Origin: an uncultured SAR116 cluster alpha proteobacterium
Lineage (GTDB): Bacteria; Pseudomonadota; Alphaproteobacteria; Puniceispirillales; Marisalimonadaceae
Assembly (NCBI GenBank): GCA_902616615.1
Contig: CACMTN010000003.1
Span: forward strand, 1-64,000
Direction: 5' to 3'
Length of the DNA: 64,000 nucleotides
This document shows, in pieces, positions 1-64,000 of the stretch; within the stretch, counting starts at the first letter, position 1, and every line of letters starts with the position of its first letter. A program made the position numbers and the translations under genes. The notes under the pieces were generated by a model. That model made no database searches and had not been told where the DNA came from. It saw only the letters and a program-made list of their open reading frames with translations.

Positions 1-1
1 A

Positions 2-526
2 TGGTTACCATTAAAAAATATTTTCTTTAATGAATTTCATTATTCTCAAAATTTTGGAAAGTTAGGATTATGTGGTTGTCCTGGCACTTTATTAGATTCT
101 AATAATCAAATTATTGGGATTCAAAAAACATTGAAAATTTTTAAAAATCATAACGTTAATGTTGTTTTATCTCTCACGGAAACATCAGAATTAAAATCAC
201 TAGGATGTGGAAATTTAATAAAGGAAATTAAATTAAATAATTTCGTTTGGTTACATTTTCCAATTAATGATTTTAATATACCTCCTAAAAATTCACTTCT
301 AAAGTTAAATTTACTTCTCTCGGATCTAGAAAATTTTTTAAAAAAAGAAAAAAATATTATTATACATTGTAAGGCGGGATTAGGTAGAACTGGTACAATC
401 GCATCATTATTATTAGCTAAATTAGGAATATCCACAAAAGATGCCATTAAATTTATAAGAAAATATAGACCAGGATCAATTGATACAGATGAGCAAAAAA
501 ACTTTGTTTTAAATTGGAAATGTTAA
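2..526 (+). CDS. Dual-specificity/tyrosine phosphatase-like protein, 5' end cut by window
   Basis: The ORF track starts this at a TTG (131), but the same frame is open back to base 2 and reads through a GLCGCPGT stretch, so the gene is probably longer and truncated by the window edge. The visible part holds the Cys-based phosphatase loop HCKAGLGRTG (HCx5R) and a preceding acidic-loop region around HFPINDF. Such enzymes remove phosphate from phosphotyrosine/serine or small phospho-substrates through a cysteinyl-phosphate intermediate. It lies 196 bp upstream of phnC on the same strand, so a role in the phosphonate locus is possible but unproven. The family call is firm from the motif; the substrate is unknown. 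Confidence 0.75.
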   Translation, partial: WLPLKNIFFNEFHYSQNFGKLGLCGCPGTLLDSNNQIIGIQKTLKIFKNHNVNVVLSLTETSELKSLGCGNLIKEIKLNNFVWLHFPINDFNIPPKNSLLKLNLLLSDLENFLKKEKNIIIHCKAGLGRTGTIASLLLAKLGISTKDAIKFIRKYRPGSIDTDEQKNFVLNWKC

Positions 527-529
527 CAA

Positions 530-547
530 GATGATTCTTTAATCATC
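530..547 (+). terminator. Weak hairpin after phosphatase gene
   Basis: The inverted repeat GATGATT / AATCATC has a four-base CTTT loop and begins a few bases after the stop codon. It is followed by an A-rich then T-rich stretch. The stem is only 7 bp and AT-rich, so termination is a guess. The rest of the 196-bp gap before phnC shows no Pho-box-like direct repeat that I could recognise. Confidence 0.3.
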
Positions 548-722
548 AAAAAATTATTTTTTATTTTGATCATTCATATAACATTCAAATAAGAAATAAT
601 TTTTTTCTATAATTAAACTACTGATTTCTATAACTAAATTTTAATTTAACAATTTAGAAATAAAAATTAAACAAAACTGAAATATTTTAAGACCAAAAAA
701 TAAAGAATCATGGAGATTTTTT

Positions 723-1526
723 ATGCTTAAAATAATTAATATTTCTAAATATTTTGATCAAGTTAAAGCTGTTAATAATGTAACAATAAATGTTGAAAAT
801 TCCTCAATGATTGGAATTATTGGAAGATCAGGTGCTGGTAAATCTACATTATTAAGAACAATAAACAGACTTACTGACGCTACCTCTGGCGAAATTCTTT
901 TCCAAGATCAAAATATATTAGATTTGAAGAAAAAGGATAAACTCGCATGGCAAAAAAATTGTGCCATGATATTTCAACAGTTTAATCTTGTTCCAAGATT
1001 GGATGTTCTTACAAATGTTATTTTAGGCAAATTGAATGAGATGTCTACTGTGCGTGCTAGTCTAAAACTTTTTACATCTGAAGAAAGATATGCCGCATTA
1101 AACTTCTTAGACAAATTTGGCATGATACAGACTGCTCTACAAAGAGCTGAAACACTCTCCGGTGGTCAGCAACAAAGAGTTGCAATATGTAGAGCTATGA
1201 TGCAAGACCCTAAACTAATCCTTGCAGATGAACCTATAGCTTCATTAGATCCTTTAAATGCTAGACTTGTTATGGAATCTCTTAGAAAAATTCATGATGA
1301 ACAAAATATCACAGTGATTTGTAACCTACATACTCTAGATACTGCAAAGCAGTATTGTGATCGTATTATTGGTATGCAGAACGGAGAAATAGTGTTTGAT
1401 GATTTACCATCAAAACTTACAAATCAAAAAGCTAGAGAAATTTATGGTGCTGAAGCTGACGAAGCTTTTGAAGGCACTATGACATCAGTTTCATTAGAGA
1501 GCGCAGATATTAAGAAGACTGCATGA
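723..1526 (+). CDS. phnC: Phosphonate ABC transporter ATP-binding protein PhnC
   Basis: This 267-residue ATPase energises phosphonate import from the cytoplasmic face of the inner membrane. Walker A GRSGAGKS is at about residues 34-41, the signature LSGGQQQR at about 145-152, Walker B LILADE just after it, and the H-loop histidine near 203. The length fits PhnC. It is followed by phnD (47 bp gap) and two permease genes, which fixes the assignment. The start ATG has a GGAGA ribosome-binding site 7 bp upstream, inside a short leader motif repeated before phnD. Confidence 0.95.
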   Translation: MLKIINISKYFDQVKAVNNVTINVENSSMIGIIGRSGAGKSTLLRTINRLTDATSGEILFQDQNILDLKKKDKLAWQKNCAMIFQQFNLVPRLDVLTNVILGKLNEMSTVRASLKLFTSEERYAALNFLDKFGMIQTALQRAETLSGGQQQRVAICRAMMQDPKLILADEPIASLDPLNARLVMESLRKIHDEQNITVICNLHTLDTAKQYCDRIIGMQNGEIVFDDLPSKLTNQKAREIYGAEADEAFEGTMTSVSLESADIKKTA

Positions 1527-1573
1527 ACTTATGAAAATTAGAAGACCAAACTTAAATCAATGGAGAAACATAA

Positions 1574-2533
1574 ATGTTAAAAAAATTATATAGTTTTTTA
1601 GCTGTAGTGACCGCTTTTTTAATGGTTTCTGCAGCTAATGCAGATAAAAAATACGATGGACCAAAAATGGACCTCAGTAAATTTCAGCCTGAGTTCAGAA
1701 TTGGTTTTCTTGGAGATGAAGCATCCCAAGATATCATTGCAAGAAATGGATGTCTAAAAGATTATGTTGAAAAAGCATATAGTGTACCAGCTAAATTGTT
1801 TACATTCAAAGATTATGCTGGAACCATGGAATCAATGCTTGGTGGCAACCTTGATTACACATGGTTTGGTTCTTCTGGCTATGCTGGAATTTATCTACAA
1901 GATCCAAATGCCGTTGTGCCAATTTTAACTAGAATGCAACCTACTGGCGATACTGGATATTATTCGGTAATGGTAGCTAGGAAAGATTCAGGTATTAAAT
2001 CTCTAGATGATCTTAAAGGAAAAAAATTAGGTTTTGCTGATCCTAATTCTACTTCTGGATATCTAATCCCATCTATTGAATTACCAGAATTATATAACGT
2101 TAATATTGATACTTACTTCTCAAAGACTCAGTTTTCTGGCGGACACGAAAACAATGTATTAGCTGTTTTAAATGGAGACGTTGATGCTGGCGTTACATGG
2201 GTATCTGGTGTTGGTAAATGGGAAGAAGGATACTCATCTGGTAATTTAAGAAAAATGGTTGATAAAGGTATCTTAAATATGGACGACTTAGTTCAGGTTT
2301 GGTCATCAAAGTTAATTCCTAATGGCCCGATTGTAATGCCAAAGAAATTACCACAGGAAGCTAGAGATGTTATGGTTGGATTGAAGCAATGGATACACAA
2401 AAATGATCCAAAATGCAGTGAAGATGTTGCAAATGGCATTGTAAAAGCTTGGGTTCCAGTTGATCATAGTTTCTATGAAGTAATTGTAAAAGCTAGAAAA
2501 GCAAAATTAGAAGCCAAGAAGAAAAAAGGCTAA
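1574..2533 (+). CDS. phnD: Phosphonate ABC transporter substrate-binding protein PhnD
   Basis: The 319-residue protein has a clear Sec signal peptide (KK, hydrophobic core, cleavage after SAANA near residue 23) and the PhnD/phosphate-phosphonate-binding fold signature region GYYSVMVARKDSGIKSLDD with downstream GKKLGFADPNSTSGYL. It binds phosphonates in the periplasm and delivers them to PhnE1/PhnE2. It sits between phnC and phnE. A strong inverted repeat begins 8 bp after its stop, as is common where the binding protein must be made in excess of the permease. The exact ligand cannot be read from sequence. Confidence 0.93.
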   Translation: MLKKLYSFLAVVTAFLMVSAANADKKYDGPKMDLSKFQPEFRIGFLGDEASQDIIARNGCLKDYVEKAYSVPAKLFTFKDYAGTMESMLGGNLDYTWFGSSGYAGIYLQDPNAVVPILTRMQPTGDTGYYSVMVARKDSGIKSLDDLKGKKLGFADPNSTSGYLIPSIELPELYNVNIDTYFSKTQFSGGHENNVLAVLNGDVDAGVTWVSGVGKWEEGYSSGNLRKMVDKGILNMDDLVQVWSSKLIPNGPIVMPKKLPQEARDVMVGLKQWIHKNDPKCSEDVANGIVKAWVPVDHSFYEVIVKARKAKLEAKKKKG

Positions 2534-2540
2534 TTACTAA

Positions 2541-2575
2541 TATGCAAAAGACAGTAATTAGCTGTCTTTTGCATA
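2541..2575 (+). terminator. Strong hairpin between phnD and phnE1
   Basis: TATGCAAAAGACAG pairs perfectly with CTGTCTTTTGCATA around a 7-base loop (TAATTAG), giving a 14-bp stem that starts directly 8 bp after the phnD stop. There is no long T-run after it, so it is better read as an mRNA 3'-end stabiliser or partial terminator than as a full stop. It would raise phnD message relative to phnE. Confidence 0.75.
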
Positions 2576-2618
2576 CTTTATTAACTCAATCAACAATAAT
2601 TTTATAGTTGGAAGTATA

Positions 2619-3473
2619 ATGTATTCAGACAATATTTTAGGTTTTGAGACAATTGAGAAAAACCTAAAAGCAATGGCTTTTAAAAGATTAATTTATTCCT
2701 TCATAAGCATTTTGGCTATTTTATTTCTTCTTTCCAGTGGACTTACAATAGCAGAAGAAAATAATGCAGGAAGCTTTCAAAGGGGATTGAGTAAATTTTT
2801 TGACTACCCTGTTGATCTTTTCAAAGAAGCATTTGAGTCTGGTTGGAGATGGTATGCATATGTATTCAAATATCTTCCAGATTTAATATCAACAATAAAC
2901 ATGGCTTTTTTTTCAACACTGTTCGGGGCAATTTTTGCTCTTCTCTTGAGCCTGTTTGCAAGTAAAAATTTAATTAAAAACCAATATATAGTTACTTTCT
3001 CAAGAAGAATCATGGACATTTTGAGATCATTTCCTGAGTTGGTTATTGCTATGATATTTTTGTATCTGATGGGAAAATCAGAATTACCTGCAGTTATTGC
3101 AATAGTAATTCATACTGCTGGAGCTCTAGGAAAATTATTCTCTGAAGCTATTGAAAATGCTGATAACAAACCAATTGAAGGTTTACAATCTTGTGGAGCA
3201 AGTTGGTGGCAACGAGTTAGATTTGCAGTTATTCCTCAAGTAATACCTTTATTTATCTCATACACCCTTCTGAGGTTAGAAATTAATGTAAGAGCGTCAA
3301 CCATCCTTGGTTTTGTAGGTGCTGGAGGTATTGGAGAAGCATTGTCTGCTGTAATTCAGTTTAGATATGGAGACGAAATTATAGCTATTATGTTTTTATT
3401 AGTTATCACTATAATTTCCTTAGATTATTTCTCCAGATTTCTTAGGGGTAGATTAATTGGAGACAATAAGTAA
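2619..3473 (+). CDS. phnE: Phosphonate ABC transporter permease PhnE (first copy)
   Basis: This 284-residue integral membrane protein has about six hydrophobic segments and the ABC-permease EAA-type cytoplasmic loop around GLQSCGASWWQRVRFAVIPQ, followed by the RASTILGFVGAGGIG motif typical of PhnE. It forms half of the inner-membrane channel for phosphonates. An in-frame ATG at residue 19 is a possible alternative start. Its stop overlaps the start of the second permease by one base (TAATG), indicating translational coupling. Confidence 0.92.
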   Translation: MYSDNILGFETIEKNLKAMAFKRLIYSFISILAILFLLSSGLTIAEENNAGSFQRGLSKFFDYPVDLFKEAFESGWRWYAYVFKYLPDLISTINMAFFSTLFGAIFALLLSLFASKNLIKNQYIVTFSRRIMDILRSFPELVIAMIFLYLMGKSELPAVIAIVIHTAGALGKLFSEAIENADNKPIEGLQSCGASWWQRVRFAVIPQVIPLFISYTLLRLEINVRASTILGFVGAGGIGEALSAVIQFRYGDEIIAIMFLLVITIISLDYFSRFLRGRLIGDNK

Positions 3474-4831
3474 TGGAGCAAGTATTAAATCAAAATGTTA
3501 TTGATGCAGTTGATCTAAAACATAAAAAACATATTAGAATTCTTATTATAACTGGATTTATGTTTATGGTTTATTTAATTGGGTCAATAATACACTTTGA
3601 TCTACCTAACTTAGCTAAAAAGTGGAATAAAGATCGAGCGTCTATGTTTATGTTAGATATATATGCTCACAAAGACCATATAAAAATGAATTGGAAAGAT
3701 CCTCAGAAAATTGATGTAAGATTTGAGGGTGGTCATAGGCATGTTTATAAAGATGATCCCACTTGGCTTATTAGAAATAAAAACAATCAATCTACAATTG
3801 TTAACTTTGATAATGGTGGTCAGTTTGTTTTCTTTCCAAATAGAGTGGAAATGAGAAATTTTCCTAATATCAATGAACCATTCATTTTTAAGCTTAATAA
3901 AAATGGTAAACCTTATGTTGATGGGTATGTTGGAAAGGAAAGTATGTTGCCAAGTTGGATGCGTGCAACAGAAAATAAAGTTGAAGTGAGACCTTCTTTA
4001 TATGAAAGGCTTCAGGTATATGGATCAAAAGTCGAAGTTCATAGATACGAGTTAGGATGGAAATATTTTTGGTTTGATTTCGATAGCCCTCTTGTTGGAA
4101 AGGGATTTCTTGACGCTATATCACTTATGTTTAATGATGACAGAGTAGATCCAAAAATTTCAAATTTTAATCTTGTTGTAAATGAATTTTTAGAAAATGA
4201 AATATGGCACCACAACACCGTTTTGTTTGCTATGGTTGAAACATTATTAATGGCCATTCTTGGAACATTAATTGCCTCAATGGTTGGTCTTCCACTAGCT
4301 TTTCTTGCTGCTTACAATGTTACTCCACTTTCCTCAATAAGGTTTTTTCTGAGAAGACTCTTCGACATGCTTCGAGGAATAGATATGTTAATTTGGAGTT
4401 TAATATTCCTTAGAGCTTTCGGTCCTGGACTTTTTACCGGAATTTTTGCAATCGCATTTACAGACACAGGCACTCTTGGTAAATTAATGTCTGAAGCTAT
4501 AGAAAATACTGATAAAAAAGATAAAGAAGGTATCCAGTCAACTGGTGCAAACAAAGTTCTTCAACATAGATTTGGTATCATTCCACAAATACTACCAATT
4601 TTCATTTCACAAAGTTTATATTACCTAGAGTCTAACACAAGAGCTGCCGTAATTATTGGGGCAATGGGTGCTGGAGGTATAGGCTTACATTTCCTTGGGG
4701 CATTAATGACTGGAAATGATTTTGAAAACGTTGCTTACATGGCAATTTTAGTTTTAGTTGCTGTAATGTGCATTGATACTATGTCAGCCAAACTAAGAAG
4801 ATTATTAATTGGTATAGAGGATAAGAAATAA
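3473..4831 (+). CDS. phnE: Phosphonate ABC transporter permease PhnE, long form (second copy)
   Basis: At 452 residues this is much longer than the first permease. After one N-terminal membrane segment (about residues 23-42) there is a roughly 200-residue soluble insertion with few hydrophobic stretches, probably periplasmic, and only then the permease domain (about 240 onward). That domain has an EAA loop, GIQSTGANKVLQHRFGIIPQ, and a RAAVIIGAMGAGGIG motif matching the first copy. It likely pairs with PhnE1 as a heterodimer. Long PhnE2 forms occur in alphaproteobacteria; the role of the insertion is unknown. Confidence 0.88.
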   Translation: MEQVLNQNVIDAVDLKHKKHIRILIITGFMFMVYLIGSIIHFDLPNLAKKWNKDRASMFMLDIYAHKDHIKMNWKDPQKIDVRFEGGHRHVYKDDPTWLIRNKNNQSTIVNFDNGGQFVFFPNRVEMRNFPNINEPFIFKLNKNGKPYVDGYVGKESMLPSWMRATENKVEVRPSLYERLQVYGSKVEVHRYELGWKYFWFDFDSPLVGKGFLDAISLMFNDDRVDPKISNFNLVVNEFLENEIWHHNTVLFAMVETLLMAILGTLIASMVGLPLAFLAAYNVTPLSSIRFFLRRLFDMLRGIDMLIWSLIFLRAFGPGLFTGIFAIAFTDTGTLGKLMSEAIENTDKKDKEGIQSTGANKVLQHRFGIIPQILPIFISQSLYYLESNTRAAVIIGAMGAGGIGLHFLGALMTGNDFENVAYMAILVLVAVMCIDTMSAKLRRLLIGIEDKK

Positions 4832-4841
4832 AGGATTTACT

Positions 4842-5306
4842 ATGAATAGATATATTTTAATAATAGTTTTTTTAATTTACCCGTTACTTGTTCAAGCTCA
4901 AAGCAAAGATACAAAAAATATAAGCAATGAGGTGTCTTCTCAGGAAGCTGGAACATTAGTTAATACAGAAGAAATTTTTCAAAAACTTATAGATAAATGT
5001 GATGATGTTAACCTTCTTATGTTAAGAGCCAGAATAAGATTAGAGTTGCCTAGAATAGATAAATCTGACGCTGATACAGTCGAAAAAATGCTGTTAGAAG
5101 GTTTTGAAATGTGTGCACAAAAAAAACCTGAGGAAGCTAAAGTAAAATTAACAGAAGCATACGAAATCGCAAAAAAAGCTGCCTCGGAAAAATTTGGCCA
5201 AACTGGTACAGGTGGATTAGAAACTGTCAAAAAAGATATCGAACCTCTAAAAGATACAAACTCTTCTAATGGTACAAAAGATAAGCCATGGTGGAAATTC
5301 TGGTAA
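4842..5306 (+). CDS. Small exported protein of unknown function in the phn operon
   Basis: The 154-residue product starts with a signal peptide (hydrophobic residues 4-18, likely cleaved after VQAQ). The mature part is highly charged and helical, with a cysteine pair around residues 52 and 88 (DKCDDVN and EMCAQKKP), and it ends in an aromatic tail PWWKFW. It starts 10 bp after the long permease gene, so it is probably co-transcribed with the transporter. I do not recognise the family. It could be a periplasmic accessory of the importer; that is inference from position only. Confidence 0.7.
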   Translation: MNRYILIIVFLIYPLLVQAQSKDTKNISNEVSSQEAGTLVNTEEIFQKLIDKCDDVNLLMLRARIRLELPRIDKSDADTVEKMLLEGFEMCAQKKPEEAKVKLTEAYEIAKKAASEKFGQTGTGGLETVKKDIEPLKDTNSSNGTKDKPWWKFW

Positions 5307-5387
5307 TTGAAATTTAATTTTTTATAAAAATATTTGTAAAAAAAATGAAAAATTATTTCGTAATGATCTTCTAAAAAAGGGGATAGT

Positions 5388-6308
5388 ATGAAATTAAAAC
5401 CATTTGACAAATCTGGAAAATTTTACAAAGGCAATTTGCATGGACATAGCGATTACTCTGACGGACTGCTTAAACCAAAAACTGTGATTGAGTTTTACAA
5501 ATCATATAGCTATGATTTTACATGTCTTTCTGATCATTTATGGCATGACAAGAGATTTGCTGCAGAAAGTGTCAATGATGTTTCTGATTTTAATTTTAAA
5601 GATTTTATTACAATTCCAAGTGCTGAAATTCATGTAAAAGGAAAAAAGTACGAAAGAGCTGGCTTGTGGCATCTTGTTGCTAACGGTTTGCCTTTAGATT
5701 TCAAAATTGCATCTGATAATGAAACAATAGATGAACTACTTAACAGAATCATAGAGACTGGAGCATTTGTAACAATAGCTCATCCAGAGTGGTATTCATT
5801 ATCTTCTGATGAGGCCATTAAAGTAAGTAATGCTCACGCAGTTGAAATCTATAATCACGCAGCAACAATTAGCTCAAATAGAGGTAGTGGAATAGCTACA
5901 GCTGACTTCCTACTAAATAATAATAAAAAAATTTTACTAACTGCATCTGACGATTCGCATTTTCATAAAGAAGATGCTTTAGGAGGTTGGGTATTCGTAA
6001 AATGCAAAAACCTGTCTATACAAAATATTTTATATTCTCTTAAAAATGGTAATTATTACTCTTCTACAGGGATAGCAATACATAATATAGAACTTGATGA
6101 TAATGAACTCTTAATACAATGTAGTCCAGCTTCACACATAATTATTTCAGGCTCCTCTAATACCTGCCTTTCCAAAAATGGTTACAACATTACAAGTGCC
6201 AAATTTGATTTAAATAAGCTTGATACAAGTTTTTTTAGAGTAACAGTATTAAACGAGTATGGTAAATATGCTTGGTCTAATCCTTACTGGTTAGATGAAA
6301 TTTTTTAA
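5388..6308 (+). CDS. PHP-domain metal-dependent hydrolase, possible cyclic-phosphate phosphoesterase
   Basis: The 306-residue protein opens with the PHP-family motif GNLHGHSDYSDG and continues with a second metal motif CLSDH, a HPEW motif near residue 127 and DDSH near 190, all metal ligands of the PHP fold. The arrangement resembles CehA/McbA-type metallohydrolases. It lies in the phosphonate block between the transporter genes and an acyltransferase, and the cluster lacks phnP. In Eggerthella lenta a PHP protein cleaves the ribose cyclic phosphate made by C-P lyase, so this one may do the PhnP step. Substrate is inferred. A GGGGA site precedes the ATG. Confidence 0.8.
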   Translation: MKLKPFDKSGKFYKGNLHGHSDYSDGLLKPKTVIEFYKSYSYDFTCLSDHLWHDKRFAAESVNDVSDFNFKDFITIPSAEIHVKGKKYERAGLWHLVANGLPLDFKIASDNETIDELLNRIIETGAFVTIAHPEWYSLSSDEAIKVSNAHAVEIYNHAATISSNRGSGIATADFLLNNNKKILLTASDDSHFHKEDALGGWVFVKCKNLSIQNILYSLKNGNYYSSTGIAIHNIELDDNELLIQCSPASHIIISGSSNTCLSKNGYNITSAKFDLNKLDTSFFRVTVLNEYGKYAWSNPYWLDEIF

Positions 6309-6384
6309 AGATAGGAGTAACGATTGAAGATACTAGAGTTAACATATCTCAATGTTTTTATTTTTTTAGCACCTAGTTATTAAC

Positions 6385-6999
6385 ATGAAAAAACTTGATA
6401 AAAACAGACCTTTAATTCACTCAAATTGTCAAGTTGTAGACAGTAATTTTGGTTCATTTGTTGAAATAGGTGAATATTCTATTATTTCAAATTCTAATTT
6501 CGGTGATTATTCTTATTGTACAAGATTTTGTGATATAGCCAATACAGACATAAAAAAATTTTCTAATATTGCAAGCTCTGTTAGAATAGGTCCAACGGAC
6601 CATCCAATGGAAAAAGCAAGTCTTCATCATTTTTTATATAGATCAACTGACTATTGGGAAGACAAAGAACATGACAAAGATTTTTTTAAAAACCGATATT
6701 CCAGAAAAACTATAATTGGCAATGACACATGGATAGGACATGCTGCTATTGTTAAACCTGACATTACAGTTGGGGATGGTGCTATAATTGGAGCTGGTTC
6801 TGTTGTTACCAAAGATGTGGAAAGTTATACTATTGTAGCAGGAAATCCCGCTAAAATTATTAGAAGAAGGTTTTCAGAAAAAATTGCAATTCAATTATCT
6901 GAAATTCAATGGTGGAATTGGTCTCATGAGAAAATAGGATCTTCCTTAGACGATTTTAGAACTTTAAGTGTTGAAGATTTTATATCAAAATATAAATAG
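6385..6999 (+). CDS. Phosphonate-locus hexapeptide-repeat acyltransferase (TIGR03308 type)
   Basis: This 204-residue protein has left-handed beta-helix hexapeptide repeats (GNDTWIGHAAIVKPDITVGDGAIIGAGSVV region split over residues 112-141) and a xenobiotic/chloramphenicol acetyltransferase-like histidine loop near THPME-like DHPMEKAS. The ending VAGNPAKIIRRRF is typical of the family. A subfamily of these transferases is found almost only in phosphonate operons of alphaproteobacteria and may acetylate aminophosphonates, as PhnO does. It converges with the PhnM-like gene, with one base between the stops. Confidence 0.82.
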   Translation: MKKLDKNRPLIHSNCQVVDSNFGSFVEIGEYSIISNSNFGDYSYCTRFCDIANTDIKKFSNIASSVRIGPTDHPMEKASLHHFLYRSTDYWEDKEHDKDFFKNRYSRKTIIGNDTWIGHAAIVKPDITVGDGAIIGAGSVVTKDVESYTIVAGNPAKIIRRRFSEKIAIQLSEIQWWNWSHEKIGSSLDDFRTLSVEDFISKYK

Positions 7000-7000
7000 A

Positions 7001-8215
7001 TTAGGATACTGCATTTGATGATTTAATAAATCTGTCAACAACGCTTTTACAAACACTTGCAATCTTTCCATTACATATTGTTGCTTCTATCTCTCTTGTT
7101 TTTGGGTTAATAATTACTAAATCTGCGTAATTTTCTACTTTGATAGCTCCTCTTTTGTCAATATTTAGTGCCTTTGCGGGATTTTCTGATATTAATGCCC
7201 ATGCATTTTCAATAGAACAAATCTTATGATCTAACAAATACCAAATTGACTGGAGTAGTGATGGATAATAATAATCTGATACTAGAATGCTACAGTATCC
7301 TAGTTTTAATAATTCTAATGTAGATATATTTCCATTATGTGAACCACCTCTGACTAAATTAGGCGCACCCATTATTACATTTTCATTATTGAAGTATGCT
7401 TCTTTAGCAGCTAAAATACTTGTTGGAAACTCACAAATATTAGCACCAAAACTTCTAAACCATTTTCTATCCTTTTTGCTTTCATCATCATGCGAACCAA
7501 ATTTAATATTATTAGATTTCATAAAATTGCTTAATGTTTTTAAACTATCACTTACTTCATTTTCTTTTGTTAATCGATAATTCACAATATTTGCAAGTTC
7601 ACTTTTTTCCATAGACATTTTATTAGCCCATGTTGCAAATGCTGTTGGTTTGTTTTCAATTTTTTCTATGGCATCAGGTATATGGTTGTTGAATACCACA
7701 TAATTAAGTTTGTATTCTGTAATTAAATCAATAAGTTCTTGAACTTTTTCTACAAGATGCGTTTCGTACCTTACCTGAACATTTATATTAGTTATCATAG
7801 AAGGTCTGTATTTATTGAGATTTTCTAAAAATATTTTAGCGTATTCAGGACTTCTTATTCTACCTTCCCAGCTATAGCTACATGCTAGGTAAGCTGTAGT
7901 AATGCCATTAATGGAAAGTTCTTTGTCAACAATTTTAAGAGTATCATTCATATCAAAACTTACGCCTGGCCTTGGAAATAATTGTCTTTCAAATCCATCT
8001 CCATGTAAGTCTATTATTCCAGGTAACACCCAAAAACCCGTCAAATCTATAACTGGATAATTTTTTTTAGGGTATTGATTAGTTTTATTAACTTCAATTG
8101 AAGTTAAAAATTTATCTTCAATAGTTATGGTTCCCGATTGCATTTTATTATGATGCAAAAATTTACTGCCCTGTAAAATATATCCTGAAAATTGATTTGA
8201 TTGTATTTGATTCAT
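7001..8215 (-). CDS. PhnM-like amidohydrolase (second, divergent copy)
   Basis: The 404-residue protein is an amidohydrolase related to PhnM, the RPnTP diphosphatase of the C-P lyase pathway. It keeps the N-terminal metal motif as HGDGFERQ, a FGSHDD motif near residue 240, and the block NVIMGAPNLVRGGSHNGN and SDYYYPS shared with the canonical PhnM at 14.8 kb. The first motif differs from the canonical HTDNLERH. It lies 51 bp downstream of phnF on the same strand, away from the phnG-N operon. It may process a different phosphonate intermediate or be a redundant PhnM. Confidence 0.8.
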   Translation of the reverse strand: MNQIQSNQFSGYILQGSKFLHHNKMQSGTITIEDKFLTSIEVNKTNQYPKKNYPVIDLTGFWVLPGIIDLHGDGFERQLFPRPGVSFDMNDTLKIVDKELSINGITTAYLACSYSWEGRIRSPEYAKIFLENLNKYRPSMITNINVQVRYETHLVEKVQELIDLITEYKLNYVVFNNHIPDAIEKIENKPTAFATWANKMSMEKSELANIVNYRLTKENEVSDSLKTLSNFMKSNNIKFGSHDDESKKDRKWFRSFGANICEFPTSILAAKEAYFNNENVIMGAPNLVRGGSHNGNISTLELLKLGYCSILVSDYYYPSLLQSIWYLLDHKICSIENAWALISENPAKALNIDKRGAIKVENYADLVIINPKTREIEATICNGKIASVCKSVVDRFIKSSNAVS

Positions 8216-8266
8216 ATATTTTAATTATCTTAATTTTATTAATTTTATATTACAAATATCAAAAGC

Positions 8267-8974
8267 TTAATCTTCTAATGTTAATTGAATTCTTTCGCCA
8301 ACAAACCATGTCTGACTGAACTCTATTGGAATACAATTTAAATCTTGATTCACATATGTTGTTTTAAGAAGTGGGCTATTAATTTTACAATCAAGTAAAT
8401 TTGCTTGAATACTATCAGCTAGCTCTGCGATTATATTAGTGTTTGACCTAACAAAATCATTTACACCCAACAACTTTAGTGTGTTTGTGACAGATAATTC
8501 TTTTTGAAATATTTCTAGAAAACTGGGAAACCTTTTATTTGGAATTATTCTTTTAGTTAAAATAGTTGGAATATTATTAATTTTACCAGTTGTTTCTATT
8601 AAAAGAATCTCATCTTTTGAATTTATTTTTAAATTATCAGCTTCTATCTTGGATGCTTTTCTATACTCTGATCTAATAATTCTTGTTTTAGGAATATTGT
8701 TTTCATGAGTAATATTCTCTGAAAATCTTACTCTTTTTCCAAGTTTATATTTTAACTTAGAAGCTTGAACAATTACACCAGAACCTCTTTTAGAAAACAA
8801 AATTCCTTCATTTTTTAATATTTGCAAAGCTCTTCTAACCGTGTGTCTATTTACTCCAAATCTTTTTGAAAGATGATTTTCAGAAGGTAGTTTATCACCT
8901 GAATTGTATATGTTATCCGCCACATCTTTTTTTAATGCTTCATAAATTTGATAATAAATGATTTTAGAATGCAT
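8267..8974 (-). CDS. phnF: GntR-family transcriptional regulator PhnF
   Basis: The 235-residue protein has an N-terminal GntR winged helix (residues about 8-75, with SGDKLPSENHLSKRFGVNRHTVRRA split by the recognition helix) and a C-terminal UTRA effector-binding domain ending in SQTWFVGERIQL. It is divergent from phnG and precedes the PhnM-like gene, the usual position for PhnF. It probably represses both directions in response to phosphate or a phosphonate intermediate. Three TTGTATA elements in the intergenic region are candidate operator half-sites. Confidence 0.9.
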   Translation of the reverse strand: MHSKIIYYQIYEALKKDVADNIYNSGDKLPSENHLSKRFGVNRHTVRRALQILKNEGILFSKRGSGVIVQASKLKYKLGKRVRFSENITHENNIPKTRIIRSEYRKASKIEADNLKINSKDEILLIETTGKINNIPTILTKRIIPNKRFPSFLEIFQKELSVTNTLKLLGVNDFVRSNTNIIAELADSIQANLLDCKINSPLLKTTYVNQDLNCIPIEFSQTWFVGERIQLTLED

Positions 8975-9000
8975 GTAATAAAAACTTAATAAAAATATAA

Positions 9001-9045
9001 TTGTATAATTAATGTTTTATAATTATAAGTTGTATAGTTGTATAG
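9001..9045. promoter_or_regulatory. Candidate PhnF operator repeats between phnF and phnG
   Basis: The 86-bp divergent region contains TTGTATA three times on the plus strand (9001, 9030, 9038), the last two as a tandem 8-bp repeat GTTGTATA. GntR/HutC-type regulators bind TGTATA-like half-sites, so these are plausible PhnF sites controlling phnF-phnM-like and phnGHIJKLN. The tandem copies lie just upstream of the phnG start, where a bound repressor would block transcription. Spacing and function are inferred. Confidence 0.5.
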
Positions 9046-9060
9046 TAAAGAAGTAATTAA

Positions 9061-9501
9061 ATGATTGAAAAAAGAAAATCTTGGATGAGTTTGTTAGCAA
9101 CATCTAGCCAAAGTGATTTGTTAAATCTCTGGGAACAAAAAAAAATAAAAGTCAATTATGTATGGTTAAGAACACCTGAAATTGGAAGCATAATGGCTCA
9201 AGGAAGAATGGGTGTAACTGGAGATAAATTTAATATTGGTGAAGTTACTATAACTAGATGTTCCTTAAAATTGAATTGTGGAACAATAGGTCATAGTTAT
9301 GTTCAAGGAAGAAGTAAGAAAAAAGCTGAAATAAGCGCATTATGTGATGCTCTTATGCAAACTAAAATGTCTAAAGAAATAAATAAAAATATTATTATTC
9401 CTTTAGAAAAAATTAAAAAAGATAATAAAGACAAAATTCTCTCAAAAGCTGAAGCTACAAAAGTTGATTTTTTTACTCTTGTAAGAGGAGAAAGCGATTA
9501 A
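9061..9501 (+). CDS. phnG: C-P lyase subunit PhnG
   Basis: The 146-residue protein has the PhnG features RTPEIGSIMAQGRMGVTGDKFN-type core and the GTIGHSYVQGR segment. PhnG belongs to the PhnGHIJ core complex that couples ATP to methylphosphonate and then cleaves the C-P bond. It is the first gene of the rightward core operon and overlaps phnH by one base (TAATG). Length agrees with the family. Confidence 0.93.
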   Translation: MIEKRKSWMSLLATSSQSDLLNLWEQKKIKVNYVWLRTPEIGSIMAQGRMGVTGDKFNIGEVTITRCSLKLNCGTIGHSYVQGRSKKKAEISALCDALMQTKMSKEINKNIIIPLEKIKKDNKDKILSKAEATKVDFFTLVRGESD

Positions 9502-10070
9502 TGGAAAATTATCCTTTTTCTGAAAATTCTATAAATAGTTCTATTGCTTTTAGATCATTAGTAAATGCAACATCATATCCAGGTAGAACTTTTCAGATAA
9601 ATAAACTTAACAAACCAAGTGTATTGTCAAATGCAGCAGCGACAATATTAATTACGTTATGTGATAATGAGAGTAATGTTTACCTCTCAAAAGAATATAA
9701 TACAGATGAAGTAAGGGATTGGTTAATTTTTAACACTGGTGCCATTATTAGTAACAAAAAGAATGCTGATTTTGTAATTGGTACATGGAAATCTTTATTG
9801 CCATTAAATGATTTCAAAATAGGAGTTCCTGAGTATCCAGAAAGATCTGCAACTTTAATAATTGAAGAAACAAAATATAAAAAAGTAAAATGCAACATTG
9901 ATGGTCCAGGCATAAAAAATAAATTAAATATTGATTTACCTAATCCTGAATTATTTATCGAAAATAATAATCTTTATCCTTTAGGTTTAGATTTCTATTT
10001 CACAAATGACTTAGAAATTTTATCTATTCCTCGTTCAACAAAAATTAATATCATAAAATCGGAGCTTTAG
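9501..10070 (+). CDS. phnH: C-P lyase subunit PhnH
   Basis: The 189-residue protein shows the N-terminal PhnH hallmark FRSLVNATSYPGR and a GPGI motif near residue 135. PhnH is a structural PLP-transferase-like subunit of the C-P lyase core complex. It is translationally coupled to phnG by a one-base overlap, and phnI starts at the next base after its stop. Identity is well supported by order and length. Confidence 0.93.
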   Translation: MENYPFSENSINSSIAFRSLVNATSYPGRTFQINKLNKPSVLSNAAATILITLCDNESNVYLSKEYNTDEVRDWLIFNTGAIISNKKNADFVIGTWKSLLPLNDFKIGVPEYPERSATLIIEETKYKKVKCNIDGPGIKNKLNIDLPNPELFIENNNLYPLGLDFYFTNDLEILSIPRSTKINIIKSEL

Positions 10071-11147
10071 ATGTATGTAGCTGTTAAAGGTGGGGAAGTA
10101 GCAATTGATAACGCTCATTCTTGGATGTCAGAAATAAGAAGAGGTGATACATCCATTCCAAATATTTCCCTTGATCAAATATCAGAACAACTCACACTTG
10201 GTGTTGATAGAGTAATGTCTGAAGGTTCTCTATATGATAAAGACCTTGCTGCATTAGCAATAAAACAGTCTAGAGGTGATTTGATAGAAGCTATATTTTT
10301 GTTAAGAGCTTACAGAACAACTCTTACAAGATTTAGTTACAGCAAACCAGTTAATACAGCAAATATGACATGCCTAAGAAGGATTTCAGCAACTTTTAAA
10401 GATATACCAGGTGGACAAAAATTAGGTCCTACTTTTGATTACACGCATAGGCTTTTGGACTTTAAATTACTAGCTGAAAATGAAGCACCTATTAGTCCAA
10501 AAAAAAAATATAATGACAACAAAATGCCTCACGTTTTAAGTTTTTTAAATCAAGAAGATTTAATGCAAAACGAAAAAGATAACAATCTTGATCCTATCGA
10601 TATAACTCGAGAACCAATTAGCTATCCAACATCTCGTTCGGCAAGGTTACAAGCATTATCAAGAGGAGATGAGGGTTTTTTACTTGGTCTCGCATATTCT
10701 ACTCAAAGAGGATATGCAAGAAATCATGCATTTGTAGGGGAACTAAGAATTGGCATAGTTGACATTGAGCTTTATATTCCAGAATTAGGTTTTGAAATTA
10801 ATGTTGCTGAGATCATTTTAACTGAATGTGAAACGGTAAATCAATTTCAAGGATCCAAAATTGAACCTCCACAATTTACAAGAGGTTATGGTTTAGTATT
10901 CGGACAGACTGAAAGAAAAGCTTTAGCAATGGCTTTGATCGATAGAGCTTTAAGATGGAAAGAATTAGGTGAAGATTATTCTGGCGCACCAGCACAAGAC
11001 GAAGAATTTGTTATTTCACATTGCGACAACATTCAAGCGACTGGTTTTTTAGAGCACATAAAACTACCACATTATGTTGATTTTCAATCTGAACTAGAGC
11101 TCATTAGAAAAATTAGAGCTGACGCCAAAGTTAATATGAAAAGGTAA
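10071..11147 (+). CDS. phnI: C-P lyase subunit PhnI
   Basis: The 358-residue protein begins MYVAVKGGEVAI and carries the SYPTSRSARLQALSRGD and GYARNHAFVGELR blocks characteristic of PhnI. PhnI is the nucleosidase-like subunit that, with PhnG, H and L, transfers the phosphonate onto the ribose of ATP. The gene abuts phnH with no gap and is followed by phnJ after four bases. Confidence 0.95.
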   Translation: MYVAVKGGEVAIDNAHSWMSEIRRGDTSIPNISLDQISEQLTLGVDRVMSEGSLYDKDLAALAIKQSRGDLIEAIFLLRAYRTTLTRFSYSKPVNTANMTCLRRISATFKDIPGGQKLGPTFDYTHRLLDFKLLAENEAPISPKKKYNDNKMPHVLSFLNQEDLMQNEKDNNLDPIDITREPISYPTSRSARLQALSRGDEGFLLGLAYSTQRGYARNHAFVGELRIGIVDIELYIPELGFEINVAEIILTECETVNQFQGSKIEPPQFTRGYGLVFGQTERKALAMALIDRALRWKELGEDYSGAPAQDEEFVISHCDNIQATGFLEHIKLPHYVDFQSELELIRKIRADAKVNMKR

Positions 11148-11151
11148 TAAA

Positions 11152-12030
11152 ATGAATGAAATGAGTAAAAATGAAAATTTAGATATTCAAATTTATAATT
11201 TTGCTTATTTAGATGAAAATACAAAAAGAATGATAAGACGAGCTCTTCTGAAAGCATTATGTATACCCGGCTATCAAGTACCTTTTTCCTCAAGAGAAAT
11301 GCCAATGCCATATGGTTGGGGTACTGGTGGAATTCAGGTAACATCTGCTTGTTTAATACCCAAAGATATTTTAAAGGTAATAGATCAAGGCGCCGACGAT
11401 ACTACAAATGCAGTATCAATAAGAAAATTTTTTCAAAAAACTGCAAATGTAGCTGTAACTGAAAAAACTTCAGATGCATCTCTTATACAAACTAGACACA
11501 GAATTCCTGAAACAAAATTAAAAGAAAAACAAATATTAGTATATCAAGTACCAATTCCAGAACCTCTTAGATTCTTAGAACCAAGAGAGACAGAAACTAG
11601 AAAAATGCATGCTCTTTCTGAATATGGATTAATGTATGTAAAACTTTATGAAGATATTGCAAAACATGGTCATATTGAGACAGCATATGCATATCCAGTA
11701 AAAACAAATGGAAATTATGTTACTGACCCTTCTCCTATTCCAAAATTTGATAATCCCAAAATGAATAATAGTCCAGCTATTCAACTTTTTGGCGCTGGAA
11801 GAGAACAACGAATTTATGCTATTCCACCTTATACAAATGTTAAAAGTCTTGATTTTGAAGACTATCCTTTTGAAGCTATGAAAGCTAATTTCAAATGTTC
11901 AATATGTGGATCCAGTGATAGTTATTTAGATGAAATTATTGTTTCAGATGATGGTAAACGATCATACATATGTTCAGACACAGACTATTGCAAAGAACAA
12001 ACCAAATTAAATTCAAAAAAAGAAGATTAA
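11152..12030 (+). CDS. phnJ: C-P lyase radical SAM subunit PhnJ
   Basis: This 292-residue enzyme cleaves the carbon-phosphorus bond by a radical SAM mechanism, releasing methane from methylphosphonate. The four iron-sulphur/catalytic cysteines are visible near the C-terminus with spacing CX2CX21CX5C (CSIC, YICSDTDYC), the spacing found in E. coli PhnJ. The conserved PGYQVPF and MPMPYGWGTGG motifs are also present. All key residues appear intact, so the pathway should be functional. An ATG three codons in is an alternative start. Confidence 0.96.
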   Translation: MNEMSKNENLDIQIYNFAYLDENTKRMIRRALLKALCIPGYQVPFSSREMPMPYGWGTGGIQVTSACLIPKDILKVIDQGADDTTNAVSIRKFFQKTANVAVTEKTSDASLIQTRHRIPETKLKEKQILVYQVPIPEPLRFLEPRETETRKMHALSEYGLMYVKLYEDIAKHGHIETAYAYPVKTNGNYVTDPSPIPKFDNPKMNNSPAIQLFGAGREQRIYAIPPYTNVKSLDFEDYPFEAMKANFKCSICGSSDSYLDEIIVSDDGKRSYICSDTDYCKEQTKLNSKKED

Positions 12031-12032
12031 TT

Positions 12033-12809
12033 ATGAAGCAAAATTTCTTATTTCAAGCCTCTAATATTTCTAAATACTATGGCCAAAATATAGGTTGCAA
12101 AAATGTATCTTTAGATATTAATCCTGGAGAGGTCCTTGGAATTGTTGGCGAGTCAGGTTCTGGGAAGTCTACATTATTAAACTGTATTTATGGAAATTTA
12201 GAAGTTGATGAAGGAGATATTTTCTTAAACGACAAATCAAAAACAATCCTCAATTTTACAAAAATTTCGGAACCAAAACTTCGTTTAATTCAAAGATCTG
12301 ATCTAGCATTTGTGCATCAAAATCCTCGTGATGGTCTTAGAATGAATATAAGTGCAGGAGGAAATATTGGTGAAAGATTAATGGCAATTGGTCATAGAAA
12401 TTATGGTGAAATTAGAGAAATTGCTGCAAATTGGCTAGAAAAAGTTGAAATTGATGTTAGCAGAATTGATGATAAGCCAAGTACTTTTTCTGGAGGAATG
12501 CAACAAAGACTTCAAATTGCAAGAAATCTTGTAACTAGACCAAGATTGATTTTTATGGATGAACCTACTGGAGGTTTGGATGTATCTGTACAAGCTAAAA
12601 TCTTGGATTTATTAAGAAACCTTGTAAGAGAACTTGGCATTGCTGCAGTAATAGTTACACACGATCTTGCAGTAGTTAGACTTTTAGCTGATCGTATAAT
12701 TGTAATGCAAAATGGAAATGTAATAGAAGCTGGTTTGTGTGATCAGGTTTTAGATGATCCACAGCATAAATATTCGCAATTATTAGTTAGTTCAGTATTA
12801 CAGGTGTAA
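12033..12809 (+). CDS. phnK: C-P lyase ABC-type ATPase PhnK
   Basis: The ORF track begins at 11970, inside phnJ, but the natural start is the ATG at 12033, two bases after the phnJ stop, giving 258 residues. Walker A GESGSGKST, signature FSGGMQQRLQ and Walker B LIFMDEPTGGLD are intact, and the EPTGGLDVSVQA end is typical of PhnK. PhnK docks on the PhnGHIJ core rather than acting in transport. It lies in the core operon, one base from phnL. Confidence 0.93.
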   Translation: MKQNFLFQASNISKYYGQNIGCKNVSLDINPGEVLGIVGESGSGKSTLLNCIYGNLEVDEGDIFLNDKSKTILNFTKISEPKLRLIQRSDLAFVHQNPRDGLRMNISAGGNIGERLMAIGHRNYGEIREIAANWLEKVEIDVSRIDDKPSTFSGGMQQRLQIARNLVTRPRLIFMDEPTGGLDVSVQAKILDLLRNLVRELGIAAVIVTHDLAVVRLLADRIIVMQNGNVIEAGLCDQVLDDPQHKYSQLLVSSVLQV

Positions 12810-12810
12810 A

Positions 12811-13476
12811 ATGATACAAATTAAAAATTTAAACAAATCATTCCAACTTTATAATCAAAACGATACAAACATAAATGTATTTAAAAATATAAACTTCAGA
12901 GTTAATAAAGGTGAGGTTGTTGCACTTACTGGTAACTCTGGCACAGGTAAATCTACTTTATTAAAATTAATCTATGGAAGTTATGTGATAAGTAAAGGTG
13001 ATGTTCTTATTTCAGATATTAATATTAGAAAATCATCACCTAGAGATATTTTAAAACTAAGAAAGAATAAATTGGGGTATGTTAGTCAATTTTTGAGAGT
13101 TGTACCTAGAGTGCCAACAATAGATGTTGTAATAGAACCCTTGCTTGAGATTGGATGTGAAAAAAAAATTGCATTAAAAAAAGCTCAAGAAATATTAGAA
13201 AGACTTAATATTCCAAAAAATTTGTGGAACTTATCTCCCTTAACTTTCTCAGGAGGTGAACAACAAAGAGTAAATATTGCTAGGGGTTTTATTCATAATT
13301 ATCCGTATTTACTTTTAGATGAACCAACCGCAAGTCTGGACCAAAATAATAAAAATGTTGTATTAGATTTAATAGAAAAAGCTAAGCTAAATGGTTCAGC
13401 TATAATAGGAATATTTCATGATGAAACAGCTAGAAACAAAGTTGCTACAAGAGAAGTCAATTTAGAAAATTTATGA
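12811..13476 (+). CDS. phnL: C-P lyase ABC-type ATPase PhnL
   Basis: The 221-residue ATPase has Walker A TGNSGTGKST, the PhnL-type LGYVSQFLRVVPRVP stretch, signature FSGGEQQRVN and Walker B YLLLDEPTASLD. PhnL works with PhnG, H and I to form the ribosyl-triphosphate phosphonate. It starts one base after the phnK stop and is followed by phnN four bases on. Confidence 0.93.
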   Translation: MIQIKNLNKSFQLYNQNDTNINVFKNINFRVNKGEVVALTGNSGTGKSTLLKLIYGSYVISKGDVLISDINIRKSSPRDILKLRKNKLGYVSQFLRVVPRVPTIDVVIEPLLEIGCEKKIALKKAQEILERLNIPKNLWNLSPLTFSGGEQQRVNIARGFIHNYPYLLLDEPTASLDQNNKNVVLDLIEKAKLNGSAIIGIFHDETARNKVATREVNLENL

Positions 13477-13480
13477 ATTA

Positions 13481-14017
13481 ATGAAAAAAACTAATGGCAA
13501 TTTATTTGTGATTGTAGGAGCTTCTGGGGTAGGTAAAGATACTTTATTAAATGAAATAAAAGCTAGGCTGGAAAATTTTTACTTTGTAAAAAGGTATATT
13601 ACCAGAACCCTCGATAAAAATAATGAAGACCATATAGCTATATCAAATACTGATTTTCAAAATAAGGTTAAAGATGGTTTTTTTGCAATAAGCTGGCAAG
13701 CACATTCTTTATCATATGGTATTCCAAAAGATATTGAAGATGAATTGAAAAAAGGTGTTAATGTAATTTTTAATGGATCAAGACTCGCTTTGAAGCAAAT
13801 TAGGGAAAGTTATCCTGATGCAAAGATTATTTGCATTATTGCTTCCAAAAAAGCTATTGAAAGCCGTCTTATATCAAGAAATAGAGAAAGTAAGGATGAT
13901 ATTAAAAAAAGACTTAATAGAGAAGTTGGAAAATTACCTTCGGATACAATCTATGTTAAAAATGACATTGATTTAGAAACAGGCGTAAATAACTTAATTA
14001 ATGCTTTAAATTATTAA
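13481..14017 (+). CDS. phnN: Ribose 1,5-bisphosphate phosphokinase PhnN
   Basis: The 178-residue kinase has a P-loop GASGVGKDT at about residues 12-20 and the guanylate-kinase-like YITRTLD segment. PhnN phosphorylates ribose 1,5-bisphosphate to PRPP, recycling the sugar left after C-P cleavage. Its presence implies that ribose 1,5-bisphosphate is made, the normal product of PhnP, yet no phnP is seen here. Its 3' end overlaps the convergent DUF1045 gene by 20 bp. Confidence 0.9.
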   Translation: MKKTNGNLFVIVGASGVGKDTLLNEIKARLENFYFVKRYITRTLDKNNEDHIAISNTDFQNKVKDGFFAISWQAHSLSYGIPKDIEDELKKGVNVIFNGSRLALKQIRESYPDAKIICIIASKKAIESRLISRNRESKDDIKKRLNREVGKLPSDTIYVKNDIDLETGVNNLINALNY

Positions 14018-14705
14018 ATTTAAATCTTTTAATAAAATAAAATTTTTCATCACTCTTTTGTCCAAAAATACAAATATTATTAAAGTTTATCTTACTTAAA
14101 TTAACTTGTTTTAAAATGTTTTGAAGAGATTTAAACACGCCATCAATTTCCTCAATATTTAATTTACTGGTAAGAGTTAAGTGAAATTTGAATTCATTAA
14201 ATACGTAAGGATAACCCCACTTATAGAGCATTTTTTTTTGATTTGGGGTTAATTTTTCAGGATTTCTTTTTTTTAATTCATCTTCAGAAAGCTCATCTCT
14301 TAAATAATCTAATCCCTTTACAAATTTATTAGATACTTCATTTACTTTGAGATTATTAGTAGGAATTAATGCAATGAAATTACCTAATTTTTTAATAATT
14401 AGTCCGTCTAAATGAAAACTATGTATTTGTTTTGATATTTCACAAACTTTATTTTCAAGATCATTAAAGGTATACCCATCCTTTAATCTAAATGGAGCTT
14501 TTATTGTGCCATGAAATCCATATTGTTTTGGTGCAAGTACAAATCTAGAAAATTTCTGTAAATTGGGTGAACTTGAAAGATCTGACTTAGTAGTTTCTAA
14601 ACCTTTATAAGGATCCCATCCTAACCAACATTTACCAAACACATCTAGCTCTGAATTTTCTAAAGGTGCATAATATATTGCATATCTTTTATAATATTCT
14701 TCCAT
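13998..14705 (-). CDS. Phosphonate-locus 2H-phosphoesterase-like protein (TIGR03223/DUF1045)
   Basis: The 235-residue protein starts RYAIYYAPLENSEL, typical of the putative phosphonate metabolism family, and has two HxT motifs, HGTIKAPF near residue 73 and HLTLT near 185, as in 2H phosphoesterases. Such proteins act on cyclic phosphates or related bonds; the true substrate is not established. It is found widely in alphaproteobacterial phn clusters. Here it is antisense to the end of phnN and divergent from phnM. Confidence 0.85.
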   Translation of the reverse strand: MEEYYKRYAIYYAPLENSELDVFGKCWLGWDPYKGLETTKSDLSSSPNLQKFSRFVLAPKQYGFHGTIKAPFRLKDGYTFNDLENKVCEISKQIHSFHLDGLIIKKLGNFIALIPTNNLKVNEVSNKFVKGLDYLRDELSEDELKKRNPEKLTPNQKKMLYKWGYPYVFNEFKFHLTLTSKLNIEEIDGVFKSLQNILKQVNLSKINFNNICIFGQKSDEKFYFIKRFKFNNLKH

Positions 14706-14806
14706 GAGATTTACATATTATAGTTTTGTTTCAATTTAATTAATATATTTTAACTTTTAAAAAAACTGTAATATTAGAGTCATATGTATAGATATTTAAG
14801 GATTTC

Positions 14807-15952
14807 ATGTTGTCTGATGTCATTTTAAATAATGTTAATATTGTAACTGAAGACGAAGTCTTTTTGGGAAGTATTCAATTAAAAGATGGGTTTATTAAAA
14901 GGGTCAATAAAGGAAAAAGCTCTATACCTAGATCTATAGATTGCAATGAAGATTATTTAATTCCAGGTTTAGTTGAACTACACACAGATAATTTAGAAAG
15001 GCATCTCAAACCAAGACCTGGTGTAAATTGGCCTATAAATAATGCTCTTACAGCTCACGATGGAGAATTAGCATCTGCAGGTATTACAACTGTTTTCGAT
15101 GCTTTAAGAGTAGGATCTATTAACAGAGATGGTGTGCATAGATATGACAAATATGCAAGAGAAACAGCCACCTCTATCAATAACTTATCAAAAGACAAAT
15201 CTTTTAAGATTGATCATTTTATTCATCTAAGAGCTGAAATATGTTCAGAAAATTTAATTCAGGAGTTAAAAGAATTCAACGATCAGGATAAGGTAAAAAT
15301 AGTTAGTCTTATGGATCACACACCAGGCCAAAGACAGTTTCGTGATGTTTCACAGTTCAAAGTTTATTTATCAGGGAAATTTGGTCTTTCGGAATCACAA
15401 ATTCAACAACACTTTTCATACTTAAAAGATCTTCAAAAAATGTTTGGTAAAAAACATAAAATTGAAACAATAAAATTTAGTAAAAGATTAAATGCAGTAT
15501 TGGCTAGTCACGATGATACTACAATTTCTGATGTGGAAGAGAGTTGTTCACAAGGTATAAATTTAGCTGAGTTTCCAACCACTCTTGAAGCAGCAACAAA
15601 GTGTAAAAGCAGTAACATAAAAATAATAATGGGAGCACCAAATTTAGTAAGAGGAGGATCTCATTCAGGTAATGTTTCAGCTCAATCACTTATTGATAAA
15701 GACCTTTTAGATATTTTAAGTTCTGATTACGTGCCTTCATCATTGATGATGGCAGCGATAATGTGGGGCATAAAATCTAATAATTTACCCAAAAGTATCG
15801 CTACAGTAACTTCTAACCCCTGTAAAGTTACAGGCTTAAATGATAGAGGAATGATTAAAGAAGGTTTAAAAGCAGATTTGGTAAGATTAAGTATTAAAAA
15901 GGATCTACCAATCATTAGAAAAGTATGGGCAAGTGGTCGAGAAGTTGCTTAA
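14807..15952 (+). CDS. phnM: RPnTP diphosphatase PhnM (canonical copy)
   Basis: The 381-residue amidohydrolase has the classical PhnM motif LVELHTDNLERHLKPRPGV split across residues 52-70, ASHDDTT near 226 and MGAPNLVRGGSHSGN near 273. It removes pyrophosphate from ribose methylphosphonate triphosphate before C-P cleavage. The motif match makes this the likely pathway enzyme, compared with the divergent copy at 7.0 kb. The gene heads a plus-strand unit with an ACR3-type exporter beginning 7 bp after its stop. Confidence 0.93.
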   Translation: MLSDVILNNVNIVTEDEVFLGSIQLKDGFIKRVNKGKSSIPRSIDCNEDYLIPGLVELHTDNLERHLKPRPGVNWPINNALTAHDGELASAGITTVFDALRVGSINRDGVHRYDKYARETATSINNLSKDKSFKIDHFIHLRAEICSENLIQELKEFNDQDKVKIVSLMDHTPGQRQFRDVSQFKVYLSGKFGLSESQIQQHFSYLKDLQKMFGKKHKIETIKFSKRLNAVLASHDDTTISDVEESCSQGINLAEFPTTLEAATKCKSSNIKIIMGAPNLVRGGSHSGNVSAQSLIDKDLLDILSSDYVPSSLMMAAIMWGIKSNNLPKSIATVTSNPCKVTGLNDRGMIKEGLKADLVRLSIKKDLPIIRKVWASGREVA

Positions 15953-15959
15953 ATAAAAG

Positions 15960-17012
15960 ATGTATCCAAAACATAAAAAATTAAATCTATCATTTTTAGA
16001 TAAATACCTAACTCTATGGATATTTCTTGCAATGATTATAGGTATAGTTATTGGTAATGTTTTTCTTAATATGCCCAAATTTCTTGATTCAATAACTTTC
16101 AGTAATACAAATATTCCTATTGCAATAGGGCTTATTCTAATGATGTATCCACCTTTAGCAAAAGTTAAATATGAAAAAATAATTGAAGTTTTTAAAGATA
16201 AGAAAGTCTTAGCTTTGTCTTTATTTCAAAATTGGATAGTAGGCCCTGCATTAATGTTTTTTTTAGCTATTACTTTTCTTTCTGATAAACCTGAATACAT
16301 GACTGGCGTTATATTAATTGGTTTAGCTAGATGCATAGCAATGGTTCTTGTTTGGAATGAGTTGGCTAGAGGAAGTTCAGAATATGTAGCAGGATTGGTT
16401 GCATTTAATTCAATTTTTCAAATTATCTTCTTTGCACCTTATGCATGGTTTTTTTTAAAAATTTTGCCTGAATTTTTTGGATATGACGGTCAAATTATTG
16501 ATATTTCAATATTTTACATTGCTAAAATAGTTCTAGTTTATCTTGGTATTCCATTTTTAGCAGGTTTTGTGACAAGATCATTATTAGTTAAAAGATATGG
16601 TGAAGAATGGTACGAGAACAAGTTTCTTCCTAGAATAAGTCCTATAACTTTAATTGCGCTGTTATTTACAATAATTGTTATGTTTACTCTAAAAGGAAAT
16701 GAACTTTTAAAACTACCTTTAGATGTTTTAACAATATCAATTCCTTTAGTCATATATTTTCTAATCATGTTTTTTATTAGTTTTGGTATCAGCAGGTTTT
16801 CTAATATTAATTATCCAAAGGCTACTTCTTTATCATTCACTGCAGCTTCAAATAATTTTGAATTAGCTATTGCAGTTTCAATTGCCACTTTTGGCCTTGC
16901 ATCAAAAGAGGCTTTCGCAACTGTTATTGGTCCTCTTGTTGAAGTACCTATACTAATATTACTAGTTTCCGTTGCTTTGAAATTTAAAGAAAAATTTTTT
17001 AAGTATACTTAA
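15960..17012 (+). CDS. ACR3-family arsenite efflux permease
   Basis: The 350-residue protein has about ten membrane segments and the ACR3 hallmarks: [18 protein letters not shown] around the conserved cysteine (about residue 124) and [12 protein letters not shown] with the conserved glutamate near the C-terminus. ACR3 exports arsenite, made from arsenate, by proton exchange. It is 7 bp downstream of phnM, so it is likely expressed with phosphonate use, when high-affinity phosphate uptake would also bring in arsenate. No arsR or arsC is seen in the window. Confidence 0.9.
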
Positions 17013-17042
17013 AATTACCAACTATACTACAGCGTAATAAGA

Positions 17043-17900
17043 GTGAATGATATGAAGCAAAAAATTATTAACATAGAGCAATCTGAGTACTGGAACGAAA
17101 AATCTGGCCCAAAGTGGGTAAAATTTGATGATGCCATGAATGAAAGATTTTCTATTCTAACTAAAAAACTTTTTTTAAAAGCTAATATTAAAAAATCTGA
17201 TCATGTTTTAGATATTGGTTGTGGAGGTGGAGAAACAACTTATCAAACATCTAAATTATTAGATAATACTGGTCATGTTGTTGGAGCTGATATATCTAAT
17301 ACTCTGTTAGAACATGCAAAGAGTAAATTTTCAAATATTAATAAAATCGAATTTATAAACTGTGATGTACAAAATTATAAATTTAAAAAAAATTATTTTA
17401 ATAAAGTTATATCAAGGTTTGGCGTAATGTTCTTTGAAAATCCATTTGATGCTTTTCAAAATATACATTCATCAATGAAAACAAACGGTTCTCTACATTT
17501 TGTTTGTTGGACAGATTTGATGAAAAACGAATTCTTCATTGAAGGTATGGAAATTATAACAAAATATACTCAAGAAGATCTTCCAGAAATAACAAAAAAA
17601 CCTGGTCCATTTGCATTTAATGATGGAGAATATATAAAAGAAATTCTTGAATTCTCTGGGTTTAAAAATATTAATGTTGATAAAGTTTATACTTCAATTT
17701 CAACTAAAGATAGTGTAACAAACAACGCAAAAATTCTTATGGGAATTGGACCAAGAGCAAAAATATTATCAGAAAAGAATTTATCTAGTGATAAATTATT
17801 AATCATTAAGAATGAAATGATTGAATTATGCAAAAAAAGAAGAGTTAATGATGAAACAAATTATAAAGCATGTATTAATTATGTTTCGGCAATTAAATGA
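17043..17900 (+). CDS. Class I SAM-dependent methyltransferase
   Basis: The 285-residue protein has the SAM-binding motif VLDIGCGGGET at about residues 53-63, the acidic motif II VVGADIS and a motif around VISRFGVMFF. It starts with GTG (ATG three codons in is possible) 30 bp after the ACR3 gene, so it is probably in the same transcript. The position suggests arsenic methylation, but the cysteine pattern does not clearly match ArsM. It could equally act on a quinone or small molecule. Its stop abuts the convergent exopolyphosphatase gene. Confidence 0.8.
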   Translation: MNDMKQKIINIEQSEYWNEKSGPKWVKFDDAMNERFSILTKKLFLKANIKKSDHVLDIGCGGGETTYQTSKLLDNTGHVVGADISNTLLEHAKSKFSNINKIEFINCDVQNYKFKKNYFNKVISRFGVMFFENPFDAFQNIHSSMKTNGSLHFVCWTDLMKNEFFIEGMEIITKYTQEDLPEITKKPGPFAFNDGEYIKEILEFSGFKNINVDKVYTSISTKDSVTNNAKILMGIGPRAKILSEKNLSSDKLLIIKNEMIELCKKRRVNDETNYKACINYVSAIK

Positions 17901-19358
17901 TTATATAATCTCATAATTTAAATTACAGGCATTAGCAAAATTTTTAAATCTTCGTTCATTTTCTTTATCCATGAGAGCTTTGGCTTCAGGTTTTATTTTA
18001 CAAGTTAATTTATTTTTCTTAATCTTAAATTTAATTTTATCCAAATTTTTTGGTAATCCTGCGCTAAAATTATATAAAAATCTTAATCCTAAACCTATAG
18101 CATAAGATGAAATTTTTTGCTTTTCTGAAAGTAAATTGATTATTCTTTTATCAATTTGTTGTTTATCTTTAGTACCAACATATCTGTGATAAACAACTTT
18201 GGCCATCCATACCCTCTCAATATGAGTTAAATCTCTTATTGGTAGTGATAAGATTTTGTTTGCGGCAATATTACCTCTCATATCTGGCTGTTCGTCCCAA
18301 GAAATATCTGAAAGATTAGTACTAATTTTAAATACCCTTTCAAGATCTTTATCTGCAATTTTTTGAAAAATAGGACTGAATATTTTTTTTATTTTAGTTT
18401 GCATACCATTAAATCTTTGGTTTTTTGCAAGTACATTATAGTAAGCAACTTTATCTGGATTGATCCTATTTTCTTTATTTAATTCTGCTATCAATCCATC
18501 TCTTATACTTGTTCCACTAATCATAATATTTTTTACATTTGATGATAAAATCAGGTGAGTTATTATCTTTGCTGCAGTTGAAATAGTATCTGTTCTACCA
18601 GGAGGTATACCTAATACTTCTTTGTTTTCATCTGACATTTGATCCAAAAGGATTATCCCTCTTTCGATATCGAATTTTAATCCATGCAATAATGAGAGTG
18701 GATAATTATAATTCTTTATATAGGCAGATCCTAGAGCCCTAAAACTTCCACCTGTTCCAAACAATGTAAGACCTTTAGATTTATTCAGCCATTCAACTTT
18801 ATTAATTTCTTTTCTGATTTCTTCACTAGTAATCTGAGATAAGTGTCCAATATCAATACTCGTTGATTTTATCTTTTTTCCATCTTGAATAAGAATAAGT
18901 TCTAAACTTCCTCCTCCTAAATCTGCTATAAGCCCTTTATCAACTTTTATGTTGCTAAGAACTCCTAAACAGGCATAGTCAGCTTCTTCTTTAGCAGACA
19001 AGATTTTAATATTATGATTAAGAAGTTTTTCTGCAGGACGTAAAAATTCTTTTGCATTTTTAGCTTTTCTAACAGCTGCAGTTGCTACAATTAATCGATG
19101 TTTTACAGACATTGTTTTTATTATATAAGCAAAACGCTTTATAGCTGACAAAGCTTTTGAAATTGATTGACTTGAAATATTTTTGCTCAATGATAAACCC
19201 TCACCGAGTTTACAATTTATTCTTTCATTAAATAATGGAAAAGGGTATTTACCATTTTGAGGATATATAACAAGTCTAATAGAATTAGAACCAATATCGA
19301 TTATTGCTAATTTACCTTTATTTATCTTCCTATAAAAACTTAAAGCTACTTCATTCAT
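17901..19358 (-). CDS. ppx: Exopolyphosphatase / guanosine pentaphosphatase family (Ppx/GppA)
   Basis: The 485-residue protein has the ASKHA phosphate-1 motif IDIGSNSIRLVIY (about residues 20-32), the phosphate-2 motif DLGGGSLELI (about 142-151) and a C-terminal region of the Ppx type. It hydrolyses terminal phosphate from polyphosphate. It is transcribed two bases downstream of the polyphosphate kinase gene, so synthesis and breakdown of polyphosphate are coupled in one operon. Confidence 0.92.
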   Translation of the reverse strand: MNEVALSFYRKINKGKLAIIDIGSNSIRLVIYPQNGKYPFPLFNERINCKLGEGLSLSKNISSQSISKALSAIKRFAYIIKTMSVKHRLIVATAAVRKAKNAKEFLRPAEKLLNHNIKILSAKEEADYACLGVLSNIKVDKGLIADLGGGSLELILIQDGKKIKSTSIDIGHLSQITSEEIRKEINKVEWLNKSKGLTLFGTGGSFRALGSAYIKNYNYPLSLLHGLKFDIERGIILLDQMSDENKEVLGIPPGRTDTISTAAKIITHLILSSNVKNIMISGTSIRDGLIAELNKENRINPDKVAYYNVLAKNQRFNGMQTKIKKIFSPIFQKIADKDLERVFKISTNLSDISWDEQPDMRGNIAANKILSLPIRDLTHIERVWMAKVVYHRYVGTKDKQQIDKRIINLLSEKQKISSYAIGLGLRFLYNFSAGLPKNLDKIKFKIKKNKLTCKIKPEAKALMDKENERRFKNFANACNLNYEII

Positions 19359-19360
19359 AC

Positions 19361-21493
19361 TTATATTTTAGCTAAGCTTCCCTGACCTGATAAACTTGGG
19401 TTTTTCATAAAATAAGTGTGCGCACAAAATGTTTTGTCCTTATTTTGTTTTTTGGAGTATTCTCCATTTTTATTTAATTGCCAAGTATTTTTTGTGTCGT
19501 TTATTAGAGCAGGTAATACTTGGTCTAGGACTTGACCTCGAACTGTTTTGTTTTCTAGAGGTATAAAAGCCTCAACTCTATGATATAAATTACGAGGCAT
19601 TATATCAGCAGATGCTATATATACTAAATTACTTTCAGACTGAAATTTTCCTTTATTTGCAAAAACATATATTCTTCCATGTTCAAGAAATCTTCCTATA
19701 ATTGCAGTTACTATAATGTTTTCAGACATTCCTCTAACATTAGGGCGTAGGCAACAAATACCCCTAATCATCAAATGAATTTTTACCCCTGCATTAGATG
19801 CTTCATAGAATTTTTCAATTATTTTTTGATCTACAATCGCATTACATTTAATCCAAATTCCACTTTCAAAACCATCTTTAGCATTTTGTATTTCATTATC
19901 AATTCTCTCAATTAACCAATCGTATGAAGAGTTGGGTGAAATGATCATCTTATTTAATTGTTTTGGCTGAACATGACTGGTTAAAAAATTAAATACTGAT
20001 CTAGCGTCCTCACAAATATTTTTATCGATAGTGAATAACGAAAAGTCAGTATAAATTTTAGCAGTATGTGGATGATAATTACCAGTTCCACAATGAGCAT
20101 AAGAAACTAATTTTTTACCTTCTTTTCTTGTTATTAAAGATAATTTTGCATGTACTTTTAAATCAACTAGGCCGTAGGCAACTTGCGCACCAGCTTTTTC
20201 CAATACTCTAGCTAATTGGACATTATTTTCTTCATCAAATCGAGCTTTTAGCTCAATAACTGCAATAACAGATTTACCTGACTCAGCAGCAGATACCAAA
20301 GCTTCGACTATTGGTGAGTCAGGTGTTGTTCTGTATAAAGTTTGCCTAATTGTTAAAACATTTTTATCAATTGCTGCCTGTTGGAGTAAACTTAAAACTA
20401 CATCAAAACTTTCGTAAGGGTGATGAACAATTATTTCTTTATTTTTTATTGCCGAAAAGCAATCTCCTTTAAAGTCTAATATTCTTTGAGGCATTCTAGG
20501 TTTGTAGGGTTTGAATAAATTTTGTTTGGGAAGATTATTAATTATTTCTGTAAAGTCGTTGATCCCAACAAATCCCTGAGCAACATATATATGATCGTCA
20601 GGGATATTTAATTCCCTAGTTAAGAGTTTTTGAGAAGATTTAGATAAATCATGAGAAAAGGTTAAAGATACTATGCCACCTCTTTTTCTGGCTTTAATTG
20701 CAGTTTCAAATTGCCCTATTAAGTCATCTGCTTCATCATCTATTTCAATTTCGGCATCTCTGATAACTCTAAACATGCCTGATTTTAATAATTTATATTC
20801 AGGATAAATTAAATGAACAAACTTTGTAACTAAGTTCTCCAGCATAGCATATCTCTGATCCTCACCAGGTAATCTTATAAATCTATCTATATTATCAGGA
20901 AGTAAAACTACACAGTTTATGTTATTGTTTTTTGTATCTTTCATCTCCATTAATACACATTTGCCTTTATTTTGGATAAAAGGAAAAGGGTGTGCGGGGT
21001 CTAACGTGGTTGGAGTTAAAAGAGGTAGAATATTTTGTTCATAATATTCTTTAAGCCATTCTAATTCATTTTTAGTCCATTTATTTTCAAACAAAATTGA
21101 AACATCACAATCTTCCTTTTCATTCAATAAATAATTCAAACATCTTTGCTGTTTATTTTTTAAATCTTTGGAAGCATTAAGTACTGTTTTTAATAATTCA
21201 TCTGCCCTCATCCCAGTTTCAGGAACTGTATTGAAACCTTGACTTATAAGCTGATGTAGACCAGCTATTCGAACCATATAAAATTCATCTAAATTTTCTG
21301 AAGAAATTGTTACAAATCTAAGTCTTTCACCATAAGGGATTGTCTTATCATATACTTGTAGTAAAACTCTCTCATTAAAAGATAACCAGCTAATTTCTCT
21401 GTCAAAATATCTGTCATTTTGATTATTAATTAATTTTTTTGTGATTTTATTTAAAGACAATCTAACCTCAGAAATTGAGGTTTTGAGTTTCAT
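19361..21493 (-). CDS. ppk1: Polyphosphate kinase 1
   Basis: The 710-residue protein shows the PPK1 layout: N-terminal FDREISWLSFNERVL, the head domain, and the PLD-like catalytic domains with DLKVHAKLSLITRK (HxK) and HCGTGNYHPHTAKIYTD, then the C-terminal GICCLRPNVRGMSENI block. It polymerises ATP gamma-phosphate into polyphosphate at the membrane. Length fits the family. With ppx it adds phosphate storage to the neighbouring phosphonate island. Confidence 0.96.
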   Translation of the reverse strand: MKLKTSISEVRLSLNKITKKLINNQNDRYFDREISWLSFNERVLLQVYDKTIPYGERLRFVTISSENLDEFYMVRIAGLHQLISQGFNTVPETGMRADELLKTVLNASKDLKNKQQRCLNYLLNEKEDCDVSILFENKWTKNELEWLKEYYEQNILPLLTPTTLDPAHPFPFIQNKGKCVLMEMKDTKNNNINCVVLLPDNIDRFIRLPGEDQRYAMLENLVTKFVHLIYPEYKLLKSGMFRVIRDAEIEIDDEADDLIGQFETAIKARKRGGIVSLTFSHDLSKSSQKLLTRELNIPDDHIYVAQGFVGINDFTEIINNLPKQNLFKPYKPRMPQRILDFKGDCFSAIKNKEIIVHHPYESFDVVLSLLQQAAIDKNVLTIRQTLYRTTPDSPIVEALVSAAESGKSVIAVIELKARFDEENNVQLARVLEKAGAQVAYGLVDLKVHAKLSLITRKEGKKLVSYAHCGTGNYHPHTAKIYTDFSLFTIDKNICEDARSVFNFLTSHVQPKQLNKMIISPNSSYDWLIERIDNEIQNAKDGFESGIWIKCNAIVDQKIIEKFYEASNAGVKIHLMIRGICCLRPNVRGMSENIIVTAIIGRFLEHGRIYVFANKGKFQSESNLVYIASADIMPRNLYHRVEAFIPLENKTVRGQVLDQVLPALINDTKNTWQLNKNGEYSKKQNKDKTFCAHTYFMKNPSLSGQGSLAKI

Positions 21494-21594
21494 TTGGCAA
21501 ATCTAACTTAATCTCATCAATTCAAACCAGATGAATTCTCAAAACTATGTTTTTGTAAATAATGTTTATTTCAAATTTATTACATTAAAAATTT

Positions 21595-23142
21595 TTAAAT
21601 TAAAACTTCAATTAGAAATGGACCGTTTTCTTTAAGTCCATGTTTAAAATATTTTACTAAATCTTCAATGTTTTCAACTTTAATGGCGTCTACTCCCATT
21701 CCCTTTGATATAGAGACCCAATCTAATGCTGGATCTTTTAAAGACAACATTTCCATTGCTGATTTTCCTGGGTTATCAACGCCTACGTTTGTTAATTCTC
21801 CCTGAAGGATCTTGTAACTTTGGTTTGCAAAAATTAGTAAAACTATGTCTAAATTTTCTCTTGCCATAGTCCATAAAGACTGGACGGTATACATGGCACT
21901 TCCATCACCTTCTAAAGAGATAACTTTTTGATCTGGAGATGATATTGCCGCTCCAATTGCTACAGGCATTCCAAATCCTATAGACCCTCCACAGTTATTC
22001 AGCCATGTATGTGGATGTGATCCTGAAGTTTGATAAAAGAATTCTCTTCCAGTAGTTACAGATTCATCAACTATGATTGCATTTTCTGGAATTAATGCAC
22101 CTAATACCATTCCCAATGACATTGGGTTAATTGGACCTTTAGGAATGTCTGGAATATCAAATTTTGAAATAGTACTAGGAGTATTATTTGATATTCCAAT
22201 CCTATCTGATATCTCTTCCACAACTGTAGTGATATCATCTGATATAGAAGCTAATTCAAAAAATTTAGTAGAATCTTGTGTTAAGACTCCAGGCTTATTT
22301 GGATATGCAAAAAAGGCGACTGGTCGTCTAGCTCCTATTATTATAATGGTGTCAAAGTCTTTAAGAACTTCAACTGCTTTATCAACGACGTACGGTATTC
22401 TTACTGAATTTATTCTTCCCGCACCTTTATCTAAACGAGCATTAAACCAATCAGTTTTAATTGGACAGCCCACTTTGTCAGCTACTTTTGCTAATTTGAT
22501 AAGATTATTTTCTTCTAAAGCCTCACCGCCAACAAGTATTAGAGGATTCTTTGCATCTTGAAGTTGTAAGATTGCTTCGTCAATTAGTTTAGAAGAAACA
22601 ATATTAGATTTCATATTTAACTCAATCGACTCAATTTTATTTCCTTCATTCCATGCAGTATCACCAGGCAAGATTAAAGTTGCAATTTGCCCAGGTTTTA
22701 CATTTGCTTGTCTAATAGCTTCAGCACCATCATTTGCTATATTTTTTGAAGATTTACTCGTTTTTACCCAATGGGAGACTGGCCTTGCTATTCCTTCAAT
22801 ATCTGAAGTTAAAGGAGCATTCAATTTTATATGATCGAGAGCGTGCTCGCCTACTATATTAACAATTCCTGAATAAGCTTTTTTTGCGTTATGCAAGTTT
22901 GCAAGGCCATTTGCTAATCCAGGACCTAAATGTAGTAAAGTTGATGCTGGCGATCTTTTCATTCTAAAGTAACCATCAGCAGCACCAGTAGCACATCCCT
23001 CAAAAAGACATAAAACGCTTCGCATATTTTGATATTTATCTAAAGCTGCAACAAAATGCATTTCTGATGTTCCAGGATTAGTAAAACAGACGTCAACATT
23101 ACCTTCTAATAAAGTACCAACTAAACTTTCTGCTCCGTTCAC
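21595..23142 (-). CDS. ThDP-dependent enzyme of the acetolactate synthase/decarboxylase family
   Basis: The track start is a TTG at 23154, but a GGAGGG site sits 4-5 bases before a GTG at 23142, which I prefer (515 residues). Catalytic glutamate lies in the CLFEGCATGAADGY segment, and the ThDP/Mg motif is GDGSAMYTVQ ending at FAN near residue 440. The middle domain is present. It resembles unassigned IlvB-like proteins (COG0028) and benzoylformate-decarboxylase relatives rather than IlvB itself, and no small subunit is nearby. The substrate is probably a 2-oxo acid. Confidence 0.8.
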   Translation of the reverse strand: MNGAESLVGTLLEGNVDVCFTNPGTSEMHFVAALDKYQNMRSVLCLFEGCATGAADGYFRMKRSPASTLLHLGPGLANGLANLHNAKKAYSGIVNIVGEHALDHIKLNAPLTSDIEGIARPVSHWVKTSKSSKNIANDGAEAIRQANVKPGQIATLILPGDTAWNEGNKIESIELNMKSNIVSSKLIDEAILQLQDAKNPLILVGGEALEENNLIKLAKVADKVGCPIKTDWFNARLDKGAGRINSVRIPYVVDKAVEVLKDFDTIIIIGARRPVAFFAYPNKPGVLTQDSTKFFELASISDDITTVVEEISDRIGISNNTPSTISKFDIPDIPKGPINPMSLGMVLGALIPENAIIVDESVTTGREFFYQTSGSHPHTWLNNCGGSIGFGMPVAIGAAISSPDQKVISLEGDGSAMYTVQSLWTMARENLDIVLLIFANQSYKILQGELTNVGVDNPGKSAMEMLSLKDPALDWVSISKGMGVDAIKVENIEDLVKYFKHGLKENGPFLIEVLI

Positions 23143-23245
23143 AAGACCCTCCAATCTTACTTTTAATTAACATATCAAATTAAAAATCTAATTGGTAATA
23201 ATTTAATTTTATGTAAAACTTTACAGAAATTATTTTGAGAATTTT

Positions 23246-23620
23246 ATGTTTAAATCTTTAATAGAAAAAAATGAAAAACGAAACCAACTTTCTATTATGG
23301 CTCAATACCTAAACACAAGTTTTATGATTAGTACAATCCAGAACGAGTATTTAGTAAATATTGAAAAAGGTGTTGTAAAAAATGTAGAAGAAGGACCTTT
23401 TGTAATGCCAAGCTATGTCTTTAAATTAACTGCACCTAAGAACGAGTGGATAAAATTTTTACAAAATACTCCTAAACCGGGATCACACGATATTATAGCA
23501 ATGCTTCGAAGAAAAGTTTTAAAATTTGAAGGTGATCTATATCCTTTAATGTCTCACTTGCTATATTTTAAATTACTTCTAGCCTCCCTAAGACCAGTGG
23601 AGAATAAAAATGAAAATTGA
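23246..23620 (+). CDS. SCP2-like sterol/lipid-binding domain protein
   Basis: The 124-residue protein has the pattern of SCP2-type domains: a beta strand FMISTIQNEYLVNIEKG, VMPSYVFKLTAPKNEW, then a hydrophobic C-terminal helix. It carries no catalytic motif. Its end overlaps the alpha/beta hydrolase start by 11 bp, indicating a two-gene unit. It may bind a hydrophobic substrate for the hydrolase. Family assignment is tentative. Confidence 0.6.
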   Translation: MFKSLIEKNEKRNQLSIMAQYLNTSFMISTIQNEYLVNIEKGVVKNVEEGPFVMPSYVFKLTAPKNEWIKFLQNTPKPGSHDIIAMLRRKVLKFEGDLYPLMSHLLYFKLLLASLRPVENKNEN

Positions 23621-24449
23621 AAAAGAACCTATTTCTGGTCAATATGGAAAATTTAAAATTGATGGTATTGACTATAGAATATATTGGGAAGAAGCCGGTC
23701 AGGGCATTCCTTTAATTTGCCTACATACTGCGGGATCTGATGGTAGACAATATAGAGCTCTTTTGAATGATAAAAAAATATTAGAAAAGTTTAGGGTTAT
23801 TGTATTTGATATGCCATGGCATGGGAAATCATCACCACCCGAAAATGCTAAAGTTGGAAATTACAAACTATCAACGGACTTTTATATTTCTCAAATTATG
23901 AGCTTTATAAATGGTCTTGATTTAATAAAACCAGTTGTAATGGGCTGTTCTATAGGCGGAAGAATTATTCTTCATTTAGCAATAAATTTTCCAGATAAAT
24001 TTAGAGCATTAATTGGACTTCAAAGTGCTGGTCATTTAGATCCTTATTACGATATCAGTTGGTTACATAGACAAGATGTACATGGAGGAGAAGTTTGTGG
24101 AGGGATTGCTTATGGCTTGATGGCACCAACAAGTCCTGAAAGTGATAAATTCGAAACAATGTGGCATTATATGCAAGGTGGACCTGGAATTTTTAAAGGA
24201 GATTTATTTTTTTATAAGTTCGATGGAAATATTGGCAATGAAATTAAAAAAATTGATAATTCAAAATGTCCAATTTATTTATTAACTGGTGAATATGACT
24301 ACTCAGCAACACCAGAGGAAACAAAATCTCTAGCTGACACTATTGGTATCGAAATGATCAAAATGAAAAATGTAGGTCATTTTCCAATGAGTGAAAATCC
24401 AAAAGAATTTTTAAAATATCTACATCCAGTTTTAAATAAAATCAGTTAA
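23610..24449 (+). CDS. Alpha/beta hydrolase
   Basis: The 279-residue protein has the alpha/beta-hydrolase core: oxyanion region LHTAGSDGRQYRAL, nucleophile elbow MGCSIGGR (Ser near residue 113), the acid in LLTGEYDYSATP (Asp near 228) and the histidine in VGHFPMSENP (near 254). It probably cleaves an ester or C-C bond of a carboxylate. A GGAG site precedes the start within the SCP2-like gene. The stop abuts the convergent SDR gene. Confidence 0.85.
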   Translation: MKIEKEPISGQYGKFKIDGIDYRIYWEEAGQGIPLICLHTAGSDGRQYRALLNDKKILEKFRVIVFDMPWHGKSSPPENAKVGNYKLSTDFYISQIMSFINGLDLIKPVVMGCSIGGRIILHLAINFPDKFRALIGLQSAGHLDPYYDISWLHRQDVHGGEVCGGIAYGLMAPTSPESDKFETMWHYMQGGPGIFKGDLFFYKFDGNIGNEIKKIDNSKCPIYLLTGEYDYSATPEETKSLADTIGIEMIKMKNVGHFPMSENPKEFLKYLHPVLNKIS

Positions 24450-25211
24450 TTACCAGTCTTTTCCAGCTGTCCATCCACCATCTACAATTAAATTTGTCCC
24501 AGTACAAAAACTTGCTTCGTCACTTGCAAGATATAAAACTGCACTAGAAATTTCATTGGGTTCTCCCCATCGTTTCATGGCGTGCAAGTTCCTTACTTTT
24601 TGAGAAGCTTCTTCATCTTGAAAATATCTTTCAGTTAATGGAGTTCTAATAACACCTGGTCCAATTGCATTTACTCTAATATCATACTTTGCTAGATCTA
24701 CTGCTAGTTGCTTAGTTATTCCGGCAGTAGCATGTTTAGAGGCAGTATAAGCGCACCTATTAGGCGCAGAAGTTACGCTTAGAGTTGAAGAAGTAATTAC
24801 GATATTGCCCTTTATTTTTTTTTCGATGCAGTGCTTTGCAAATGTTTGTGCAGTTATAAAAACTCCAGTAACGTTTATATCAATAACCTTTCTCCATTCT
24901 TCAATAGACAATTCTAATGGAGACACAATCTCCCTTATTCCGGCATTACAAAATGCAATATCTAAGCTTCCAAAATGTTCATATGCATTTTTCATGTTTT
25001 CAATAGTTTCATTTTGATTTGTTACATCTAATTTAAATGGCTCAGCATTACCACCTGCAGATTTTATTTCTTTAGCCACCCTGCTAGCCATATCAAAATC
25101 TAAATCTGAGACAGCTACATTTGCACCTTCTTTTGCAAAACTTAAACCTGTTTGACGACCAATTCCACCTGCTGCTCCAGTAATAAACACAGTTTTGTCT
25201 TTAAATCTCAT
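24450..25211 (-). CDS. SDR-family oxidoreductase
   Basis: The 253-residue protein is a classical short-chain dehydrogenase: NAD(P)-binding TGAAGGIGRQTG at residues 11-22, NAG motif FCNAGI near 89, active-site Ser in ITSSTLS and YxxxK as YTASKHA near 155, followed by INAIGPGVIRTPL. An acidic residue after beta2 (DLDFD) favours NAD. The closing VDGGWTAG is common in the family. A GGGGGA site precedes the ATG. The substrate is unknown. Confidence 0.88.
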   Translation of the reverse strand: MRFKDKTVFITGAAGGIGRQTGLSFAKEGANVAVSDLDFDMASRVAKEIKSAGGNAEPFKLDVTNQNETIENMKNAYEHFGSLDIAFCNAGIREIVSPLELSIEEWRKVIDINVTGVFITAQTFAKHCIEKKIKGNIVITSSTLSVTSAPNRCAYTASKHATAGITKQLAVDLAKYDIRVNAIGPGVIRTPLTERYFQDEEASQKVRNLHAMKRWGEPNEISSAVLYLASDEASFCTGTNLIVDGGWTAGKDW

Positions 25212-25288
25212 TGAAAAATCCCCCTGTTAATGCAAAGTTTATTTGAATTAACCTTTTTGACAACATTAATCTTTATTGGAGTAATCGA

Positions 25289-25675
25289 TTGGACATAGAA
25301 CATTTAGTATTTGAAAACGGACCTAAAAGAGTTGGCCCCTTTAGTCATGCTGTTAAAGCTGGTGAATTTATTTTTATTACTGGACAAATGCCAACATTGC
25401 CAGAAAATCCTGACGTACTAGTCAGTAATGATGTTGAAAAACAAACACATCAAGTTATGAAAAATCTAATTAGTGTTTTAAATAATTGTGGCTCTTCTCT
25501 CGAGAGAGTAACTTTCGTAAGAGTGTATTTAGTCAATTTCCAAGACTTCGACAAAGTCAATAAAATTTATAAATCCTATTTCAATGAAGACAAACTTCCT
25601 GCTAGAACATGTATTGGTGTAACTGGACTTGCTGTAGGTGCTTCAGTTGAGATTGATCTAGTAGCAAAAGTTTAA
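25289..25675 (+). CDS. RidA family protein (enamine/imine deaminase)
   Basis: The 128-residue protein contains GPFSHAVKAGEFIFITGQMP and the C-terminal RTCIGVTGLAVGASVEIDLVAK block with the conserved arginine (about residue 107) and glutamate of active RidA proteins. It hydrolyses reactive 2-aminoacrylate-type imines formed by PLP enzymes. It starts at a TTG 7 bp after GGAG. It is followed within 20 bp by azlCD, which suggests a shared amino-acid context. Confidence 0.9.
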   Translation: MDIEHLVFENGPKRVGPFSHAVKAGEFIFITGQMPTLPENPDVLVSNDVEKQTHQVMKNLISVLNNCGSSLERVTFVRVYLVNFQDFDKVNKIYKSYFNEDKLPARTCIGVTGLAVGASVEIDLVAKV

Positions 25676-25692
25676 ATAAGAAAAATTTGTCT

Positions 25693-26412
25693 ATGAAAAG
25701 AAAATATACCCCTTTTAAAAAAGGTATTTTTACTGGCTTTGGTTTCCCTGGCATAGGAATGAGCTCAGCAATGTTTGGATATGGTGTTTTTGCTGCAGAA
25801 GCTGGATTAGATCTATATCTTTGTTTAGGTTCAGTTTTAATTTTATGGAGCATGCCTGGTATGGTTATTTTTGTGTCTCTTTTTTCAATAGGCACACCAA
25901 TATTCTTGCTATTTACTACTGTTTTATTGGCTAACATGAGACAATTTTTTTTGGTCTTATCTGGCCTTACATTAATGAATATTCACAAACATAAATTATC
26001 TTTTATTGCAAAATTATTTTGGGCTCACCTCATTAGTCCTACTGGTTGGGCTGAATTAACCAAAGTAAAAAATGAAATAGACGAAAAAGATTTATTTAAA
26101 TTTTTTCAGGGTCTTAGTTTGGCATTGGTAATATTTAATTCAACTACAACGATTATTGGTTACAAATTATATGATTTTTTACCTAGTGATATTGTTTCTA
26201 TTCCCGTATTTATAATGCCATTATATTTAACTATCTTAATGCTAAGAGCTATTGAAATTTATTACAGATTAGCAGTTGTTACTGGAGGGATTATCGGGCC
26301 CCTTTTATTTCCATATATTGGTGATTGGAGTTTGATTGTTGCAGGATTAGTTGGCGGTTCCGTTGGCTTGATGATCAGTTATCTTTTGAATAAGGATAAG
26401 ATTAATGTATGA
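25693..26412 (+). CDS. azlC: AzlC family branched-chain amino acid exporter, large subunit
   Basis: The track starts at a TTG (25687), but the ATG two codons in is equally good. The roughly 239-residue membrane protein has the AzlC pattern, including the ANMRQFFLVLSGL segment (ARH/NxRhxx family block) and about six membrane helices. It pairs with the overlapping azlD gene. Such complexes export branched-chain amino acids and analogues. The TAATGTATGA junction couples translation to azlD. Confidence 0.85.
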   Translation: MKRKYTPFKKGIFTGFGFPGIGMSSAMFGYGVFAAEAGLDLYLCLGSVLILWSMPGMVIFVSLFSIGTPIFLLFTTVLLANMRQFFLVLSGLTLMNIHKHKLSFIAKLFWAHLISPTGWAELTKVKNEIDEKDLFKFFQGLSLALVIFNSTTTIIGYKLYDFLPSDIVSIPVFIMPLYLTILMLRAIEIYYRLAVVTGGIIGPLLFPYIGDWSLIVAGLVGGSVGLMISYLLNKDKINV

Positions 26413-26752
26413 GAATTCAATAATTTTACCTGAAATAATCCCTTGGATAATGCTTTTAGTCGCTAGTTCAGGTATTTTTGTTTGGAGATTTTTAGGAGTA
26501 GTTTTATCTAGTAAAATACAAAAAGATAGTTTTTTTGCAAAATGGATCAATGCTATTGCATTTGCTATGACGACAGCTTTAATGACAAGAATCATAATTT
26601 TCCCGACAGGAGCGTTGGCCGAAACTGAATTGATTGAAAGAATAGCACCTTTTTTATTTGGTATAATGATATTTTTATTTTTTCCAAAAAAACCAATTTT
26701 TGGTTTAGCAATAGGAGTACTCTTCTTTAGCGTTGGAATATTTATATCTTAG
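26405..26752 (+). CDS. azlD: AzlD family protein
   Basis: The 115-residue hydrophobic protein has four predicted membrane helices and overlaps the end of azlC by 8 bp, as usual for AzlD. It forms the small subunit of the exporter. Two charged loops (SSKIQKDSFF and AETELIERI) separate the helices. It ends 5 bp before the convergent acyl-CoA dehydrogenase stop. Confidence 0.82.
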   Translation: MYENSIILPEIIPWIMLLVASSGIFVWRFLGVVLSSKIQKDSFFAKWINAIAFAMTTALMTRIIIFPTGALAETELIERIAPFLFGIMIFLFFPKKPIFGLAIGVLFFSVGIFIS

Positions 26753-26757
26753 AAATT

Positions 26758-27930
26758 TTAATCTTCAGACACAAGTTGCTTAGCTATTATCAATTTTTGA
26801 AGCTCATTAGTTCCCTCACCAATAGCCAACAAAGGAGCATCCCTATAATATCTCTCAATATTATACTCCGGCGAATACCCAAATCCGCCATGAATTCTCA
26901 TTGCTTCTGTAGAGTTAAACAACGCCGTTTCAGTAGCGAAAAGCTTTGCCATTCCGGCTTGTAAATCTGATCTATTACCAGAATCATATGCCTTTGCAGC
27001 TTGTTCAGTTAATAATCTAGAAGCTTCAAGTTTCGTTGCCATCTCAGCTAATTTAATTTGAATTGCTTGGTGTTCACTAATTGGTTTTCCAAATGTCTTC
27101 CTTATTTTTGCATATTCTATTGAATCTTCGAGAGAGGCTCTTGCCACACCGACGCCACGTGCAGCTACATTAATTCTTCCTAATTCAAGGCCCGCCAAAA
27201 TTTGTTTGAGCCCTTTTCCTTCTATTTCACCAATCAAGTTAGAAGTTGGTACTTTTACATTTTCAAGTTGAACTTCTCCTGTATCAATTCCCCTGTAACC
27301 CAATTTTTTGAGTTTTCTTGATACAAATCCATCTTTCTTTTCAACGAGAATTAAACTCATACCCTTATGGGCTGGTTGAATTTCAGTATTCGTTTTTACT
27401 AAAACAGCTAAAATAGTTCCTTGAACTGAGTTTGTAATCCATGTTTTTGTACCATCAATAATATATTCGTTCCCAACTTTTTTTGCTTTGGTTTTTATTG
27501 ATTGAAGGTCAGTACCACAATCTGGTTCCGTAAGTGCGATACCACCTCTTATCTCTCCAGTTGCAAACTTAGGAAGATAATATTTTTTCATCTCTTCAGT
27601 GCCAAATCTTTCTACAGCAGCACACATTATAAGATGAGAGTTAAAAATACCAGAAACTGACATCCACACGGCTGACACATTTTCTACAATTTTTGAGTAA
27701 GTAACTGCTGACAAACCTAAACCACCATACTCAGGAGAAATTGTAGCACCAAAGAGACCTAAAGCTGCCATTTTATCAGCAATATCTTGTGGATATTTAT
27801 CTTGTGACTCAAATTCTTTTACATATGGCTTTACATCTTTTTCTAAGAATTTATTTACAGATTCTATTATTAAATTATCTTCAGATTCTGATTTTTCATT
27901 TTCAACTTCAATTATTTTATGTTCATTCAT
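26758..27930 (-). CDS. Acyl-CoA dehydrogenase
   Basis: The 390-residue flavoenzyme has the ACAD signatures IALTEPDCGTD, the FAD-binding TWITNS and the C-terminal IHGGFGYSPEYNIERYYRDAP with the catalytic glutamate region DAPLLAIGEGTNELQ. It oxidises an acyl-CoA to the enoyl-CoA, passing electrons to ETF. It follows an MmgE/PrpD gene by 21 bp on the same strand. The itaconate locus of Pseudomonas also includes an acyl-CoA dehydrogenase, so a link with the 30-40 kb cluster is possible. Confidence 0.9.
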   Translation of the reverse strand: MNEHKIIEVENEKSESEDNLIIESVNKFLEKDVKPYVKEFESQDKYPQDIADKMAALGLFGATISPEYGGLGLSAVTYSKIVENVSAVWMSVSGIFNSHLIMCAAVERFGTEEMKKYYLPKFATGEIRGGIALTEPDCGTDLQSIKTKAKKVGNEYIIDGTKTWITNSVQGTILAVLVKTNTEIQPAHKGMSLILVEKKDGFVSRKLKKLGYRGIDTGEVQLENVKVPTSNLIGEIEGKGLKQILAGLELGRINVAARGVGVARASLEDSIEYAKIRKTFGKPISEHQAIQIKLAEMATKLEASRLLTEQAAKAYDSGNRSDLQAGMAKLFATETALFNSTEAMRIHGGFGYSPEYNIERYYRDAPLLAIGEGTNELQKLIIAKQLVSED

Positions 27931-27951
27931 TAATATCTCCTAAATTAATGA

Positions 27952-29334
27952 TTATAGATCTATCTGACTATACTCAAATATTGAATTGACATTATTTGCT
28001 TGATCAATTTTAAGCATTAAATCTGTCAACTGGTTAACTCTTTCATTTGATAAATATGGTTCTGTTAAACCTTTGAACTTTGATATAAATTCATCATCTT
28101 TCATAAAGTTTTCTGGTTCTCCTTTAGGAATTTTTACAAATTTTTCATAAGATTTTCCTTTAATAACCATTTTTACCTTAGCACTCATATATTCTGGACA
28201 ACAGTCCTCAGCATCTTTGTCTGGTGTTACTTTGATTTTATTACATAACGCGAGTGTTTCATTATTATTTAAGTGGTCTTTATAATCGTCCCACTTTAAT
28301 CCACCACTTTTAGCAGCAACAGCTGCACAAAAAGGCATTGAAAATTGCCCATCAACAATACTTTTTGGATTTTGTTTATCCTCTAATGGATAACCAATTA
28401 TATTCAATGCTGTTTCAGACAGACCAATATAAATATCATCTAAATCATCAATGGAAAAATCTAATTCTTGTTTTAGATCTATTATACCATCAATCGCGGC
28501 ATGACTATATCTGCAAGAAGGATAAGGTTTTACTCCTAAGTTAAGTGTTTCAAATTTACTTCCTAAACCATCCAATGCTTTATTTAAATCTCCTCCTGAA
28601 GCGTATGCATGTAAATAACCCCACTGACCTTCAAAAGCTTGAGAAGGACCTTTGAAACCTTCCGCCGCCATCGTCGCACAATTTAGACCATTCTGCGCTG
28701 CTTGCCCAACATGCGATCTTTTTGTCCAAGCACCATCTGTTAAAAATTGCATAGATCCAGCTGATTGACTTAGAGCTATTCCAAATGCAGAGACAAACTG
28801 TTCTTTGGTTAAGCCCATAAGGTAACCTGCTGAAGCTACAGCACCAAAGACACCGCATGTAGCGGTTGGATGAAATCCTTTTTTATAATGTGCTGATGAG
28901 CCTCCAGCTAACCCGAGTCTTATTTGTATTTCATAACCAGCAACACATGCTGTAATCAGCTCTTGTCCTGACGATTTATTCATTTGTGCTGCAGCCAAGG
29001 CAGCTGAAAGTATTGGTGCACTGGAATGTAAAGATGCTTCTGCATGAGTGTCATCAAAATCAAGAGAATGAGCTAAAGTTCCATTAAGTAGAGCGGCTGC
29101 ACTTGGAGAGTAACTGTTTTTGTCTGAGAAAACTTGGCAACTTCCATTATTCATTTCTAATCTGTCGATTGCTGCGACTAAACTAGCAGTTGATTCTGCA
29201 TCATGTCTTGCTCGTATTATTATTCCAACAGTGTCAAGAATTAACAATTTTGTTCTTTTTATAACTTCTGGAGATAAATCTTCGTATCTAGTTTCGGCAC
29301 AAAACTCAGCAAACTTTTCTGTCATATTTTCCAT
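27952..29334 (-). CDS. MmgE/PrpD family protein (copy 1)
   Basis: The 460-residue protein shows family blocks LILDTVGIIIRAR, ALLNGTLAHSLDFDDTHAEASLH with the conserved Asp/His cluster, KGFHPTATCGVFGA and KPYPSCRYSHAAID. The family contains 2-methylcitrate dehydratase PrpD and cis-aconitate decarboxylase, with many untested members. It has a strong GGGGAG ribosome site. It shares a transcript with an acyl-CoA dehydrogenase. Two paralogues lie at 37.6 and 52.7 kb. Confidence 0.88.
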   Translation of the reverse strand: MENMTEKFAEFCAETRYEDLSPEVIKRTKLLILDTVGIIIRARHDAESTASLVAAIDRLEMNNGSCQVFSDKNSYSPSAAALLNGTLAHSLDFDDTHAEASLHSSAPILSAALAAAQMNKSSGQELITACVAGYEIQIRLGLAGGSSAHYKKGFHPTATCGVFGAVASAGYLMGLTKEQFVSAFGIALSQSAGSMQFLTDGAWTKRSHVGQAAQNGLNCATMAAEGFKGPSQAFEGQWGYLHAYASGGDLNKALDGLGSKFETLNLGVKPYPSCRYSHAAIDGIIDLKQELDFSIDDLDDIYIGLSETALNIIGYPLEDKQNPKSIVDGQFSMPFCAAVAAKSGGLKWDDYKDHLNNNETLALCNKIKVTPDKDAEDCCPEYMSAKVKMVIKGKSYEKFVKIPKGEPENFMKDDEFISKFKGLTEPYLSNERVNQLTDLMLKIDQANNVNSIFEYSQIDL

Positions 29335-29440
29335 TTATTTCTCCCCAAAATATATTGAAAAGGTTAAACTAAAATTTCATTTTACAAAACTAAAAAATAA
29401 TCATTAAGATATCGTTATTAAAATCATATGAGAAAACATC

Positions 29441-30715
29441 ATGACAAATCCTTTTGAATTAACTGCAACTGATGCAATTAAACTTATAGGTAATAATAAG
29501 TTATCAAGATATGAGTGGGTACAAAGTTGCTTTGAAAGAATTCGTGAAAAAGAAGATCTTGTAAAAGCTTGGGTATACTTGGATGAAGATAGAGCTTTAG
29601 AAAAAGCTAAGCAGTTAGATAATGAAAATGATAAATCACAACTTGGAATTCCATTTGGAATTAAAGATATAATTGATGCAAGTAATACACCTACCGGATT
29701 TGGAACTAATTTTTATCAAAATAATGTTCCTATGAGAGATGCTGCTTCGGTATCCGTTGCAAAACAATCAGGATGTATTTTTATTGGTAAAACTGTATCT
29801 ACTGAACTAGGACATAGAGCTCCAGGATTAACAACAAACCCACATAATAAAGATTTCACACCTGGAGGCTCAAGTTCTGGATCGGCTGCAGCTGTAGCAT
29901 CTATGATGGCACCTGTTTGTTTTGGCACACAAACTACTGGGTCGGTAATAAGACCTGCTGCTTACTGTGGAGTTATTGGGTATAAACCATCTTATGGTGA
30001 TTTTGATAAATCAGGCATTCTACCAAATTCTCCATCAATTGACACTTTGGGATTAATGTCTAGGTCGGTTGAAGATATTGCACTTTTTCGATCAATCCTT
30101 CTTGAAGAAGATTTAGTATCAATACAAAAAGTAGATTTAAGCAAAATTAAAATTGGATTTGTTAGAACACCACACTGGGAAAAAACTGATGATTCTACAA
30201 AGGAAGCTTTTGAGCATTTTCTTAATTTACTCCGTTCAGATAAATTAAATGTAGTTGATTTAGAAATTGATAACCTTATTTCAAAATCTGATGCACTTCA
30301 TTTAGATATAAGTGGATATGAATTTAAAAGATCAATATCTCACGAAAGATTCAATTATTATGACCAATTAAGTGACCAATTAAGGAACGGTAGACTTAAT
30401 GATGGATATCAAGTAAGTAATAAAAATTACCAGTTAGCTTTAAGAGACTTATCAATTCTAAAAAATCAAATTGACGCTGTATTTGACGAAACTGACTTAA
30501 TAATTACACCTAGCGCCGCTGGGGAAGCATTAAAAGGATTAGAATATACTGGTTCACCAATATTTAATACAACGTGGTCTCTTAATGGAAATCCGTGTAT
30601 AACTTTGCCCCTATTTAAGGGTAAACAAGAGTTACCAATTGGATGTCAACTTGTTGCCAGATTTGGAAACGACGATCAACTTCTAAATTATGCAAAAAAC
30701 TTCTTAGAACTTTAA
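29441..30715 (+). CDS. Amidase (amidase-signature family)
   Basis: The 424-residue protein has the amidase signature with the Ser-cisSer-Lys triad: Lys in GIKDII, and GGSSSGSAAAVASM plus GTQTTGSVIRPAAYCGV carrying the two serines. It hydrolyses an amide or related bond of a small molecule. It is a lone plus-strand gene between two leftward units. Its TAA stop shares the TTAA palindrome with the stop of dctM, a 4-bp overlap. Confidence 0.9.
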   Translation: MTNPFELTATDAIKLIGNNKLSRYEWVQSCFERIREKEDLVKAWVYLDEDRALEKAKQLDNENDKSQLGIPFGIKDIIDASNTPTGFGTNFYQNNVPMRDAASVSVAKQSGCIFIGKTVSTELGHRAPGLTTNPHNKDFTPGGSSSGSAAAVASMMAPVCFGTQTTGSVIRPAAYCGVIGYKPSYGDFDKSGILPNSPSIDTLGLMSRSVEDIALFRSILLEEDLVSIQKVDLSKIKIGFVRTPHWEKTDDSTKEAFEHFLNLLRSDKLNVVDLEIDNLISKSDALHLDISGYEFKRSISHERFNYYDQLSDQLRNGRLNDGYQVSNKNYQLALRDLSILKNQIDAVFDETDLIITPSAAGEALKGLEYTGSPIFNTTWSLNGNPCITLPLFKGKQELPIGCQLVARFGNDDQLLNYAKNFLEL

Positions 30716-31995
30716 TTAAAATGAGATTCAACTAATAGTTCTGGAAGTGTAAGTGCTAAAGCTGGGAATAGAAGTACTATAATTAATACAACTGTATCAG
30801 AGATACAGAAAGGAAATGATCCTTTTATAACGGTTGTAACTGGTAAACCAGTTACTCCACTTACTGCAAACAAGTTTAAACCAACAGGTGGGATAACACT
30901 TCCTATTTCTATACATAATGCTGTTAAAATTCCTAAATGAATAGGATCTACACCAAGAGCCAACGCAACAGGGAAATATATAGGTACAGTTAAAACTAAT
31001 ATAGCTACACCTGTGAGAAACATAGATAAGAATAATAATGATCCCATAAGTGCAAACAAAAATCCTGTTTTACTCAGACCCAACTCACCAGCCCATTCAG
31101 CAATCATTTGAGGCCAGCCCATATTAGCAAGATAAAATTGAAAGATACCTACACAACCTAACAGAAAGAATACAACTGCGGTAAGATTCATGGTTCTTAA
31201 TGTAGTTGGCATTAGTTCTTTCGCAAATGTTTTTCTTTTAAATATTAATCCATAAAATAGAGCATAACTAGCTGCAGCTGCGCCTGCTTCAGTCGGAGTG
31301 AATAAGCCACCATACAATCCTCCAAGAATAATCACTGGCATTAATAAGGCAGGAAGTGCTTCTTTGAAACATCTCCAAACTTCGCATAAATCAAACTTTC
31401 CTCGAGGTAATTTAATAAAAAGTGAAACACTGACAATTATAACTGCATCACTCATAGCCAACATCAATCCAGGAATTATACCTGCAAAAAATAAATCGAC
31501 TATGGACATTTCTGTTATGACGCCAAAAAGAATTAAAGTTATGCTTGGTGGAATAAGAAGGGCTATACCACCTGCAGATGCAATAACACCTGCAGCCATC
31601 CATTTAGGATATCCTCTTTTAATTAGCTCGGGATAAGCTATAACACTCATTGCAGCTGCCATAGCAGTAGATGAGCCAGAAATTGCTCCAAATAAAACTG
31701 CTGCAAGCAACGTTGCATAAGCAAAACCACCTGGAACCCATCCAACTATTGAATCAGCAAATTTAAAAAGACTTGCAACTAAACCTGTTTTTTCCATTAA
31801 AAAACCAGCAAAAATAAAAAATGGAATAGCTACTAATGTGTATTTAGTTAGAAAGCTAAAAAAAGCCTCAAATAAGGTACTATATGTTAAAAAATCGTCG
31901 AAGAGCACGAGAAGAGCTGTAGCACCTGCTAGAGCTATACCTATTGGGGCACCAGCAAATAATAAACTGAATAAAGATCCTCCTAAACCCCACAT
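30712..31995 (-). CDS. dctM: TRAP transporter large permease DctM
   Basis: The 427-residue protein has about twelve membrane segments and TRAP-T large-subunit blocks such as IPFFIFAGFLMEKTG, GAISGSSTAMAAAMS and GVITEMSIVDLFFAG. It drives sodium-coupled uptake of carboxylates. It follows dctQ by 24 bp. The unit lies at the 3' end of a CoA-transferase, hydratase and lyase operon, which suggests that the solute is a C4-C5 dicarboxylate. Confidence 0.93.
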   Translation of the reverse strand: MWGLGGSLFSLLFAGAPIGIALAGATALLVLFDDFLTYSTLFEAFFSFLTKYTLVAIPFFIFAGFLMEKTGLVASLFKFADSIVGWVPGGFAYATLLAAVLFGAISGSSTAMAAAMSVIAYPELIKRGYPKWMAAGVIASAGGIALLIPPSITLILFGVITEMSIVDLFFAGIIPGLMLAMSDAVIIVSVSLFIKLPRGKFDLCEVWRCFKEALPALLMPVIILGGLYGGLFTPTEAGAAAASYALFYGLIFKRKTFAKELMPTTLRTMNLTAVVFFLLGCVGIFQFYLANMGWPQMIAEWAGELGLSKTGFLFALMGSLLFLSMFLTGVAILVLTVPIYFPVALALGVDPIHLGILTALCIEIGSVIPPVGLNLFAVSGVTGLPVTTVIKGSFPFCISDTVVLIIVLLFPALALTLPELLVESHFN

Positions 31996-32019
31996 AATGA
32001 GTTTTCCATATTGTTAGTA

Positions 32020-32571
32020 TTAGACATCTGTCGCAGCTTCAACTTCTGCAGTAAAATGGTCACCCTTTATGTAACTATGGATATCTTCAATAAATTGAAG
32101 AAAGGCCACTAAAGACATTAATCCCATACCCAAAGCTAGTATAAAATAAAATGGCCACATAAAGAAAAATAAACTCTCAGTTCTTTCACCAATCTGTATT
32201 GAATATTCAACCGTTGAATAGGCAGTATAAGTCAAAGAACCAGTAAATATAGAAACAAATAAAGATACAAAAATCTTACAAAAACCTACTGTTCTGTGGA
32301 ATCCTTTTGTATTTAAAAGTTGTAAAACAGCACTCATTACAAGATGGTTCCTGTTAATCTGAGTTACACAAATATAAAATGCAACTGATGAAACCATCAT
32401 ATAAATAACTGCATCTTGACCCCATTCAAAAACAACACCAAAAATATATCTTCTAATAATTTCAGCTAACGCAAAGAGTGTAACAGCTATCATTAGGAAA
32501 GCAGAACATCTGCCTAATACAGCAGTAATTAAAGACTGGATTTTGTTTGAGATTTTGTAAAAATTATCCAT
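32020..32571 (-). CDS. dctQ: TRAP transporter small permease DctQ
   Basis: The track begins at a TTG (32580); the ATG three codons in at 32571 is more likely, giving 183 residues. Four membrane helices and the EIIRRYIFGVVFEWGQD motif of DctQ proteins are visible. It joins DctM in the membrane complex. The start is 15 bp downstream of a strong terminator-like hairpin that separates it from dctP. Confidence 0.9.
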   Translation of the reverse strand: MDNFYKISNKIQSLITAVLGRCSAFLMIAVTLFALAEIIRRYIFGVVFEWGQDAVIYMMVSSVAFYICVTQINRNHLVMSAVLQLLNTKGFHRTVGFCKIFVSLFVSIFTGSLTYTAYSTVEYSIQIGERTESLFFFMWPFYFILALGMGLMSLVAFLQFIEDIHSYIKGDHFTAEVEAATDV

Positions 32572-32586
32572 GATAATCAACTAAAT

Positions 32587-32616
32587 AAAAAGGCCTGACA
32601 TAAGCCAGGCCTTTTT
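32587..32616 (-). terminator. Attenuator-like hairpin between dctP and dctQ
   Basis: AAAAAGGCCTG and CAGGCCTTTTT form an 11-bp perfect stem with an 8-base loop. In the transcribed (minus) direction it begins 8 bases after the dctP stop and ends in five T residues, like an intrinsic terminator. Read-through would still express dctQM. The arrangement should make the binding protein more abundant than the permeases. Confidence 0.8.
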
Positions 32617-32624
32617 AAAAATAA

Positions 32625-33794
32625 TTATTTTCTAGACTTTTTCTTATATAGAGCTGTTCCTTTAGCGAACTTAGCAAAGTCTGATGCAAATGCAGTACAG
32701 TCAGTCTTTTCTAAAGCACTTGATCCCATTGGATTAGCTGCAACTAAAGCTTTTGCTTCAGCTGTAAACTGGTCAACCATTTTGTCTCCAGTTGCATCAA
32801 CCTTAGATTTAATCCAATTATTTGTAGCACCACCTTCTTTTGCTTGAAGAACTCCAGCTTCAGCAGGGCTCATTACATAAATTCCAGGAGCACTTTTATC
32901 AGTTGTTTTGAACTTATCAACTAATCTTTTATCATTACAAAAGTTAATAGCCTTTTGGTAAGGAATAAAATCATTCATAATAATGTCTGTTAAAGCAGCC
33001 TGTTGTTTTTTATCAAGAGTAGCCCACCATTTGTTTGATGCACCAATCCAGTAATAGTCACCAACGATACCATTGATACCAGCAACTGTAAAATATGGAG
33101 CTTGTTCTTTGGTAGCATTAAATCCACCTAAACTTGTTAGCAGTCCATCAATAACTCCAGTTTGAAGAGCCGGTGGAACATCACCAAAAGCCATTGTAGT
33201 TGGGTTTGCACCTAAAGCACCTAACAATGCATTTTCAGCAGGTCCCATACTTCTAACTTTCTTACCAGCAAAGTCACTAGGAACTAACATTCTACTTTTA
33301 ACAGCACCAGCACCCATATACATACTTAGATGTCCAGAGCCAAATATAGTAATTCCATGCTTATCATTAAAAACTTTCTTTAATTGAGCAAAAGTTTTTG
33401 TTCCATCAAGTCCATTGATAGCACCAGGAGATGTCAATTTTCCAGCACCAACAATTGTATTAGCATATGGCTCAACACTAGAAGTTTTACCAAATTGACC
33501 AGTCATCATCTCAAGGTTACCTTTTGTTAAAGCTTGAGTACCTTTAGGGACATTATAAAGAGACTTGGCCCAATAAATTTGAACTTTACTTCCAGGAATT
33601 TTTTTCTCAACCTGCTCAGCAAAAAACATTTCTGCAATAGCTGCAGGATGTGGCGGACCAGAATGGTCAGAAGCCCAACGCATCTTAATAGGTTTTACAG
33701 CATGTCCATCAGCTAAAGCTAAATTGGTTCCAGCTGCAAAAGTTAGAGCAACAGCGCCAGCTGCACCTAACAATGATAGTTTATTTAATTTCAT
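32625..33794 (-). CDS. dctP: TRAP transporter substrate-binding protein DctP
   Basis: The 389-residue protein has a signal peptide (MKLNKLSLLGAAGAVALTFAAG, cleaved near ALADG) and TRAP DctP-type features: KIRW-like KPIKMRWASDHSGPPHP, and the conserved VRSMGPAENALLGALGANPTTMAFGDVPPALQTGVIDG region. It binds the solute in the periplasm. It is followed by an attenuator hairpin and dctQM. A GGAGG site precedes its ATG. The ligand is probably a carboxylate, suggested by the operon. Confidence 0.9.
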   Translation of the reverse strand: MKLNKLSLLGAAGAVALTFAAGTNLALADGHAVKPIKMRWASDHSGPPHPAAIAEMFFAEQVEKKIPGSKVQIYWAKSLYNVPKGTQALTKGNLEMMTGQFGKTSSVEPYANTIVGAGKLTSPGAINGLDGTKTFAQLKKVFNDKHGITIFGSGHLSMYMGAGAVKSRMLVPSDFAGKKVRSMGPAENALLGALGANPTTMAFGDVPPALQTGVIDGLLTSLGGFNATKEQAPYFTVAGINGIVGDYYWIGASNKWWATLDKKQQAALTDIIMNDFIPYQKAINFCNDKRLVDKFKTTDKSAPGIYVMSPAEAGVLQAKEGGATNNWIKSKVDATGDKMVDQFTAEAKALVAANPMGSSALEKTDCTAFASDFAKFAKGTALYKKKSRK

Positions 33795-33903
33795 TAAATT
33801 TCCTCCAAATATTTAGAATCACAACCTATAACGATATGCTTTTCAGGTAAACCCTTAATTGCAATAAAACCAATTAATTAGTTAATATGTTATGTAATTT
33901 TAT

Positions 33904-35109
33904 TTAGATTATGCCTTTGTTTTTGAAAGTGCTTATTTGTTCACCAGTAAAACCTATCTCTTTAAGTATATCATCCGTATCTTCGCCTAGTTCTGGGGCA
34001 GTTTTATCTTGAAATTTGTTATCTGAAACATGAACAGGTATTTTCAATAAACTGATATCAACCCCCCTTTTTGTTTTTAATTTTTGGATATTTTTTCTAT
34101 CTTTTAAAAATGGGTTTTCTAAAGACTCTTTTAAATTTAATATTGGAGCAGCTGGAACAACTCCTCCAAACTCGTCCAGCCATTCAGAGGTATTTTTTTT
34201 CATTAATTCTTCATCAAGAATTTTAGTTATTTCGTCTCTATGTTTTTGCCTAGATGAAAAGTCAACAAACATTGAATTGTCAATTAAATCTTCCCTACCT
34301 AGTTTTTTACATAGAACAGGCCAAAAACTCTCCTTGTTGCACATTAAGTAAATCCAACCATCTTTAGTTTTATACAATTGACAAGGAACTAAAATTGGAT
34401 GAGCAGACCTGTCTAATCTTTCACTTTTAAAATCCGTGTTAAGTGTCCAGGCCGCCATATAGCTTTGATTGAACATGGCCGTATCAAATAAATTAACATC
34501 TACATCTCTTCCAACACCAGTGGATCTTGCCGACAAAATAGCACTTACAAGTCCAAAAGACATGGTCAGTCCAGACATATAATCTACAATTGAAAGACCA
34601 AATCTTGCTGGAGGTCCGTTAGGTTCACCAGTAAGTGAAAAATATCCTGCCTCTGCTTGCATAAGATAATCATATCCTGGCCAATTTTTTCTAGGCCCTT
34701 CCCTTCCGTACGCAGAACAATGTGCTGAAACAATTGATTTATTATATTGTTTAAGCTGATCATAAGTTATTCCAAGTTTTTCAGGAACGTCTCCTCTTAA
34801 ATTGTTCGCGACTGCATCAGCATTCTCAACTAATTTTTGAAGAATTTTTTTTCCATCATCTGACAATATATCTAAAGTTATACTTTTTTTGTTTCTATTG
34901 AGAGCTTGAAAAAAAATACTAGAAGCAGAATTCCTATCTTCGCCATCAATAAAATAAGGACCAATTGCTCTTAAATAATCACCACTTGTACCTGCTGGTT
35001 CAACTTTAATTACCTCTGCTCCTAAATCAGCTAAATATTGGGTACCAAATGGTCCCGCTCCATATTGCTCAAAAGCAATTACTTTCACTCCTGATAGAGG
35101 TAAATTCAT
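33904..35109 (-). CDS. CaiB/BaiF CoA-transferase (copy 1)
   Basis: The 401-residue class III CoA-transferase has the N-terminal blocks GVKVIAFEQYGAGPFGTQYLADLGAEVIKVEP and NRNKKSITLD, plus ARFGLSIVDYMSGLTMSFG with the catalytic aspartate (about residue 167). It moves CoA between carboxylic acids through an aspartyl-CoA anhydride. It follows a MaoC gene by 11 bp and precedes dctP. In this setting it may activate a C5 dicarboxylate or move CoA within mesaconyl-CoA. Confidence 0.9.
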   Translation of the reverse strand: MNLPLSGVKVIAFEQYGAGPFGTQYLADLGAEVIKVEPAGTSGDYLRAIGPYFIDGEDRNSASSIFFQALNRNKKSITLDILSDDGKKILQKLVENADAVANNLRGDVPEKLGITYDQLKQYNKSIVSAHCSAYGREGPRKNWPGYDYLMQAEAGYFSLTGEPNGPPARFGLSIVDYMSGLTMSFGLVSAILSARSTGVGRDVDVNLFDTAMFNQSYMAAWTLNTDFKSERLDRSAHPILVPCQLYKTKDGWIYLMCNKESFWPVLCKKLGREDLIDNSMFVDFSSRQKHRDEITKILDEELMKKNTSEWLDEFGGVVPAAPILNLKESLENPFLKDRKNIQKLKTKRGVDISLLKIPVHVSDNKFQDKTAPELGEDTDDILKEIGFTGEQISTFKNKGII

Positions 35110-35120
35110 TGTATTATTCT

Positions 35121-35660
35121 CTAATTAGTTGCTTCATTAATAATTTCGTCAACTACACTATGCCCACGTTTGGCCACCAAAAAAGATCTAACCATATCCA
35201 TAACAACAATTTTATCTTGATTTTTACCAATGTGTCTTACCTTCACAATACCTTGTGTGGGTCTTGATTTTGATTCTCTTTTGTCTAAAACTTCAGTTTC
35301 AGAGTATAATGTATCACCTACAAACACAGGTGCAGGTATTTTTATTTCTTCCCATCCCAAATTAGCTATTGCTTTTTGGCTAGTACCGCTAACACACATC
35401 CCTGTTACGAGGGCTAGAGTAAAAGCCGAATTTACCAAATATTTTCCAAACTCAGATTTAGAAGCATAATTTGCATCAAAGTGAATTGGGTGAGTGTTCA
35501 TTGTTAAATTTGTAAACCATATATTGTCAGCCTCGCTTACTGTCCTACCAGGCCAATGCTCATAAACATCACCTACTTGAAAATCTTCAAAGTATCTACC
35601 TGGATCTTCTCTATACCTTTGGGGTCCTATTTTTTTAATTCCATAAGAATTTTCATCCAT
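35121..35660 (-). CDS. MaoC-like dehydratase/hydratase
   Basis: The 179-residue hotdog protein starts RYFEDFQVGDVYEHWPGRTVSEADNIWFTNLTMNTHPIHFD in outline, which carries the MaoC hydratase motif with Asp/His (near residues 42-60). It hydrates an enoyl-CoA with R-specificity. It overlaps neither neighbour but starts 0 bp after the HpcH gene stop, with a GGAGG site. In the C5-dicarboxylate model it would hydrate mesaconyl- or itaconyl-type CoA esters. Confidence 0.87.
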   Translation of the reverse strand: MDENSYGIKKIGPQRYREDPGRYFEDFQVGDVYEHWPGRTVSEADNIWFTNLTMNTHPIHFDANYASKSEFGKYLVNSAFTLALVTGMCVSGTSQKAIANLGWEEIKIPAPVFVGDTLYSETEVLDKRESKSRPTQGIVKVRHIGKNQDKIVVMDMVRSFLVAKRGHSVVDEIINEATN

Positions 35661-36473
35661 TTAATCCTCCCTTGATATAATCAGCCTTGCAACCGCTAAC
35701 ACGGGTGCATCAACCATTTTACCTTGATATTTAAAAGCACCAGAACCTGCTGTTTTTGCTTCTTCTAAAACACCTTTTGCCCATTCAAGTTCTTCTGTTG
35801 TAGGTCTATAAGCATCATGTATAGGTTTAATTTGATCTGGATGTATAGCAAAACGTCCTTTAAAACCCATAGTTTTGACATACAATGTCTCTTCTCTACA
35901 TCCATCAGGATCTCTGAAATCCAGCCAGACACCGTCAAGAGCAAGTGTGTTGTATAATGCGGCTGCATTAATAATTTTACCCCTTCCATATGCTAAACTA
36001 GCTTTGCCCATATCACCACCGGTTGATGCGCAATAATCTGCTGACCCAAATCCAATTCCAGAAAACTCAATATTAGAACAATCCCAACTTTCAATTGTTG
36101 CGATACCCCGCGGCGTTTCAACTTGAGGTAAAATTAATATATCAGTTCCAAGATCCTTTAAAAAAGCTCTGCATCCATCAGCAGATTCTATTTTAGGAAT
36201 GGCAATAGAGTAAGGAAGAGAAGGTAAAGACCTTAACATTGTTATATCATGTTGATATTCTTCAGTATCCAAAGCATTAATGCGTAATAAAAGTTTATCT
36301 GCTTGACCGTCATAATTTCTATTTGCTAGATCAGCAAAATTAGATCTTCCAATAGCTTTATTTTCAAGTGCCAAACCATCTTCTAAATCGAAAATAACTT
36401 TATCAGCACCTGATCCAATAGCCTTTGGTAACCTCTCAATTTTATCCGTTGGTAAAAATAAAATACTTCTCAA
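35661..36473 (-). CDS. HpcH/HpaI (CitE-like) CoA-ester lyase, possible citramalyl/malyl-CoA lyase
   Basis: The 270-residue TIM-barrel protein begins RSILFLPTDKIERLPKAIGSGADKVIFDLEDG, as in CitE-like lyases, with ILPQVETPRGI and GFGSADYCASTGGD metal-binding blocks. It starts at TTG with an AGGAG site. CitE-like enzymes without citrate-lyase partners cleave malyl-, methylmalyl- or citramalyl-CoA to acetyl-CoA plus a 2-oxo acid. Its place between CoA-transferase and hydratase genes fits citramalyl-CoA lyase. Confidence 0.85.
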   Translation of the reverse strand: MRSILFLPTDKIERLPKAIGSGADKVIFDLEDGLALENKAIGRSNFADLANRNYDGQADKLLLRINALDTEEYQHDITMLRSLPSLPYSIAIPKIESADGCRAFLKDLGTDILILPQVETPRGIATIESWDCSNIEFSGIGFGSADYCASTGGDMGKASLAYGRGKIINAAALYNTLALDGVWLDFRDPDGCREETLYVKTMGFKGRFAIHPDQIKPIHDAYRPTTEELEWAKGVLEEAKTAGSGAFKYQGKMVDAPVLAVARLIISRED

Positions 36474-36488
36474 ATCTATCTCCTTTTT

Positions 36489-37643
36489 TTAAGAACTAAA
36501 TTCAGCTCTAATATTTTTTCCATGTTCATCTAATTCAGGCATCTTATTCACTTCTGGTATAAAATTGTCGTGGATTGCCCCTGGACCTAATACTTTTACA
36601 TTGCCGTTTTTAGTTTCAATTTCTAAAAAATTATTTTGAGGATGGTTTTTTAGTTGTTCCATGTCAGAAATTCTTCCATAAGCAACGCTTGCTTCTTCAA
36701 GTTTTTTAATTAATTCCTCACGTTCAAAAGTAATAAATTTATTTTGAATAATTTTTTCTGTTAATTCTCGATTGGCGACACGATCTGAGTTAGTTTTAAA
36801 GCGAGTATCATTAACCATAGTTTCGTCATCTAAAACAATTTTACATAATTTCACCCATTCTCTATCATTTTGTATAGCAATTAAAATAGTCAAATTATCC
36901 TTGCAATTATATGCACCATAGGGAACGATTATTGGATGGGTCATGCCGTTTCTTTTTGGGATTTTTTTATTATAAACATAACCTAGATAGAAAGGGTTCA
37001 TCCAATCTGCGAGAGAATTAAACATAGAGACTGATATGTGTCTACCTTTTCCACTAATACTTCTCTTGATAAGTGCTTGCAAAATTGCTTGATAAGCTGT
37101 CATTCCGGCAGATATATCACAGACTGATGGGCCAACCTTTGCTCTTCCATCAACCCCATCTTTATCTGGAAGACCAGTTATATCAATAACACCAGTTTCA
37201 GCTTGAATTAACATATCGTAAGCTTTTTGGTTTTTATATGGGCCTTCGTCTCCAAATCCAGAAATAGAACATGTAATTAAAGATGGATGTTTTTTTCTTA
37301 ATTCAACTAAGTTTAAACCAAGGCGGTCAAATGCACCTGGTGCTAAATTTTGGATTAAAATATCTGATTTTGAAATAATATTCTCAAAAATTTTAAAATC
37401 TTTACTGTTTTTAAGATCCAAAGCAACAGACTCTTTTCCTCTATTCAACCAAACAAAATAAGCGCTATTTCCAAGTGCATTCCTATCATAGTTTCTGGCA
37501 AAATCACCTTCAGGTCTCTCAACTTTTATAACTCTGGCACCTGCATCTGCCAGTCTGCAAGATGTATAGGGGGCTGCCACAGCTTGCTCAACTGTTACGA
37601 CTAATAAACCTTCTAAATCCTTTCCGGAATTTTGTCTTTCCAT
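36489..37643 (-). CDS. CaiB/BaiF CoA-transferase (copy 2), candidate itaconate CoA-transferase
   Basis: The 384-residue class III CoA-transferase has VVTVEQAVAAPYTSCRLADAGARVIKVERP at the N-terminus, the LNRGKESVALDL block and catalytic-aspartate region VGPSVCDISAGMTAYQA. It lies directly beside the CitE-like lyase gene and overlaps the MmgE/PrpD start by one base. In Pseudomonas itaconate loci the equivalent gene encodes Ict, which makes itaconyl-CoA from succinyl-CoA. The specific substrate is inferred from synteny. Confidence 0.88.
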   Translation of the reverse strand: MERQNSGKDLEGLLVVTVEQAVAAPYTSCRLADAGARVIKVERPEGDFARNYDRNALGNSAYFVWLNRGKESVALDLKNSKDFKIFENIISKSDILIQNLAPGAFDRLGLNLVELRKKHPSLITCSISGFGDEGPYKNQKAYDMLIQAETGVIDITGLPDKDGVDGRAKVGPSVCDISAGMTAYQAILQALIKRSISGKGRHISVSMFNSLADWMNPFYLGYVYNKKIPKRNGMTHPIIVPYGAYNCKDNLTILIAIQNDREWVKLCKIVLDDETMVNDTRFKTNSDRVANRELTEKIIQNKFITFEREELIKKLEEASVAYGRISDMEQLKNHPQNNFLEIETKNGNVKVLGPGAIHDNFIPEVNKMPELDEHGKNIRAEFSS

Positions 37644-38962
37644 TAGTTAACCAAGCAATCTATTAAAGAAGAAACTTTACTTTCAGAGGGCGAGTTTAAG
37701 ATTGTAGAAATTTCATGAGATTTATTTTTTGATAGCAATGACTCAGATTTGTTAACAATTTTATTTTCCAAAATATTTTGATCAATCTTGTCTGATAAAT
37801 CATGTTTATTTTTTATATCTCTAGTTCCATCTTTAATATAAATTGAAGACTGAGTATTTGTTAATTTGTCATTAGGTATGACTCTTACCTTGTCCCTAAC
37901 ATTATTTATTTTTTCATCAAAACAAATATCATCGTTGTACGTCCCTAAGTCGGCTGTGTCTTTGCCATAAATTGACATGGCTGCTGTTAATTTATAAGAA
38001 AATTTTGATTCCAAACCAGTTTTAGGTTCTTGAATATTACACACTTTGAGCCAAGAAGGATTAGTTTCAATTGCAATCTCTTCAATTGATTCAGGATTAA
38101 AGTTGTTTTCTTGTTTTAATTCCTCAAGTGCTTCCAGGAAAGAATGTAGACCATGACAACAAGCATGAAATTTATACTTAATTTCAGGAAACAAGAAGTC
38201 TGTTCCTAAGTTTTCTACAGCTCTTGTAGGAGTTTTTTTATCCCAACCATGAGTTTGAAAAAAACCTTGATCACACTCAATACCATCTTTTCTTGACACA
38301 AACCCAAGTTTAGATAATTTGGCAGCCTCAATACCATTTGATGCAGCCATCCCTGCGTGATACGGTTTACCCATAGTACCAAATTGGGATTTAATTCCAG
38401 ATGCTCTGGTTGAAACCAAACCAAGCGCATTTATTGTCTGATCCTCGCTCAAATTTAGTAATTTTGATGCAACAATTGTCGCACCAAATGATCCACTTGT
38501 AGCAGTTTGATGGAACCCTGCATTATAATGTGAATAGCCTAAGATATGACCAATTCTAGTAGAGACTTCAACTCCTGACATATAAGCAAGTAATAAATCT
38601 TCTATAGATAATTCTAATTCTTCGCCTAAGGCTAAAGCAGTTGGTAATGCACTTGAAGTTGGATGGCCAACAAAAAGAAAGTGAGTGTCATCATAATCTA
38701 ATGCATGACCAGTTGCTCCATTAGCTAAAGCTGCGCCTCTTGATGAAACGTTGTATCCAGTTGAAATCACTCGTGCTTGATTAACGCCATTTTCTTCTTT
38801 AACCATTTCAGAAACTATTTTCGAAACCGGTTCTTGTTTTGCCGCATAGGCTACTCCACACCAATCTAGAATAGACATCTTTGCAAAAAACTTCATTTCA
38901 TCATTAAAACTGTCTAGTGTACTATTAAATCCATAACTACCAAATAATTTTGTAATCGACAT
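37643..38962 (-). CDS. MmgE/PrpD family protein (copy 2)
   Basis: The 439-residue protein has LDWCGVAYAAKQEPV, ANGATGHALDYDDTHFLFVGHPTSSALP and GFHQTATSGSFGA, all family markers. It lacks the KPY-type motif of copy 1 and reads KYKFHACCHGLHSFLEA there instead. A homologue of unknown role sits in itaconate loci of pseudomonads. It could be a dehydratase or decarboxylase of a C5-C6 tricarboxylate. It is third-from-start in a nine-gene leftward unit. Confidence 0.87.
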   Translation of the reverse strand: MSITKLFGSYGFNSTLDSFNDEMKFFAKMSILDWCGVAYAAKQEPVSKIVSEMVKEENGVNQARVISTGYNVSSRGAALANGATGHALDYDDTHFLFVGHPTSSALPTALALGEELELSIEDLLLAYMSGVEVSTRIGHILGYSHYNAGFHQTATSGSFGATIVASKLLNLSEDQTINALGLVSTRASGIKSQFGTMGKPYHAGMAASNGIEAAKLSKLGFVSRKDGIECDQGFFQTHGWDKKTPTRAVENLGTDFLFPEIKYKFHACCHGLHSFLEALEELKQENNFNPESIEEIAIETNPSWLKVCNIQEPKTGLESKFSYKLTAAMSIYGKDTADLGTYNDDICFDEKINNVRDKVRVIPNDKLTNTQSSIYIKDGTRDIKNKHDLSDKIDQNILENKIVNKSESLLSKNKSHEISTILNSPSESKVSSLIDCLVN

Positions 38963-38982
38963 AATCTACCCTTTCCCTAAAA

Positions 38983-39840
38983 CTATTCAAAATGTGCTTC
39001 AGCTTGCATGGTCATTCCTGAACCCTCTACAGCACCCCAACAACTAACACTTCCATCAATGTTTTCCTTTGCGCCAATTATATAATCACTATTTGCAAAA
39101 ACAGGGGCCATAACTTTATGACTAAATGATTTTACAGTTTTGCCTTTAAGCTTTTCAGCTGCCCTTAATAAAAAAGTAGCTTGCAACGGACCATGAACAA
39201 TTAAATCAGGATAGTTCTCTTCATTTTTAGTATATGGATAGTCATAATGTATTCTATGACCTACAAAACCAATCGCTGAATAACGGAACAATATTGTTGG
39301 ATGCATAAAAATAGTTTCTGTATAGTCTGCGTCTTCAGGTATTTTATCTGACACACCAGAACCACCGCCTGCTTTAGTTACATCTCTATAAACAATATTA
39401 TGAAGTTCATGCAATCTTACCTCTTCATTAACTAAAAATTCATACTCTGCAGTAACAAAACAAAGCTGTCCTGTCCTACCTTCCTTTAGTTTTATGTCAG
39501 CTACCTTAGATTTTTTTATTACTTTATCACCTACTCTTAAAGGTTTTATTACTTTGATCAGACTGCCTGCCCACATTCTTCTTGGAAGTGGGACTGGAGG
39601 CAAAAAATCACCTTTAGCTGGATGAGAATCCACACCAAGTTCGTCATTTTTTTTTAAATCCCAACCTAACATCCAATGCAAACCAGAGGTTGCATCCTCC
39701 CCAATTTTGGGATCGCCTGGATCAATATTTAATGTTGCTCTGTACCTCTGTTCAACAATTGGTGTAAGGTAATCTGTTACAGTCTCTATATTACCTAACC
39801 ATTTATTTAAATGATTAATATCAAGCGCTTCATTTTCCAT
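38983..39840 (-). CDS. FAS1-type MaoC dehydratase, itaconyl/mesaconyl-C4-CoA hydratase-like
   Basis: The 285-residue protein is a double-hotdog hydratase-like protein. GLHWMLGWD and LPRRMWAGSLIKV are typical of mesaconyl-C4-CoA hydratase (Meh) and itaconyl-CoA hydratase (Ich), and the second half has RYSAIGFVGHRIHYDYPYT with the catalytic histidine region and VHGPLQATFLL. It is the first gene of the unit. Hydration would give citramalyl-CoA, the substrate for the downstream lyase. Ich and Meh cannot be told apart by eye. Confidence 0.82.
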   Translation of the reverse strand: MENEALDINHLNKWLGNIETVTDYLTPIVEQRYRATLNIDPGDPKIGEDATSGLHWMLGWDLKKNDELGVDSHPAKGDFLPPVPLPRRMWAGSLIKVIKPLRVGDKVIKKSKVADIKLKEGRTGQLCFVTAEYEFLVNEEVRLHELHNIVYRDVTKAGGGSGVSDKIPEDADYTETIFMHPTILFRYSAIGFVGHRIHYDYPYTKNEENYPDLIVHGPLQATFLLRAAEKLKGKTVKSFSHKVMAPVFANSDYIIGAKENIDGSVSCWGAVEGSGMTMQAEAHFE

Positions 39841-39936
39841 TTACCGAACCTTTATTTTTAAGAATATTTGAAACTATTAAATATAAAAATTATATTAATA
39901 TCAATTAATAAAATATTTAATGATAGTATCTTTGAA

Positions 39937-40281
39937 ATGCCTTCTTTAATTTTACATGTAGATGAAACCTTAGAAAATATTTTTGAAATTTCTGCAGTTA
40001 AAGCAATAGAAAAAAGCATAATAGATATTATGCAAGAAGAGTTAGAGGCTGAAAAAAACAACTGTCAAATTATATGGGTTAAGAGTAAAATTATTTGCTC
40101 AAATTATAAAATATTTGGTGAATTGAAGTTTAGAGATAAAGGGACTAGAAATATTGACAAAAGAGATAAATGTTTAAAAAGAATTGGTAAAATTTTACAA
40201 AATAAATTTAATGCCTTTATAAGACTTAGGGCATTCTCAATTCAAGATGCATCAATAACTGCACTAGATCTTGTAAATTAA
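39937..40281 (+). CDS. Small tautomerase-like protein (possible)
   Basis: The track starts at a TTG (39868), but the ATG at 39937 gives a 114-residue protein beginning Met-Pro (MPSLILHVDE), the N-terminal proline expected of tautomerase-superfamily enzymes such as 5-carboxymethyl-2-hydroxymuconate isomerase. Spacing of strands and a helix fit loosely. It is 38 bp upstream of a crotonase on the same strand. No Shine-Dalgarno is obvious. The assignment rests mainly on the MP start and size, so it is tentative. Confidence 0.45.
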   Translation: MPSLILHVDETLENIFEISAVKAIEKSIIDIMQEELEAEKNNCQIIWVKSKIICSNYKIFGELKFRDKGTRNIDKRDKCLKRIGKILQNKFNAFIRLRAFSIQDASITALDLVN

Positions 40282-40318
40282 ATATGTATTTCAAGTGATA
40301 AAAATAGAAGGATCAGTA

Positions 40319-41110
40319 ATGAGTAAAAATATTGTATTAACAAGCGTAAATGAAAGAGGAATTGCTGAAGTTATTTTAAACCGTCCAGAAAGAAATAATG
40401 CATATAACGGAGATATGATTATTGAATTAATCAAAAGCTTTGAATCTTTATATAAAAATAATTCTGTAAGAATAGTGCTAATTAAAGGCAATGGAAAACA
40501 TTTTCAAGCAGGAGCTGACTTACAATGGCTTAAAGAAATTGGTAAACTTAGTCAAAAAGAAAATATAGAGGTTTCGAGAAAAACAGCTTCAGCGATTCAA
40601 GGTCTTACAAAGTTCCCTAAGCCAACAATAGCTTTGATCCATGGAGGATGCTTTGGAGGTGGAACTGGAATTGCCGCAGCAGCTGACATAGTAATAGCTA
40701 GTGAAGACGCTATTTTTTCTATTTCTGAAGCTAGATGGGGGGTAATGGCAGGAATAATAATACCTCATTTAAACGCCAGTATTGGCGTAAGAAACGTTAG
40801 AAGATATGCTCTTACATGTGAGCGTTTTAGCTCTAGTCAGGCCAAGGATATGGGTTTAGTTCACCAAGTTTGTAAAACGGGTGAGCTTGAAAATGCTGTT
40901 CAACCTGTTATTGAGGACTTGTTAATGTGCGCTCCAGATGCATTGGAAGCTACAAAAAGAAGAACTTTAATTGAAAGTGGTTTAATGTTGTCAGATGAAA
41001 AATTTGACGAACTTGTTTTTGAACATTCTCAAAAAAGGATGACTAATGAAGCAAAAGAGGGTCTAAATAGTTTTCTTGAGAAAAGAGCTGCATCTTGGTA
41101 TCAAAATTAA
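40319..41110 (+). CDS. Enoyl-CoA hydratase/isomerase (crotonase), methylglutaconyl-CoA hydratase-like
   Basis: The track starts at a GTG (40295); the ATG at 40319 has a GGA site just before it and gives 263 residues. Crotonase oxyanion-hole segments are HFQAGADLQWLKE (near residue 63) and HGGCFGGGTGIAAAADI (near 105), and the glutamate region is ISEARWGVMAG. The AGADLxWL block is seen in methylglutaconyl-CoA hydratase (LiuC). No other leucine-degradation genes are nearby, so the substrate is open. Confidence 0.87.
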   Translation: MSKNIVLTSVNERGIAEVILNRPERNNAYNGDMIIELIKSFESLYKNNSVRIVLIKGNGKHFQAGADLQWLKEIGKLSQKENIEVSRKTASAIQGLTKFPKPTIALIHGGCFGGGTGIAAAADIVIASEDAIFSISEARWGVMAGIIIPHLNASIGVRNVRRYALTCERFSSSQAKDMGLVHQVCKTGELENAVQPVIEDLLMCAPDALEATKRRTLIESGLMLSDEKFDELVFEHSQKRMTNEAKEGLNSFLEKRAASWYQN

Positions 41111-41126
41111 ATCATAGGATATATAA

Positions 41127-42482
41127 ATGCCTGCATTAGTTACAAATTCAAAAATATGGGGAGAAGTGTTTGGTACTAAAGAAATGCATTTCTTATTTTC
41201 TGATGAGAGTACTACACAACTTTATTTAGATGTAGAAGCGGCTTTAGCAAGATCACAATCAAAGTTGAATATTATACCAAAAGAAGCTGGAGAAAAAATA
41301 ACCCAAGCAGCAAAAGTAGATATAATTGATTGGAAGAAACTTGAAAAAAGGACATCTATAGTTGGATATCCAATTCTTCCACTAGTAGAACAACTAAGTG
41401 AAAAAGTTGAAGGCAACTTTGGACAATTTTGTCATTGGGGCGCTACAACACAAGATATTATGGACACAGCAGATATCCTTCAAATTAGAAAGGGTCTTGA
41501 ATTATTATCTAAAGACCTAAAGTCAATTTCAGATGCTTTAGAAAAAATTGTTGAATATCACATTAAAACACCGATGGCTGGTAGAACACATTTGCAACAT
41601 GCTTTACCTATATCTTTTGGGTACAAGGCATCTACTTGGTTATCTGGTATAGATAGGCATCACAAAAGACTGGAAGAAATAAAGAAACGTATTTTCAATG
41701 TTTCATTTTTTGGAGCAGCAGGAACACTTGCTTCTTTGGGAGAAGATAAAGGTCTTAAGACACAGTCAACTCTTGCAGAAGAATTAGATCTGAATGTACC
41801 TGACGTAAGTTGGCATTCTATTAGAGATAATTTTTGTGAAGTGACTGGTTGGCTTGCAATAGTCGCCGCATCGCTTGGTAAAATAGCTTATGATGTGATG
41901 TTAATGATGCAAACAGAAACACAAGAAGTGGCTGAACCATATCTTCACGGACGAGGTTCTTCTTCGACAATGCCTCAAAAAAGAAACCCCATTTCTTCTG
42001 AGATAATGCTGGCTTGTTCAAAACTATTAAGAGAACATCATTCTTCTATGCTAGATGCTATGGTCCTTGACCATGAAAGAGCTACAGGTCAATGGCATGT
42101 AGAATGGCATGTAATACCTAACGCCTTTTTGGTTGCTTCTTCATCTTTCAACTCAGCTAAATATCTTTTGGAAGGTTTAGAAGTATCACCTGAAAAAATG
42201 AAGGAAAACATTTATAAAACTAATGGGTTAATTGTTGCAGAGTCTGTTATGATGGCCCTCGCACCCAAAATGGGAAGACAAATTGCACACGATTTAGTTT
42301 ATGACTGTTGTAGGGAATCAATCAAAAACAACATATCATTCATAGATATATTATTAAAAAACAAAGAAATTTCTAAATTTTTTAATGAACAAGATTTGTT
42401 AAAAATGATAGATCCATCTAATTATTTAGGAGCAGCTCCTACTATGGCACAGAGACTTTTAGATAAAAGAAAGTTACCATAA
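41127..42482 (+). CDS. Fumarase/aspartase-superfamily lyase, PcaB or adenylosuccinate-lyase-like
   Basis: The 451-residue protein has the superfamily signature GSSTMPQKRNPI near residue 275, the HWGATTQDIMDT block near 110 and GRTHLQHALP near 150. The size and blocks resemble 3-carboxy-cis,cis-muconate cycloisomerase (PcaB) and its COG0015 relatives. It lies between a crotonase and a thioesterase, 16 bp from the former. PcaB would connect to pcaHG at 58 kb, but the genes are far apart, so another elimination reaction is possible. Confidence 0.75.
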   Translation: MPALVTNSKIWGEVFGTKEMHFLFSDESTTQLYLDVEAALARSQSKLNIIPKEAGEKITQAAKVDIIDWKKLEKRTSIVGYPILPLVEQLSEKVEGNFGQFCHWGATTQDIMDTADILQIRKGLELLSKDLKSISDALEKIVEYHIKTPMAGRTHLQHALPISFGYKASTWLSGIDRHHKRLEEIKKRIFNVSFFGAAGTLASLGEDKGLKTQSTLAEELDLNVPDVSWHSIRDNFCEVTGWLAIVAASLGKIAYDVMLMMQTETQEVAEPYLHGRGSSSTMPQKRNPISSEIMLACSKLLREHHSSMLDAMVLDHERATGQWHVEWHVIPNAFLVASSSFNSAKYLLEGLEVSPEKMKENIYKTNGLIVAESVMMALAPKMGRQIAHDLVYDCCRESIKNNISFIDILLKNKEISKFFNEQDLLKMIDPSNYLGAAPTMAQRLLDKRKLP

Positions 42483-42486
42483 TATA

Positions 42487-42903
42487 ATGCAACAATTAAT
42501 GACAAAAGAAAGCCTTGATAAATTTTTAAATAAAGAATTTCCTCAAGTAAGCAAAAACTTCAAGATATTAAATGTAAGCAACCAGTCTTTTTCAATGCTA
42601 ATGTACATTACTGAAGAACATTTGAGACCAGGGGCAACAGTTTCAGGCCCAACAATGTTTTTATTGGCAGACGTAACTTTTTATTTAGCAACACTAAGCA
42701 TTATAGGACCAAAAAGTCTTACTGTTACAACCAATTGTTCAATAAATTTTTTAAGAAAACCAAATGAGAAAAATTTAACTAGTAAAGCCAGAATTTTAAA
42801 ATTAGGAAAAACTTTAAGTGTAGGCGATGTTTTAATTTATTCAGAAGATATTGACGAGCCTGTTGCCCACGCTTCACTTACATATTCTATTCCACAAAAA
42901 TAA
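42487..42903 (+). CDS. Hotdog-fold thioesterase (PaaI-like)
   Basis: The 138-residue protein contains the hotdog core RPGATVSGPTMFLLADVTFYLA and SLTVTTNCSINFLRKP, as in PaaI/YigI-type acyl-CoA thioesterases, where the aspartate in LLADV is the usual catalytic position. It begins 4 bp after the PcaB-like stop, within the same transcript. It may release CoA from a product of the upstream enzymes. Its stop lies two bases from the convergent fghA stop. Confidence 0.8.
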   Translation: MQQLMTKESLDKFLNKEFPQVSKNFKILNVSNQSFSMLMYITEEHLRPGATVSGPTMFLLADVTFYLATLSIIGPKSLTVTTNCSINFLRKPNEKNLTSKARILKLGKTLSVGDVLIYSEDIDEPVAHASLTYSIPQK

Positions 42904-42905
42904 AT

Positions 42906-43730
42906 TCATATTCTATCTCTATGCCAATTTAAATGATCTGACATAAAGGTTGATATAAAATAATATGAATGATCATAATTTGGGTGCATTCTAAGTTTTA
43001 AATTAATATTTTTATCTTTACATGCATCATCTAATAGCCAAGGTCTTAACCCTTCTTTTAAAAAACTGTCCGCATCTCCTTGATCAACAAGAATTTCAGG
43101 AAAATGATAACCATTTTTAACTAACGCTACACTATCATACATTTGCCAATCACTTTGATTTAAACCAATATATTTTTTAAAGGCGTCACTAGACCAGCTT
43201 GCTGTCGATGGCTCGACAATTGGAGCAAATGCAGAACAACTTTTAAATTTCTTTGGGTTTCTTAAAGCCATTACAATAGCTCCGTGACCACCCATTGAGT
43301 GACCAAAAATACTTTGTCTAGACATATCAAAATCGAAATTATTTTCAATAATACTTGGAAGTTCTTCAACTATATAAGTGTACATATTATAGTTTTTGTC
43401 ATAGGGCGATTCTGTTGCATCTAAATAAAAACCAGCCCCACTACCAAATTGCCAATTATCTTTTTCGTCGGGTATATTTTCGCCCCTAGGACTTGTGTCA
43501 GGACAAACGATTGCTATGCCTAATTCAGCTGCTTTTTTTCTATACTCTCCTTTTTCCATTACGTTTAAGTGACTGCAAGTCAAACCAGATAGATACCACA
43601 AGACTGGAGGATTTTTTATCTTTGGAGGGATGAAAACCGCAAAAGTCATTTCACAATTATTAACAAGAGACTGATGACTACAGACTAATTGTTTACCCTC
43701 AAATGAAAATACTTCAGATATATTTTTCAT
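42906..43730 (-). CDS. fghA: S-formylglutathione hydrolase
   Basis: The 274-residue esterase has WYLSGLTCSHLNVMEKGEYRKKAAELG, the nucleophile elbow GHSMGGHGAI (Ser near residue 146), the acid-base pieces VDQGDADSFL and HPNYDHSYYF. These are classical FghA features. It converts S-formylglutathione to formate and glutathione. Its start overlaps the stop of the class III alcohol dehydrogenase by one base. Confidence 0.95.
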   Translation of the reverse strand: MKNISEVFSFEGKQLVCSHQSLVNNCEMTFAVFIPPKIKNPPVLWYLSGLTCSHLNVMEKGEYRKKAAELGIAIVCPDTSPRGENIPDEKDNWQFGSGAGFYLDATESPYDKNYNMYTYIVEELPSIIENNFDFDMSRQSIFGHSMGGHGAIVMALRNPKKFKSCSAFAPIVEPSTASWSSDAFKKYIGLNQSDWQMYDSVALVKNGYHFPEILVDQGDADSFLKEGLRPWLLDDACKDKNINLKLRMHPNYDHSYYFISTFMSDHLNWHRDRI

Positions 43731-44839
43731 TAAAAAACTACGACTGATCTTATTGATTCACCAGCATGCATCAAATCAAAGCCTCTGTTAATATCTTCTA
43801 ATTTTAAATTATGAGTAATCATTGGATCAATATCAATTTTGCCTTGAAGATACCACTCCACAATTTTAGGAACGTCGGTTCTTCCTCTTGCTCCCCCAAA
43901 AGCTGTACCTTTCCAGCTTCTACCTGTAACTAGTTGGAAAGGTCTAGTTTTAATTTCTTGCCCTGCTCCAGCAACCCCAATTATTATACTTTCTCCCCAG
44001 CCTTTATGTGCGCACTCTAAAGCTTGTCTCATTACATTCACATTCCCAATACATTCAAAAGAGTAGTCTGCACCACCACCTGTAAGATCAACCAAGTAAT
44101 TAACCAAATCACCGCTAATCTCTGATGGATTTACAAAATGTGTCATACCAAACTTTTTTCCCCAAGATTCTTTTTTGTTATTCATGTCGACACCAACAAT
44201 CATGTTTGCTCCTATCATTCTCAAGCCTTGAATGACGTTGAGCCCAATTCCGCCTAAACCAAAAACCACTGCGTTACAACCTGCAGTTGCCTTTGCTGTA
44301 TTGATAACGGCTCCAATACCTGTAGTTACACCGCATCCGATATAACAAATTTTATCAAAGGGAGCTTTTTTATTTACTTTAGCAAGCGCAATTTCAGGAA
44401 CTACAGTGTAATTTGAAAAAGTAGATGTTCCCATATAATGCAATATGGGTTTCTTATTTATCGAAAATCTACTAGTGCCATCAGGCATTACTCCCTTACC
44501 TTGGGTAACTCTTATAGCCTGACATAAATTAGTTTTCGGATGCAAACAATACTCACACTCTCTGCATTCCGGTGTATAAAGAGGAATTACATGATCACCT
44601 TCTTTAAGAGATGTTACGCCTTTACCCACTTCTCTTACAACTCCTGCTCCTTCGTGCCCTAATATTGCTGGGAAAAGTCCTTCAGGATCATCCCCAGAAA
44701 GTGTGAACTCATCAGTGTGGCATATGCCTGTTGCTTTTATTTCTACTAGAACTTCTCCGGAACGAGGCCCTTCTAAATCCACATCCATAATTTCAAGCGG
44801 TTTTCCCGCCTCTACAGCAACTGCAGCTCTAGTTTTCAT
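43730..44839 (-). CDS. S-(hydroxymethyl)glutathione dehydrogenase (class III alcohol dehydrogenase)
   Basis: The track begins at a TTG (44851), but the ATG at 44839 follows a GGGGGA site and gives 369 residues, the normal class III size. Visible are the catalytic-zinc motif GHEGAGVV, the structural-zinc cysteines [15 protein letters not shown], the GLGGIGLN nucleotide motif and the [11 protein letters not shown] region. It oxidises S-(hydroxymethyl)glutathione, handling formaldehyde together with fghA. Confidence 0.95.
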
Positions 44840-44960
44840 TGTGTCCCCCAAACAATAATTTTCTTAAATGTAAAATTTATTATGATTTAATATCCATGAC
44901 TTGCAAGATTTTTTAGTATATAAATTAGTTTTCAAGGATTTAGATATTAGGAGCATCTCT

Positions 44961-45770
44961 ATGAGTTTTGTTGAAACTGAAATTAATGGCCAAATAATTA
45001 CTATCAGATTAAATCGTCCAGAAAGATTAAATGCTTTAAGCACTGTTATTAGAAAAGGTATGGCAGAAGCGTTCAATAGATATCATGAGGATAAAGATTT
45101 AGAAGTAGCAATTTTGACAGGAACTGGAAGAGGGTTTTGTGCAGGCGAAGATATGAAAGAGTCTATTGACAGAGGCATCCCAGGATCCCCAAAAGAATTT
45201 GTAGAAGAAAACTTAATTGACCCATTTCAGACAGGTGCTCTTCAAAAGCCAGTCATAGCAGCAGTAAATGGATATGCAATGGGTGGTGGATTTATGTTAG
45301 TTGAGAGAACAGATCTTAGGATTGCTGTAAAAGAAGCAATTTTTGAAATGTCAGAAGCAAAAAGATGGCTTCTTGGCGGTTATAATCATGGACATTATGG
45401 CAACCTCCCACATCCCGTTGCAACTGAAATGGCTTTTGGATATAGAATTTCTGCTGAAAGGATGCATCAAGTTGGTTTCATTAATCGTTTAGTGGAAGCT
45501 AAAGATCTTATGAGTGAGGCTTATTCAATGGCAGAACATCTGCTATCACTCCCTCCTGCTGCAAGAGTAAACACACTTTATATGATGAAGCATATGGCAC
45601 CAAAAATAAATCCTAATATTGCAGACCTTGCTGAAAAGCTACATCTTCACGGCGACACTGAGGATAGAATGGAAAGTAGAAGAGCCTTTGCAGAAAAAAG
45701 AAAACCAAATTTCAAAGGTTGGCTTAACCCAGAAGATAGATATAATATGCCGAAATTAGAGGAAAATTAG
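44961..45770 (+). CDS. Enoyl-CoA hydratase/isomerase (crotonase, copy 2)
   Basis: The track starts at TTG 44901; the ATG at 44961 follows an AGGAG site and gives 269 residues. The oxyanion-hole segments GFCAGEDMKESID and NGYAMGGGFMLVERTDLRIA are clear, and EMSEAKRWLLGGYNHG occupies the active-site glutamate region. It is 8 bp upstream of a CoA-transferase gene, so the pair probably activates and then hydrates an unsaturated acid such as a carnitine-type or aromatic-derived acyl-CoA. Substrate unknown. Confidence 0.86.
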   Translation: MSFVETEINGQIITIRLNRPERLNALSTVIRKGMAEAFNRYHEDKDLEVAILTGTGRGFCAGEDMKESIDRGIPGSPKEFVEENLIDPFQTGALQKPVIAAVNGYAMGGGFMLVERTDLRIAVKEAIFEMSEAKRWLLGGYNHGHYGNLPHPVATEMAFGYRISAERMHQVGFINRLVEAKDLMSEAYSMAEHLLSLPPAARVNTLYMMKHMAPKINPNIADLAEKLHLHGDTEDRMESRRAFAEKRKPNFKGWLNPEDRYNMPKLEEN

Positions 45771-45778
45771 AGGTCAAA

Positions 45779-46990
45779 ATGAGTGAAATAAATGGAGCTC
45801 TTTCTGGGTTAAAAATAGTTGCATGTTCAACAGCACAAGCTGGAACTGTTCCCTACATGTTAATGGCAGATCTTGGTGCTGAAGTAATTAAAATTGAAAC
45901 GCCAGGTAAAGGTGATAACAATCGTAACTCAGGTTTTTTGGAAGGAGAGATTGGATCATTTTTTGAGACTAATAACAGAGGAGTTAAAAGTTTAACTCTC
46001 AATCTTAAATCAGAAAAAGGACAAAAAATACTTCATAGTTTAATAAACGATGCTGATGTGTTTGGTCAAAATTTTAGACCAGGCGTTGCTGAAAAACTTA
46101 ATTTTGATTATGATACTCTTAGCAAAATTAATCCTAAAATAGTTTACGCTTCTGTTTCTGCTTATGGGCCTGATGCCCCAGACGGACACTTACCAGGAAC
46201 CGACGCAGTAGGACAAGCTTTAAGTGGAATAGCTGAAGCATATTCAATTCCTGGAAATAATTTAAGAACAGGAGTAGCCTCAGTTGCAGATGAAAGTTGT
46301 GCAATACTAACTTTTGGAGGAATTTTAGCGGCATATATAAATGCTCAAAAAACAGGAAAAGGTCAAAAGTTAGAAACTTCTTTAGTTGGGAGTGCTTTCA
46401 GACTTCTTGGTTGGACTATGACTACAGCAATGTGGAGTAACAGGCCACCAATTACTGGAGCTAGAATTAATGGAACAAGAGAAAGGCCGGGTATTGCAGC
46501 ATGTTTTAACGATATTAATGGTAAGCCTTTCGCACTCCAGCTTGATCCAGATGACTGGCGAGAAGCAATGAAAGCTCTTAACTTTTTTGATGTTTTGACA
46601 GAAAATGGTCTCATTGATCTTGGTTTAGCGTTTGAATCTGAAAAAAAGAAAACTGAAATTTTGGATAAACTTGCTGAATTATTCTCAACTGATACCAGAG
46701 ATAATTGGATATCAATATTAAGAAAGGCTGATATGATATCTACACACGTTAATACTATGCTTGAAGCATCTGATGATCCGAATATTAAAGAAAATAATTA
46801 TGTAACTGAAGTTTGGTACCCAGAATTAAACAAAAATATGAAAGTACACGGTACTCCTTGGAAATTTTCCAAAACACCTGCTAACATAAAAAGAGCACCT
46901 AAACTCGGTGAACACAATACTGAGATATTGTCTGGTCTAGGCTATACTAAAGATGAAATTGAAGGTTTTAAAGACGACAAGATTATTTAA
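45779..46990 (+). CDS. CaiB/BaiF CoA-transferase (copy 3)
   Basis: The 403-residue class III CoA-transferase has GLKIVACSTAQAGTVPYMLMADLGAEVIKIETPG, NNRGVKSLTLNLKSEKG and a variant active-site region GVASVADESCAILTFGG with an aspartate at about residue 168. It is coupled to the crotonase just upstream. Its stop overlaps the convergent gamma-carbonic anhydrase gene by 8 bp. Confidence 0.88.
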   Translation: MSEINGALSGLKIVACSTAQAGTVPYMLMADLGAEVIKIETPGKGDNNRNSGFLEGEIGSFFETNNRGVKSLTLNLKSEKGQKILHSLINDADVFGQNFRPGVAEKLNFDYDTLSKINPKIVYASVSAYGPDAPDGHLPGTDAVGQALSGIAEAYSIPGNNLRTGVASVADESCAILTFGGILAAYINAQKTGKGQKLETSLVGSAFRLLGWTMTTAMWSNRPPITGARINGTRERPGIAACFNDINGKPFALQLDPDDWREAMKALNFFDVLTENGLIDLGLAFESEKKKTEILDKLAELFSTDTRDNWISILRKADMISTHVNTMLEASDDPNIKENNYVTEVWYPELNKNMKVHGTPWKFSKTPANIKRAPKLGEHNTEILSGLGYTKDEIEGFKDDKII

Positions 46991-47513
46991 TTTCCCTCAT
47001 TTCCTTGGCAAACTTTTTGAAATTTGCTACGTAATGCTTTGAAGATCTCGTAATATTATCAATCATCTCTTGACTTAGTTCTCTTACAGCTTTAGCAGGA
47101 GAACCAACAATTAACCAACCATCAGGAAATTCTTTATTTTCAGTAACGAGTGCACCAGCACCTACTAAACAATTATTACCTATTTTAGCATTATTAAGAA
47201 TTGTTGCACCCATCCCAATTAAGGAATTATTACCTATAGTACAACCGTGTATAATTGCATTGTGCCCTATGGTGCAATTGTTGCCAATAGTTACAGGACA
47301 ATCTGGATCTACATGAATGATAGTATTTTCTTGTATATTTGATTCTTCACCGATCTTAATTACATCATTATCACCTCTTAAGACTGATCCAAACCATATC
47401 CCAACATCTTTTTCTAAAACAACATTCCCTATAACATGTGCATCTGGCGCAACCCAATATAAGTCATTATCAGGTAATTGAGGTTTTTTTTTTCCTAAAC
47501 TATAAATCGGCAT
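46983..47513 (-). CDS. Gamma-carbonic anhydrase family protein
   Basis: The 176-residue left-handed beta-helix protein has the gamma-CA pattern: VIGNVVLEKDVGIWFGSVLRGD, the zinc-binding histidines in TIIHVD and IGHNAIIHG, and hexapeptide repeats through NCLVGAGALV. It may hydrate CO2 or be a YrdA/PaaY-like relative acting with CoA ester pathways. It stands alone leftward, with a GGAGA site. Its upstream region of about 95 bp is divergent from the enolase-superfamily gene. Confidence 0.88.
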   Translation of the reverse strand: MPIYSLGKKKPQLPDNDLYWVAPDAHVIGNVVLEKDVGIWFGSVLRGDNDVIKIGEESNIQENTIIHVDPDCPVTIGNNCTIGHNAIIHGCTIGNNSLIGMGATILNNAKIGNNCLVGAGALVTENKEFPDGWLIVGSPAKAVRELSQEMIDNITRSSKHYVANFKKFAKEMREIK

Positions 47514-47607
47514 TTGCTCTCCTTTAAAAGAAATTATTATAAATTTATATTATATAATTTTTTCTTATTGTTAATATATTTATTACTATAACTATGAGGA
47601 TATCTTT

Positions 47608-48702
47608 ATGATTGATAGAAGTAATACTATTTCTAAAATTACAATTTATAGACTAGATGTACCTCTAATAAAGCCATATAAATTATCCTATAATACTTTC
47701 TATTCTTTCGAGCCATTGTTAATTCATATTATAGATGATGAAGGAAATGAGGGATGGGGTGAACAGCACATCTCTCCAGGCTCCAGTAGTGAAACAAGAG
47801 ACGGTGGATGGACATTTGCCAGAGTCATATCAAAATTAATTTTAAATAAAAAATTATACGAAGCAAAAGAAATCATTTTATCTAATTCCTCTATAAGTAT
47901 TGTTGCTTCAAGTGCAATTTATACAGCAATCGAGATGCTAGAAAAAAATGACGTTTTAAATAATAAGAGTTCTCTGAAACTTAAATTATTAACCTCATTT
48001 AATGCAGAGGAAGAATCTGAAATAAAAGATGAATTGGACAAAGTAACTGAACAAGGATTTACAACAATAAAAATTAAAGTTGGAAAGGACATTAATGCCG
48101 ATATTAAAAAGATAAATAATATACAAACTCATTTAAATGGTAGAGCCACTCTAAGAATAGATGCTAATAGGGGATACTCCAAAAAAGACGGTTGTAAATT
48201 TGTACAAGGATTAAAGCCTGATTTCATAGAATTATTCGAACAGCCTTGTGATGCTAATGATTGGGATGCAAATGCTGCTGTGGCTAAACTATCATACATA
48301 CCAATTATGTTGGACGAACCTATTTGTAGCATCAAGGACATAAAAAAGGCTTCTCGCATTGAAGGAGTAGGATTATGCAAACTTAAATTAAAACGATTTT
48401 TATCCATTACAAGATTAAAAGAAGCCATTAAATTTGCGCATGAATTAGGTTTAAAAATTGTACTTGGTGACGGACTAGGTACTGAAATTAATTGTTGGAT
48501 GGAAGCTAGAATTGCGAACAGCTTAATTGATAATGCTGGAGAATATAACGGTTTTTTAAAAATTGATCCAAAAGCAAGAATTTTATTAAACCCACTAAAA
48601 TTTAAGAAAGGTTTTCTGATGGTTTCTGAGAATTGGAAACTTGAAATTGACAGAGATAAATTAGAAAAATACAGTATTAATAAAGAGGAAATTTACAAAT
48701 AA
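47608..48702 (+). CDS. Enolase-superfamily enzyme (mandelate racemase/muconate lactonizing type)
   Basis: The 364-residue protein has the two-lysine motif TIKIKVGKD, metal ligands in LRIDANRGY, ELFEQPCD and MLDEPICS (Asp, Glu, Asp), and a second catalytic lysine in CKLKLKRFL. The fold starts with the capping-domain N-terminus IYRLDVPLIKPYKLSY. These enzymes abstract an alpha-proton from carboxylates, giving racemases, epimerases, cycloisomerases or dehydratases. It begins a plus-strand unit with a TauD-like dioxygenase, 20 bp on. The substrate is unknown. Confidence 0.85.
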   Translation: MIDRSNTISKITIYRLDVPLIKPYKLSYNTFYSFEPLLIHIIDDEGNEGWGEQHISPGSSSETRDGGWTFARVISKLILNKKLYEAKEIILSNSSISIVASSAIYTAIEMLEKNDVLNNKSSLKLKLLTSFNAEEESEIKDELDKVTEQGFTTIKIKVGKDINADIKKINNIQTHLNGRATLRIDANRGYSKKDGCKFVQGLKPDFIELFEQPCDANDWDANAAVAKLSYIPIMLDEPICSIKDIKKASRIEGVGLCKLKLKRFLSITRLKEAIKFAHELGLKIVLGDGLGTEINCWMEARIANSLIDNAGEYNGFLKIDPKARILLNPLKFKKGFLMVSENWKLEIDRDKLEKYSINKEEIYK

Positions 48703-48722
48703 ATTAAATAGGAAAATAAGTA

Positions 48723-49577
48723 ATGAAATTAATTAATAGTGTTAAGAGCTTGGGTGGTGAGATTGTAGGTTTAGATTTAAGCAATAAATTAACTCAGGAT
48801 CAAATTAGTTTCATAAATCAATCTTGGGATGAAAGACTTGTATTAGTATTTAAAAAACAAAACTTAGATGATCATAAATTAATAAATTTTAGTGAATATT
48901 TTGGTGATCTTGACCCTCCCGGCCCTAATCCGTATGGCATAACATTTTTACCAGACTTTCCTGAAATTAATGTAATTTCAAACGTTAAAAATGAAAAAGG
49001 TACTCCTATAGGTAATTTAGGAGATGGGGAAGCAGTGTGGCATGCAGATATGACTTACCTACAACTACCTCCTAAGGCTGGAATTTTATATGCTCTTGAG
49101 GTGCCTGAAAATCAAGGTAATACTCACTTTGCAAATATGGGACTAGCATACAGTGAATTACCAAGCAGACTAAAGAACAAAATTGATGGTAAAATCTTGA
49201 TACATGATTCTGCTCATAATAGTGCTGGAATGCTTAGAAAAGGGTATTCAGAAGTAGATAACCCATCTGACACTCCAGGAGCAAGACATCCCATGGTTAT
49301 CACAGATAAAAATACTAATAAGAAACTACTATTTCTTGGACGAAGACCGCACGCATATATAATTGGTTTAGAACTTGAGGAAAGTGAAAATTTATTGAAT
49401 GAAATTTGGGAACACGCAACACAAGAAAAATTCACTTGGACTCAACAATGGCAAAAAGGAGATTTATTGATGTGGAAAAATTTAAATGTGCTTCACAAAA
49501 GAGATGCTTTTGATCCTAATACAAGAAGAATAATGCACCGAACACAAATAAAAGGAGAAATGAAAATTACAGCGTAG
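48723..49577 (+). CDS. TauD/TfdA-family 2-oxoglutarate-dependent dioxygenase
   Basis: The 284-residue protein carries the HxD iron-binding motif WHADMTYLQLPPKAGILYA (His about residue 107) and the distal histidine/arginine region RRIMHRTQIKG near the C-terminus. The N-terminus NQSWDERLVLVFKKQN is typical of TauD/TfdA enzymes, which hydroxylate taurine, 2,4-D-like or other substrates. It may oxidise a substrate linked to the enolase-superfamily enzyme and the downstream TTT transporter. Confidence 0.88.
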   Translation: MKLINSVKSLGGEIVGLDLSNKLTQDQISFINQSWDERLVLVFKKQNLDDHKLINFSEYFGDLDPPGPNPYGITFLPDFPEINVISNVKNEKGTPIGNLGDGEAVWHADMTYLQLPPKAGILYALEVPENQGNTHFANMGLAYSELPSRLKNKIDGKILIHDSAHNSAGMLRKGYSEVDNPSDTPGARHPMVITDKNTNKKLLFLGRRPHAYIIGLELEESENLLNEIWEHATQEKFTWTQQWQKGDLLMWKNLNVLHKRDAFDPNTRRIMHRTQIKGEMKITA

Positions 49578-49658
49578 TTTATTTAAATAATCTTAAGACT
49601 CTTATTGATTTATGAAAAAATCAATTGCAGAATATAATATGATTAACCGGAGGAAAAT

Positions 49659-50654
49659 ATGAAAAAACTTAAAAATTCTTTTAGAAGAAGTATTGTAAAA
49701 GCTAGTTTAGGTTTTGTTGCTATAGCAGGAATAAGTACAGTTGGTTTAGTTTCTATTGCTAGTGCAGACAAATATCCTAGTAAACCAATAGAATTAGTAA
49801 TCCATGCAAAATATGGTGGTGGTACAGATACAACTGCTAGAATGGTCTCAATTAGAACAAGAAGAAATTTAAAAACTGACATTTCTATTGTTGCCAAGCG
49901 AGGAGGTTCTGGAGCTAAGGCACAAAACTATGTTTTAACTAAACCTGCTGATGGTTATACAATTATGGCATTAACACAATCTCATCTTTATACTATGGCA
50001 AGAGGAAAGTCTAATATGAAGATTGACGATATAGTTGGCGTTGCTAGAGCAATGGATGATCCAACTTTTATCACAGTATCTGGAAAAGGAAAATTTAATA
50101 CGTTAGAAGAACTTGTTGCTGCTTCAAAGAAAGCGCCATTAAACTGGGGAGTTGCTCAAATTGGAGGAACTGAACATATAGGTTTAGCCCAGTTTGCAAA
50201 AGAAGCAGGCATTAAATTTAAAGTCGTTCCATTTGGTTCAGGTGCTCAAATGGTGCAAGCACTTATGGCAGGTAAAATAGACGCAACTTTACCGAATGTG
50301 AGTGAGGCTGCTAATCAAGTAGCTGATGGTAGTTTTAAAGCTCTTGCTGTTATGGCTGAAGATAGACTTAAAGATTATCCAAATGTTCCAACAACTTTTG
50401 AAAAAGGAATAAAGGCAAAATGTTCAACGACTAGAGGTTATGCCGTATTAGCCTCTACACCTCAACCAATTATAGATCAAATATCAAAGGCTATGGTTAA
50501 GGCAATGAAACATGATGTTTTTGCATCTTATCTTGCTGGAGCTGGACTAACAGTTGAAGGTAGCGTTGCCGGAACAAAAGTATGGGACAAACAACTTAAA
50601 GCTGAATATAAAGTTGCAGCATCAGCACTTAAAGATCTTGGTTTAATAAAATAA
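49659..50654 (+). CDS. tctC: Tripartite tricarboxylate transporter substrate-binding protein TctC
   Basis: The 331-residue protein has a long signal peptide (cleaved after IASA near residue 35) and Bug/TctC blocks YPSKPIELVIHAKYGGGTDTTARM, PADGYTIMALTQS and GRIDATLPN-like AGKIDATLPNVSEA. It binds a carboxylate in the periplasm for TctAB. A CCGGAGG site precedes its ATG. An inverted repeat follows its stop and lies within the start of tctB. Confidence 0.92.
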   Translation: MKKLKNSFRRSIVKASLGFVAIAGISTVGLVSIASADKYPSKPIELVIHAKYGGGTDTTARMVSIRTRRNLKTDISIVAKRGGSGAKAQNYVLTKPADGYTIMALTQSHLYTMARGKSNMKIDDIVGVARAMDDPTFITVSGKGKFNTLEELVAASKKAPLNWGVAQIGGTEHIGLAQFAKEAGIKFKVVPFGSGAQMVQALMAGKIDATLPNVSEAANQVADGSFKALAVMAEDRLKDYPNVPTTFEKGIKAKCSTTRGYAVLASTPQPIIDQISKAMVKAMKHDVFASYLAGAGLTVEGSVAGTKVWDKQLKAEYKVAASALKDLGLIK

Positions 50655-50678
50655 TATTTAATCAAAGGTTTTTTAAAA

Positions 50679-51197
50679 ATGAAAAATAACAAAAATGCAC
50701 CCAAAAGTTTGGGTGCATTATTTAATAAAAGTGATACAATTATTGCAATTTTATTAACTTTTATAATTGGTTTATTATGGTTTGAAACAACTAAATTTGA
50801 AAAAGTTCCTGACTTATTTTCAAACAATATTCCACCCGAAATGTTTCCACAGATATTACTAATAATTATTCTTGGCATGGTTTTAATTATACCTTTTGAG
50901 CACATGTTTTTAAAAAAAAATGGTAAAGATATTGACTCATCTAGAAAAAACTCTGTCGAATTTTCAACGATTGGAACTATGATTATTTTATCTGCGATCA
51001 TAGCGTCTTCACAAGTTTTAGGCGCTGCCTTAACAATTATTGCTGTAAGTATCTCATTACCTATTTATTGGGGTGAAAGAAGATTAAAAGTACTAATCTC
51101 ATATGTTATTGGGTTCCCATTATTTGTGATAGTTTTATTTAATATAATTCTTGGTGTTCATTTTGAACCTGGGCTATTAGAACTCATTAAAAATTAA
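50679..51197 (+). CDS. tctB: Tripartite tricarboxylate transporter small subunit TctB
   Basis: The 172-residue protein has about four to five membrane segments and the TctB-type layout of an N-terminal helix IIAILLTFIIGLLWFE and later WGERRLKVLISYVIG. It lies between tctC and tctA, with 13 bp to tctA. Its first codons contain a perfect inverted repeat (AATGCACCCAAA / TTTGGGTGCATT), so either the true start or its translation is likely affected by a hairpin. Confidence 0.87.
   Translation: MKNNKNAPKSLGALFNKSDTIIAILLTFIIGLLWFETTKFEKVPDLFSNNIPPEMFPQILLIIILGMVLIIPFEHMFLKKNGKDIDSSRKNSVEFSTIGTMIILSAIIASSQVLGAALTIIAVSISLPIYWGERRLKVLISYVIGFPLFVIVLFNIILGVHFEPGLLELIKN
50694..50719 (+). repeat. Perfect inverted repeat in the 5' end of tctB
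   Basis: AATGCACCCAAA and TTTGGGTGCATT are exact complements flanking AG; a folded stem would probably use the outer 9 to 11 bp. It is 39 bp after the tctC stop and occupies codons 6-14 of tctB. It resembles the hairpins after phnD and dctP in position, but here it overlaps coding sequence. It could lower tctB translation or mark a message end. Confidence 0.7.
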
Positions 51198-51210
51198 AGA
51201 GGGTTGAAAT

Positions 51211-52683
51211 TTGGAAGATATAATTAAAGGTATTGGGTTATTATTGGAATTTGAAAATATACTCTTAATTTTATCAGGTGTTTTAATTGGCGTGTTAGTT
51301 GGAGCATTACCGGGTTTAAGTTCTCCTATGGCAATTGCTCTTCTAATACCTTTTACAATTTCTTTAGACCCAGTTGCAGCAATAGCTATGATGGCCGCCC
51401 TATATTGTGCTGGAACTTTTGGAGGGTCCATCACAGCTATATTAATAAATGCTCCAGGTGCTCCACCAGCTGTAGCAACTGCTCTAGATGGATACCCAAT
51501 GGCAAAAAATGGCGAACCAGGAAGGGCGCTTGGTTTAGCTGCCGTATCTAGTGTTTTTGGTGGAATTTTTAGTTTAATAATTTTTATATTTGCGGCTCCT
51601 CTTTTGGCAAAGCTTGCCCTAGAATTCGGACCAGCAGAATATTTTGGACTTGCTGTTTTTGCTCTTTCAATGCTTGCATCTATGAGTGGAAAGTCTTCTC
51701 TAAGAAATCTTATTTCAGGTCTTGTTGGCGTGTTAATTGGCACTATAGGAATACATCTAACTACTGGTGTAGAAAGATTTACATTTGATATCCCAGATCT
51801 TGAAGAAGGGATACATTTTGTCCCTGTTCTTATTGGTCTATTTGCAGTCAGTGAGCTTTTTAAACAATCTGAAAAACTAAATGCTGTAGTTGAGAGAATA
51901 CAAGCAAAAGCTCTAAGATTGCCTACATTATTTGAATTAAAAAAACTAAAATATACTATACTTAGATCGTCTGGAATTGGAACTTTCATAGGCATTCTTC
52001 CTGCTGAAGGTTCTACAGTAGCAGCCATTATTGGTTATAATGAGGCTAGAAGATGGTCTAAGGATAAAGATAACTTTGGCAAAGGCTCTCCTGAGGGTAT
52101 AGTTGGACCGGAAGCTGCAAACAATGCCGCTGCAGGTGGGGCTATGGTTCCCACACTTGCATTAGGAATACCTGGAAGCGGCTCAACCGCTCTTATATTA
52201 GCTGCATTAATTATGCATGGTTTTAGACCTGGTCCTTATTTAATTAGTGAAACACCAGAATTCGTATACGCAATTTTTGGAGCTATGTTGATAGCTAATT
52301 TAGGATTTTTATTCATAGGCTTAGTCGGTGCAAAATTCTTTTCTCTAGTTGCTTTCATCCCCAAAAAACTCCTTTGGCCAGCTGTATTTATATTTTCTAT
52401 GATTGGTTCTTATTCTTTTGCATCCTCAATGTTTGATGTCTGGGTAATGTTAGCTGCTGGACTAGTAGGTTATTTTATGGATCGGCATGGTTTCTCAGCA
52501 GCTCCACTTGTTATGGGATTAATTCTTGGGAAGTTAGTTGAAGAAAGTTTTTCTCAATCAATGATTATTCATGATAACAATTTCTTTGCATTATTAGAAA
52601 GTCCAGTTGTGTTATTATTTTTTGTACTAACATTCTTAAGTTTATCATCTCCTTTTTGGACAAGATATTTCTCAAAGAAATAA
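51211..52683 (+). CDS. tctA: Tripartite tricarboxylate transporter large permease TctA
   Basis: The 490-residue protein starts at TTG after a GAGGG site. It has about twelve membrane segments and the TctA motifs GALPGLSSPMAIALLIPFT and TAILINAPGAPPAVATALDGYPMA, repeated in inverse as AGGAMVPTLALGIPGSGSTALIL. It forms the transport channel. It is 19 bp upstream of an MmgE/PrpD gene in the same unit, suggesting a tricarboxylate or related acid as solute. Confidence 0.94.
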   Translation: MEDIIKGIGLLLEFENILLILSGVLIGVLVGALPGLSSPMAIALLIPFTISLDPVAAIAMMAALYCAGTFGGSITAILINAPGAPPAVATALDGYPMAKNGEPGRALGLAAVSSVFGGIFSLIIFIFAAPLLAKLALEFGPAEYFGLAVFALSMLASMSGKSSLRNLISGLVGVLIGTIGIHLTTGVERFTFDIPDLEEGIHFVPVLIGLFAVSELFKQSEKLNAVVERIQAKALRLPTLFELKKLKYTILRSSGIGTFIGILPAEGSTVAAIIGYNEARRWSKDKDNFGKGSPEGIVGPEAANNAAAGGAMVPTLALGIPGSGSTALILAALIMHGFRPGPYLISETPEFVYAIFGAMLIANLGFLFIGLVGAKFFSLVAFIPKKLLWPAVFIFSMIGSYSFASSMFDVWVMLAAGLVGYFMDRHGFSAAPLVMGLILGKLVEESFSQSMIIHDNNFFALLESPVVLLFFVLTFLSLSSPFWTRYFSKK

Positions 52684-52702
52684 TTCAATTAGATGTAGTA
52701 AA

Positions 52703-54082
52703 ATGAATAAAATTGAAACTTCTATTGCTGAAACGTTTTCAGCATGGGTCCATAAGCTCAATATAAATGATGTACCTAAAGATGTTGTTGACAAATTACA
52801 ACTTATTGTACTGGATTCTTTTGGACTAATGGTTTCCGCTAAAAACGAGCAATACATAAAAAGCCTTATCAAGGCACTTCAGGAGAATGGAGATTGCACA
52901 TTAGTTGGACACAATAAAAAGGTAAATCCATTCAACGCATCTATAATTAATGGTACAGCTATACATGGAGAAGATTTTGACGATACTTTTGAAGGAACAC
53001 CTGTGCACGTAGGTTCTGTTATGGTTCCAGCAATGTTATCTTCGGCTCAAGCTAAAAATTTAGATGGAGAAAAATTTTTAAAAGGCTTGGTCGTAGGATC
53101 AGAACTAATTTGTAGACTAGCTTTAGTCGCGCCTACAGCAGTTCATAGACAAGGTTTTCACCCGACAGCAATTTTTGGAGCTTTTGGCTCATCAATAGGT
53201 GTTGCATCTTTGCTTGGAAATACCATAGATGAAATGAGTTCAGGATTAGGTATTGTAGGAAGCATGGCTTCTGGAATTATAGAATATTTAGCTGAAGGCA
53301 CATCTACAAAACGTCTTCACCCAGGATGGGCAGCTGGTTGTGGATGGCAATCTGCTAATTTTGCTAAATTCGGATTTTTAGGACCAAGAACTGTATTTGA
53401 AGGTCAACACGGTGTATTTAATAGTTTTGCTAAAAATAATATTGAACCAGATTTTTCACATATTATTTCAGATTTAGGAAATAGATGGGAATCAAAAAAC
53501 TTGGCTTTAAAGCCTTACGCCTGTGGAACAATGGCTCAACCTTTTATTGATTGCGCTATAAAACTAAAAGATAAAATTGATAATGTTGAGAACATAGATA
53601 AAGTAATAGCTAGCGTTGGTGAGGGAACAGTCCACAGGTTATGGGAACCATTAGAGGAGAAACAGAGTCCATCTACTGCTTATGGCGCAAAATTTTCTGT
53701 TCCATATTGTATTTCAATAGGATTAATCAATGGATCTGCAGGCTTAAATGAGTTTACTGATAAATGTTTGAAAAATTTAGAGGTGATAAAATTAGCTTCT
53801 AAAGTAAATTATGAAATTAATCCAAATGATGAATATCCAAGAAATTATACTGGTAGAATAAAAATATTTATGAAAGATGGGACAATGTATTCTTCGTCAC
53901 AAGAGTGTTTAAGAGGTGGCAAACGTGACCCTCTTAGTACTAATGAAGTTAGAAAAAAATTTGAAGCTAATTTAAAATTTGCAAATGTAAAGTCTAGTGA
54001 GATTAAAAAACTATTTAATTTTATTAAAAAAATTTTTAAATCAAAAAATCTTAACAGCTTAGACGATGTTAACTTCTATTAA
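52703..54082 (+). CDS. MmgE/PrpD family protein (copy 3)
   Basis: The 459-residue protein has INGTAIHGEDFDDTFEGTPVHVGS, RQGFHPTAIFGAFGSS and KPYACGTMAQPFIDCA, the same blocks as copy 1. It is last in the enolase-dioxygenase-TTT unit and overlaps the convergent hydrolase gene by 14 bp. Members act on citrate-like acids (dehydration, decarboxylation) or have unknown roles. It probably metabolises the acid imported by TctCBA. Confidence 0.87.
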   Translation: MNKIETSIAETFSAWVHKLNINDVPKDVVDKLQLIVLDSFGLMVSAKNEQYIKSLIKALQENGDCTLVGHNKKVNPFNASIINGTAIHGEDFDDTFEGTPVHVGSVMVPAMLSSAQAKNLDGEKFLKGLVVGSELICRLALVAPTAVHRQGFHPTAIFGAFGSSIGVASLLGNTIDEMSSGLGIVGSMASGIIEYLAEGTSTKRLHPGWAAGCGWQSANFAKFGFLGPRTVFEGQHGVFNSFAKNNIEPDFSHIISDLGNRWESKNLALKPYACGTMAQPFIDCAIKLKDKIDNVENIDKVIASVGEGTVHRLWEPLEEKQSPSTAYGAKFSVPYCISIGLINGSAGLNEFTDKCLKNLEVIKLASKVNYEINPNDEYPRNYTGRIKIFMKDGTMYSSSQECLRGGKRDPLSTNEVRKKFEANLKFANVKSSEIKKLFNFIKKIFKSKNLNSLDDVNFY

Positions 54083-55088
54083 TTAAACCACTGCAGTTTT
54101 TTCCTAAGAGTAAATCAAAAAATCTCTTCCATTTTTCTACATAATTACTTCTATTTACAACCCAATCAATATGATCAGTAGGGGGTTTGTGTGGATTTAT
54201 TCTAATTCCCCACAAACCATCAACCTCATTAGGAACTGCTGAATACCTGACATCTGTTATTATATTTTTATCAATGCCTTTTCCTAGATAACCTTGCGAG
54301 AACCAATCAAATCTTTTTATATCCTTATATTGTTGACTTTTTTTATTAAGATCCAAAAAATCATTGAGAAGATCAAGTTTTTTAATTTTTGTTCCTTGAC
54401 AGTATTCTGACTTAGAAAACAATCTTACTGCATCAACATAATAAAAACCTTCATCCTCATAAATTGTTTTCCATAAAAACAAATTTCCCAGACTAGGTTT
54501 CACAGTCAAATTTTTACTTTCATGACCTCTAAAATTAGCAATTGATTTCCCAATATATTCTGCACGATTTTCTTGAAAGGCACCAAAGGTTAGATAAATG
54601 AAGATATAAAAAATACCAAAAACGGTACTTAATTTATTTTTCATAATTATTGTAAAAATTATAATTAGAAATAATGGAACACTTAAAAAAGGATCAACTA
54701 CCGACACATAATTCCAAGAAATTCTTTCATCAGAAAATGGCCAAAAAAGCTGGGTTCCATAACTTGTACAAGCGTCTAATAAACCATGTGTGGCATAACC
54801 AAAAAAACTAAACAGATACGTTTCACCCCAACTTAAATATTTTTTGAAAAATATCCTCGAAAATAACGTTACAATTAGAGCACCAATAGGTATAAAAATT
54901 ATGGAGTGTGTAAATTGTCTATGATATTCTAATTTTAACAAAGGGTCAGAGGCAGATCTAATAAAAATGTCTAGATCAGGTGCTAAACCAGCAAGGCAAC
55001 CTACTATTGACCCTACTAAAATTTTTTTCTTATTAGATATCGTTTGAGCAAAAATTGCGCCGAATGCACCTTGAGTAACAGGATCCAT
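54069..55088 (-). CDS. Membrane-bound metal-dependent hydrolase (YdjM/DUF457-like)
   Basis: The 339-residue protein begins MDPVTQGAFGAIFAQTIS and has GLAPDLDIFIRS and HRQFTHSI, the metal-ligand motifs of the YdjM/LexA-inducible membrane hydrolase family. About five membrane segments occupy the first half and a charged domain the second half. The function is poorly defined in the family. It stands alone, tail-to-tail with MmgE/PrpD copy 3. Confidence 0.8.
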   Translation of the reverse strand: MDPVTQGAFGAIFAQTISNKKKILVGSIVGCLAGLAPDLDIFIRSASDPLLKLEYHRQFTHSIIFIPIGALIVTLFSRIFFKKYLSWGETYLFSFFGYATHGLLDACTSYGTQLFWPFSDERISWNYVSVVDPFLSVPLFLIIIFTIIMKNKLSTVFGIFYIFIYLTFGAFQENRAEYIGKSIANFRGHESKNLTVKPSLGNLFLWKTIYEDEGFYYVDAVRLFSKSEYCQGTKIKKLDLLNDFLDLNKKSQQYKDIKRFDWFSQGYLGKGIDKNIITDVRYSAVPNEVDGLWGIRINPHKPPTDHIDWVVNRSNYVEKWKRFFDLLLGKNCSGLINRS

Positions 55089-55191
55089 TATATAACCAAA
55101 ATTATTAAATAATCTATTTATACACTAAGTTGTCTTGACTGTTCATATTTTTTTCTTTTAACATATTAATCTAATTACAAGAGACTTTTCA

Positions 55192-56808
55192 ATGAACCAA
55201 ATTAAATTAAATAATAAAGATTATGACGCCATAATCGTAGGAGCTGGTTTCTCGGGATTATACCAATTGATCTGTCTTCGTGACCAACTTAACCTTAATT
55301 GTGTGGTTTTAGAAACAGGAGATGATGTAGGTGGTACATGGTATTGGAACCGCTACCCAGGCGCTAGATGTGATACAGAAAGTCATGCCTATTCTTATTA
55401 TTTTTCTGAGGAATTACTAAAAGAATGGACATGGTCAGAAAGATATCCAGGGCATGCTGAAATTAGAAGATATATGAATTTTGTTGCTAACAAATTTCAT
55501 CTTAAAAAAGATATTATTTTTCAACAAAAAGTTACTAGTGCAACTTTTAATAGTAATAAAAAAAAATGGAAAGTAGTCTCTAATAAAAAAATTGAGTTTA
55601 ATGCTAAGTTTCTTATATCTGCGGTCGGTTGTTTATCAAGTGCTAATATTCCAAATATAAAAGGACTAGAAAATTTCGAGGGAAAATACTATCATACTGG
55701 AAATTGGCCTAAAAATGGTGTTTCATTTGTTGACAAAAAAGTTGGTCAAATTGGAACTGGATCTACTGGTATTCAAGCTGTTCCTGTTATTGCTGAAGAA
55801 GCAAAATACTTAACTGTTTTCCAAAGAACTGCTAACTACAGCATTCCTGCAAGAAATAAACCTTTAACATCAGAATTTAAAAACCATGTAAAAGAAAATT
55901 CAAATATTTACAAAAAACTAGTTAAACGTACACCTAATGCTCATCCTTTTGAAATAAGTGATCGTAAAGTTTCTGACGTAGATAAAAAAGAATTGAATGA
56001 AATTTATGAAAAGGCCTGGGAGATTGGAGGACTTCAGTTTAGGGCAGTATTTAACGATTTAGTAACTAATATTGATGCTAATAAAACAGCCTCTGATTTT
56101 ATAAAAAAGAAAATTAGAGAAACTGTTTCAAATAAAAAGTTTGCTTCAATATTGTCAGATATTGACCACCCTTATGCTGGCAAACGTCCACCCATAGACA
56201 GTAATTATTTTGAAACTTTTAACAGGGATAACATCAATTTAGTTGATCTTCGTAGTGATCCAATTGAAAAAATAGACAAAACTGGAATTAAAACCAAGAA
56301 TAATCATTTCGAATTAGATGTAATTGTTTTTGCAACTGGCTATGATGCGATGACTGGACCGTTATTAAACATGAACATAACTGGAAAGAATAATTTAAAA
56401 CTTAAGGATACATGGAAAGAAGGGCCAAAAACTTTTTTAGGTCTTCAAGTTCCTGGATTTCCAAATTTGTTTACAATTACAGGGCCAGGTAGTCCATCAG
56501 TTTTAACAAATATGCCGATGGCTATTGAACAACATGTAGAATGGATTCGAGATTGTATAGAATTTATGAATAAAAAAGATTATTCAACAATTGAAGCTAA
56601 TACAAATGCTGCCGAGAAATGGGGTGCGGAGGTAAATTCTGTAGCCAATAAAACACTTTTACCAACTGTAAAACATTCTTGGTATTTAGGAGCAAATATT
56701 CCTGGCAAGCCGAGAGTATTCATGCCATATGCAGGTGGTCTTCCAAGATATACCGAAGTATGTGACAATATTAAAAATAATAATTATAGAGAATTCAATT
56801 TGAATTAG
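55192..56808 (+). CDS. Flavin-containing Baeyer-Villiger monooxygenase
   Basis: The 538-residue protein has GAGFSG FAD-binding near residue 17, DVGGTWYWNRYPGARCDTES, the BVMO fingerprint FEGKYYHTGNWP (FxGxxxHxxxWP) near residue 163, the NADPH motif GTGSTGIQ and an ATG-type FATGYDAMTGP. It inserts oxygen into a ketone to give an ester or lactone using NADPH. It is monocistronic with the opposed pob/pca block. The ketone substrate is unknown. Confidence 0.92.
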   Translation: MNQIKLNNKDYDAIIVGAGFSGLYQLICLRDQLNLNCVVLETGDDVGGTWYWNRYPGARCDTESHAYSYYFSEELLKEWTWSERYPGHAEIRRYMNFVANKFHLKKDIIFQQKVTSATFNSNKKKWKVVSNKKIEFNAKFLISAVGCLSSANIPNIKGLENFEGKYYHTGNWPKNGVSFVDKKVGQIGTGSTGIQAVPVIAEEAKYLTVFQRTANYSIPARNKPLTSEFKNHVKENSNIYKKLVKRTPNAHPFEISDRKVSDVDKKELNEIYEKAWEIGGLQFRAVFNDLVTNIDANKTASDFIKKKIRETVSNKKFASILSDIDHPYAGKRPPIDSNYFETFNRDNINLVDLRSDPIEKIDKTGIKTKNNHFELDVIVFATGYDAMTGPLLNMNITGKNNLKLKDTWKEGPKTFLGLQVPGFPNLFTITGPGSPSVLTNMPMAIEQHVEWIRDCIEFMNKKDYSTIEANTNAAEKWGAEVNSVANKTLLPTVKHSWYLGANIPGKPRVFMPYAGGLPRYTEVCDNIKNNNYREFNLN

Positions 56809-56811
56809 TTG

Positions 56812-57288
56812 TTAATCATCAATAGTATTTTTTATTTGATTAATTTTAGTCCTAATTTTTTTCATTCTTTCTTCAAGTACGTTTTTCTTAGGTGGGTTAT
56901 TTGAGTCAAATTGGTCTAAGAGATTTGACATTTCATTTGCTAATTCATTACTTTGTCTATTCGAGTCTAAAAGTCTTATCTGAGTTTTTCTAATTAATGC
57001 ACTTAATACGACATTTGATTTAATCATTTTTGTAAAGTATGATTTAGGTATTTTTTTGGCTACTAACTTTTGTGCACATACTTTAGCGGTAACTGTTCTT
57101 GGAACGTTAAGTAAAATGGAAGTTTCACCAAATATTTCTCCCATGCCAAGCCTATTAAGTTTCAATCCATCTTTGGTTTCAATATTTACATATCCTTCTA
57201 AAATTAAGTATGCCTCAGAGGCCTCGTTTCCAGCTTCATATATTACTTCACCAGGTTCCCAAATTGCTGATTTACCATTGTCTTGCAT
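56812..57288 (-). CDS. Cyclic nucleotide-binding domain protein without DNA-binding domain
   Basis: The 158-residue protein has a CNMP/CAP beta-barrel with the phosphate-binding cassette FGETSILLNVPRTVTA (about residues 49-64), then a basic helical tail (RKTQIRLLDSNRQSNELANEM), but no helix-turn-helix. It could be a stand-alone sensor or protein partner. A GGAGGAG site precedes its ATG. It is at the end of the pobA-pcaHG leftward block, after a small membrane ORF. Its 3' end is next to the BVMO stop. Confidence 0.82.
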   Translation of the reverse strand: MQDNGKSAIWEPGEVIYEAGNEASEAYLILEGYVNIETKDGLKLNRLGMGEIFGETSILLNVPRTVTAKVCAQKLVAKKIPKSYFTKMIKSNVVLSALIRKTQIRLLDSNRQSNELANEMSNLLDQFDSNNPPKKNVLEERMKKIRTKINQIKNTIDD

Positions 57289-57321
57289 CTAATACTCCTC
57301 CTAAAGAAAAAGTAAAAATAT

Positions 57322-57483
57322 TTACACTGGAATATCTAGTGGCTTCATCCAAAAAATATATCCATAAAATATCAAGTAACAATAAAATAATAAATAAGCC
57401 CACCATGGTTTAGGTTTAAAAGTTTTGCTTTTTTCTTCAATAACCTCTAATTCTTCTTTATAATTTTTATAATAGTTCATCAT
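57322..57483 (-). CDS. Small single-pass membrane protein (53 residues), missing from ORF track
   Basis: Reading the 240-bp gap between pcaG and the cyclic-nucleotide-binding gene on the minus strand gives an ORF of 54 codons starting ATGATG. The N-terminal half is charged (about 25 residues, rich in Lys and Glu), followed by PKPWWAYLLFYCYLIFYGYIFW, a hydrophobic segment cut here only for size, and a short tail ending in IPV. No strong ribosome site is visible. It could be a real membrane microprotein of the aromatic block; no family is recognised. Confidence 0.5.
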   Translation of the reverse strand: MMNYYKNYKEELEVIEEKSKTFKPKPWWAYLLFYCYLIFYGYIFWMKPLDIPV

Positions 57484-57528
57484 AAAATTTGATCTACCCA
57501 ATTAACTTCTCCACCATAAATTTAAATT

Positions 57529-58131
57529 TTAAATATCTAAAAATATTGTTTCTTCTTCGCCTTGTAAAAATATATCAAATAAATAGCTATGCTTAGAAAT
57601 TTTTTTGGCAATTAAACTATTTACATTACAATTATTTATTATAGATAGAAGTGGATCATTTTTCAATTCGTCACCTTCAAAATATATTCTAGTATTAAGT
57701 GTCATATTAAGGCCTCTTGAGGAAATAGATAATGAAATATATGGACTATGAATTTTTCCATCAAATCCCTTAAATGATCCAGGTTTAACTGTTTTCAATA
57801 TAAACTTTTTTGTCAAATTATTTGGAATAAACCTAGCAAAACCACTTTCTTCTTTGAATTCTCCTTTTTCATCACACTGCCAAGTTTCTAGCATGACATC
57901 ATCTAAAGCAACACCATTACCGTCAAAAACAGAACCTTCAATAGTTATTAATTCGCTTTCATTTTTACTCTTAAATGGTATTTCTCCCAAATCATTTTTA
58001 TAAAGTTTTTTAATTTTAATTGCATTAGGCATACAACCTATATGAAGAAAAGGGCCTGCAGTTTGAAAAGGGGTTTCATCAAGATTTTCTTTTGAAGTAG
58101 TCAAATTAAAGGCCTTCTCTTCTATTTTCAA
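57529..58131 (-). CDS. pcaG: Protocatechuate 3,4-dioxygenase alpha subunit
   Basis: The 200-residue protein starts at TTG and overlaps pcaH by 26 bp. It has TAGPFLHIGCMPNAIKI and IEGSVFDGNGVALDDVMLETWQCDEKGE, the intradiol dioxygenase alpha fold without the full iron ligand set. With PcaH it cleaves protocatechuate to 3-carboxy-cis,cis-muconate. Length fits PcaG. Confidence 0.92.
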   Translation of the reverse strand: MKIEEKAFNLTTSKENLDETPFQTAGPFLHIGCMPNAIKIKKLYKNDLGEIPFKSKNESELITIEGSVFDGNGVALDDVMLETWQCDEKGEFKEESGFARFIPNNLTKKFILKTVKPGSFKGFDGKIHSPYISLSISSRGLNMTLNTRIYFEGDELKNDPLLSIINNCNVNSLIAKKISKHSYLFDIFLQGEEETIFLDI

Positions 58132-58831
58132 AATATGTTTGTTTAATACCCCTTAAAACGATATTAAATTTATAAGCTAATAGATTTTGTGTATTTGATC
58201 TAGAGGTGTCCAATGCCCCAATTAAACTTTTTTTTGCTTTTTCATCTGCAATAGAATTAACCATTGGGCAATCTTGGATGAGAGGATCGCCCTCAAAATA
58301 CATTTGCGTTATTAATCTTTGTCCAAAACTTTTGCCAAATATAGAAAAATGAATATGCATTGGTCTCCACTCAATTCCACGATTTGGATAAGGATATGGT
58401 CCAGGTTGAATAGTTAAAAATTCATAATAACCACTTGATGTAGTCAAACACCTTCCACAACCAGCAAAATTAGGATCAATTGGTGCTGTATTTTTATCAT
58501 TATTGTGTAAATATTTACCAGCTGAGTTAGCTTGCCAAATTTCTATAAGTGCTCCTTCGATTGGTTTAGAAAATTGATCCAACACATTTCCATAGACAAT
58601 AATTTTATGACCAAGAGGAGAATTTTTATTTTTAGAAAAATTTAAGGTTAAATTGTTGTCTAGTTCACCAATAACATTTTCGTCAAAGATCGGCCCTAAA
58701 ATTTCACTATCTGAGGATGGAAACGAAATTTTTTTATTTTTAGGAGCTCTAAAAATACTAGATTTATAATCAGGAAAATCTACTTCTGGTTGTTTTTTAT
58801 AATTTCTTCTTATTAGTGATTTAACATTCAT
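58106..58831 (-). CDS. pcaH: Protocatechuate 3,4-dioxygenase beta subunit
   Basis: The track starts at a TTG (58852); the ATG at 58831 follows GGGA and gives 241 residues. The intradiol features IVYGNVLDQFSKPIEGALIEIWQANSAGKYLH and the iron ligands Tyr/His in PGPYPYPNRGIEWRPMHIHFSIFG are visible. It holds the catalytic iron. It is upstream of pcaG and follows pobA in one unit. Confidence 0.94.
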   Translation of the reverse strand: MNVKSLIRRNYKKQPEVDFPDYKSSIFRAPKNKKISFPSSDSEILGPIFDENVIGELDNNLTLNFSKNKNSPLGHKIIVYGNVLDQFSKPIEGALIEIWQANSAGKYLHNNDKNTAPIDPNFAGCGRCLTTSSGYYEFLTIQPGPYPYPNRGIEWRPMHIHFSIFGKSFGQRLITQMYFEGDPLIQDCPMVNSIADEKAKKSLIGALDTSRSNTQNLLAYKFNIVLRGIKQTYFENRREGL

Positions 58832-58869
58832 ACTTTTTCCCAAATTTACCAAATTATTTTTGATTAAGG

Positions 58870-60039
58870 TTAATAAGGTAAACCAACGTAATTTTCTGCT
58901 AAAACTCTTTGAGATGCAACTGAATTTTCTAGATATTCTATTTCAGAGTCCTGTATTCGTTGATCAAAAGAAGACTGTTCCGGAAATTTATGAAAAGTTG
59001 TTGTCATCCACCAGCTAAATCTTATAGCTTTCCAAACTCTTGATAAGGCATTGTGCGAATACATTTTTAAATCATCATTTGTATTAAATTGGTAATATTT
59101 TTTTAGAGCGTTATGTAAATAATATACATCTGAAACAGCTAAATTTAGACCTTTGGCTCCAGTTGGAGGCACTATATGAGCAGCGTCACCAACTAAGAAT
59201 AATTTTTCCCAACTCATAGGCTCACAAACAAATGAACGCAGTGGAGCAATAGATTTTTCGATAGAAACTCCTGTTATAATTGTGTCTGCAGCTTCAGTTG
59301 GAAGTCTCTTTTTTAGTTCATCCCAAAATTTTTCATCTGTCCAGTGCTCAATTTTTTCATTTAATGGAGTTTGTATGTAATATCTACTCAATTTTTTGTT
59401 TCTCATGGACGCTAATGCAAAACCATTACCATGATTTGCATATATTAATTCATCACTTACTGGTGGCGTTTCTGATAAAATCCCTAACCAACCAAACGGA
59501 TATATTCTTTCATAATTTTTAATTATTGATTTTGGTATAATGCTTCTACTTACTCCATGAAAACCGTCACAGCCAGCGATCCAATCACACATAATTTTCT
59601 TTTCATTACCATTTTTTTTGAAAGTTACAAATGGAGTTTCTGTATTAACAGCTTGAGGTAAAACGTCCTCAGCATTATTTATTATTTCGCCGTTTTCTTT
59701 TTTTATTATGCTATATAAATCCTTAGTTACCTCTGTTTGCCCGTAAACCGTTACATGTTTATTAGTTAGTTTTTTTAAATTAATTCTAAAACCATGATTT
59801 TTAAATGATAGTTGTATACCGTCATGTTTAAAACCCTCTCTTTCAAGCCTATTCGAAACACCAGCTTTTTTAAGCATTTCAATTGTTCCACTTTCCAAAA
59901 CCCCGGCTCTAATTCTACCAGTAACATGCTCTTCTGATTGTTTTTCGAGAACTACATTATTAATGCCGTCAATAGACAAAAGTCTTGATAATAGCAAACC
60001 TGACGGACCACCTCCAATTATTACAACATTTGTCCTCAT
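58870..60039 (-). CDS. pobA: 4-hydroxybenzoate 3-monooxygenase
   Basis: The 389-residue flavoprotein has VIIGGGPSGLLLSRLL at the N-terminus, the DG-type motif CDWIAGCDGFHGVSR near residue 155 and GDAAHIVPPTGAKGLNLAVSD near 285. It converts 4-hydroxybenzoate to protocatechuate, which PcaHG cleaves. It is the first gene of the leftward aromatic unit. The lower-pathway genes pcaC, pcaD and pcaIJF are not in this window. Confidence 0.94.
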   Translation of the reverse strand: MRTNVVIIGGGPSGLLLSRLLSIDGINNVVLEKQSEEHVTGRIRAGVLESGTIEMLKKAGVSNRLEREGFKHDGIQLSFKNHGFRINLKKLTNKHVTVYGQTEVTKDLYSIIKKENGEIINNAEDVLPQAVNTETPFVTFKKNGNEKKIMCDWIAGCDGFHGVSRSIIPKSIIKNYERIYPFGWLGILSETPPVSDELIYANHGNGFALASMRNKKLSRYYIQTPLNEKIEHWTDEKFWDELKKRLPTEAADTIITGVSIEKSIAPLRSFVCEPMSWEKLFLVGDAAHIVPPTGAKGLNLAVSDVYYLHNALKKYYQFNTNDDLKMYSHNALSRVWKAIRFSWWMTTTFHKFPEQSSFDQRIQDSEIEYLENSVASQRVLAENYVGLPY

Positions 60040-60062
60040 AAAGATTAATCCTCAATTAATAA

Positions 60063-60449
60063 TTATTTTAAATAGGTAACTAACAAAACAATACTTCCAA
60101 TTATCTGTAGAAAATTTATAAACACTGAAAATTTATGCAATTTGTTAAACTTACTTTCTTCTCCCAAATCTTTCGATTTATTAATCATGGGCATCAAGAC
60201 TTGCCTTGAGAAAACAAATCCAACCATAATAAGTAAAAAAATTAACATGGATAATTTATTGTAATAATATGTTGAAAGGATTAGACCGATTGCGCTCAGA
60301 ACAAAACCATAAAGATAATATTTTGGAAAAAAAAATCTAAGAAATTTAGATGACTGTTTTTCATCCAAGACTTTAAACACAGAAGTAGCTACCACTAATG
60401 GAAAAAAAATCATAAAACTTAATATTGCCGCAGCCACCAATGTTAACAA
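60063..60449 (-). CDS. DUF4149-type small membrane protein
   Basis: The 128-residue protein starts at TTG 8-9 bp after GGAGA. It has four membrane helices, SFMIFFPLVVATSVFKVLDE at the start and a conserved central RQVLMPMINKS motif, as in DUF4149 membrane proteins. The function is not known. It is 23 bp upstream of pobA on the same strand and may be co-transcribed with it. Confidence 0.7.
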   Translation of the reverse strand: MLTLVAAAILSFMIFFPLVVATSVFKVLDEKQSSKFLRFFFPKYYLYGFVLSAIGLILSTYYYNKLSMLIFLLIMVGFVFSRQVLMPMINKSKDLGEESKFNKLHKFSVFINFLQIIGSIVLLVTYLK

Positions 60450-60545
60450 ATTTCTCTCCTGTCAAATGAATAATTTTTATTTTCTTATATCAATTATTAT
60501 CATAAAGTATACTTTGTTTTAATAAAGTTATCATGAGCAATAATA

Positions 60546-61088
60546 ATGAACAAAAATATCATACATTATTCTGTAGATACATTAATTTCGGAAAAAGAAA
60601 TAAAGAAACGCATTATTGAATTGGGCAAAGATGTCAACCTTTTCTACAAGGAGACAAAAAAACTTTTAGTCGTTGGATTATTGAGAGGGTCTTTTGTATT
60701 TATTGCTGATTTAGTTAGAGAGCTTAAAATACCTGTTGAAGTTGATTTTATGACTGCCTCTAGTTATGGAAACTCTATGCAATCTTCAAATAATATTAGA
60801 ATTTTGACAGATTTAAATACCGATATTAAGAACTTAGATGTACTATTAGTAGAGGATATTATTGATACAGGACACACTCTCAATCAAGTAATCAAGTTAC
60901 TAAAAAGTAGGAGACCTAAAAGTTTAGAAGTATGTTGCTTATTAAATAAATTTTCGCGACGGGAAACTGATATTGAAACTAAATGGGTAGGCTTTGATAT
61001 TCCAGACGAGTTTGTTGTTGGTTATGGAATTGATTTCGCACAAGATAATCGACATTTGCCATTCATAGGTAAAGTGGTGCAAGAATAA
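60546..61088 (+). CDS. hpt: Hypoxanthine phosphoribosyltransferase
   Basis: The 180-residue protein has the PRPP-binding motif LLVEDIIDTGHTL (about residues 99-111), the flexible loop region MTASSYGNSMQ near 75, and a C-terminal VGYGIDFAQDNRHLPFIG. It converts hypoxanthine (and guanine) with PRPP to the nucleotide, a salvage step. It uses the PRPP that PhnN also yields. It is monocistronic with a 12-bp palindrome about 30 bp upstream. Confidence 0.93.
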   Translation: MNKNIIHYSVDTLISEKEIKKRIIELGKDVNLFYKETKKLLVVGLLRGSFVFIADLVRELKIPVEVDFMTASSYGNSMQSSNNIRILTDLNTDIKNLDVLLVEDIIDTGHTLNQVIKLLKSRRPKSLEVCCLLNKFSRRETDIETKWVGFDIPDEFVVGYGIDFAQDNRHLPFIGKVVQE

Positions 61089-61091
61089 GTT

Positions 61092-61154
61092 GGGAATAGC
61101 TTTAATTATTTACCTTATTTAGGATAATCGTGGAGATTTTAAAAAGCTATTCCC
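61092..61154. repeat. Nested inverted repeat in convergent hpt intergenic region
   Basis: GGGAATAGCTTT and AAAGCTATTCCC are perfect 12-bp complements separated by 39 bases. Inside them ATTAT...CCT and AGG...ATAAT can pair around a short loop, giving a nested stem. It begins 4 bp after the hpt stop. It may end transcripts from both sides, though the outer loop is long for an intrinsic terminator. Confidence 0.55.
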
Positions 61155-61197
61155 TTCATAATGAGTTTTGCAAATTATATGCCAAAAAAATTTATAT

Positions 61198-61521
61198 TTA
61201 TTCTATTTTACTAAAATCTTTTAAATCAATTCTAGGAGAGTATTCAACCTCACATTCTCCTTCTGTAAATGAAACTGTTCCTCCCATTTCTCGAATATCT
61301 TGCCAAAATTGATTAGTCCACCCAGCCCTTTGTTTGTTTACGAATTCCTTATCTTTGAAAAGATGAAATATCTCTATTGAGTTTTCGGTAACATTTGTAA
61401 AAGCTCTAATTATCATGTCTCCATCTTGAAACATATCTTTGCTTCTACTTTTTAGAGCATTTATTATAGCCTCTTTTGCCAATTTATTTTGAAACTTGAT
61501 TGATCTTGTCACAGCCCACAT
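61198..61521 (-). CDS. Small conserved-looking protein of unknown function, possible ABM-like fold
   Basis: The 107-residue protein has an AGGAGG site 6 bp before its ATG, so it is probably real. The pattern of strands and helices (WAVTRSIKFQ, IIRAFTNVTENSIEIFHLFKD, WTNQFWQDIREMGG) is loosely like ferredoxin-like dimeric alpha-beta barrel proteins. No catalytic motif can be seen. It is downstream of a zinc ADH gene by about 37 bp on the same strand and may be in one transcript with it. Confidence 0.6.
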   Translation of the reverse strand: MWAVTRSIKFQNKLAKEAIINALKSRSKDMFQDGDMIIRAFTNVTENSIEIFHLFKDKEFVNKQRAGWTNQFWQDIREMGGTVSFTEGECEVEYSPRIDLKDFSKIE

Positions 61522-61558
61522 TATTTCCTCCTATATAACTCTAAAGATTAATATATTA

Positions 61559-62698
61559 TTAACCCCACGGTTTGATTACTATTTTTATTGCATCATCTAT
61601 TCTTTCTCTTGCATATTTCAAAGCAGTAGGTAGTTCTAACAAATTAAAAGTATGAGTGTGTACTAGTTTTGCATTAAATCTTTTTTCTTTCATAAATTGC
61701 ATAGCTCTGTGTGTAGCACTTTTACCCTCACCTCTTATTCCAAACATATAAATATTATTTATAACCATATATGGAATGTTAATTTCAACTGGTTTGTGAG
61801 GGAACGCAGCAAGGCATATTTTACCTCCTCTATTTGTCATCATAATTGCATCATTCAAAGCTTCTTTTGTTCCTGCACACTCAATGACATAATCACAACC
61901 TTTTTCTCCAACTATTTTTTTTACACTTTGAACAATTTCTTTTTCATTCTTAACATTAAGCGTAAAATCTGCACCAAGCTGTCTTCCTATTTTAAGTCTA
62001 CTTTCTCTAGTTCCAATTAATATTACTGGTCCTGCACCTAGAGCTTTTGCTACTGCAACACCTAATAATCCAATTGGACCAGGGCCTATTACAACTAAAC
62101 TTTCCCCAGCTACTAATCCTCCTAATTCTGTAAGACCATACATTGTAGTTCCTGCTGTAACTACTAAGGTTGCTTCTTCGTCAGACATACTATCTGGAAC
62201 TTTTATAAGTGTATTTACATTATTTACAGCAAATTGTTTAAATCCACCATCTGTTGTAAAGCCGTTTGCTCTGTGACCTTTATTTACATTTCCATAGTTT
62301 AGACCATAGTTATGGCATGAAGTATACATTCCCATCCTACATCTTTTGCATTGACCACAACCAGAATGAATTTCTACCGTCACCCTATCGCCAATATCAA
62401 ATTCATCAACTGAAGGGCCTAATGCCACAACTGTACCCATGTACTCGTGTCCAGGAGTGAAGTTTTTATTAAATGGTAATCCACCTTCTATTAGTGCTGG
62501 CGGTCCATGACTTATCACATCAAGATCTGTTGCACAAATAGCTACTGCGTCAATCTTGACTAGAACTTCTGCTTTACCTGGCATAACGATAGGCTTGTCG
62601 ATTAACATCAGCTGGTCTGGATTTCCTAAGACCCATGCTTTCATTTTTTCTGGTAAAGGAAACTTATCTGAGGTTTTTCCATTAAATCTAACTGTCAT
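61559..62698 (-). CDS. Zinc-dependent medium-chain alcohol dehydrogenase
   Basis: The 379-residue MDR protein has the catalytic-zinc motif GHEYMGTVVALG, four structural-zinc cysteines in CGQCKRCRMGMYTSC and the GPGPIGLLGVAVA nucleotide motif. It resembles sugar-alcohol/threonine-type dehydrogenases. The substrate is unknown. It is upstream of the small unknown gene at 61.2 kb. The EamA transporter lies 64 bp upstream on the same strand. Confidence 0.9.
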   Translation of the reverse strand: MTVRFNGKTSDKFPLPEKMKAWVLGNPDQLMLIDKPIVMPGKAEVLVKIDAVAICATDLDVISHGPPALIEGGLPFNKNFTPGHEYMGTVVALGPSVDEFDIGDRVTVEIHSGCGQCKRCRMGMYTSCHNYGLNYGNVNKGHRANGFTTDGGFKQFAVNNVNTLIKVPDSMSDEEATLVVTAGTTMYGLTELGGLVAGESLVVIGPGPIGLLGVAVAKALGAGPVILIGTRESRLKIGRQLGADFTLNVKNEKEIVQSVKKIVGEKGCDYVIECAGTKEALNDAIMMTNRGGKICLAAFPHKPVEINIPYMVINNIYMFGIRGEGKSATHRAMQFMKEKRFNAKLVHTHTFNLLELPTALKYARERIDDAIKIVIKPWG

Positions 62699-62762
62699 AA
62701 TAAATCCTTAATAAAATTCAATGAATCCATTTAATGTGTGATTTGTCAAATAAGATTAAATA

Positions 62763-63635
62763 TCAAATCTTATCTTTTAATTTATATTCCCGCCATGTTG
62801 TAAATAATCCTGAGCCTATTACTATTAGTGAGCCTACAATAATCATCAAATTTATGCTTTCAGAAAAAATTGTAACTCCAATAATTGATCCAAATACTAA
62901 CTGAAGATACGAAAATGGTTGTACAACTGAAGCTTCAGCTACTTGTAATGTTTTAACCATCATAAAATGCGAAGTTGCACTTAAAAGACACATAATAAAA
63001 AGCCACAAATAATCCTCTCTAAGAATATCATCCCATATGAAAAGACTTATAATACTCATTGTTACGGTACCACCAATGCCTGTCCAAACGAAACTCGTTA
63101 CTGAAGGATCTGATTTTGAAACATATCGCGTCAAGATAAGATAGACTGCAAACATGATCGCACCAATGATTGCAAAAACAGATCCTTCTGAAATAACATT
63201 TGTAGTTGGTCTTAAAATTATAATTACCCCTATAAATCCTATAAATATTGCTAACCATCTCCTCCACCCAAACTTTTCTCCCAGGAAAGGAACTGACAAA
63301 CCGGCGACTATCAATGGGTAACAGGCTATAATTGCATGAGTTTCAACTAGACCTAATAAAGTGAATGTGTAAACAACTAAGCAATTATTTAACGAAAGAA
63401 TTACACCTCTAGAAAATTGAATGTATGGTTGATTTGTTTTTAAAATTTCTGATATTGGATTTTTAATAAACAGACATGAAATTAAAATAACTAAAGCAAT
63501 AAACCAGTAACGCATTGTCACAAGTGTAAATACATTATTATTTTCAGCAAGATATCTAGAAAATCCATCCATGCTTGAAAACATAAATGTTGTAATAACC
63601 ATAAGGCCTATTCCATAAAGAACATTATTTTGCAT
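62763..63635 (-). CDS. EamA-type DMT-family transporter
   Basis: The 290-residue protein has ten predicted membrane helices in two EamA repeats, with SMDGFSRYLAENN and RYWFIALVILISC near the start and the second repeat starting around SVFAIIGAIMFAVYLILTRYVS. Such transporters export metabolites or amino acids. It follows a terminator-like hairpin and lies downstream of a DapA-family gene. Confidence 0.88.
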   Translation of the reverse strand: MQNNVLYGIGLMVITTFMFSSMDGFSRYLAENNNVFTLVTMRYWFIALVILISCLFIKNPISEILKTNQPYIQFSRGVILSLNNCLVVYTFTLLGLVETHAIIACYPLIVAGLSVPFLGEKFGWRRWLAIFIGFIGVIIILRPTTNVISEGSVFAIIGAIMFAVYLILTRYVSKSDPSVTSFVWTGIGGTVTMSIISLFIWDDILREDYLWLFIMCLLSATSHFMMVKTLQVAEASVVQPFSYLQLVFGSIIGVTIFSESINLMIIVGSLIVIGSGLFTTWREYKLKDKI

Positions 63636-63699
63636 TAAAAGAACTCAATAAGAGAGATAAAGTTAGTATATATTAACAAAAAAATTTATAACAAGAAAA

Positions 63700-63725
63700 A
63701 AATAGAGACCCAAAGGTCTCTATTT
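63700..63725 (-). terminator. Intrinsic terminator hairpin upstream of EamA gene
   Basis: AAATAGAGACC and GGTCTCTATTT form an 11-bp stem with a CAAA loop. On the minus strand the stem runs into a seven-T tract, so it should end leftward transcripts coming from the DapA-family gene or from a small RNA. It separates the EamA gene from upstream transcription. Confidence 0.8.
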
Positions 63726-63776
63726 CAATAAGGAGGAATATATAATAATTACTTAGTAATATTTAAAACGACGCAT
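63700..63776 (-). ncRNA. Candidate small RNA with anti-Shine-Dalgarno motif
   Basis: In the minus direction the 77 bases hold a small imperfect hairpin (ATTACTAAGTAAT), an unpaired AT-rich linker with CCTCCTTA, which is complementary to the Shine-Dalgarno consensus and like the 16S rRNA tail, and then the terminator stem with a T7 tract. This is the layout of a trans-acting RNA. A seven-codon ORF at its 5' end (MRRFKYY) lacks a ribosome site. No promoter or expression evidence can be seen; low confidence. Confidence 0.3.
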
Positions 63777-63787
63777 AAAAAAAATGT

Positions 63788-64000
63788 TTAGTTATTATTT
63801 AAGGATTTTTGCAGATTTAAGATGTTTTTTATATGTAAGTTAGCTTCTTCAATTTGAAATTGATCAAAGTCTTTAATAGGTTCTCTACAATAATTTGTGT
63901 TAAAAATTCCTTCATTTACACGCAACATTTTTGAAAATTTGATAGATATATCTATATGCTGATGTGTAAAAGATAAAATTGGTAAAATTTGAGAAAATAA
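63788..64000 (-). CDS. DapA/DHDPS-family protein, C-terminal part only
   Basis: The frame ending at the TAA 63788-63790 is open to the window edge, giving 70 residues of the C-terminus. The text reads SQILPILSFTHQHID, then KMLRVNEGIFNTNYCREPIKDF, like the last helices of dihydrodipicolinate synthase-family aldolases (which often carry LLPLL and an Arg-Pro near the end). The N-terminus and active site lie outside, so function (lysine synthesis or sugar-acid aldolase) cannot be chosen. Confidence 0.6.
   Translation of the reverse strand, partial: LFSQILPILSFTHQHIDISIKFSKMLRVNEGIFNTNYCREPIKDFDQFQIEEANLHIKNILNLQKSLNNN

Follow-up and report, generated by a model that had tools for sequence, protein, structure and literature searches.

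A candidate operon for C5-branched dicarboxylates in a marine SAR116 genus, joining parts of two itaconate pathway variants

In this study, we analysed a window of 64,000 nucleotides from an uncultured SAR116 cluster alphaproteobacterium and found a conserved locus. With moderate confidence, we regard it as an operon for the breakdown of C5-branched dicarboxylates, the likeliest substrates being itaconate and/or methylsuccinate, to which two pathway variants of convergent origin each contribute parts. Bacteria have been reported to degrade itaconate by two separate pathways that arose by convergence (PMC12290011). The joining of parts of both in one conserved cluster, with one hydratase devoid of its catalytic residue, implies that modules of the two pathways can combine, and suggests that this marine lineage uses branched C5 dicarboxylates as sources of carbon. 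A literature search returned no paper linking SAR116 to itaconate or methylsuccinate. The initial annotation had proposed an itaconate-type operon. Its set of CoA-transferase, hydratase and CitE-type lyase and the parallel with Pseudomonas aeruginosa were upheld; a working Ich and an IctPQM-type TRAP system were not, and the lyase is probably not of the Ccl type.

Organization and conservation of the locus

The genes considered here are as follows:

26758–27930, minus strand: acyl-CoA dehydrogenase (ACAD) of the RipB-operon clade
27952–29334, minus strand: MmgE/PrpD family protein 2 (MmgE2), with epimerase-type residues and similarity to a Shinella protein
30712–31995, minus strand: DctM, TRAP large permease
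32020–32580, minus strand: DctQ, TRAP small permease
32625–33794, minus strand: DctP, TRAP binding protein, not IctP-like
33904–35109, minus strand: CaiB-family CoA-transferase 2 (CaiB2)
35121–35660, minus strand: MaoC-family hydratase, RipB-type
35661–36473, minus strand: CitE-family CoA-ester lyase, grouping with RipC rather than Ccl in the tree
36489–37643, minus strand: CaiB-family CoA-transferase 1 (CaiB1), Ict clade of P. aeruginosa
37643–38962, minus strand: MmgE/PrpD family protein 1 (MmgE1), assigned by family search, catalytic residues and clade
38983–39840, minus strand: Ich-type double-hotdog protein (PA0878 family), assigned by structural match, AF2 model and motif comparison
40295–41110, plus strand: enoyl-CoA hydratase (crotonase family), divergent, a conserved neighbour
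41127–42482, plus strand: fumarase/adenylosuccinate-lyase superfamily protein, divergent, tied to the operon by position only
42487–42903, plus strand: hotdog thioesterase, divergent, a conserved neighbour

Nine minus-strand ORFs run from 39840 down to 30712, from the Ich-like protein to DctM, in the very order initially described. Pfam/NCBIfam searches gave 321 bits for DctM, 50 for DctQ, 80 for DctP, 357 and 327 for CoA_transf_3 in the two transferases, 79 for MaoC, 93 for HpcH_HpaI and 193 for MmgE_PrpD_N. Since the intergenic gaps within this run are only -1 to 109 bp (MmgE1 and CaiB1 overlap by 1 bp, and 15 bp separate CaiB1 from the lyase), transcription of all nine genes as a single unit is plausible. 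Identical genes in identical order were observed in all 12 genomes of the genus inspected, and mean dN/dS values of 0.02–0.07 across the nine genes indicate strong purifying selection; a chance arrangement is therefore excluded. The genome, earlier described as streamlined, AT-rich and of marine type, is of that kind (small and AT-rich, with an assembly of 1.73 Mb on 63 contigs and a completeness of 75%).

Two further groups of genes adjoin this run and were not covered by the initial annotation. The ACAD and MmgE2 genes lie beyond DctM on the same strand, with an opposite-strand amidase gene in between, and the divergent set at 40295–42903 encodes the enoyl-CoA hydratase, the fumarase-superfamily lyase and the thioesterase.

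Enzymes of the operon and the predicted route

The Ich-type protein had its best PDB match in the itaconyl-CoA hydratase of P. aeruginosa (8khg, E 1.6e-49), and its AF2 model (pLDDT 91), predicted from alignments from which plasmid-collection rows were left out, superposed on 8khg with a TM of 0.89. Its active-site motif is SAIGFVGHRIHYD, with the changes T191G and N193V, the latter at the catalytic position. Among 39 homologues compared, the Thr is kept in all and the Asn in 38; the intact T-x-N...H motif is thus absent from the operon protein, and both changes are fixed throughout the genus. The initial reading of this Ich/Meh-like enzyme as a hydratase is doubtful, because the catalytic Asn and the neighbouring Thr are lost. 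Given that this loss extends across the genus, the MaoC protein is the likelier working hydratase. The operon Ich probably no longer performs ordinary hydration; it may catalyse an isomerisation, have a different substrate or play a helper role. A more specific and clearly tentative idea is that Ich was neofunctionalised to a non-hydratase (e.g., an itaconyl-/mesaconyl-CoA isomerase or an enzyme for bulkier alkylidene-succinyl-CoA) partnering a RipB/RipC-type hydratase and lyase, so that this marine alphaproteobacterial genus would possess a chimeric route as a third branch of the catabolism of branched dicarboxylates.

For the MaoC protein, the best NCBIfam model was RipB_Ich (NF038241; 233 bits, below the cut-off of 340), and its Asn/His motif MNTHPIHFD is intact. 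Asn226 and His231 have been proposed as the catalytic pair of mesaconyl-CoA hydratase (PMC10164722). The protein also matches the Pfam mesaconyl-CoA hydratase model (69 bits over one hotdog) and PDB 8hgn, as might be expected if the operon were extended to a mesaconyl-C1-CoA/beta-methylmalyl-CoA route as in the second half of the 3-hydroxypropionate bicycle, a possibility raised in the initial annotation. However, MaoC is a single-hotdog RipB-type protein, and scores were below the cut-offs both for the Mct model (2-methylfumaryl-CoA isomerase, TIGR04253; 27 and 73 bits, cut-off 725) and for the malyl/beta-methylmalyl-CoA lyase model (NF041626; 31 bits, cut-off 500), so that we consider this route very unlikely.

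The CitE-type lyase falls in one clade with Yersinia pestis RipC (support 100/99), although its placement on the Ccl side is not formally excluded by the AU test (p 0.149). The earlier assignment of this enzyme to an itaconate-related set is supported, a position near RipC being more likely than one on the P. aeruginosa Ccl side. The RipC model NF038242 was useless as a discriminator between the two, the operon lyase scoring 161 bits and Ccl of P. aeruginosa PA7 157 (cut-off 375). None of the operon enzymes reached a curated NCBIfam equivalog cut-off, RipB and RipC included. In phylogenetic trees, CaiB1 shares one clade with PA7 Ict (100 SH-aLRT) and CaiB2 groups with transferases of operons containing RipB, RipC and ACAD.

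Both MmgE1 and MmgE2 keep the catalytic residues of methylsuccinate isomerase (H88, E91, H102, Y148, H152, K202 and K266), with D in place of E91 as in the IDS epimerase. The second-base Tyr is retained in both, whereas MmgE3 has H for Y148. MmgE1 belongs to a clade from itaconate-type clusters of related order members, and MmgE2 is 42% identical to the MmgE of a five-gene methylsuccinate-type cluster in Shinella. ACAD adjoins MmgE2, and an MmgE gene next to an acyl-CoA dehydrogenase gene is the reported pattern for methylsuccinate isomerases (PMC12290011). The dehydrogenase itself lies in the RipB-operon clade (55–62% identity), apart from the PA0879-type methylsuccinyl-CoA dehydrogenase; it is 31% identical to PA7 Mcd and falls outside the Mcd clade of (RS)-methylsuccinyl-C4-CoA dehydrogenases.

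On the basis of these assignments, we propose that the dicarboxylate would be imported by the TRAP system, its methylsuccinate stereoisomers interconverted where needed by an MmgE/PrpD protein, and the acid activated by the Ict-clade CaiB1 with CoA from succinyl-CoA, CaiB2 presumably handling another substrate or acting at the other ester position. ACAD would oxidise methylsuccinyl-CoA, the RipB-type MaoC would hydrate itaconyl-/mesaconyl-C4-CoA to citramalyl-CoA, and the RipC-type lyase would cleave the latter to acetyl-CoA and pyruvate.

Importer and comparison with known clusters

The importer had been likened to that of the P. aeruginosa itaconate locus, and this likeness did not hold: the TRAP system is not orthologous to IctPQM. 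The carboxylate contacts of IctP are K41, K94, R169, N209, N213 and Y236 (PMC12599236). In an alignment against a Halopseudomonas IctP relative (L108), DctP keeps K94, R169 and Y236, and three of the six contacts are gone (K41 to A, N209 to T and N213 to G). Orthologues of the TRAP genes (DctP 53–71% identical) are located away from itaconate genes. The AF2 model of DctP was uninformative about its substrate, with similar TM values for many TRAP binding proteins of differing ligands (sialate, dicarboxylate, isethionate and ectoine).

With the itaconate/methylsuccinate cluster PA0878–PA0886 of P. aeruginosa (ich, mcd, rdo, msi, ict, ccl and IctPQM), the locus has in common an Ich-type hotdog protein, an acyl-CoA dehydrogenase, MmgE/PrpD, a CaiB transferase of the Ict clade, a CitE-type lyase and a TRAP system. 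It differs in the lyase, which probably belongs to the RipC side, the additional RipB-type MaoC and second CaiB, the dehydrogenase of another clade, the altered Ich active site and the non-orthologous TRAP genes. We do not regard the operon as a duplicate of the P. aeruginosa cluster. With Yersinia ripABC it shares a RipB-type MaoC of intact motif, adjoining a lyase that is probably of the RipC side; in contrast to ripABC, RipA (acetyl-CoA hydrolase/transferase family) is absent and both transferases are of the CaiB type (CoA_transf_3), MaoC and the lyase score under the NCBIfam cut-offs, and ACAD, MmgE and TRAP genes are added.

Counterparts of either half occur in other Alphaproteobacteria. 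Two uncharacterised operons (L163 and L160) carry DctMQP beside RipC, RipB, ACAD (not in L160), CaiB2 and a GntR regulator, with identities to the locus of 39–42% for the lyase, 69–75% for MaoC, 54–55% for CaiB2 and 61% for ACAD (L163), but they lack Ich, CaiB1 and MmgE and have a different TRAP system (DctM 31–36%). Conversely, clusters from three members of the order to which this genus belongs (L022, L023 and L026) have the arrangement MmgE1-Ich-CitE-CaiB1 (CaiB1 50–55% and MmgE1 41–42% identical to those of the operon), with a Ccl-side lyase and an intact Ich motif, and without the MaoC/CaiB2/TRAP set. Another related order member (L025) has a CaiB1-CitE-Ich cluster with an acyl-CoA dehydrogenase. 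Both hydratase types were present in 28 of the 385 genomes of the class sampled, and they lie in one cluster only here.

That the two enzyme sets are apart in the other 27 of these 28 genomes, and are separated in the trees, would agree with two independent pathways being co-transcribed, namely what is left of an Ict/Ich/MmgE1 route plus a full RipB/RipC/CaiB2/TRAP/ACAD pathway that acts on a different acid. We consider this improbable: a single lyase was found in the operon and in the assembly (75% complete), which would leave the Ict set lacking a dedicated lyase, and the tight spacing and genus-wide conservation suggest joint use.

Somewhat less unlikely, though still doubtful, is the degradation of a different branched dicarboxylate, such as a substituted succinate of probably greater bulk. 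Ich would have been remodelled for it by T191G and N193V, and the RipB/RipC-type enzymes would split a compound homologous to citramalyl-CoA. Both changes put small or hydrophobic residues in place of polar ones and are fixed genus-wide, while an Ich paralogue with an intact motif is encoded elsewhere in the same genome (G000:C5); the DctP binding site is unlike that of IctP, and the surroundings of RipB-type operons vary, with a B12-dependent acyl-CoA mutase adjoining one of them (L031). On the other hand, CaiB1 lies in the Ict clade, the Ich/Ict/lyase clusters of related order members are ordinary ones, and no finding points positively to a particular alternative substrate. Itaconate and/or methylsuccinate are the substrates that we prefer.

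The divergent fumarase-superfamily lyase

PDB matches of the divergent lyase (41127–42482) suggested a trans-aconitate decarboxylase like Ustilago Tad1, by which the operon would degrade itaconate made within the cell from trans-aconitate. The protein is 43.5% identical to Tad1 over its full length, and its phmmer score was higher for Tad1 than for PcaB. However, Tad1 and Tad1-like bacterial proteins carry R-S-N-L-[QK], whereas the divergent lyase shares R-T-H-L-Q with the remaining lyases of the comparison; it is closer to 3c8t (51%), and its nearest relatives (60–62%) are not beside itaconate genes. The GRTHLQ motif and the neighbours of these relatives led us to reject such a feeding reaction, which we hold to be highly improbable. 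Identity as PcaB was rejected as well, the score with the PcaB model being 332 bits, below the cut-off of 355.75; a role of this kind keeps a small probability, since no better PcaB was found in the incomplete assembly.

In other bacteria, genes resembling trans-aconitate decarboxylase were found within itaconate operons.

Extent and conservation of the operon

The initial annotation had placed nine leftward genes at 30712-39840, in the order Ich, MmgE1, CaiB1, CitE, MaoC, CaiB2, DctP, DctQ and DctM, and both order and families were borne out by nine minus-strand ORFs. Their spacing was operon-like: CitE and MaoC abut, MmgE1 and CaiB1 share one base, and gaps do not exceed 109 bp. The block was present with identical gene order in all 12 genus genomes inspected; of 37 searched for the operon Ich (the window genome among them), 33 carry a copy with at least 89% identity. 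Mean pairwise dN/dS of the nine genes was 0.02-0.07. The operon is real and conserved. Further genes flank it on both sides.

Genes flanking the operon
26758-27930, same strand as the operon, past a convergent amidase: acyl-CoA dehydrogenase (ACAD)
27952-29334, same strand as the operon, past a convergent amidase: second MmgE/PrpD (MmgE2)
start 40295, divergent from the operon: enoyl-CoA hydratase, lyase and thioesterase

MmgE1 and MmgE2 both contain the full epimerase-type residue set, including the Tyr reported to be the second base of methylsuccinate isomerase (PMC12290011); a third MmgE, at 52703, has His in place of this Tyr.

Two enzyme sets and a proposed pathway

Based on sequence comparison with a Pseudomonas aeruginosa PA7 cluster and with plasmid and genome loci, the enzymes of the locus fall into two sets. 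Ich, MmgE1 and CaiB1 resemble the P. aeruginosa-type cluster: CaiB1 was within the itaconate CoA-transferase (Ict) clade, and MmgE1 grouped (100/100) with its counterparts in related order members, whose clusters likewise carry Ich, CitE and CaiB1. CitE, MaoC, CaiB2 and ACAD match operons like L163, an uncharacterised alphaproteobacterial locus with RipC, RipB, ACAD, CaiB2 and GntR beside TRAP genes (identity to L163: MaoC 69%, ACAD 61%, CaiB2 54%, CitE 42%). In the lyase tree, CitE grouped with Y. pestis RipC (100/99), away from P. aeruginosa Ccl; because its branch is long and the AU test did not reject a Ccl-side placement (p 0.149), the RipC-side placement is only probable. The two itaconate pathway variants have been regarded as convergent and separate (PMC12290011).

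In the proposed pathway, CaiB1 (and CaiB2) would activate the substrate, ACAD would oxidise it if it is methylsuccinate, MaoC would catalyse the hydration and CitE would release acetyl-CoA and pyruvate. Methylsuccinate is suggested by the position of ACAD beside MmgE2 and by pathway logic rather than orthology, since ACAD fell outside the characterised methylsuccinyl-CoA dehydrogenase clade. An extension resembling the 3-hydroxypropionate bicycle, raised earlier, is disfavoured on model scores.

Separately, plasmid pSMR1-4 of Pseudosulfitobacter pseudonitzschiae carries RipB-type MaoC, MmgE, ACAD, CoA-ester lyase and TRAP genes adjoining those for MeaB and a B12-dependent methylmalonyl-CoA-mutase-family protein; this set may encode a related pathway that includes a mutase reaction.

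Hydratase active sites and the TRAP importer

A near-invariant motif, S-A-x-T-[FY]-N-[GS]-H-R-I-H-Y-D, was present in 39 Ich homologues (T in 39/39, N in 38/39). Its Asn precedes the conserved His by five residues, just as Asn226 precedes His231 in mesaconyl-CoA hydratase, where these two have been proposed to form the catalytic pair (PMC10164722). Over this motif the window Ich reads SAIGFVGHRIHYD, with GFV common to every genus copy examined, and the operon MaoC retains N-T-H-P-I-H. At TM 0.89 the AF2 model of the window Ich remains close to P. aeruginosa Ich; therefore, its fold is kept and its chemistry is probably altered. Among 385 class genomes (E <= 1e-40), MaoC was detected in 65, Ich in 111 and both in 28, and only in the window genome were the two within 4 kb (next closest pair, 19.8 kb). 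An Ich paralogue with intact motif (52% identity) is located elsewhere in the same genome (G000:C5:35347-36186; L021:9348-10193), adjoining a glutathione-reductase-like gene and apart from itaconate genes; most genus members have such copies (51-55% identity).

Import of C5-dicarboxylates by the operon TRAP system, as initially annotated, is plausible on gene position only, because binding-protein contacts differ and orthologues lie elsewhere. Carboxylate contacts of IctP are K41, K94, R169, N209, N213 and Y236 (PMC12599236); equivalents of K94, R169 and Y236 are kept in the window DctP and three are changed (K41 to A, N209 to T, N213 to G), while its close orthologues (53-71%) occur at loci without itaconate genes. 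The window also contains a third CaiB (45779-46990) and a second enoyl-CoA hydratase (44901-45770), whose homologues in locus L194 (61-63%) are about 7 kb from an operon-TRAP orthologue on the same contig, hinting at a link to this transporter.

Tad1-like proteins in bacterial Ich clusters

Reading of ORF translations revealed a phn (carbon-phosphorus lyase) phosphonate operon look-alike at 9061-15952, and a protocatechuate 3,4-dioxygenase-like pair with a 4-hydroxybenzoate-hydroxylase-like gene at 57529-60039. No candidate from the assembly came closer to PcaB than the divergent lyase (41127-42482), which scored under the family cut-off. The best PDB relative of named activity for this lyase is Ustilago trans-aconitate decarboxylase (Tad1). 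The product of the Ustilago enzyme is itaconate. A role of the divergent lyase as a trans-aconitate decarboxylase feeding the operon was ruled out, because its motif is the canonical R-T-H-L-Q and not R-S-N-L. R-S-N-L was present in Tad1-like proteins of four bacterial operons that also encode Ich and CaiB.

Tad1-like proteins with R-S-N-L
L139:7001-8362, Azospirillum brasilense
L140:7001-8347, Variovorax sp. SRS16
L141:7001-8359, Bradyrhizobium sp. CB82
L203:7001-8347, Cupriavidus oxalaticus, unannotated

The first three, annotated as pcaB or adenylosuccinate lyase, share 55-58% identity with the Ustilago enzyme. Their clusters contain Ich, Ict-clade CaiB and DctA, and that of L203 contains Ich and CaiB (tree placement covers the CaiB of L139-L141). 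A CoA-ester lyase is present in L140 and L141, and a PrpF/tautomerase-family protein in L139, L140 and L203. This gene content suggests a bacterial route from trans-aconitate via itaconate to acetyl-CoA and pyruvate, and may account for the second Ich cluster of C. necator, which is unassigned (PMC12290011).
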